Source of the DNA: a virus
Direction: 5' to 3' (one strand)
Virus record (IMG/VR): IMGVR_UViG_3300032177_000570
Location: 1-28,314 of that record
DNA: 28,314 bases
Positions 1-28,314 of the stretch are shown one piece after another. The notes beneath the pieces are model-generated. The model ran no database searches, was not told the DNA's origin, and was given only the letters and a program-made list of their open reading frames with translations. Within the stretch, counting starts at the first letter, position 1, and every line of letters starts with the position of its first letter. The position numbers and the translations under genes are program-made.

Positions 1-2
1 AT

Positions 3-410
3 ATTAAGTATGTAACATCTGGTCAGTTTGACCAAGGTTTTGGTACATATTTCTTAAGCATGGGTCAGATTGCTGCTAGTGGTTGTACTGTTAGAGTTAG
101 ATTTACAGATGCTTCTCCTGTAGCAATTACAAGTGCCCGTCTTTATGCATTTGATGGTTCTACTGTTACTACTAGAGCTACTGATGTAGAAGTATTTGGT
201 TGGGAAAGACAACCATCTGGTATTATGACTTGGTCTAATGTTAATGACTATTCTGCTGCTCAAGGTGGAGATAATGCTGGTCAAAGACTAGATTTATTGA
301 ATCAAGCTGCTTCTACAGAACATCATTACTATATTGTATTATCAGCTAGACCAGAATCAGTCGGTGCTAAGACTTCATTTGATTTCGGCGTTGCTTTAAC
401 TTATTCATAA
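3..410 (+). CDS. Virion structural protein, C-terminal part (5' truncated by window edge)
   Basis: The reading frame is open from base 3 with no stop upstream, so the methionine at 60-62 is most likely internal and the gene starts outside the window. About 135 residues are visible. They are rich in Gly, Ser, Thr and Val with alternating hydrophobic positions, as in the beta-rich proteins of phage tail tips and baseplates. There is no signal peptide, membrane segment or catalytic motif. It is the first gene of a run of adhesin and tail-fibre-like genes, so a role in the tail tip or fibre is inferred from context only. The end at the TAA is secure. I do not recognise a named family. Confidence 0.7.
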   Translation: MKYVTSGQFDQGFGTYFLSMGQIAASGCTVRVRFTDASPVAITSARLYAFDGSTVTTRATDVEVFGWERQPSGIMTWSNVNDYSAAQGGDNAGQRLDLLNQAASTEHHYYIVLSARPESVGAKTSFDFGVALTYS

Positions 411-432
411 ACTAAAAGTTAGGAAGGGATGT

Positions 433-813
433 ATGGAAAAATTTCAAGGATGGACAGCAACATTATCAAACGGTGAAAATGTATGGGAATCTCCACCAGT
501 TCCTGGTGAGAGATATGCATGGCAAAAATTAATAACTCGTTTAAATAATGAAAATTTAAAAATTACAAGTTTGCGTGTACAAAGAGGTAGAGTAACTCTT
601 CATGCCTTATCACAGAAAACCTGTGATGGATACTATCAAGCCTATGACAAACATAAAGCATTAATCTCTGGAGAAGAAACACTTAGACAGGGATGTGGTT
701 CTGTAATAGGTGATAAAGTATTTATCCAATGGATAGATGAAAATGGTAATGTATGGTCTGATATTAGACCTTTTGGAATGGAAAAACCTCATACTACACT
801 TAGAGATACTTAA
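433..813 (+). CDS. Small phage protein of unknown function
   Basis: A 126-residue soluble protein preceded by a good AGGAAGGG ribosome site a few bases before its ATG. It has many aromatic and charged residues (several Trp, Tyr, Lys and Arg), two cysteines (in the 'KTCDGYY' and 'RQGCGS' segments), and a C-terminal 'FIQWIDENGNVWSDIRP' segment that reads like a beta-hairpin. There are no transmembrane helices. It sits 22 bp after a virion protein gene and before the lectin-like fibre genes, so it is probably a small tail-associated or fibre-associated protein. The function is unknown, and the placement in the tail region is inference from neighbours. Confidence 0.65.
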   Translation: MEKFQGWTATLSNGENVWESPPVPGERYAWQKLITRLNNENLKITSLRVQRGRVTLHALSQKTCDGYYQAYDKHKALISGEETLRQGCGSVIGDKVFIQWIDENGNVWSDIRPFGMEKPHTTLRDT

Positions 814-841
814 TTAATTAATTTACAATTGAATATAACCT

Positions 842-910
842 CGCTAGATTAGTCTAGTGCTCTGGTCATCTTTCCTCCGTGTCGGACAGTATTGCTGTCT
901 GTAGCGGGGG
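842..910 (+). ncRNA. Structured intergenic RNA with two stem-loops, upstream of the first lectin-like fibre gene
   Basis: The 116-bp gap between stop 813 and start 930 is much more GC-rich in its middle than the flanking genes and folds on paper into two consecutive hairpins. Hairpin A: 842-848 pairs with 853-859 (7 pairs, one G-U, TTAG loop). Hairpin B: 874-879 pairs with 905-910 (6 pairs, one G-U), then a 3x3 internal loop, then 883-889 pairs with 895-901 (7 pairs, one G-U). No U-tract follows, so it is not a standard intrinsic terminator. It could be an mRNA processing or stability element, a 5' leader regulating the fibre genes, or a small RNA. An AGGAG ribosome site (920-924) lies just downstream. 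Confidence 0.45.
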
Positions 911-929
911 ATGTTTGTTAGGAGAATAA

Positions 930-2621
930 ATGGCTCAATTTGGATACCCAACTTCAGATATAACAGCAGGCAACTGGACAAATGTAGGAGGCCCAACTAC
1001 TCATTATGAATGTTTGGATGAAGTTTCCTATAGTGATAGTGACTATTGCCAACTCAATAACTATTCATCAGATACTTTTGAAGTTAGGCTAAATACACTT
1101 ACCGACCCTGTAAGTTCGTCAAACCATGTTGTGCACCTTAGAGTACAAAAGGTTGGTACAGGAACAATCAACCTTACCTGTTATCTTGTCCAGAATACAA
1201 CTGTCTTAGTAACACAATCTCTTACGCTTACAACTAGTTGGGCTGATGTAAGTTTTACTCTTACAGGTGCTCAGGCTGATTCTATTACTGACTATACTAA
1301 TCTGAGATTAAGATTTACAGGTACAGCAGGTGCTTCAAGCAGATATGTAAGAGTTTCATGGGCTAACTTAGAAGTCCCTAATGGGCCTGCAATAACCTCT
1401 AAGTCTGCATATATGAGAGGTGCAGTAGTAGCTAGATATACAGCAGGATTCGCAGATTTTCCGTCTATAACTATTTTAGATAATTTTAATAGAGCTTCTT
1501 TAGGTAGTCAATGGGTAGTAAATGCTGGAAGCCCCTCTATATATAACAACTCTGTATTAAATCTAGCTGGTGCTGATATTCAATATGCTTCTGGAGTTTC
1601 GTGGCCTGTTGAATTTTTTATGACCATTTCTGGTTTTCCTACAGACCCACAATTTTATCAAGTTTATTTAGATTATAATTTACATAACGGTACAGGGTCT
1701 ACTAAAACCACGTACCGTTATTCTTTTGGATTTATTCATAATGATGGTGCTTTAAATGGTGTAGAACTACAAAAGTCTGTTAATGATGGTGCATTTACTA
1801 GTATAATAACAACTGGAGCATATACATGGCCTAATGGAACTCCATCAGTAAAATTTGGACTTAGGCATTTAGATAATGGTGATATTTATATATATCTAAA
1901 TAAAGGTTCTGGTTGGGAATTGACAAAGACAGGTAATGATTCATCAATTATAGCATCAGGTTGGTGGAGATTACAGGGTGGTACTGATACAGGTAATGAA
2001 TACTTTGATGATTTTGCATTAGGACATCCTCAACTTGGAAATGGTGGAAGACCAGCATATGTAAGAGGTGGTACAGCCGCCACACCTACTGTTAGACATG
2101 CTTATATCAATGGTAAAACAGCAGGCACTTCTGTAACAACTAGTAAATCAGCCTATACAAAAGGAAGAGCATCTTCAACATATAGCAAATCAGCATTTGT
2201 TTTAGGATTAGATAATCGTTATTATCCAAGCATTGATATTTCAGCATCTGGTGTATGGAGAAATGAATTAAAAGGCACTACTAATTTATACCAAAGTATA
2301 GATGAACCTTTGCCAGCAAATGATAATGATTATATTTATCCTGATATTCTTTTTACTGGAAATTATTATGAATGTAAGTTAGGTAATCCATTATCAACTC
2401 CAGGAAGTGGAGCAGTAGTATTATTTTGGAGAGGTAATGACCAAACTGGATTGGGTTCAAAAGCTAAAGTAGAATTAAGACAAGGAATAACTGTATTATC
2501 ATCTGGTCAGCAAATATTAACATCTGTACCAACAACTTATTATATACAATTAACTCCAGCACAAAGAACAAATATTAGTGATTGGAGTGATTTAAGAGTA
2601 AGAATAATTGTTGCATCATAA
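930..2621 (+). CDS. Modular tail fibre/adhesin protein: beta-sandwich, lectin-like domain, motif linker, beta-sandwich
   Basis: A 563-residue protein with an AGGAG ribosome site five bases before the start. Residues about 1-155 form a beta-sandwich-like domain with the pattern GNWT...YECLDE...DYCQL...TFEVRL...DYTNLRLRF. Residues about 182-370 look like a concanavalin/LamG-type lectin domain, opening with 'DNFNRASLGSQW' and closing with 'EYFDDFALG'. Residues 374-430 hold four spaced copies of the short motif (AYVRG, AYINGK, AYTKGR, AFVLG); another (AYMRG) sits near residue 160. Residues about 431-563 repeat the first domain type (YQSIDE...DYIYPD...YYECKL...DWSDLRVRI). The likely role is carbohydrate binding on the virion, in host attachment. 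Domain boundaries are by eye; function is inferred from fold-like patterns and gene position. Confidence 0.75.
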   Translation: MAQFGYPTSDITAGNWTNVGGPTTHYECLDEVSYSDSDYCQLNNYSSDTFEVRLNTLTDPVSSSNHVVHLRVQKVGTGTINLTCYLVQNTTVLVTQSLTLTTSWADVSFTLTGAQADSITDYTNLRLRFTGTAGASSRYVRVSWANLEVPNGPAITSKSAYMRGAVVARYTAGFADFPSITILDNFNRASLGSQWVVNAGSPSIYNNSVLNLAGADIQYASGVSWPVEFFMTISGFPTDPQFYQVYLDYNLHNGTGSTKTTYRYSFGFIHNDGALNGVELQKSVNDGAFTSIITTGAYTWPNGTPSVKFGLRHLDNGDIYIYLNKGSGWELTKTGNDSSIIASGWWRLQGGTDTGNEYFDDFALGHPQLGNGGRPAYVRGGTAATPTVRHAYINGKTAGTSVTTSKSAYTKGRASSTYSKSAFVLGLDNRYYPSIDISASGVWRNELKGTTNLYQSIDEPLPANDNDYIYPDILFTGNYYECKLGNPLSTPGSGAVVLFWRGNDQTGLGSKAKVELRQGITVLSSGQQILTSVPTTYYIQLTPAQRTNISDWSDLRVRIIVAS

Positions 2622-2630
2622 GGATTTATT

Positions 2631-4283
2631 ATGTCATATTATACTAAAGTAGATTATTTTACACTAAATACTTCTAAAGAACAAGGAGATGTTGAAGTTA
2701 TAACAGGTCTTGGATTTAGACCAAAGTTAATTTTCTTTTGGGAAATGTATTATTCTGCTCCAATTAATATTTGGCATAGTGGTGATTTTGATTACTGTTA
2801 TGGTGTATGTAATGATGCAGGGGAGCAGGGAGTTATAAGTGGAAGAACACGCCAACACCAGAATAGTACATCTCTTAGTTCTCAAAGAATGATGGATAAT
2901 GCTTGTTTACAAACATATACTTGGGCTTCTGCTGGTAATTACTCAGCTAAAATAATGTCACTTGTTTCGACAGATAATGATGGGTTTACCCTTAGATATA
3001 TGATAAATTGTAATGACGCACATAGTAAAACTTGGTTTTTAGCTATTGGTGGAGATGAACTAAAGCAAACTAAAATTAGTTATTTTGATTATCCAGCAAC
3101 TACTGGATTATTTAGTATAACTAATACATTATTTAAACCAGATGCGTTAATAATATATAATAATTTGGCAGCACATAGAGTATCTACAGGAAGTCATATT
3201 TATACGTCTATAGGGTGGGCTTCTGCTCCTAATAGACAATCAGTTGTAAGTTGGTTTAATCAATCTGGAGTAGGAATATCTAATACTTCAAGATATGGGT
3301 CTGATTCAGATATTATGGGATGTGCAGGAACTTCAAGTCTTGTTGGAAGAGCGTCTTTATATAAATTTGATAAGAGTGGATTTACTTTAAATAAATTAAG
3401 TGGGAGTGGGGGGAAAGCAATTTATGTTGCTATGCGTGGTGGTAAATATCGTGTAGGAAGTTTGCTTACCCGTATGGATACTGGTGATATTATAGAAAAT
3501 ATTGGGTATAAGCCAGGTGCAGTTATGTTTGCTAGTGCTAATATGCCAAAAAGTAGTGCAGGTGTTCAATCAGACCACGCTCAATTTAGTTTTGGAGCAG
3601 CTACTTCTTCTGGTTCTACAGCAGCACATAATATATATATACCTGATGGATGGGATGAAGTATGGAACTGGTATGCAGTTAATGATAATGCAGTATATAC
3701 TAATAAATCCCCTGCATCTGGAAGAATGTATGTTAAAGTATTAGATAATACTGGATTTACCTGTACAATGGCAACAGCAGATACAGCACAAAATTGGATT
3801 TCATATTTTTCTTTTGCTCCTACATCTTCAGGAACTACACAACGTAAGGCTTATGTATTAGGTGGTGGACAATCTTTACTTCCAGATTCTGACGTTTATG
3901 CAGATTCATGGACAAATTCTGCTAGTGGAACAACTATTTTATATCCATATTTAAGAGATAATAATCCATCAACTTATATTACATATGTAAATATGCCAGT
4001 TGGAAGTGGAACATTTGAAGTTGGATTATCTAATCCAACAGATGTAGTAGAATCAGGTGAATGGTATTTAGAATATATGGCATGTATTAGAGATAGCATA
4101 GCATCAGGTCTTTTGCAAACTGAATTATTACAAGGTTCTTTATCAATAGCTTCAGGCATTACAGTAATTGGGCCTTCTTCAACTCCAAGTTTATATAGAT
4201 ATTATCTTACTGGAAATGAAATAGCCAAAGTTACAAATTTAAATGATTTGAGAATTAGAATGACTGTATTAGGAATAAAATAA
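2631..4283 (+). CDS. Tail fibre/adhesin protein with three tandem beta modules and a C-terminal beta-sandwich
   Basis: A 550-residue protein starting nine bases after the previous stop. Three modules of about 120-130 residues follow one another. Each opens with a hydrophobic strand and a GFxPK-like turn (near residues 24-33 'ITGLGFRPKL', 156-172 'ITNTLFKPDAL', 283-295 'IENIGYKPGAV') and contains a GFT(L/C) strand and a Trp-rich end. One copy of the short motif (KAYVLGGG) is at about 406-413. The C-terminal 130 residues resemble the N- and C-terminal domains of the preceding protein, ending 'NLNDLRIRMTVLG'. It has no signal peptide or membrane segment. The modular make-up and the position between two motif-bearing neighbours point to a receptor-binding or tail-tip structural protein. 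Ligand unknown. Confidence 0.7.
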   Translation: MSYYTKVDYFTLNTSKEQGDVEVITGLGFRPKLIFFWEMYYSAPINIWHSGDFDYCYGVCNDAGEQGVISGRTRQHQNSTSLSSQRMMDNACLQTYTWASAGNYSAKIMSLVSTDNDGFTLRYMINCNDAHSKTWFLAIGGDELKQTKISYFDYPATTGLFSITNTLFKPDALIIYNNLAAHRVSTGSHIYTSIGWASAPNRQSVVSWFNQSGVGISNTSRYGSDSDIMGCAGTSSLVGRASLYKFDKSGFTLNKLSGSGGKAIYVAMRGGKYRVGSLLTRMDTGDIIENIGYKPGAVMFASANMPKSSAGVQSDHAQFSFGAATSSGSTAAHNIYIPDGWDEVWNWYAVNDNAVYTNKSPASGRMYVKVLDNTGFTCTMATADTAQNWISYFSFAPTSSGTTQRKAYVLGGGQSLLPDSDVYADSWTNSASGTTILYPYLRDNNPSTYITYVNMPVGSGTFEVGLSNPTDVVESGEWYLEYMACIRDSIASGLLQTELLQGSLSIASGITVIGPSSTPSLYRYYLTGNEIAKVTNLNDLRIRMTVLGIK

Positions 4284-4284
4284 T

Positions 4285-7200
4285 ATGGCAGGAAATCAAA
4301 TTTCCCCTTGGTTGATGTTTGGATTTGACTATGGATTAGGTGATGGAACTGGTCTTGACTTGTTCTCTAACCATTCTTCTTGGGGATGGATGGAATCAGA
4401 TATTGATATAAAGCATGGGGGAGGGACTGGTTCTGCTTCTCTTATGAATGTAGGTGGTTTATTAACTTATACATTTGCTTATATACAACCAGAAGCTAAT
4501 CCAAATATTTTAGTTGGTTCTGTATATTTAAGATGGGATGATTTATCGGGATATTTTAAATATGATATGCCAGGAGAAAGTTATGTTGCTGATTATATGG
4601 AATTTACTTATGATGATTCTATATTTTCAATTACTTTAGCTGCTGGAACAAGTATAACTTTTAATGTAAGCCATACTACACATAAAATATATGTTAATAC
4701 TGATACAAATCAATGTGATGTAGTTTTAGATAATTTTCTAGGAACATGGGTAAAGTTAGATTTTAAAGTAGATTGTTCAACTGGATATACATACGTTAAT
4801 TACAAAGTTAATGGGGTTACAGGGCCTCAGTATGTAATTCAACAAACAGCTACAACTATAACACAATTTTTAGTTGATAATAATACCAATTGTAAAATTT
4901 GGTATGATGACCTTGTTCTTAGTAAAACTTCTAGTGATTATCCTATTGCTCCATATAAATTTATATCAATAAGACCAAATGCAGATGGCACACATAATAA
5001 TGCTGTTAATACATTAGAAAACCAAGCTGGTGGAGATATTGATGGAAGTTCAATTTATGCATACCCTCTTGTGGGAAAAGATGTATCAGGGGATGCTCCT
5101 ACTATATATATTCGTCAAAATCTTAGTGGAAATACTAAATATGTAGAAGTTCAACTTGAAGATATTGTTGATATTAGTGTTATGGGTGCTTGTGCTAATT
5201 TACACCATGATGATGATAATCAAGCATATCCAGCAGACGATGCTTTTGCAGGTTGTATTGTAAGAGATTCAGATGGGCAGGTTACTGAAGTTTTAGGAGG
5301 CCCTGGTAATCAAGTAGATTATGTTGAACATATAGGTGGAACATTAGTAGCAATAGCTAAACCATCTGGTGGGTGGACAAAAGATTATGTCAATAGTCTA
5401 AGAGCACGTTTTGGATATATGACTAATGCTTCAACTTGTCATCCTTGGTGGGTAGAATTTTTTGTAACCGTTATAGTTGAATTAAAAGCATCTCCAGCAA
5501 TTGCTGAAGTTAAGTTAGTCATTCCAAAATATGCTGGAGCAGGTGTTTCTGCATCTTCACAATCAGCATATATTTGTGGTGTAGAATCTACAGTTAAAAA
5601 ATCAGCTTTTGTAAAAGGTCAGACAGGATTTAAGATAGAATGGGTAGCTCTTGGAACTCCTGCCCCATCTCTTCCAACATCTTCAACATCAAAAAGTGCT
5701 TATACCAAAGGTAGAAATACTATTTCTACTTCTAAATCTGTTTACATGTTTGGTGGTGAGCCAAAAACTAGTAAATCTGCTTATGTACGTGGTATAGCTA
5801 ATGTTTCATCTTATCGTTATGTATATATCAGGGGTATATCTTCAACCTTAACTTCTAAACCTGCATATGTTAGGGGTGGTAATTCTGGAATTAGTAACAA
5901 ATCTGCATTTGTAAAAGGAAAGAATACTGGTCTTGCATCTAAATCCGCATATATAAAAGGTGTTACAGGAGCTTTAACTAGTAAAACAGCTTATGTAAAA
6001 GGAAGAAATACTGGAGTTACAAATAAGCCAGCATATATCAGGGGTAAAAATACTGGTGTAACTTCTAAGGTGGCATTTGTAAAAGGCAAGGATAATACTT
6101 TAACTAGCAAATTTGCTTATGTAAAAGGCAAGAATACTTCTATAACTTCTAAGTCTGCATACTTAAAAGGTAGTATAAATATTACTACTTCTAAATTTGC
6201 TTTCTTAAAAGGTAAAGATACTTCAGTAACTTCTAAATTTGCATATGTTAAAGGTAAAAACATTGGTATTACCAATAAGGCAGCATTTGTAAGAGGAGCA
6301 ACTGGAGCATTAACATCTAAGGGAGCATTTGTAAAAGGTAAAATTACTTCTGTAACTAGTAAGTCAGCTTATATATTTGGTATTGTACGTACTTCTAAGT
6401 CTGCTTATATTAGTGGTATTATTCGTACTTCAAAATCAGCATACATTAAAGGTAAAAATACTTCTGTAGCTAATAAGCAAGCTTATATAAAAGGTGCAAC
6501 TGGAGCAACAATTTCAAAACAGGCATACATTAAAGGTAAGGATGTTTCTGTTACCAGTAAATCAGCTTATATAAAAGGAAAGATTTCTACAGCTACTTCA
6601 AAAGCAGCTTATGTACGTGGACTGGCTGATGAAGAAACTGTTATTCATGCATATGTAAAAGGTAAGCTTTCTACAACTACTTCTAAGCCAGCATTTATCC
6701 AAGGTAAAACTACTTCTGTAACTAATAAATCAGCATTTATTAGAGGTGGTGTAGTTATAACTACATCTAAGCAATCATACATAAGAGGTAGAAATACAAG
6801 TGTAAGTAGTAAACCAGCGTACATTAATGGACAATCTGGTGGAGTTATTACATCAAAATCTGCCTATATTAAAGGTGTAAGTACAGCAATAACAAGTAGA
6901 TATGCTTATGTTAAAGGTTGGAATACAGGATTATCCAGTAAGTCAGCGTTTATCAAAGGTAGAAATACATTAGTTGGAAATAAACCAGCATTTATTCAAG
7001 GTAAGAATACTGGAGTTTCTTCCAAGTCAGCATTTATCAGAGGAAATTCTTCACTAGTAACTAATAAGTCAGCTTTTACTAGAGGTTTATCAACAGGAGT
7101 TATTTCCAAATCTGCATTTATCAGAGGTGGAATAGTTTCTACAACTAGTAAATCTGCATTTATTAAAGGTAGAATTAATGCAGTAACAAATAAACAAGCT

Positions 7201-8454
7201 TTTGTTAGTGGTTATTCATCTAATGTAACTACTAAATCTGCGTATGTAAAAGGTAGAAGTAGCACATTAACAAATAAATCAGCCTACATACGTGGTTCTA
7301 TAAATGTTCAAACTAATAAAGCTGCTTATTTGAAAGGTAGAACTAGTGATTTAACTTCTAAACCCGCTTATGTAAAAGGTAGACAATCTACAGTTACTTC
7401 AAAGTTTGCTTATACCAGAGGTTCAACAAGTCAAGTTACTTCTAAATCAGCTTTTATTAAAGGTAGAAGTATTGGTATAACTTCTAAATTTGCTTATGTT
7501 GCTGGTAAACTCTCTATAACTACTTCTAAACCAGCATATGTTAGAGGCTCAACAAATCAAGTTACATCTAAACCAGCTTTTATCAAAGGTGGGATAGTTT
7601 CTACAAGTAACAAAGCAGCTTTTATCAAAGGCAGAACTAATGTTGTTACATCGAAGTCAGCTTTCATAAATGGTTATTCTGCTAATGCTACATCTATCCA
7701 TGCATATATCAAAGGTAGAATTAATGTTGTAACAAATAAGGCTGCTTTTGTACAAGGTATAATAAGAACATCTAAATATGCTTACATAAAAGGTAGAGTA
7801 TTTATATCTACTAATCAATCTGCATATATAGTTGGTAAAAATACAGCAATTACTTCAAAATCTGCGTATATACGTGGAAAAATACTAGTAAATACACAAA
7901 AATCTGCATATTTGTCAGGAAAAAGTACTATTCAAACCTTGACAAAAGCATATATATATGGTATAATAAGTACAAATACTAATAAACCAGCTTATATAAA
8001 AGGCAGAAGTGTTGGTACAATATCTAAGCCAGCTTATATATCTGGTAAAAGTTTAATAACTACATCTATTCATGCTTATACCAAAGGTGGTATAGCTGTA
8101 AGTAATTCTAAACCATCCTACATAAAAGGTAGGGGTGTAGTAAACACAGCAACACATGCTTATGTTAGAGGATATTTATCTAATGTAACATCCAAATCAG
8201 CTTACATATATGGTAATGTTATTACCAGAAGTTCTGTAAAAGCTTATATCTTTGGAACAACAGCTACATCAGAACATATAATTGAATGTGAAACTGTAAT
8301 AAATACAAAGATAGATTGTAAGACAGTAATAAATACAGCCCTAGCAGCAGATGTAGAAGTAAATACTCAAATTAAAACCCATGCTGCTATAACTAATTTA
8401 ATAGGATACGATGTTATCATAAATTCGATAATAAATAGGATTGTAAAAATATGA
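4285..8454 (+). CDS. Giant repeat fibre protein: lectin-like head plus ~64 cationic 14-residue repeats
   Basis: A 1389-residue protein and the largest gene in the window. Residues 1 to about 215 look like a lectin/LamG-type beta-sandwich, ending in 'KIWYDDLVLS', the counterpart of 'EYFDDFALG' in the gene at 930. Residues about 220-405 form another beta domain (opening 'FISIRPNADGTHN'). Residues 425-1329 are about 64 near-continuous copies of a 14-residue repeat of the form [SN]-K-x-A-[YF]-[IV]-[KR]-G-x5-[TS]. The last 60 residues carry a different short repeat around 'TVINT' and end in hydrophobic strands. The repeats are very rich in Lys/Arg with few acidic residues. I infer a long rod or fibre on the virion with a sugar-binding end. 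Its stop overlaps the next start (ATGA). Confidence 0.8.
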   Translation: MAGNQISPWLMFGFDYGLGDGTGLDLFSNHSSWGWMESDIDIKHGGGTGSASLMNVGGLLTYTFAYIQPEANPNILVGSVYLRWDDLSGYFKYDMPGESYVADYMEFTYDDSIFSITLAAGTSITFNVSHTTHKIYVNTDTNQCDVVLDNFLGTWVKLDFKVDCSTGYTYVNYKVNGVTGPQYVIQQTATTITQFLVDNNTNCKIWYDDLVLSKTSSDYPIAPYKFISIRPNADGTHNNAVNTLENQAGGDIDGSSIYAYPLVGKDVSGDAPTIYIRQNLSGNTKYVEVQLEDIVDISVMGACANLHHDDDNQAYPADDAFAGCIVRDSDGQVTEVLGGPGNQVDYVEHIGGTLVAIAKPSGGWTKDYVNSLRARFGYMTNASTCHPWWVEFFVTVIVELKASPAIAEVKLVIPKYAGAGVSASSQSAYICGVESTVKKSAFVKGQTGFKIEWVALGTPAPSLPTSSTSKSAYTKGRNTISTSKSVYMFGGEPKTSKSAYVRGIANVSSYRYVYIRGISSTLTSKPAYVRGGNSGISNKSAFVKGKNTGLASKSAYIKGVTGALTSKTAYVKGRNTGVTNKPAYIRGKNTGVTSKVAFVKGKDNTLTSKFAYVKGKNTSITSKSAYLKGSINITTSKFAFLKGKDTSVTSKFAYVKGKNIGITNKAAFVRGATGALTSKGAFVKGKITSVTSKSAYIFGIVRTSKSAYISGIIRTSKSAYIKGKNTSVANKQAYIKGATGATISKQAYIKGKDVSVTSKSAYIKGKISTATSKAAYVRGLADEETVIHAYVKGKLSTTTSKPAFIQGKTTSVTNKSAFIRGGVVITTSKQSYIRGRNTSVSSKPAYINGQSGGVITSKSAYIKGVSTAITSRYAYVKGWNTGLSSKSAFIKGRNTLVGNKPAFIQGKNTGVSSKSAFIRGNSSLVTNKSAFTRGLSTGVISKSAFIRGGIVSTTSKSAFIKGRINAVTNKQAFVSGYSSNVTTKSAYVKGRSSTLTNKSAYIRGSINVQTNKAAYLKGRTSDLTSKPAYVKGRQSTVTSKFAYTRGSTSQVTSKSAFIKGRSIGITSKFAYVAGKLSITTSKPAYVRGSTNQVTSKPAFIKGGIVSTSNKAAFIKGRTNVVTSKSAFINGYSANATSIHAYIKGRINVVTNKAAFVQGIIRTSKYAYIKGRVFISTNQSAYIVGKNTAITSKSAYIRGKILVNTQKSAYLSGKSTIQTLTKAYIYGIISTNTNKPAYIKGRSVGTISKPAYISGKSLITTSIHAYTKGGIAVSNSKPSYIKGRGVVNTATHAYVRGYLSNVTSKSAYIYGNVITRSSVKAYIFGTTATSEHIIECETVINTKIDCKTVINTALAADVEVNTQIKTHAAITNLIGYDVIINSIINRIVKI
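5557..8270 (+). repeat. Array of ~64 coding repeats, 42-bp period (14 aa), within the giant fibre gene
   Basis: Counting by eye gives about 64 units. Typical ones are SKSAYIKGKNTSVA, NKPAYIRGKNTGVT and SKFAYVKGKNTSIT. Nearly invariant positions are K2, A4, Y/F5, a beta-branched residue at 6, K/R7, G8 and T/S14. A few units are shortened to 12 residues ('SKSAYISGIIRT'), one unit early in the array carries an insertion of about 16 residues (near 5620-5690), and a few lack the lead SK ('VIHAYVKG', 'SIHAYIKG', 'ATHAYVRG'). At DNA level the units differ mostly at synonymous or variable positions, so the protein pattern is better conserved than the DNA. It is not CRISPR: units are in frame, diverged and have no unique spacers. 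Confidence 0.93.
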
Positions 8455-8774
8455 CACATATTATAATTTTTAAAGCAGATTATGGTCATCTCTTAAAAGT
8501 AGAAGTAAATGAATATGATGAACTTACTGGAGTAGAATCTCCTTCTAATTTAGCTCCATATACTTCTAAATGGATTATTGGTAAGAAACCAAATGATGAA
8601 GTTGTTTATCTGCCAGCAGTAGCTAGTGGAATAAATTATTTAATTTCAACTATTCCATCTGGGTTTTTATCATTAACAGGATTTTACCAGTTTACAGTAA
8701 TATTAGAAAATGCACTACAAAGATTTCATTCAACAGAGTTTGGATTTGATGTAACAATACCAAAAGAACAATAA
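8451..8774 (+). CDS. Small tail-appendage-like beta protein (possibly BppU N-terminal-domain-like)
   Basis: A 107-residue soluble protein whose ATG overlaps the stop of the giant fibre gene (ATGA), so it is probably translated with it. The run of beta strands 'KWIIGKKPNDEVVYL', a central 'GINYLIST', then 'GFYQFTVIL' and a closing 'FGFDVTI' follows the layout of the N-terminal immunoglobulin-like domain of siphophage baseplate proteins such as BppU: a modification of a data item, a bound value, then a framed return strand. The likeness is in strand pattern, not in a signature motif. In context it may anchor or cap the fibre above. A general Ig-like tail accessory protein is the alternative. 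Confidence 0.55.
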   Translation: MTHIIIFKADYGHLLKVEVNEYDELTGVESPSNLAPYTSKWIIGKKPNDEVVYLPAVASGINYLISTIPSGFLSLTGFYQFTVILENALQRFHSTEFGFDVTIPKEQ

Positions 8775-8786
8775 GGAAGGGTGATT

Positions 8787-10040
8787 ATGGCACACAAAAT
8801 TCAGAGTTCGTGTAGGATTTGTGGGGGAGGGTTAAGAAAAGTTTTAGATTTAGGAAATATATATCCATCTAATTTTGTTGATAAGACTGAAGGTAAAGCA
8901 GTTCCACTAGCCTTAGTGGAATGTAAATCTTGTGGTCTTGTTCAACTTAAACATACAGTAGATTTAGATGAGATGTATAGAACATATTTCTACCAATCAG
9001 CTATTAATCCATCAATGGTAAAATCTTTACAAGATGTTGTAACTGATATTGAAAATACTATAAAGATTGAGGACTTAGATGTATTAGTAGATATTGGATG
9101 TAATGATGGGATAATGTTTAGTCTATATAAAAATAGAGTTGCTTATAGAGTAGGATATGACCCAGCTTTAAATTTAGCAGAGAAGGCTAAAAGTTATTGT
9201 ACTACTTTTATTAATGATTATTTTTGTAAAGATACCTATATGTTTAATAAAGCAAAAGTAGTTACAGCTATTGCTATGTTTTATGATTTACCAGACCCAA
9301 ATAAATTTGTTCGGGATGTAGTAGATATTTTAGCTGATGATGGTATATTTGTAATTCAATTTACAGACTTGCTTTCTATGTTGAAAATAAATGCTATTGA
9401 TAATATTTGTCATGAACATTTAGAATATTATAAACTAAGTGATGTTAGAAATCTATTAGATAAGTTTGGATTAGATATTTTTAAGGTATCTTATAACAAA
9501 GTCAATGGTGGAAGTGTAAGGGTATTTGCTGGAAGAAATGAATACTATCCCATTGAAGGAAGTGTATTACAGGCTATAGCAGATGAAAGAGTTTACTTAG
9601 ATAGTTTTGAAAATCCTATGAAAGCATTTGCTGACCGTGTTAGTAATATAAAGAAAATTGTATTAGACTTTTTATGTAGAGCAGAAGATGCTGGAATTAG
9701 ATTATATGGTATGGGAGCATCTACAAAAGGAAATACTTTACTTCAATATTTTGGGATTACAAAAAAATTAATACCAGTTATTGCTGAAGTAAATCCAGAT
9801 AAATTTGGCAAGAAAACCATAGCTACTAATATTCCAATTATAGCAGAAGAGCAAGCATTTAAAGAATATCCTGAAATGTTTTTTATACTTCCTTGGCATT
9901 TTGTAGAAGATTTTATTGTTAGAAATAAAAAGTTTTTGGATGATGGTGGTGCATTTATTGTACCACTTCCAGAACCAGTTATTTATTATTTAGAGAATGG
10001 AGAACTAAAATGGACATCACTAGAAAAAGTATTGGGATGA
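8787..10040 (+). CDS. Class I SAM-dependent sugar C-methyltransferase-like protein
   Basis: A 417-residue protein with the three-part layout of TylC3/NovU-type nucleotide-sugar C-methyltransferases. An N-terminal zinc-binding module has Cys9, Cys12, Cys46 and Cys49. The central Rossmann methyltransferase domain has the SAM motif 'VDIGCNDG' at 101-108. The 'CHEHLEYY' segment at 208-215 matches the family's conserved HEH catalytic region. A C-terminal domain carries 'GASTKGNTLLQYFGI', matching the usual 'GAxxKGNTLLN' motif. These enzymes add a methyl group to a sugar ring carbon to make branched sugars. I chose ATG 8787 because the AGGAAGG site (8774-8780) is six bases upstream; the GTG at 8781 abuts it. 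First gene of the glycan island. The exact substrate is unknown. Confidence 0.85.
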   Translation: MAHKIQSSCRICGGGLRKVLDLGNIYPSNFVDKTEGKAVPLALVECKSCGLVQLKHTVDLDEMYRTYFYQSAINPSMVKSLQDVVTDIENTIKIEDLDVLVDIGCNDGIMFSLYKNRVAYRVGYDPALNLAEKAKSYCTTFINDYFCKDTYMFNKAKVVTAIAMFYDLPDPNKFVRDVVDILADDGIFVIQFTDLLSMLKINAIDNICHEHLEYYKLSDVRNLLDKFGLDIFKVSYNKVNGGSVRVFAGRNEYYPIEGSVLQAIADERVYLDSFENPMKAFADRVSNIKKIVLDFLCRAEDAGIRLYGMGASTKGNTLLQYFGITKKLIPVIAEVNPDKFGKKTIATNIPIIAEEQAFKEYPEMFFILPWHFVEDFIVRNKKFLDDGGAFIVPLPEPVIYYLENGELKWTSLEKVLG

Positions 10041-10270
10041 TTATTGATGAATTAATTACCACTAATCTTCGTTGTTGGATGGCTCAAGAAGATATTATGA
10101 ATATAAATTTAACAACAAAGAAACGGTTAGATGCGGCTGAGAGAGCACAAATTATGAACGCAAAACGGTCTGCTTTGATAAAAGCTATTGATACAGAATT
10201 AGGTTATGGAGATATATCTACTACTTTAAAAACATATTATACATATGATGATGAGGAGAGGAAGAAATGA
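10010..10270 (+). CDS. Small DUF4254-like helical protein of the glycan island
   Basis: An 86-residue all-helical, charged protein. The run 'IIDELITTNLRCWMAQEDI' followed by a variable linker and then 'RAQIMNAKRSALIKAID' matches, from memory, the pattern of DUF4254 proteins (IDEL...N...W..ED... then LNxxRNxLIxxID), which often sit among glycosyltransferase genes. The start at 10010 has a GGAG seven bases upstream and overlaps the previous gene by 31 bp; an alternative ATG at 10037 would give 77 residues. Its end overlaps the epimerase start (ATGA). Function is unknown; a helper or regulator of glycosyltransfer is inferred from context. Confidence 0.6.
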   Translation: MDITRKSIGMIIDELITTNLRCWMAQEDIMNINLTTKKRLDAAERAQIMNAKRSALIKAIDTELGYGDISTTLKTYYTYDDEERKK

Positions 10271-11244
10271 CTAAAGCATTAGTAACAGGAGCAGGTGGGT
10301 TTATTGGATACCACCTTACAAATTATTTAAAAGATATTGGATATTGGGTAAGAGGCGTAGATACTAAATATCCTAAGTATGGTGGAACTAGAGCAGATGA
10401 ATTTTTAAAATTAGATTTAAAAGAATTTGAAAATGCAGAAGTATCTACAGATGGGGTAGATTATGTATTTGGATTGGCTGCTGATATGGGTGGAATGGGA
10501 TTTATTTCTAAAAATCATTCCATGATTATGATTAATAATACATTAATGAATATGAATACATTAAGTGCTGCTAGAATAAATGGTGTAGAAAGATATTTCT
10601 TTTCATCATCTGCTTGTGTATATCCAGAATTTTTACAAGAAAAAACAGATGTTACACCTTTAAAAGAATCAGATGCTTATCCAGCACAGCCTCAAGATGG
10701 ATATGGGTGGGAAAAACTAACAATGGAAAAGTTATGTCAATACCATAGACAAGAGTATGGTATGAATACTTATATTGCTAGATTTCATAATGTATATGGG
10801 CCTCAGGGAAGTTGGATAGGTGGTAGAGAAAAAGCTCCTGCAGCTTTGTGTAGAAAGATAGCTATGGCTAATTTATCAGCAAATCCAAATGTTGAGGTTT
10901 GGGGAGATGGAAAACAAACAAGGTCATTCTGTTATGTTTCTGATATAGTAGAAGGCATTGTTAAATTAATTGAATCAGATTATCATGAACCTTTAAATAT
11001 TGGTAGTGATAAGATGGTAACAATTGATGAAGTAGCAGATATTATTGCTGAGATTGCTGGAATCAGGATTGAAAAAAATTATAATCTGGATGGTCCCCAA
11101 GGAGTTAGAGGAAGAAATTCTGATAATACTAAAGTAAAAGAAATCTTAGGGTGGGAACCAAAAGTTTCTTTAGAAAATGGTTTACTTAGAACTTATGCTT
11201 GGATTTATGAACAGGTTAGGGAACAGGGATTAGTTTCAGTATGA
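10267..11244 (+). CDS. gme: GDP-mannose 3,5-epimerase (extended SDR)
   Basis: A 325-residue extended short-chain dehydrogenase-like enzyme. The NAD-binding motif 'GAGGFIG' is at residues 8-14. It matches plant-type GDP-mannose 3,5-epimerase closely: 'AADMGGMGFI' (71-80), 'SSSACVYPE' with the expected catalytic Cys at 117, 'YGWEK' with Tyr146 and Lys150, 'RFHNVYGP' (172-179), 'GGREKAP' with the expected second acid/base Lys at 189, 'WGDGKQTRSF' and 'GVRGRNSDNT' near the C-terminus. The known reaction converts GDP-D-mannose to GDP-L-galactose (with GDP-L-gulose) through a keto intermediate. Here it would supply a sugar donor for the neighbouring transferases. A preceding GAGGAGAGG site supports the start. 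A related sugar epimerase with altered specificity cannot be ruled out. Confidence 0.87.
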   Translation: MTKALVTGAGGFIGYHLTNYLKDIGYWVRGVDTKYPKYGGTRADEFLKLDLKEFENAEVSTDGVDYVFGLAADMGGMGFISKNHSMIMINNTLMNMNTLSAARINGVERYFFSSSACVYPEFLQEKTDVTPLKESDAYPAQPQDGYGWEKLTMEKLCQYHRQEYGMNTYIARFHNVYGPQGSWIGGREKAPAALCRKIAMANLSANPNVEVWGDGKQTRSFCYVSDIVEGIVKLIESDYHEPLNIGSDKMVTIDEVADIIAEIAGIRIEKNYNLDGPQGVRGRNSDNTKVKEILGWEPKVSLENGLLRTYAWIYEQVREQGLVSV

Positions 11245-12086
11245 CTACCTATGGAGTATGTATAATTAGTAGGAACGATGACTATGGGCAAAATTTATTA
11301 GAAAGAGCTACCTATTGTTTAAATTCAATGATAGTAACTTATGATGAAGTTATGTATGTAGATTGGAATACAGACAATGATAAATTAACTATGGTAGAAG
11401 AAATACAAAATGATTTAATACATACAGGAAATTTTAAATGGATAAGGGTTACTCCAGAACAAGCTAAGGAGTGGACATGGAATGACCCAGAAGCACAAGT
11501 TGTATGTGAAACTCAAGCAAGAAATGTTGGATTAGCTAGAATGAAATCTGATTTTTTGGTTTCAACAAATATTGATTGTATTACTCCCAAAAGACATCAT
11601 ATAGAAAGAGTAGTAAATCCTGATGTATTTTTTACTACAGGAGTTAGAACAATTTCTTTATATGTAGTTAGAGAATTAGGAGCAAGAATAGACCCAATTT
11701 CTTACATGAATGGTCTAGATGCTTTGGAAGGACAGTACCCACAGCAACCTCCAACAAGTGTACATTGGAATGATAAATATTCTTTAGTGAGTAATTGTGG
11801 AGATATGCAAATTGGGCATAGACAAATATGGCATGATATGAAAGGCTTTGAAGAAAGATTTACTGGTAGAGCATATATGGATAGTAATGTTCAAATGAAA
11901 TCTGTACTTGCTGGACATGGTTTAGCAGTAGATTGGAGTCTTCCTATTTGGCATATAGGACACGAAGCTGGATTTGGAGGAAGTGGTAAAATAAATAGTT
12001 GTGATGAAGCTTTTACAATGACACAAACAACAAATCCAGACGCATGGGGACATACTGACATAGGATTGGAGATACACGAATTATGA
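11241..12086 (+). CDS. GT-A fold glycosyltransferase (GT2/GT7-like)
   Basis: A 281-residue soluble protein that overlaps the epimerase stop (ATGA). The N-terminal nucleotide-sugar half includes 'CETQARNVGLAR' (89-100), the usual position for an 'xxARNxGxxxA' helix, followed by 'STNIDC' (108-113), where Asn110-x-Asp112 would take the place of the metal-binding DxD. The C-terminal half has 'KGFEERFTGRAYMDS' (201-215), the acceptor/base region seen as 'GGFdE.f.G...ED' in GT-A enzymes, and 'WHIGHE' (237-242), a likely metal-ligand His motif. There is no membrane segment, so it acts in the cytosol. Donor and acceptor are unknown; the epimerase next door suggests a GDP-hexose. Confidence 0.75.
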   Translation: MTTYGVCIISRNDDYGQNLLERATYCLNSMIVTYDEVMYVDWNTDNDKLTMVEEIQNDLIHTGNFKWIRVTPEQAKEWTWNDPEAQVVCETQARNVGLARMKSDFLVSTNIDCITPKRHHIERVVNPDVFFTTGVRTISLYVVRELGARIDPISYMNGLDALEGQYPQQPPTSVHWNDKYSLVSNCGDMQIGHRQIWHDMKGFEERFTGRAYMDSNVQMKSVLAGHGLAVDWSLPIWHIGHEAGFGGSGKINSCDEAFTMTQTTNPDAWGHTDIGLEIHEL

Positions 12087-13009
12087 AAAAATTTATTGTT
12101 ACAACCACAATTTATGAACCAACTGAAGCTACAATAAAATATGCACAAATGAATGATTGGCATTTAATTGTAGTCGGTGATTTAAAAACTCCACACGATT
12201 CTTATACAACATTACAAAATAGAATAACTTATTTATCTCCTAATACTCAGGAAGTATTGTATCCAGAATTAAGTAAAGCAATTGGATGGAATTGTATTAT
12301 GAGAAGAAATATAGGATTTGTACATGCATATAAAATGGGTGCAGATATTATAGCTAGTGTAGATGATGATAATATCCCTTATGAAAATTGGGGAAAATAT
12401 GTACTAGTAGGAGAAGAATCATTAGTAGATGTTTGGGATTGTGATTCTATCTTAGCATTTGACCCCATGAAGATGACTAATTATCCTGAACTTTGGCATA
12501 GAGGCTACCCAATAAGTCATTTATCATTAGCTAAAGGATTACATTATTTAGGTAAACAAGCTAAAAAGATTTTATTCCAAGCAGATTTATGGGATGGTGA
12601 CCCAGATGTAGATGCTGTATGTAGACAAATGTACTGGCCTAGGGATTTAAAATTGAAAGTAGATTATCCATTTACATCTGAATTATACATGCCATTTAAT
12701 AGTCAAAATACTTTTATTGCTAGAGAAGCTATACCTTATTATATGGTTTTACCACATGTAGGAAGGGTAGATGATATATGGGGTGGATATATTGCTCAAT
12801 ATCTTTTAGATACAAGGCCCTTATTTATGCCTCCAACTACTTATCAAAAAAGAAATGAACAGTCTATTAAGAAGAATTTAGAAGATGAAATGTATGGATA
12901 TGTTCATACAGATGAATTACTTATGAATATAGAAGATTATGTAAGTTTATTACCTAATAAAACAAATAAAGCTTTTATAGAATATAGGAAGGTATATGAT
13001 GGCTTATAA
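12083..13009 (+). CDS. STELLO-like (DUF288) glycosyltransferase
   Basis: A 308-residue protein starting inside the previous stop (ATGA). The first 100 residues match the pattern of the STELLO/DUF288 family: 'VTTTIYEPTEAT' (6-17), 'WHLIVVGDLKTP' (26-37), 'YLSPNTQ' (50-56), 'RRNIGFVHAYKMGADII' (74-90) and the acidic DDD at 94-96, the likely metal and nucleotide-sugar site. The middle segment, with 'WHRGYPI' and 'DLWDGDPDVDAV', matches the family's acceptor region. These are predicted GT-A-type glycosyltransferases, known best from plants and worms. No signal peptide or membrane anchor is present, unlike the plant Golgi members. It probably acts on the same acceptor as its neighbours. Confidence 0.75.
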   Translation: MKKFIVTTTIYEPTEATIKYAQMNDWHLIVVGDLKTPHDSYTTLQNRITYLSPNTQEVLYPELSKAIGWNCIMRRNIGFVHAYKMGADIIASVDDDNIPYENWGKYVLVGEESLVDVWDCDSILAFDPMKMTNYPELWHRGYPISHLSLAKGLHYLGKQAKKILFQADLWDGDPDVDAVCRQMYWPRDLKLKVDYPFTSELYMPFNSQNTFIAREAIPYYMVLPHVGRVDDIWGGYIAQYLLDTRPLFMPPTTYQKRNEQSIKKNLEDEMYGYVHTDELLMNIEDYVSLLPNKTNKAFIEYRKVYDGL

Positions 13010-13661
13010 TTTAATAGTAGCAAGACCAATGGATAATATATGTTATAATGATTTTATTTACAATCCTTTTTGGGCAGGAGTACTCAATGTATTAGAAAAA
13101 TGTGGAGTAGAGACAGTAGTTGATATTGGAGCATCTAGTGGAATAAGTGCTTTGTGGATGTTAAATAGATTAACAGAAGTTAAAGAATATTATTGTTTTG
13201 AACCAGATGTTGAAAATTATCAAATGCTACTTACAAATCTAGAACGTTTTGGAAATAGAATAATTCCAATCAACTATGGAATTTATTATGGAGAAACAGA
13301 AGCAGAAGTATTTGGGGTAGGAGATAACAGTCCTTTGGGTTATACAGTTAAAGGTGCTATGGAAATAGACCCACATCATCAGTTCATGAAATATGAAGGA
13401 AAGATATTTCACTTTGTAGAATTAGAAAAATATATTATTGATGTTCCAGATTTAATTAAAGTAGATGTTGAAGGTTCTGAATATAATATTATAGAACATT
13501 CTACTATTCTAAAACAAGCAAGATATTTACTATTAGCATTTCATAATAAACTTGAAGCCGAAGTTTTGGATTTCATAAAGACATATTTACCTGAATATGA
13601 GATAGTAATCTATGGGCCTGATGGAACTATATATTTCAATATATTGTTAGAAAGGAAGTAG
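12999..13661 (+). CDS. FkbM-family SAM-dependent methyltransferase
   Basis: A 220-residue class I methyltransferase. Visible motifs are the SAM-binding 'VVDIGASSGISAL' near residues 39-51, the acidic 'YCFEPDVENY' that holds the ribose hydroxyls, and the family hallmark 'LIKVDVEGSEYNII'. FkbM-family enzymes usually O-methylate sugars or polyketide hydroxyls. Two adjacent ATGs exist; I chose 12999 because the AGGAAGG site (12986-12992) then sits six bases away, the same spacing as at 8787. It overlaps the STELLO-like gene by 11 bp. In this island it would cap a sugar with a methyl ether, but the substrate is not known. Confidence 0.85.
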   Translation: MAYNLIVARPMDNICYNDFIYNPFWAGVLNVLEKCGVETVVDIGASSGISALWMLNRLTEVKEYYCFEPDVENYQMLLTNLERFGNRIIPINYGIYYGETEAEVFGVGDNSPLGYTVKGAMEIDPHHQFMKYEGKIFHFVELEKYIIDVPDLIKVDVEGSEYNIIEHSTILKQARYLLLAFHNKLEAEVLDFIKTYLPEYEIVIYGPDGTIYFNILLERK

Positions 13662-13662
13662 T

Positions 13663-14949
13663 ATGGCATCAGTTTTATTTTTAGAGGATAAATTAAGAAC
13701 AGATAAGTTAGGTATTCTATACCTATCTAAAATACTTAAAAATGCAGGGCATACTGTAGATTTAGTCCAAGCATCCAAAGAAGAAATACCAGAAGCAGAT
13801 TTTATTATGTGTTCTGTTATGTCTGGTGAACATGAATGGTTCTTTAATAAATTAGCAGAATTAAAAAGCAATAGAAAGTTTGTATCAGTAGTAGGAGGCC
13901 CACACTTTACATTCTTTCCTGAATCTGGAATGAAAAATAAGAATATAGATTATGTAGTGGTAGGCCCAGGGGAAAATGTCATCTTAGATATTGTGGAGGG
14001 TAAATATCCTGAAGGTTTGGTTAGAGGAAGTTTACCAGATGTAAATAATATTCCTCATCCAGATAGGTCTATTCAGTATAAATATGATGATTTTGGTAAG
14101 GCAAGGATGAAGAGATTTATGGCTGGAAGATATTGTCTCTATAGCTGTACATACTGTTTCAATCATTTGTTCAAGAAGTTATATCAAGACCAGAAGAAAG
14201 ATTTTTTCCAAAGAGTATCTCCTGAGTTGATGATAGAAGAAATTCTAGAAGTAAAAAAGGATTATGGATTAGAATTAGTTTATTTCAATGATGATGATTT
14301 AGCATCTGACCCACAATGGTTAGAGAGTTTCTGTAAATTGATTTGGAAAACTGGATTACAATGGTGTGGTTCTGTAAGAGCTAATAGTATAAATGATAAA
14401 CGTCTTATAGAAATGATGGCTACTTCTAGATGTGTATTTCTTAATATAGCATTAGAATCTGCTGTTCCTGAAACACAAAAATTACTCAGGCGTGGGTTTG
14501 TAACTAATGAGCAAATAAGATTTACTACACAAACTTGTGAAAATAATGGAATAAAAATTAGACTTCAAAACATGATTGGTCTTCCAGTAGAAAATCCATT
14601 AGAAGATGCGTTAGCTACTTTGAAGATGAATCAAGAAATAAATCCAACAGATTCTTGGTGTGCTATATTTCAACCCTTTCCTAGAACAGATTTGTGGAAA
14701 TATTGTTTAGATAAAGGATTGATTACAGAAGAAACTCAAGCACAAGCATTTTATGAACACACGCCTTTGGATATTCCTGATGCAGATAAAATCAACAGGC
14801 TACATAAATGGTGGTTTTTTGCAATCAAATATCAATGGCCTATGGAATTAGTTAAAATACTTTTAGATACACCATTAACTAAAGAGCAAGAAATTAGAAT
14901 ACAAGACTATAGATGGGAAGTAGGAAAAACTTTATTATATGGAATGTAG
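13663..14949 (+). CDS. B12-binding-fold radical SAM enzyme
   Basis: A 428-residue protein. Residues 1 to about 110 form a cobalamin-binding-like Rossmann fold ending in 'VVGGPHFTFFPE' and 'VVVGPGENV', as in class B radical SAM proteins. The radical SAM core starts with the CxxxCxxC cluster motif at Cys158, Cys162 and Cys165 ('CLYSCTYCF'), and continues with 'YFNDDDL', 'LNIALESA' and 'MIGLPVENPLED', typical of the TIM barrel. The usual DxHxxG cobalamin motif is not seen; 'DKLRTDKLGILYL' stands in its place, so cobalamin may bind base-off or not at all. Class B enzymes often methylate or rearrange unreactive carbons. A role in making the modified sugar, or acting on a virion protein, is inferred. 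Good AGGAAG site upstream. Confidence 0.85.
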   Translation: MASVLFLEDKLRTDKLGILYLSKILKNAGHTVDLVQASKEEIPEADFIMCSVMSGEHEWFFNKLAELKSNRKFVSVVGGPHFTFFPESGMKNKNIDYVVVGPGENVILDIVEGKYPEGLVRGSLPDVNNIPHPDRSIQYKYDDFGKARMKRFMAGRYCLYSCTYCFNHLFKKLYQDQKKDFFQRVSPELMIEEILEVKKDYGLELVYFNDDDLASDPQWLESFCKLIWKTGLQWCGSVRANSINDKRLIEMMATSRCVFLNIALESAVPETQKLLRRGFVTNEQIRFTTQTCENNGIKIRLQNMIGLPVENPLEDALATLKMNQEINPTDSWCAIFQPFPRTDLWKYCLDKGLITEETQAQAFYEHTPLDIPDADKINRLHKWWFFAIKYQWPMELVKILLDTPLTKEQEIRIQDYRWEVGKTLLYGM

Positions 14950-14957
14950 GAGAGGTT

Positions 14958-15695
14958 ATGAATAAAATAGCATGTAGTCATCCAGGAAAAATTGGGGATG
15001 CGGTTTACGCATTACCTGCCATTAGAAAAGCATGTGAAATTAATAATACAACAGCAGATTTTTATACTAGTGATTATTGTAAACCTTTAAAGAAATTATT
15101 TGAGTATCAAAGTTGTATTAATGAATTTTGTATACCAGATAATTATCATATTGAAAGGATGGATATGGGTGTTCAACCGTTTGTTATGCCTATAGATACT
15201 TCTGAATATGATAGAGTTTATCAAATGGGATTTAGATGGGTACCAGACAGAGCAATACCAGATTTTATAGCACTATCTGTTGGGATACCACTTCCTGTTG
15301 TTGTAGAATATGAATATCCAGAATTTGATACTATGGATGAGCCTTTTATTGTGGTAGCACCCAGAGGTGAAACTTCGTATAAAGGATTATTTAATGATTT
15401 TATAAAAGTCTGTCCGCTTAAATGTGTAGTTGTAGGTGGGTTTGGAGACTATACAGGATTTGGAATTGACTTAACAGGACAAGATTTACTAGAAACAACT
15501 ACTTGGATTGCTAATTCAATAGGATTTTTTGGAATGATGTCATCTCAATTGGCATTAGCAAATGGATTTAATATTCCCAAGATAGCACCACATAACGGAA
15601 TAAATTGGGATATGAGACATGTGATTTACAGCGATACTAATTTTTATCCTGTAAATCCAACAGTATCAGAAATTTTAAGGATTTTAAATATTTAG
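14958..15695 (+). CDS. GT9-like (heptosyltransferase-type) glycosyltransferase
   Basis: A 245-residue protein. The N-terminal 'HPGKIGDAVYALPAIRK' (8-24) is the signature GxxGDxxxxxPxxxxL opening of family GT9 GT-B enzymes, best known as ADP-heptose:LPS heptosyltransferases. The later 'VVAPRGETSYKG', 'VVVGG' and 'GFFGMMSSQLALANGF' resemble the GT9 nucleotide-sugar site, where a G-x2-S-G-x2-H-L-A pattern is usual; the canonical His is replaced by Gln. It is short for the family (usually over 300), so the inter-domain part is trimmed. I chose ATG 14958 because a strong AGGAGAGG site (14948-14955) precedes it; the longer start at 14913 lies inside the radical SAM gene. It probably extends the glycan. 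Confidence 0.77.
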   Translation: MNKIACSHPGKIGDAVYALPAIRKACEINNTTADFYTSDYCKPLKKLFEYQSCINEFCIPDNYHIERMDMGVQPFVMPIDTSEYDRVYQMGFRWVPDRAIPDFIALSVGIPLPVVVEYEYPEFDTMDEPFIVVAPRGETSYKGLFNDFIKVCPLKCVVVGGFGDYTGFGIDLTGQDLLETTTWIANSIGFFGMMSSQLALANGFNIPKIAPHNGINWDMRHVIYSDTNFYPVNPTVSEILRILNI

Positions 15696-15706
15696 GAGAG
15701 GTTAAT

Positions 15707-16399
15707 ATGAATGTAAACTTATGTATACCAGTTTTAAAAAGATATGATTTATTAATTAAATGCCTTGAATCAGCAGAAGCTGGAACATTAAAACCAGAAA
15801 GATATTTTATTATTGATAATGGTAATAATCTTAATCTAGAATCATTTGATAAATTATATACAAATAAAGTATTTGTTGTAAAAGTTAGGCATAACTTAGG
15901 GGTAGCAAGAAGTTGGAATTGGTTTTTTGATAACGTACCCGATGAAATTGTACTATGTAATGATGATATAGAATTTTATGATGATTCTCTTGAAAAATTA
16001 ATGAGTGGATATGATGAGAATTTTTCAATATATCCATCAGAAGGTTCAACTTCATTTTCTTTAATGGCATTTCCAAGAAAAATAATTAATGATGTTGGAC
16101 ATTTTGATGAATCTTTGTCCCCTTATTATGCTTATTTTGAAGATAATGATTATCATTACAGAATGTTATTAAAAGGATATACTATAAAGGATGTTCCTGG
16201 TTGTAGAGTTAAACATGAGAATAGTGGAACTATGAAAATGTATACTCCTACAGAAATGAATATGCATCATCAAAAATTTAGAGAAGCAAGAGCTAGGTAT
16301 CTTGACAAATGGGGCGGAGAGCCAGTTAAAGAAAAGTTCAAAATACCTTATAATGGAGTCCTACAAGATGGCACTACAAGAAAAGATAACACAGGATGA
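15707..16399 (+). CDS. GT2-family glycosyltransferase
   Basis: A 230-residue GT-A enzyme. 'NLCIPVLKRYDLLIKCLES' opens the Rossmann-like half (4-22), 'FIIDNGNN' follows (34-41), then 'HNLGVARSWN' (62-71) and the metal-binding acidic motif NDD at 85-87. The 'YYAYFEDNDYHYRM' region (140-153) matches the catalytic ED base motif of GT2 enzymes, with 'GHFDE' just before it. The C-terminal 'VKHENSGT' is the usual closing His segment. It has no membrane helix, so it is not a processive or membrane-anchored transferase. An AGGAGAGG ribosome site precedes it. It is the last gene of the island and overlaps the start of the terminase gene by 32 bp, so the island is translated as part of the structural transcript. 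Confidence 0.87.
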   Translation: MNVNLCIPVLKRYDLLIKCLESAEAGTLKPERYFIIDNGNNLNLESFDKLYTNKVFVVKVRHNLGVARSWNWFFDNVPDEIVLCNDDIEFYDDSLEKLMSGYDENFSIYPSEGSTSFSLMAFPRKIINDVGHFDESLSPYYAYFEDNDYHYRMLLKGYTIKDVPGCRVKHENSGTMKMYTPTEMNMHHQKFREARARYLDKWGGEPVKEKFKIPYNGVLQDGTTRKDNTG

Positions 16400-17906
16400 A
16401 TGGTGTCTATATGAAATACTAAAACACCCAATTTTGTTTGGAGAGTTTTATAGAAATATAGATGTTTTAAGACATGAAAATTTTGAATATACTAGATACC
16501 AAAGAGAATATTTGGGAGATTTTAATCATTATGTTTCACTTTGTTGTGGAAGAGCAGTAGGTAAAACAGTATCATTAACTGATTTTATTCTTTGGATATT
16601 AATTAATAATTTTTTCCCAACTGAATATATTATATATACTGTTCCAAGTAAGACACATCTAGAACCAGTTTTTAATAGTCTTATTAAATATCTTAGAAGT
16701 AATACACTTTTAAAGAATTTTATAGAACCAAAGAGAGGAATTAATTCATCCAGTTATACAATTACTTTACTTAATAATGCACAATTATTTTGTAAAATTG
16801 CTGGGCAATCTGGAACTGGTGTAAATGTTATTGGACATCACACCCCAATAATAATTTTAGATGAAGCTGGTTATTATCCTTGGGGAACATGGCTAGAGTT
16901 ACAACCAGTTTTAAATACATGGGAAGATGGATTTAAATTATGGGTATCTGGTGTACCTACAGGGTTAAGAGAAGAATGTGTTTTATATTTAGCCGATGAA
17001 GTTAATGATGAATTTTCTCATCATAGAACATCAGCCCATGAAAATCCTAGATATAGTGAAGATGACGAAGAAAAAAATATAAAACAATATGGTGGGGTAG
17101 AAAATGAAGATTATATTCATTTAGTTTTGGGAAGACATGGTTCTCCAACCTTTGCAGTATTTGATAGAAGATTAATGCAAATTGATTCTTATCCAACTTA
17201 TAGACTTAGTTTATCTGGTATAGATTATTCGTATAATGAAATTATAAGTAGATTAGCATTAATTCCAGGATTACCTCCACATGATTTAGTAATCATGGGT
17301 ATAGACTTGGGATATACAGAACCTACTTCAATCATGATACTTTATGAGAAAAATGGTATAATAAAAGAACATGCAAGAATTAATTTTTACAAAGTAGCCT
17401 ACCCAACTCAAGAAAAATTGATAGATTATTTAGATACTAAATTTGGAAGACCAGAAGTAATAGGAATAGATTCAGGTAATGAAAAAGGTTTAACACAGCA
17501 TTTACTAGAAGATGATACATATCTACATAAAAATTATGTAAAAAGATTATTTCCAGTTTCTTTTGGTTCTTGGATTGTTTTGGGAGAAAACTCTGAAGGT
17601 GAAGAGATTAAAACTAAAGTCAAACCTCATAGTGTAACATTACTTCAAGAATATACTAACTCTCATAAGATGGTTTATTCATCTACTGATATGGAATTAG
17701 TTACAGAACTTGAAAGAATGACATATACTAAAACTCCTCTTGGAGAAGTTGTTTATAAAACACTTACTCCAAAAGGTGGAAAAAGAGGAGATGACCATAA
17801 TACTTCAGCCATGTTATGTGCCTCTGTAGCATATTTTATGTTAATAGTAGGACAGTTGTTTTCAAAACCACAAAAACCACTGGCTAAAAGTAGATGGGTA
17901 ATATAA
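16368..17906 (+). CDS. terL: Terminase large subunit (packaging ATPase-nuclease)
   Basis: A 512-residue DNA-packaging motor. It has the Walker A motif 'GRAVGKT' at residues 61-67 and Walker B 'IIILDEAG' with Asp165-Glu166. The C-terminal RNase H-like nuclease domain shows three acidic sites: Asp313 in 'MGIDLGYTEP', Asp368 in 'IGIDSG', and Asp475/Asp476 in 'KRGDDHNT'. The length is normal for the family. I chose ATG 16368, with GGAG nine bases upstream, over an in-frame ATG at 16302 that lies well inside the GT2 gene; the precise start is not certain. It works with the portal (next gene) and a small terminase, which is not seen in this window. Confidence 0.95.
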   Translation: MALQEKITQDEWCLYEILKHPILFGEFYRNIDVLRHENFEYTRYQREYLGDFNHYVSLCCGRAVGKTVSLTDFILWILINNFFPTEYIIYTVPSKTHLEPVFNSLIKYLRSNTLLKNFIEPKRGINSSSYTITLLNNAQLFCKIAGQSGTGVNVIGHHTPIIILDEAGYYPWGTWLELQPVLNTWEDGFKLWVSGVPTGLREECVLYLADEVNDEFSHHRTSAHENPRYSEDDEEKNIKQYGGVENEDYIHLVLGRHGSPTFAVFDRRLMQIDSYPTYRLSLSGIDYSYNEIISRLALIPGLPPHDLVIMGIDLGYTEPTSIMILYEKNGIIKEHARINFYKVAYPTQEKLIDYLDTKFGRPEVIGIDSGNEKGLTQHLLEDDTYLHKNYVKRLFPVSFGSWIVLGENSEGEEIKTKVKPHSVTLLQEYTNSHKMVYSSTDMELVTELERMTYTKTPLGEVVYKTLTPKGGKRGDDHNTSAMLCASVAYFMLIVGQLFSKPQKPLAKSRWVI

Positions 17907-17923
17907 ATTATGGAGAATATTAT

Positions 17924-19516
17924 ATGGATAATGATAAAATTAAACTAGTCAAGAAAGCAAAGGCAGCTTTTTTTGTACCACAGTCTAGTTATAGAAGTAA
18001 TATTAGTGTTTGGGGTTCTGCTCAAGTAGATAAACTATCATTTGAAGACCATGATACCTTTGTTAAGATTGTAAAAGATTGTAGGTTTTTCTTTAGACAT
18101 GAACCTATCGCTACTACTGTTGTAACAAAAATGGTCGGATTGGCTATTAATGATATTATTATTCCACAAGAAGAACTTTCTAAAACTGATTATCAAATTT
18201 ATAAATCTTTAAGAAATGATGTTATAAAGTTTATAAGAAAAGCATCTCTAGAATTTTTAACTACAGGTTTAGTGGTACCAGAAATAACTTTAACAACATT
18301 AAATAGGAAGCAATTAAGAGAAAAAGGAATACAAAGATTAGATTCACTTCTATATCCAACTAATATGTGGCTTAGAAATGCACAGGATATTATAATTAAT
18401 AGACCATTTATTACAGATGAAGAGTCTTATTTTTTACAAATTCCTGATGATATTACAATGTTTATACAGACAAAGGGTACATATGAAGATGGGTCTAAAG
18501 ATATAGAATTATATACTAAAATAGTAACTTTATATCCAGAATTTGTTGCACAAGTAGCGGCTGGAGATAAGAAAATATTACTTGATAATCCTTTGATTAT
18601 AAAATCAACAATATTATCAGATTCACAATATCCAATTCCTTATCTATATCCAGGTTTAGAATCATTTAAACACAAAAGAAATTTAAAAAGAATGGATTAT
18701 TCTATTGCTGCAAGAGTAATTAGTGCTATACTTCATGTAACTGCTGGTAATGATAACTTTCCATTGACAGAAGACCAAGAAGAAACATTAGATGATTTAG
18801 AACAAAAATTTCGCTGGAGAGAAGGATTTAGTACGGAGGAAGTTGAAAGAGTATTTACTTTATTTACTAACCATACTGTAACATTGAATTGGGTATTTCC
18901 AGATGTGGAAGCATTATTGAATGATAAAAAATATGATGCAGTAAATAAAGATATTATATTAGCTTTGGGATTTCCTAGAATATTAATTACAGGTGAAACA
19001 GAACGGTCATTTACTTCTGACCCTGAAATAGCTACATTATCTCCCACAAGTACTATGGAAATTATGAGAGATGCTTTAATGCCTGTTATTCATAAAATAT
19101 TTTATGAAGTAAAAGAACAAAATGAATTAAAAAGTGACCTGCCTGATATAGAATTTACACCTATTAATTTATTAGGGTTAAGATTATATTACGAAGGTTT
19201 ATCAAAATTATATGATACAGGAAATCTATCTAGAACATCCTATGCAAAGTCTTATGGATATGATATATCAGAAGAATTTGCTAAAAAAGAAGAAGAAAAG
19301 AAAATGTTAAAAACTTATGGTTTAGATGAAGAAGTGCTTGCACCTGGAGGTAAAGAACAATTAACTATTAAAGATAATCAGATGCAAAAACAACAGAAAA
19401 TAAAACAAGACCAAGTGATGGAACAACAAAAATTAAAACAAGAAAATGATAATAAACAGGTTAAACAAGTTAAACCAGGCGCACCTGTTGGTAATGATAA
19501 CGGTAAACAGGCATAA
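17924..19516 (+). CDS. Portal protein
   Basis: A 530-residue protein directly after the terminase. The order TerL-portal-protease, the length, and the patterns 'FFRHEPIATTVVTKMVGLAIND' (split here as FFRHEPIATTVV and TKMVGLAIND), 'LYPTNMWL', 'YLYPGLESFKHKRNLKRMDYSIAA' (LYPGLESF, KHKRNLKRMDY) and the long helix after it fit a portal clip-stem-wing layout. The C-terminus beyond about residue 460 is a Gln/Lys-rich, low-complexity tail (MQKQQKIKQDQ and repeats of it), probably flexible or coiled. ATG 17924 has GGAG eight bases upstream; the longer start at 17894 overlaps the terminase. Portal rings sit at the capsid vertex and form the DNA channel. The call rests mainly on position and layout. 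Confidence 0.8.
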   Translation: MDNDKIKLVKKAKAAFFVPQSSYRSNISVWGSAQVDKLSFEDHDTFVKIVKDCRFFFRHEPIATTVVTKMVGLAINDIIIPQEELSKTDYQIYKSLRNDVIKFIRKASLEFLTTGLVVPEITLTTLNRKQLREKGIQRLDSLLYPTNMWLRNAQDIIINRPFITDEESYFLQIPDDITMFIQTKGTYEDGSKDIELYTKIVTLYPEFVAQVAAGDKKILLDNPLIIKSTILSDSQYPIPYLYPGLESFKHKRNLKRMDYSIAARVISAILHVTAGNDNFPLTEDQEETLDDLEQKFRWREGFSTEEVERVFTLFTNHTVTLNWVFPDVEALLNDKKYDAVNKDIILALGFPRILITGETERSFTSDPEIATLSPTSTMEIMRDALMPVIHKIFYEVKEQNELKSDLPDIEFTPINLLGLRLYYEGLSKLYDTGNLSRTSYAKSYGYDISEEFAKKEEEKKMLKTYGLDEEVLAPGGKEQLTIKDNQMQKQQKIKQDQVMEQQKLKQENDNKQVKQVKPGAPVGNDNGKQA

Positions 19517-19531
19517 AAGAGGTAAAATATT

Positions 19532-20548
19532 ATGAAAACAATCACGTTACAAGCTTTTGATGTAAAATTAATGATAGATAAATTGGAGATAGAAGAAATG
19601 GCAGCTTCGGCTTCCATATCTTTAAATCCAAATGTTGCTTGGATGAAATTCCTGCTTACTGATGATAAACATAATGCTAATAGGCAGAGAATACCAAGAG
19701 AAGAATTTGCAAATGTTTTAAGAACGGGTTTATTCATGCCATTAAAAATGGCATACGGAGATATATCCGAAGGGCATGCTGATACATTCCCTTTGGGTGT
19801 TATGACTCATTTAAAAACTGAAGGCAATTCAATCCAGGCACTAGCGGCTCTTTGGGATAGAGAGAGACACGAAGATGTAGAGTTTCTCAGAAGTAGATAC
19901 TCCGAGGGAAAGGGTATCAACATTTCTTGGGAACTAACCTATACAGATGAAGAAAATGAAGATGATGGGGTGGCATTAAAAAATGTATCTATGAACGCTG
20001 CGACCATTGTAGGTATGCCAGCGTATCAAGGAAGAACTCCAGCACTTGCACTATCTTCTAAGGAAAAAGGAGATTCGATGGAAAACACGATTGAATTAAC
20101 TGAACATGAAAGACTAATGAATGAGCAGAAACAACAGTATGAAACTAAAGTTTCTGAAATTCAAGCAAGTTTTGAAGAAGTTCAAACTGAATTAGTTACG
20201 TTAAAACCTCAGTTAGAGGATTTGACAAACTTTAAGAAAACTATTGAAGCTGCAGAAGCTAAGAAAGAAAAACTTGCTTCAATTAAACAAAAATTTGTGG
20301 ATGCTAATCTTGAAATTACAGATGAGTATTTCAACGAAAGAACGGAAGCTTTCGCAGGGATGTCTGATGAGCAACTAGAGTTCTTTATTCAAGAACTTGT
20401 AGCAGCTTTTGAAAAACCTTCTGATAAGGATGGTAAAGCTACAGCGTCAATCAGCATTACTTCTAAGAAAGTTCCTCAAATAAATACACCTGATTCTGGT
20501 ACAATTACACCAGCAGATATTGTAAAATATCTAAAAGAACAAAACTAA
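19532..20548 (+). CDS. Prohead protease fused to a scaffold domain
   Basis: A 338-residue two-part protein. Residues 1 to about 178 look like a capsid maturation protease: 'GHADTFPLGVMTHLKTEGN' (86-104) fits the catalytic His region, and 'GKGINISWELTY' the serine region of the herpes/HK97-like fold. Which serine is catalytic cannot be fixed by eye. Residues about 185-285 are charged, heptad-like and predicted coiled coil, typical of scaffold; the tail to 338 ends in 'TPADIVKYLKEQN', a likely capsid-binding helix. In-frame Met183 has its own AGGAG ribosome site (see the internal CDS), so free scaffold is probably also made. Sits between portal and decoration protein, as expected. Confidence 0.8.
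   Translation: MKTITLQAFDVKLMIDKLEIEEMAASASISLNPNVAWMKFLLTDDKHNANRQRIPREEFANVLRTGLFMPLKMAYGDISEGHADTFPLGVMTHLKTEGNSIQALAALWDRERHEDVEFLRSRYSEGKGINISWELTYTDEENEDDGVALKNVSMNAATIVGMPAYQGRTPALALSSKEKGDSMENTIELTEHERLMNEQKQQYETKVSEIQASFEEVQTELVTLKPQLEDLTNFKKTIEAAEAKKEKLASIKQKFVDANLEITDEYFNERTEAFAGMSDEQLEFFIQELVAAFEKPSDKDGKATASISITSKKVPQINTPDSGTITPADIVKYLKEQN
20078..20548 (+). CDS. Internal in-frame scaffold protein (nested start within the protease gene)
   Basis: The ATG at 20078 is in frame with the protease gene and falls exactly at the junction between the protease part and the coiled-coil part. An AGGAG at 20068-20072 lies five bases before it, as good a ribosome site as most genes here have. 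Starting there gives a 156-residue scaffold ('MENTIELTEHERLM...'), rich in Glu, Lys and Gln. The same layout is known from the lambda C/Nu3 pair and other phages, where a shared C-terminus supplies excess scaffold. What I see is the site and the domain boundary; actual use of this start is inferred. Confidence 0.65.
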   Translation: MENTIELTEHERLMNEQKQQYETKVSEIQASFEEVQTELVTLKPQLEDLTNFKKTIEAAEAKKEKLASIKQKFVDANLEITDEYFNERTEAFAGMSDEQLEFFIQELVAAFEKPSDKDGKATASISITSKKVPQINTPDSGTITPADIVKYLKEQN

Positions 20549-20563
20549 GGAGCGATATTAGCT

Positions 20564-21145
20564 ATGGAAATCAATAAATATACTGATATTATAGGTGTTA
20601 TAGCCTGTGGTGACGTTGTAGAAGGCCGCATGGTTTTGCTTACTTCTCATGGCTCAAGCTATGATTTTGGCAGTAGAGCAGACTTGTTTGGTGTAAGAGT
20701 ACCTGCAAGTGCATCTGAGGCCTTAAAAGCTAAGTACATTGTATCTTGGCCTGTAAGCAATTCACAAGTTACAGATGATATTAAAATGTTAGTCCCAATG
20801 CCTTCCTATGATTGGTCACTAAGACAGGGTGGATTTGGTGCAGCGGGAAATGTCCCGTTCACATCAAAAATCTTCTTAACTTACCCTGGAAATCAAAATG
20901 GGGTAACAATCCCTTCGGGTTATCAAGCTTTGGCATTTGACAAAGGCGTATTCACAGTACAATCTGGTGGATTTACATTCTCTGCTGCTATTATGGCGGC
21001 TGGTGCTCCTTTAAGAGTAAAGAATGTCGCTGATGACACTTTAGCTGAGGCTGGTAAATTAGTTTACGATGCTGCATCTGGTATTATTGCTGTCGTTGAA
21101 CGGTTTAATTCTGATGATGGTTCTTTAACCTTCAGAACACTATAA
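20564..21145 (+). CDS. Head decoration protein (probable)
   Basis: A 193-residue protein between the protease/scaffold and the major capsid gene, the usual place for a head decoration protein. It is Gly/Ser/Ala-rich with beta-strand patterns and ends 'GKLVYDAASGIIAVVERFNSDDGSLTFRTL'-like (split: GKLVYDAASGIIAVV, then ERFNSDDGSLTFRTL), typical of the small beta-barrel proteins that bind capsid lattice vertices. No signal peptide or membrane segment is present. Like the capsid gene, its codons contain more G and C than those of neighbours, which suits a highly expressed protein. The AGGAG site is 11 bases from the ATG, slightly long. An alternative is a minor capsid cement protein. Confidence 0.65.
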   Translation: MEINKYTDIIGVIACGDVVEGRMVLLTSHGSSYDFGSRADLFGVRVPASASEALKAKYIVSWPVSNSQVTDDIKMLVPMPSYDWSLRQGGFGAAGNVPFTSKIFLTYPGNQNGVTIPSGYQALAFDKGVFTVQSGGFTFSAAIMAAGAPLRVKNVADDTLAEAGKLVYDAASGIIAVVERFNSDDGSLTFRTL

Positions 21146-21163
21146 AAAAGGAGAATACTAATT

Positions 21164-22081
21164 ATGGCTGATGAAAAACAAATTCAAGAAGCTATTGCAT
21201 CAATGGTGCAGGATAAAAGCCAAAGAGATGCGTTAGCAGAAATTATCGTTGAATACGTACAGCCTAACCATTTAACAGGACAGATTGTTGGTAATCTTTT
21301 AAACACTAGAGCTTTGAAACCTGGCGATAGCCTTGTAAAGAAAGTTAGAAGAGGCATTAGAGTTAGAACTTTAGTTCCTGGTGCAGTTCATCTCGCAAGT
21401 GAAATGACTGTTTCAGAAAGAATCAACTATGTGTTAGATGGTGCTGACGTGAAAGTTACCTATAACGAGTGGGAAATGGATAGTGGTGAAATTGGCACTC
21501 TTCAAGAAATTAGAGCAGAAATGGCTGCAAAGTTACAAGATTATTTCTATAATAAAATCTTTACAGCTTTAGGTACCATTTGGACTGCTGGAAATACCCC
21601 TAACAACTATGTTTCTGTTGGTGGTGTATTGACTGATACTGCTTTAATTACCGCAATCAATAGAATTAACCAGACAACTTCTGGTGCGAAAGCTATTGTA
21701 GGTGCTCGCTCTGTTATTACTCCAATCTCTAAATTTGCTGGGTTCTGGAGTAGAGATGGTTCAAACTATACTGGCTCTCAAACCAAGATTGATGAGGTTT
21801 TGAATACTGGTAAAATTGGTGTGTTCTACGGTGTTCCTATCGTAGCAATTGACCAAGTTTATAACAATCCTGAAGACTACCAGAAACTTATTCCTGAAAC
21901 TTTTGTTCTTGTTATTGGTGAAGGAGTTGGTGAATTTATTACTTATGGTGATGTAAAACAGAAACAATGGTCAGATATGAATCCTACGCCTCCACAGTGG
22001 ATGCTTGAACTTTATCAACAGTTCGGTATGATAATTGATAATGCTCAGGGAATTTATATGCTCAACAACGTAACACCCTAA
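21164..22081 (+). CDS. Major capsid protein, HK97-like fold
   Basis: A 305-residue protein. Its order after protease, scaffold and decoration genes, size, and the pattern of a helical N-arm, a central 'EWEMDSGEIGTLQEIRAEMA' spine-helix region, the 'TLITAINRIN'-like P-domain stretch ('ALITAINRINQTTSGAKAIV'), and a C-terminal 'GVFYGVPIVAIDQVYN' strand all fit an HK97-fold shell protein. There is no long N-terminal delta domain, which agrees with a separate scaffold being supplied by the gene before it. The gene is the least AT-rich in the window by eye and is followed by a strong hairpin at 22098-22121, both expected for a very abundant virion protein. Start ATG has AGGAG ten bases upstream. 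Confidence 0.87.
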   Translation: MADEKQIQEAIASMVQDKSQRDALAEIIVEYVQPNHLTGQIVGNLLNTRALKPGDSLVKKVRRGIRVRTLVPGAVHLASEMTVSERINYVLDGADVKVTYNEWEMDSGEIGTLQEIRAEMAAKLQDYFYNKIFTALGTIWTAGNTPNNYVSVGGVLTDTALITAINRINQTTSGAKAIVGARSVITPISKFAGFWSRDGSNYTGSQTKIDEVLNTGKIGVFYGVPIVAIDQVYNNPEDYQKLIPETFVLVIGEGVGEFITYGDVKQKQWSDMNPTPPQWMLELYQQFGMIIDNAQGIYMLNNVTP

Positions 22082-22097
22082 GTTACAAAAATAATTA

Positions 22098-22121
22098 TGG
22101 GGGAGGCGAAAGTCTCCCCCA
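22098..22121 (+). terminator. GNRA-capped hairpin after the major capsid gene
   Basis: A stem of nine pairs (22099-22107 with 22112-22120, one G-U) plus a possible outer T-A pair closes on a GAAA tetraloop. It is GC-rich in a very AT-rich setting. It is followed by ACTTAAAATTT, not a proper run of T, so it may terminate only weakly or act as an mRNA-stability element at the end of the capsid message. The next gene has its own GGAG site, so partial read-through would still express the connector genes. Confidence 0.75.
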
Positions 22122-22149
22122 CTTAAAATTTAGAAAGGAGTAATTTATT

Positions 22150-22626
22150 ATGACGGATTTAGATTTATATGCTGCCATGCAAGAGGGAAAAGAACCACTT
22201 GCTAGGTATAGAAAAACAATCGTAGGAAAGGTGCACGTAATTGCTCTTAACCCCTTTTCGGATGCTCCAGAAGGGGTTATTCTTGAAGGAGATAGTGAGA
22301 AATCTTATTTAGAATTTTGGAGTACAAAACAACTTGTATTTTTTGAAAGAATGAATAGAAATCATGTAGAAGCTGGAAGAATTGTAAAAATGGAGAAAAC
22401 TCCAGAACCTCCTCCAGTTACTCCTAATCAACTTTCAGACGATGATATTGATAAACTTCTAAATGAGAAATTTTTATCTTTGAAAAGTAGAGTAAGTAAA
22501 TTTACAGATACAGCACCCTTATTGAGACTTTTAAACAGAGCTAGAGAACTAGAAAAATCAGAAAAAATTATTAAATATCTAGAGGAAGCTATGTCTAACC
22601 TTGAATTAGAGAAGTATGAACAATAA
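22150..22626 (+). CDS. Unknown protein between capsid and connector genes
   Basis: A 158-residue protein with a GAAAGGAG ribosome site. Residues about 20-80 are beta-rich ('KTIVGKVHVIALNPF', 'YLEFWSTKQLVFFERM'), then a short proline linker ('EKTPEPPPVTP') leads to a charged helical C-terminus (95-158) that could be a coiled coil. It is soluble, with no catalytic motif. The position just after the major capsid protein and before the head-tail adaptor suggests a minor capsid or connector part. I do not recognise the family. A hairpin-forming inverted repeat lies in its coding DNA near 22249-22278. Confidence 0.6.
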   Translation: MTDLDLYAAMQEGKEPLARYRKTIVGKVHVIALNPFSDAPEGVILEGDSEKSYLEFWSTKQLVFFERMNRNHVEAGRIVKMEKTPEPPPVTPNQLSDDDIDKLLNEKFLSLKSRVSKFTDTAPLLRLLNRARELEKSEKIIKYLEEAMSNLELEKYEQ

Positions 22627-23114
22627 TGGCTACAGATTTAAATTACCTTATCCCAAGATTAAGATTAAAATTAGGAGATTTAAATCCATCTAGTTATAGA
22701 TATTTAGATGATTGGTTACATTCAGCTTTAATAGGTTCAGTAGATGCATTACAACGCTGGTGGGATGATAAATATCAAATAGATGAGAATAATAGAGTTT
22801 ATCCTAATATATTGAGAAGAGATGTTCAACCCATTATATTGATGGCATGTATTATTGTCAAAAGTGGAAGTTTAGAAAGTTTTTCATGGAATGTAGGTTC
22901 ATGGAGAGATGCAGAGATTTCATTTTCAAATATTGAAGGTAGTAGAGATAAACAAGAATCACTAAAAAGAGATTGGGATGAATTAAATTTACTATTAACA
23001 GCACCTAATAAGAAATTAGCAGGTTCTGTTAAGGGACATTTGCCTGGATATGTTGGAACAACTGAAATGGGGCAAGGTGATGAATATTTAACATTCGTAG
23101 ATAACAAAGAATAA
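22626..23114 (+). CDS. Head-tail adaptor-like connector protein
   Basis: A 162-residue soluble protein that overlaps the stop before it by one base (TAATG), so translation is probably coupled. The N-terminus 'LIPRLRLKLGDLNPSSYRYLDDWLHSAL' in two parts (LIPRLRLKLGDLNPSSY and RYLDDWLHSAL) is the helical pattern of phage adaptor proteins (the gp6/gp15-like family opens with a short 'L...lR..igd......f.D..l..alN.A'). The C-terminal 'DEYLTFVDNKE' is probably flexible. The position, two genes after the major capsid, suits a ring that joins portal and tail. Evidence is pattern and context, not a signature motif. Confidence 0.6.
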   Translation: MATDLNYLIPRLRLKLGDLNPSSYRYLDDWLHSALIGSVDALQRWWDDKYQIDENNRVYPNILRRDVQPIILMACIIVKSGSLESFSWNVGSWRDAEISFSNIEGSRDKQESLKRDWDELNLLLTAPNKKLAGSVKGHLPGYVGTTEMGQGDEYLTFVDNKE

Positions 23115-23130
23115 GAAAAGGAAGGGTTTT

Positions 23131-24336
23131 ATGGAAGAAAATAATATTAAAGGATTATGGATTTCAGACGCAGTTGCAGCAACTGGTTTTGCTAGAGTTG
23201 CTCACTCAATTATAGGAAGTTTACCCACAGAATATGAGATTCACCACTTAGGAATTAACTATTTTGGTGACCCTCATCCATATAAGCATAAGATTTACCC
23301 TGCTAGTTTAGGTGGAGATGTTTACGGTCTTGGTAGATTGGAGAGTATGGTGTTAGGACTAAGGCCTGATTTTATATTTATGATAAATGACCCATGGGTA
23401 ATTTCAATGTACCTCAATGAACTAAGAAAAATTAAGAAGGAACTTCTACCACCTATAGTAGTATATTTCCCTGTGGATGCTAAAGAGCATAGCCCAAGTT
23501 TTTATCAGAGTTTTGATTTAGTTAAAGAAGTATGTGTATATACTAATTTTGGAAAAGATGTTATCTTAGATACAAAATCTCCAAATATATCGTCAAATAA
23601 AATTCATATCATTCCGCATGGAATTTCTTCAAGTATTTTTTACCCAATGGATTCTACTTTTTCTAGACAAGCTCTATATCCTCAAGAAAGAATGGAAGAG
23701 TTTTTAAATTCTTTTATTGTGTTTAATGGAAATAGAAACCAACCTAGAAAAAGAATGGATATAACTATGTGGGCGTTTAGAGAATTTCAAAAGGATAAAC
23801 CAGATGTAAAATTATATCTTCATATGGGAATACAAGATTTAGGATATAATGTAGCAGAATTGGCGGTTAGATATGGATTTGACAACAAGTTGATTTTGTC
23901 TACTACATCAAATCAAATTCCAAGTTTACCAGAAGAGAGATTAAATATTGTTTATAACGCCTGTGATGTAGGCATAAATACATCAATTGGAGAGGGTTGG
24001 GGGCTGGTTAATTGGGAACATGCTGCTACGGGTAAATTACAAATTATGCCTAATCATTCTGCTTTGTCAGAAATATGGGAAAATGAAAATACAGCAATTT
24101 TACTTCCTACAATTATGGATGAGATGGTAGAAAGAGTAAATACTGTTGGCAGAGTGGTTGATTTAAATTCTTTAGTAGAAGCACTAAATTGGGCATATGA
24201 TGATTGGAAAAATAATGGTGCTGATAAGATAAAAGCAATTGGTCAAAAAGGTTATGAACTCACTAAAGAAAGAAAATTTAAGTGGAAAAGTGTAGCTGAT
24301 AAGTTTGATTATGTAATAAAGAAGGCAATTAAATGA
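23131..24336 (+). CDS. GT4-family glycosyltransferase embedded in the connector cluster
   Basis: A 401-residue GT-B enzyme. The C-terminal donor-binding half carries 'NGNRNQPRKRMDITMWAFREF' (NGNRNQPRKR, MDITMWAFREF) and the retaining EX7E motif: Glu288 and Glu296 in 'GEGWGLVNWEHAATG'. The N-terminal half has the acceptor-side strand 'LWISDAVAATGFARVAHS', as in GT4 proteins. It is soluble. It has its own AGGAAGGG site and overlaps the next gene (ATGA at 24333), so it is part of the assembly operon rather than a stray insertion. It lies between adaptor and head-closure-like genes, about 7 kb from the main glycan island. Attachment of sugar to a capsid or tail protein is the likely role; the acceptor is unknown. 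Confidence 0.87.
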   Translation: MEENNIKGLWISDAVAATGFARVAHSIIGSLPTEYEIHHLGINYFGDPHPYKHKIYPASLGGDVYGLGRLESMVLGLRPDFIFMINDPWVISMYLNELRKIKKELLPPIVVYFPVDAKEHSPSFYQSFDLVKEVCVYTNFGKDVILDTKSPNISSNKIHIIPHGISSSIFYPMDSTFSRQALYPQERMEEFLNSFIVFNGNRNQPRKRMDITMWAFREFQKDKPDVKLYLHMGIQDLGYNVAELAVRYGFDNKLILSTTSNQIPSLPEERLNIVYNACDVGINTSIGEGWGLVNWEHAATGKLQIMPNHSALSEIWENENTAILLPTIMDEMVERVNTVGRVVDLNSLVEALNWAYDDWKNNGADKIKAIGQKGYELTKERKFKWKSVADKFDYVIKKAIK

Positions 24337-24770
24337 CAATTTTTTGGCCTGAAACAACAGATACAATTGATGCAATCAGAGAAGCAATAGGAAGAAATAT
24401 AACTATTCTTGTTACAACATCTGGTGTACCATGTTCTGTGTGTAGTTTAAATCCTGTTTCTAATCTATCTACTAATCCTTTCTGTCCAGTTTGTGGTGGC
24501 ACATATTGGACAAATACTAGTTCTGGATATGTGGTAAATGCACATGTAACTATAGGTGAAATTGATTTACCTTGGAGAGTAGCTGGTGGATATTTAGAGA
24601 AGGGTGAGGCTGTAGTTCAAATAAAATATAATACTCAAAATCTATATTTAGTTGAGCATGCTGAACATTATATTGTAGATAGAAAAATTTACTTACAAGA
24701 TGATATATCATATCGGGGTGTTCCTGATATAAACAGGATGGTTATAACACTTAAAGAACAGGAAGGTTAA
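24333..24770 (+). CDS. Head-closure-like connector protein with zinc ribbon
   Basis: A 145-residue protein overlapping the GT4 stop. The N-terminus 'TIDAIREAIGRNITI' resembles head-closure proteins of phages. It contains two CxxC pairs, Cys34/Cys37 and Cys51/Cys54, that form a zinc-ribbon-like knuckle ('PCSVC' and 'FCPVCGG'). The rest is beta-rich ('VVNAHVTIGEIDLPW', 'AVVQIKYN', 'YIVDRKIYLQDDISYRG'), suiting the small beta-barrel of a stopper. The likely role is to close the capsid vertex after packaging. The zinc ribbon is unusual for this class but seen in some phage proteins. The call is from position and pattern. Confidence 0.55.
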   Translation: MTIFWPETTDTIDAIREAIGRNITILVTTSGVPCSVCSLNPVSNLSTNPFCPVCGGTYWTNTSSGYVVNAHVTIGEIDLPWRVAGGYLEKGEAVVQIKYNTQNLYLVEHAEHYIVDRKIYLQDDISYRGVPDINRMVITLKEQEG

Positions 24771-24771
24771 T

Positions 24772-25005
24772 ATGACAGGAGAAATTATAATTGAAGGTTT
24801 GGATTTAGTAGATGCTCTTAATGTAATTGAAAATAAAAAAGATAAGTTTGTTGCAATTATGCTAAGTGATATTGAATTACAATTTCCTAAGAATGGAAAA
24901 GATTTTAAATTCATTAGAAAAGTTATTCTTGATGGAATGAATGATTATACAAGGTCTTATCTAAGAATCTTATTTGGAGATGTAGAAGGACTTGTGATGA
25001 AATAG
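24772..25005 (+). CDS. Small unknown protein of the connector cluster
   Basis: A 77-residue protein with a good AGGAAGG site just before its ATG, one base after the previous stop. It is charged and mostly helical, with 'DALNVIENKKDKFVAIM' and 'KFIRKVILDGMND' as the main helices. There are no cysteines, membrane segments or catalytic motifs. Gene packing and its ribosome site make it a real gene. It may be a helper or regulator of the connector proteins. Function is unknown. Confidence 0.6.
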   Translation: MTGEIIIEGLDLVDALNVIENKKDKFVAIMLSDIELQFPKNGKDFKFIRKVILDGMNDYTRSYLRILFGDVEGLVMK

Positions 25006-25006
25006 T

Positions 25007-25954
25007 ATGGACAATGCAGCAAATTATTTTAAAGATATGTCATGGAAAGCTAAAAAATTAATTGCTGAAACTTCAAGTATAGCTAATGATTTTGCTGGAA
25101 GAATGGGAAGAATAGAACAAAGAGTTTTAGTAGAGTATGTAACTCTTCCTTCATCTGCTCCTATTGATGAATATACTTTAAAAATGAAATTTATTAAAAT
25201 TTATAATAGAACTTATGCAGAAATTTTTAAACAAGAGATATTAGACGCTGCTTTTAAATCTATTGAGTATACTAGAAAGTATAAATTTTTTATACAACTT
25301 TCTACACTGGTAGATAAAAATATTAATTATATTTTAAAAGCATTAGTATCAGAAGGAATTGGAGGAGCTAGATTAGTAATGGAAATGGTAGCTGGCGACT
25401 TTAATGATTTAATGGAAGGTGTAGAAACAGCAAGAACAAATTTAAATGCTTATAACCAATATACACGTTGGAAAAAAATGCCTAATAAAGCAAGGCGTGA
25501 CATGGTATGGAAAGAATTTGTTTGGCCTGATGATAAATATTATGATAAGACCATAAAAGAAAGATTTTCTGCGTGGGGTAATACAGCCCCTTATTGGGTT
25601 TTATTAGACCAAGGAAATCAAGAATTTGAAGGGGCTTATCCTAAATTTACAGCAACAGAATTTTTCTACGGTGCATGTGTAAAAATAATAGCTGATTTAA
25701 GTGAACGTGTCGTATTATATAAAGCTGAATTTGGAAATAAAAATTCTGTAGAATCTACAATAAGATACGAGACACAAACAGTTACAATAGAAGTATCTAA
25801 TTTAATTAGAAAAGCAGTAGCAGAGTTTGAGCGTAATCCAAGTTATTATAATCCTGGTGATGAATTTCAAAGATATACAGATATTATGGATGGCTACGAA
25901 TATAAGATTTACGTAACTCCAAAAAGAAAAGTAGGAGTACCTAGGGTTAGATAA
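25007..25954 (+). CDS. Neck/tail-completion-like protein with long helical N-terminus
   Basis: A 315-residue protein starting one base after the previous stop, with only a weak ribosome site, so translational coupling is likely. Residues 1 to about 150 are helical and charged. Residues about 160-240 include 'FSAWGNTAPYWVLLDQGN' and 'GAYPKFTATEFF', which follow the 'APYW..LExGN...YP...tnF' pattern seen in phage neck or tail-completion proteins. The last 50 residues hold aromatic turns ('NPSYYNPGDEFQRY') and a basic tail. A minor head-tail joining protein is the likely role. I cannot assign a named family with confidence. Confidence 0.55.
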   Translation: MDNAANYFKDMSWKAKKLIAETSSIANDFAGRMGRIEQRVLVEYVTLPSSAPIDEYTLKMKFIKIYNRTYAEIFKQEILDAAFKSIEYTRKYKFFIQLSTLVDKNINYILKALVSEGIGGARLVMEMVAGDFNDLMEGVETARTNLNAYNQYTRWKKMPNKARRDMVWKEFVWPDDKYYDKTIKERFSAWGNTAPYWVLLDQGNQEFEGAYPKFTATEFFYGACVKIIADLSERVVLYKAEFGNKNSVESTIRYETQTVTIEVSNLIRKAVAEFERNPSYYNPGDEFQRYTDIMDGYEYKIYVTPKRKVGVPRVR

Positions 25955-25956
25955 AT

Positions 25957-26412
25957 ATGAATTTAGACATAAAACAGAATTTAAGTTTATACTATTATGT
26001 AAAGGTTGTGTTATCGGGGTATCCAACTGTGAATGTAACAGATGACTATCCCAATACCGAACTGATATTACCCTCGGTATCAGTTGTAGGTAATGACGTA
26101 ATACCCAAGCCGCTTGAATTAGGAAATAGGCATGGAACTAGAAATAGATTATGGGATATTGAAATTTATGGAGCTAATAAAAATCAGAGAGATGAAATTA
26201 CTTATGTTTTATTAGATGACTTAGAAGAAGGTATTCCAGTTTACGACTATGACTATGGATTTCCGCCTAGTGGAGTACCTCAAATTGGGGTACTAAATAT
26301 AAAACCAAACACACTAGTTGCAGCACCAAGCAGAGTATTTCCAGACTTAACGGAAAGACTTTATTGGAGAGCTAGTATAAAATTTTTGACAGAATACGAA
26401 AGTATTACTTAG
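25957..26412 (+). CDS. Tail terminator/completion-like protein
   Basis: A 151-residue soluble protein directly before the tail tube gene, the usual place for a tail terminator. The N-terminal helix-strand 'DIKQNLSLYYYVKVVLSG', the strand 'LILPSVSVVGNDVIPKPLELG' (LILPSVSVVGND, VIPKPLELG), 'RLWDIEIYGANKNQRDEITY' and the final strand 'RLYWRASIKFLTEYE' follow the alpha-beta layout of terminator proteins, in which two edge strands flank a helix. It would cap the tail tube and join it to the connector. A strong inverted repeat in the coding DNA (26060-26085) is noted separately. Confidence 0.65.
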   Translation: MNLDIKQNLSLYYYVKVVLSGYPTVNVTDDYPNTELILPSVSVVGNDVIPKPLELGNRHGTRNRLWDIEIYGANKNQRDEITYVLLDDLEEGIPVYDYDYGFPPSGVPQIGVLNIKPNTLVAAPSRVFPDLTERLYWRASIKFLTEYESIT

Positions 26413-26424
26413 GAGGTCTCTATA

Positions 26425-27630
26425 ATGGCTAGAAGATTAGCAATTCCATCAAAAGCTGTAGAGCTAAAAATTGTAGGAGCAAGGGACTCTTTGGTTATTC
26501 CTAGAGTACAGAGATTGTCCGTAACTGCTGATAGACCTTCAACTGATATTGATGAATTGGGTAATAGACTACACTCAGGAACAATTGAAGATATTCCTGC
26601 AATAACTGTAACCTTTCAGGCTATGGATGTTGGAATTAAATTGTTTGCAATTTTAACTGGTAAAGATTGGGCAGCTTATCCAGCTAGTGGTGTTAGTATT
26701 ACTGAATTAACCGATTCGGATATTATTACACTTATTAAAAGTGATTCAGTTGAAGACTATGTAAAAATGTCACATGCTCGGCGTTGTGTAATCAGAGATT
26801 TTACTTTCACCTACACGGTGGATGGAGAATCTACTGAAGAGTATACCATGATTGGTACTCAGAAAAGATGGTTTAAAAATGATGTTTATGTCCAGAAGGA
26901 AACTACTGGTACTACCACATTTACTTTAACCTATACTCCTGTTGCACTAAAGAGCGGTAATAAAGCATTATCCGTTATCTTAGATGGTGTTTATTTAACT
27001 GAAAAATTAACTGCAGGCCCAGCAACTGGAGAATATTATATTACTGGTACGACTTTGACAACTGGTGATACCAGAGCAAGTCAATTACTAGTAGTATATC
27101 AGATTGCTCCACAAGCTGGAATGAACTGGGTAGATGCTGTTGATGCAACACAACCTGCTGCTGTAAGAGGTATGGATGTTCCTGTTGTAATTGGTGCTGG
27201 TGGAATCGAAAGAGTCCAATCAATAACAATTAATGGTACATTCAATCCTGAAGCAGTTAAAGAAATGGGCAATAGAGATATTCTTGGTTATCAGATGCAA
27301 ATCCCTTCAGTAACTGGTACAATTACTGTACTAGATACTGATGTTGAACTTATTGCATTACTTACCACAGGACAATTGAATCCATCTGGTGTAACTGAAT
27401 TTGGTGCGTCAGAATTTACTGCGAGTGGTATTAAGCTCTTGGTAAAGTTATATGACCCGGCAGTAAAGACACCCCCATATCCTGCATTAAAAACACTATA
27501 TATGCCAGCAATTTCTATTACTAATGAAGGATTTACTTCAAATGTTAATCAAAATGCTCAACAGACATTTGATTTTAAGTCCACCACAGGTGAAATTAAA
27601 GTCTACAAAGGCTCAGGCATATTCGGATAA
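26425..27630 (+). CDS. Major tail tube protein, internally duplicated
   Basis: A 401-residue protein with the best ribosome site in the window (AGGAGG at 26411-26416). It shows the pattern of phage tail tube proteins twice: residues about 27-80 ('VQRLSVTADRP...ELGNRLHSGTIEDIPAITVTF...LFAILTG') and about 262-316 ('VQSITINGTFN...EMGNRDILGYQMQIPSVTGTI...LIALLTTG'). Between them, at about 160-230, lies a Thr-rich Ig-like domain. The C-terminal 'SITNEGFTSNVNQNAQQTFDF' closes the second tube domain. The tube is the long inner conduit of the tail. If both halves build the wall, three copies would make a ring of six domains. No sheath gene is seen nearby. Confidence 0.8.
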   Translation: MARRLAIPSKAVELKIVGARDSLVIPRVQRLSVTADRPSTDIDELGNRLHSGTIEDIPAITVTFQAMDVGIKLFAILTGKDWAAYPASGVSITELTDSDIITLIKSDSVEDYVKMSHARRCVIRDFTFTYTVDGESTEEYTMIGTQKRWFKNDVYVQKETTGTTTFTLTYTPVALKSGNKALSVILDGVYLTEKLTAGPATGEYYITGTTLTTGDTRASQLLVVYQIAPQAGMNWVDAVDATQPAAVRGMDVPVVIGAGGIERVQSITINGTFNPEAVKEMGNRDILGYQMQIPSVTGTITVLDTDVELIALLTTGQLNPSGVTEFGASEFTASGIKLLVKLYDPAVKTPPYPALKTLYMPAISITNEGFTSNVNQNAQQTFDFKSTTGEIKVYKGSGIFG

Positions 27631-27667
27631 AACTTAATTAAATAATAAATTTATAGTAAAAGGTTAA

Positions 27668-27714
27668 AAAAGGGACTATAATAGAGAAATCTAGATATAG
27701 TCCCTTTTCTTTTT
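27668..27714 (+). terminator. Strong intrinsic terminator after the tail tube gene
   Basis: A perfect 13-pair stem (27668-27680 with 27696-27708), with a further four-pair helper stem TAGA/TCTA (27682-27685 with 27690-27693) closing on a GAAA loop, is followed by a C and five T (27710-27714). It is the clearest rho-independent terminator in the window and would lower expression of the genes downstream relative to the abundant tail tube. Confidence 0.92.
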
Positions 27715-27727
27715 ATAGGAGTAGAAA

Positions 27728-28314
27728 ATGACAGATATACAAAGAGATATAGAAAAAAATGACGTAGATATTTCAGAACTTTTTAGATGGAATAAAGAAG
27801 TAGAAGTTCAAGATGTCTTTACTCAATCAAAAGTTACATTTTATATGAGATTATTGGGAGATGCTGATTTAGGAAAGGCTAGAGTATATGGGTATAGAAA
27901 ATCTGCAGAATTAAGAAAAAAATTAAAAGATGCTGATAGTGATGAAAGAATAGCTCTTTTAGCAGAATTGGCAGATTTTGCTGACGCTGAAATAATCCTA
28001 AGAACAATAGAAATTTTAAGAATACCAGAAATATATCAATCGGCTGTAAAAAATGTAAATGTTAAAGAACCAAAAGAACCTGAAGAAGATGATTTACAAA
28101 CTTGGGAAGAATTTCAAGCAGAGGTTGATAGCTACTCTGAAAGATTTAGAAATGCTGTTGATAAAGAAGCTGAAAAAATGAGAAATAATGATTTAAAAGT
28201 TTTAGAGAAGAAAACAAAGGATGAATTATATGCTATTTATGAAAATGAAATTATAGGTAAAGTATGCCAAGAAGAAATGAACAATGCTTTTTATAATATG
28301 GCTATTTATTTATC
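27728..28314 (+). CDS. Probable tail assembly chaperone (3' truncated by window edge)
   Basis: The frame is open from ATG 27728 to the last base, giving at least 195 residues. It has an AGGAG site (27717-27721) six bases before the ATG. The N-terminus 'MTDIQRDIEKNDVDISELFRWNKEVEVQDVF' in parts (MTDIQRDIEK, NDVDISELFRW, NKEVEVQDVF) has the conserved 'FRWNxEVE..D' beta segment followed by 'VTFYMRLLGDADLGKARVYG' and a charged helical region. This pattern and the place right after the tail tube suit a tail assembly chaperone (lambda G-like), which binds the tape measure protein. The usual frameshifted extension would lie beyond the window, so it cannot be checked. Confidence 0.65.
   Translation, partial: MTDIQRDIEKNDVDISELFRWNKEVEVQDVFTQSKVTFYMRLLGDADLGKARVYGYRKSAELRKKLKDADSDERIALLAELADFADAEIILRTIEILRIPEIYQSAVKNVNVKEPKEPEEDDLQTWEEFQAEVDSYSERFRNAVDKEAEKMRNNDLKVLEKKTKDELYAIYENEIIGKVCQEEMNNAFYNMAIYL

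Follow-up and report, generated by a model that had tools for sequence, protein, structure and literature searches.

A GT4-type glycosyltransferase gene fixed in the head-neck operon of a deep clade of uncultured tailed bacteriophages suggests sugar decoration of the virion

The stretch of viral DNA analysed here (the window) is the 28,314-base virus record IMGVR_UViG_3300032177_000570, and all of its annotated features lie on the plus strand. Ahead of the glycosyltransferase gene of interest (GT4) it carries, in this order, large ORFs, a sugar island and the genes for the terminase, the portal, g18, g19, the major capsid protein (MCP), g21 and g22. In the sugar island (8781-16399) Pfam recognised a C-methyltransferase, an NAD-epimerase, an FkbM methyltransferase and a B12-binding radical SAM protein, among others, and the last gene of the island encodes a GT2 glycosyltransferase (15707-16399; Pfam GT2; phrog_29879, E 5e-35). 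PHROG profiles identified the terminase large subunit (16302-17906; phrog_2, E 5e-18), whose true start is probably further downstream, the portal protein (17894-19516; phrog_2739, E 3e-14) and the MCP (21164-22081; phrog_2522 major head protein, E 1.7e-8); no search named g18 or g19. The large ORFs upstream of the island had no convincing Pfam match and are fibre-like by reading. Relatives of three ORFs of the window's first part (g01, g02 and g05; 60-8774) occur in one other locus (L109) directly after g21 rather than before the sugar island, and the set is a putative mobile cassette. A tRNA search found none, and promoter-like sites across 20400-27700 were at chance level.

The GT4 gene (23131-24336) is preceded by a Shine-Dalgarno-like AGGAAGGG (23119-23126, an AGGAAGG stretch read directly) and encodes a predicted GT4-type, retaining glycosyltransferase of 401 amino acids with a GT-B fold. 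The hallmark of GT4 enzymes is an E-X7-E motif in the C-terminal domain together with basic donor-phosphate residues. The ORF scored 29.2 bits against Pfam Glycos_transf_1 (curated cut-off 26.4) and 28.4 bits against Glyco_trans_1_4 (cut-off 27), and over nearly its full length it matched the PHROG 2170 'glycosyltransferase' profile (E 1.4e-42), which PHROGs files under 'moron, auxiliary metabolic gene and host takeover'. The two glutamates of its E-X7-E motif (E-GWGLVNW-E; residues 288-296, 23992-24018) were the same in all 23 relatives aligned, and the motif is kept in all 88 groups of relatives with a full-length GT4, in 82 by a pattern requiring G and in six, with S at that position, by eye. 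In the RNQPRKR stretch (residues 202-208, 23734-23754) residues 202-207 were invariant in the alignment and residue 208 nearly so. An AlphaFold2 model that drew on 22 relatives besides the window protein had a mean pLDDT of 90.8 and a pTM of 0.89, and both Foldseek and VIA-align ranked 3oy2, the chlorovirus NY-2A protein B736L, first (VIA-align Z 39.2, rmsd 2.5 over 366 residues; next entry Z 34.4), followed by BshA, MshA and sucrose-phosphate synthase. A sequence profile of the GT4 family likewise retrieved B736L at E 4e-37, the next chain standing at 4e-7. The two-Rossmann GT-B fold, the E-X7-E motif with basic residues and the Pfam group 1 score above cut-off place the protein in the GT4 family and bear out the original prediction, which had read an intact EX7E enzyme from the letters. 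No membrane stretch was found in GT4; because the highest 19-residue mean hydropathy among 23 proteins was only 1.73, the proteins look soluble, and the window GT4 is predicted to be a soluble, retaining GT-B enzyme with an intact active site.

The gene had been described as lying between adaptor-like and head-closure-like genes, and the two halves of that description fared differently. No PHROG or PDB profile match gave a name to g22 (22626-23114), the connector gene before GT4, which is adaptor-like by its position in the gene order only. The AlphaFold2 model of g24 (24333-24770), the gene after GT4, was of moderate quality (pLDDT 74.6), and its top VIA-align rows were phage neck or connector entries of Pam3, NF5, SaPI1, GTA, lambda and XM1 (Z 10.3 to 9.0; the Pam3, NF5 and SaPI1 necks at 10.3, 10.1 and 9.6), with SPP1 gp6/gp15/gp16 at Z 8.8. 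Since these top fold matches are phage neck or stopper proteins, the designation of g24 as a head-closure (stopper) protein holds at the level of the model. A CxxC...CxxC pattern (C34, C37, C51 and C54; 24432-24494), invariant in 21 of 21 aligned proteins, marks a zinc-ribbon-like insert of the stopper. The TGA stop of GT4 and the ATG of the head-closure gene share an ATGA overlap (24333-24336) that had been noticed before and is confirmed by direct reading, and the sole plus-strand terminator-like match between the two neighbours of GT4 is a weak hairpin within the GT4 gene.

IMG/VR was scanned with GT4, MCP, g24 and g22 singly and with alignments of MCP, GT4 and g22, and loci sharing exact 300-mers were merged into independent groups. 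The GT4 alignment scan kept the best 80 of at least 589 relatives, so that the wider distribution of the family lies outside the sample. Exclusion of loci found by GT4 alone left a GT4-independent set of 73 groups, in which GT4 was present in 54 of the 55 groups running at least 300 nt beyond g22 and in all 43 groups reaching at least 1.3 kb upstream of g24. The sole exception (L026) is a contig that ends 305 nt past g22, inside a small ORF of a type found repeatedly as cargo in other relatives. A separate scan with the g22 alignment found GT4 within the fetched stretch in 55 of 58 groups; the flank was 4 kb, and two of the three misses (L144 and L103/L165) have GT4 about 5 kb further along the same contigs, behind cargo, the third (L282) ending 380 nt on in another cargo ORF. 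When all loci were counted, GT4-ascertained ones included, GT4 lay within 200 nt of g22 in 84 of the 88 groups with both genes and within 200 nt of g24 in 69 of 74. Six groups have the MCP, at least 1.2 kb after it and no recognisable g22 (the L016 set, L039, L096, the L108 set, L120 and L210), and these run into cargo ORFs or end; L096 holds a piece of GT4, and L210 (MCP 47%) shows none in its short stretch. Each of 14 large relatives (62-97 kb, picked among GT4-bearing loci) has one GT4 place, in one of them reported as two pieces.

No relative with the same connector order was thus seen to be devoid of GT4 where the contig reads on, and a recent insertion of the gene was rejected on this ground. 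The coupling to connector genes, part of the original prediction, is real and old. It could still be imagined that GT4 is an old passenger, kept where the head module tolerates insertions and functionally unconnected with the particle, and in many relatives repeat-rich fibre-like, pectate-lyase-like, sulfatase-like and other ORFs do lie between MCP, g21, g22, GT4 and the stopper gene. This cargo varies from phage to phage, however, whereas GT4 is constant, single-copy, intact in its catalytic motif and co-inherited with structural genes, and we regard the passenger explanation as very improbable. Cargo proteins with short tandem repeats (e.g. DSVGITD) were observed at several points of the head-neck operon (L015:14868-16967, L028:11916-13694, L165:3547-4713 and L149:2993-5149) and are possible glycan acceptors. 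LAGLIDADG endonuclease ORFs interrupt MCP and GT4 in L047 (3124-3840 and 6714-7490) and likewise in L048, where the GT4 interruption falls at the EX7E codons in both and an Rfam search of the interrupted GT4 found no intron; in L049 and L162 the MCP is, by eye, also interrupted by endonuclease-like ORFs.

In 60 of the 71 groups scored (74 hold both genes, three of them unscored) the stop of GT4 overlaps the nearest ATG of g24 or lies no more than 3 nt from it, a count biased towards overlap by a script that took the ATG nearest to the overlap arrangement; exact ATGA or TAATG overlaps occur in 29 of the 71. The geometry of the junction varies among groups, which is what a maintained coupling of GT4 and g24 would give. 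The fixed place among connector genes and the translational overlap with the stopper gene would also suit a protein that reuses a glycosyltransferase fold to help assemble the neck or to serve as a minor part of the virion, but the EX7E motif and a basic RK pair are conserved family-wide and relatives in other phages sit in sugar-gene neighbourhoods, which makes a non-catalytic role highly unlikely.

Across 32 groups the patristic distances of GT4 correlated with those of the portal (r 0.84), the tail tube (0.82), g24 (0.76), the MCP (0.67) and g22 (0.56), and the same comparison between structural genes gave r 0.32-0.83. The dN/dS of GT4 was 0.14-0.21 in six pairs, compared with 0.05-0.30 for its neighbours and 0.26-0.92 for g26, synonymous sites being near saturation in the wider pairs, and these values indicate purifying selection. 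Because of its near-universal synteny, single copy, purifying selection and co-inheritance with portal and tail tube, GT4 is, as far as sequence comparison can tell, a core gene of the head-neck module in the window's clade, a large, deep group of uncultured tailed bacteriophages, and not the 'moron' of the PHROGs label. Within the otherwise conserved neck operon g26 (25007-25954) is hypervariable, with 31-58% identity where most neighbours have 75-98%. Between one close pair of contigs (L007/L051) nucleotide identity was 93-96% in g22, dropped to 77-87% in segments over GT4, recovered to 92-98% across g24-g25 and fell again at g26 (64-80%); the GT4 gene as a whole is present as a different allele. 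Only one further pair was very close, and there GT4 and GT2 ranked with the genes of lowest conservation, by modest margins. To look for the acceptor, co-variation between GT4 and single virion genes was examined in 21 groups and gave no clear partner; the top partial value was with g27 (0.60), none appeared with g26, and because the distances are non-independent the result was set aside.

GT2 precedes the terminase in 33 of 41 groups, is absent there in the other eight and is missing from two of the 14 large relatives; the sugar island apart from GT2 varies among relatives. A tblastn search of 50,697 phage records with the GT2 of the window, S-CBS4 or phiPsal1 returned three records representing two phages (S-CBS4 twice, and phiPsal1). 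A GT2 profile built without S-CBS4 recovered S-CBS4 at E 3.8e-32 and phiPsal1 at 3.3e-27, and the GT4 profile found them at 4e-107 and 1.5e-14, respectively. The gene order in Synechococcus phage S-CBS4 is portal, one hypothetical ORF, GT4, GT2 and methyltransferase, with protease and MCP downstream, and in Pontimonas phage phiPsal1 it is MCP, GT4, methyltransferase, GT2 and neck gp6; in Microcystis phage Mae-JY09 the MCP is followed by a hypothetical gene and a GT4 relative, with a head-tail adaptor some genes later. By a criterion of our own rather than a published one, glycosyltransferase and structural genes are stably associated in the clade and in three other phages.

In S-CBS4 and phiPsal1 both the GT4 and the GT2 homologues thus lie inside the head module, as the window GT4 does, and they are adjacent or two genes apart, whereas terminase, portal and capsid genes intervene in the window's clade. 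The distance of GT4 from the main sugar island had originally been taken to suggest a second target, a reading that this arrangement does not favour: because the homologues sit together in these head modules, the likeliest reading is that GT4 and GT2 belong to a single pathway and do not have two targets. This probable pathway is thus met again in the head modules of phages that are otherwise unlike one another, since none of the window's other head-gene profiles matched S-CBS4. The presence of a GT2 partner of the neck-operon GT4 in unrelated isolates, as read from these homologies, is to be considered new, and a full-text search of open-licence papers found no literature on a connector-operon GT4 or on the glycosyltransferases of S-CBS4 and phiPsal1.

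The same GT4 family was also found outside the head operon in another phage clade (11 of the 80 loci kept, forming seven groups), some loci of which carry a GT2 relative nearby. At L199:3556-7381, and in its relatives L197-L208 other than L206, GT4 is flanked by a divergent terminase on one side and a weakly GH130-like (mannoside phosphorylase) ORF on the other, the neighbour families having been checked in L199 only. In S-EIVl and TJE1 a GT4 relative is located away from capsid genes. The phrog_2170 neighbours in Flavobacterium immuto phages and RM378 gave weak matches and were set aside.

The GH130-like ORF, the one neighbour checked in that clade, is compatible with the main rival to virion glycosylation, namely that the glycosyltransferases and the island alter a lipid-linked or surface glycan of the host, for superinfection exclusion or receptor masking, and that the place in a late operon only sets the timing. 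GT4 enzymes of such fold often use lipid or LPS/glycan acceptors, WaaG, PimA and PglA being among the fold matches, and the PHROGs category of the family points in the same direction. Late co-expression with neck genes, however, would be a poor moment for blocking superinfection, GT4 has no membrane stretch, no membrane partner was seen beside it, and a gene that modified the host as an accessory should not keep one fixed neighbour in 43 of 43 groups. We consider host-surface modification unlikely on balance. Serotype conversion of the gtr type combines a membrane glycosyltransferase with a flippase (GtrA) and a bactoprenol glycosyltransferase (GtrB), and no Pfam match to such partners was found in the 23 of 29 window ORFs scanned.

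Glycosylation of DNA is, according to excerpts of a published account (PMC12619734), an established role of phage glycosyltransferases, and GT4 might, like T4-type or TET-linked enzymes, glycosylate a hydroxylated base in the phage's own DNA. This appears extremely improbable because thymidylate-synthase/hydroxymethylase (PF00303) was found in none of the 14 large relatives while the control was positive in nine of 14, with the proviso that these records may be incomplete and that the window itself has only 28 kb. One relative (59 ORFs scanned) has ordinary C5 and N6/N4 DNA methylases, and GT4 sits among neck genes rather than replication genes. The search for a TET/JBP dioxygenase, negative in all 14 large relatives, was uninformative, its control being silent too.

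One large relative (59 of 84 ORFs scanned) encodes GH25, SLT, RecA, PolA and DnaB proteins, and a bacterial host for the clade is therefore likely. A full head-neck operon with GT4 was observed in a Bathyarchaeota MAG (L209), perhaps through a binning error; an archaeal host is the less likely reading, the bacterial-type lysis and replication genes of the large relative speaking against it together with the absence of MCM from all 14 large relatives, a result of little discrimination since its control is found in bacteria too. Amidase_2 was likewise found in none of the 14. Amidoligase, RimK-like ATP-grasp, glutamine amidotransferase and peptidase C26 proteins were observed in one relative (L214-L217, on a contig shared with L073).

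We favour, with a probability of about 0.6, the reading that GT4 and GT2 act together to assemble a single glycan, attached to a virion protein and made with sugars of the island. GT4 would be made late, together with the particle proteins, and would transfer a sugar onto a virion protein in the cytoplasm, GT2 would extend or precede this step in the same pathway, and the variable island upstream of the terminase would supply a special sugar. Virions glycosylated on capsid, decoration, neck or exchangeable fibre proteins would result; the capsid or connector, put forward in the original prediction, is a plausible acceptor, although synteny cannot name one. A particle glycan driven to diversify by hosts or by other binders would be in keeping with the constant glycosyltransferases, the variable island and the GT4 allele difference. 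A more far-reaching reading, which we hold to be less likely than not, is that head-neck assembly in this clade includes sugar attachment as a built-in step, with GT4, translated in step with the stopper, glycosylating a virion protein as the particle is assembled. The GT4 and GT2 pair would also have entered head modules independently in several unrelated lineages, and virion glycosylation would be widespread among uncultured phages as a core trait and not confined, as an accessory, to a few mycobacteriophages. What is new is a glycosyltransferase that is apparently obligate and translationally coupled in the neck operon of this deep clade of uncultured phages; GT4 is as fixed as the surrounding neck genes across this clade, and GT2 marks the same pairing in unrelated isolates. 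Because GT4 sits among the genes that join head and tail, these observations suggest that the viruses decorate their own particles with sugar during building, and if this is true a large share of the uncultured virosphere may have sugar-coated particles.

Glycosylation of phage virions is known from few isolates, and phage glycosyltransferase genes are usually filed as accessory. The category of PHROG 2170 implies such an accessory gene, whereas GT4 of the window's clade behaves as core. In mycobacteriophages Che8 and Rita, phage glycosyltransferases are reportedly thought to glycosylate particle proteins (Freeman et al. 2023). Virion glycosylation by mycobacteriophage glycosyltransferases is described in two reports (PMC12619734, PMC11256854), in the second of which the glycosyltransferases of the F1 mycobacteriophage Maravista are placed near the 3' end of the genome. 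Compared by gene location, the Maravista enzymes lie outside the neck operon, unlike the window GT4. The best profile and fold match of the window GT4, chlorovirus NY-2A B736L (PDB 3oy2/3oy7), is a virus-encoded glycosyltransferase of a virus that glycosylates its own particle, and the two proteins share motifs beyond the general GT4 ones (NRN..RKRLDI, matched by the RNQPRKR stretch, and GEG.GL). B736L differs in that it belongs to a virus of a eukaryotic alga and has 22% identity to the window GT4 in structural alignment. Excerpts of the published work give GDP-mannose as its preferred donor by calorimetry and its acceptor as unknown (PMC9614988, PMC4691112), and describe the NY-2A capsid glycans as free of mannose (PMC9614988). 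By analogy, a donor of the GDP-mannose type would be a first guess for the window GT4, and a weak one in view of these last two points. The GT4 clade would in turn offer B736L a prokaryotic family for comparison.
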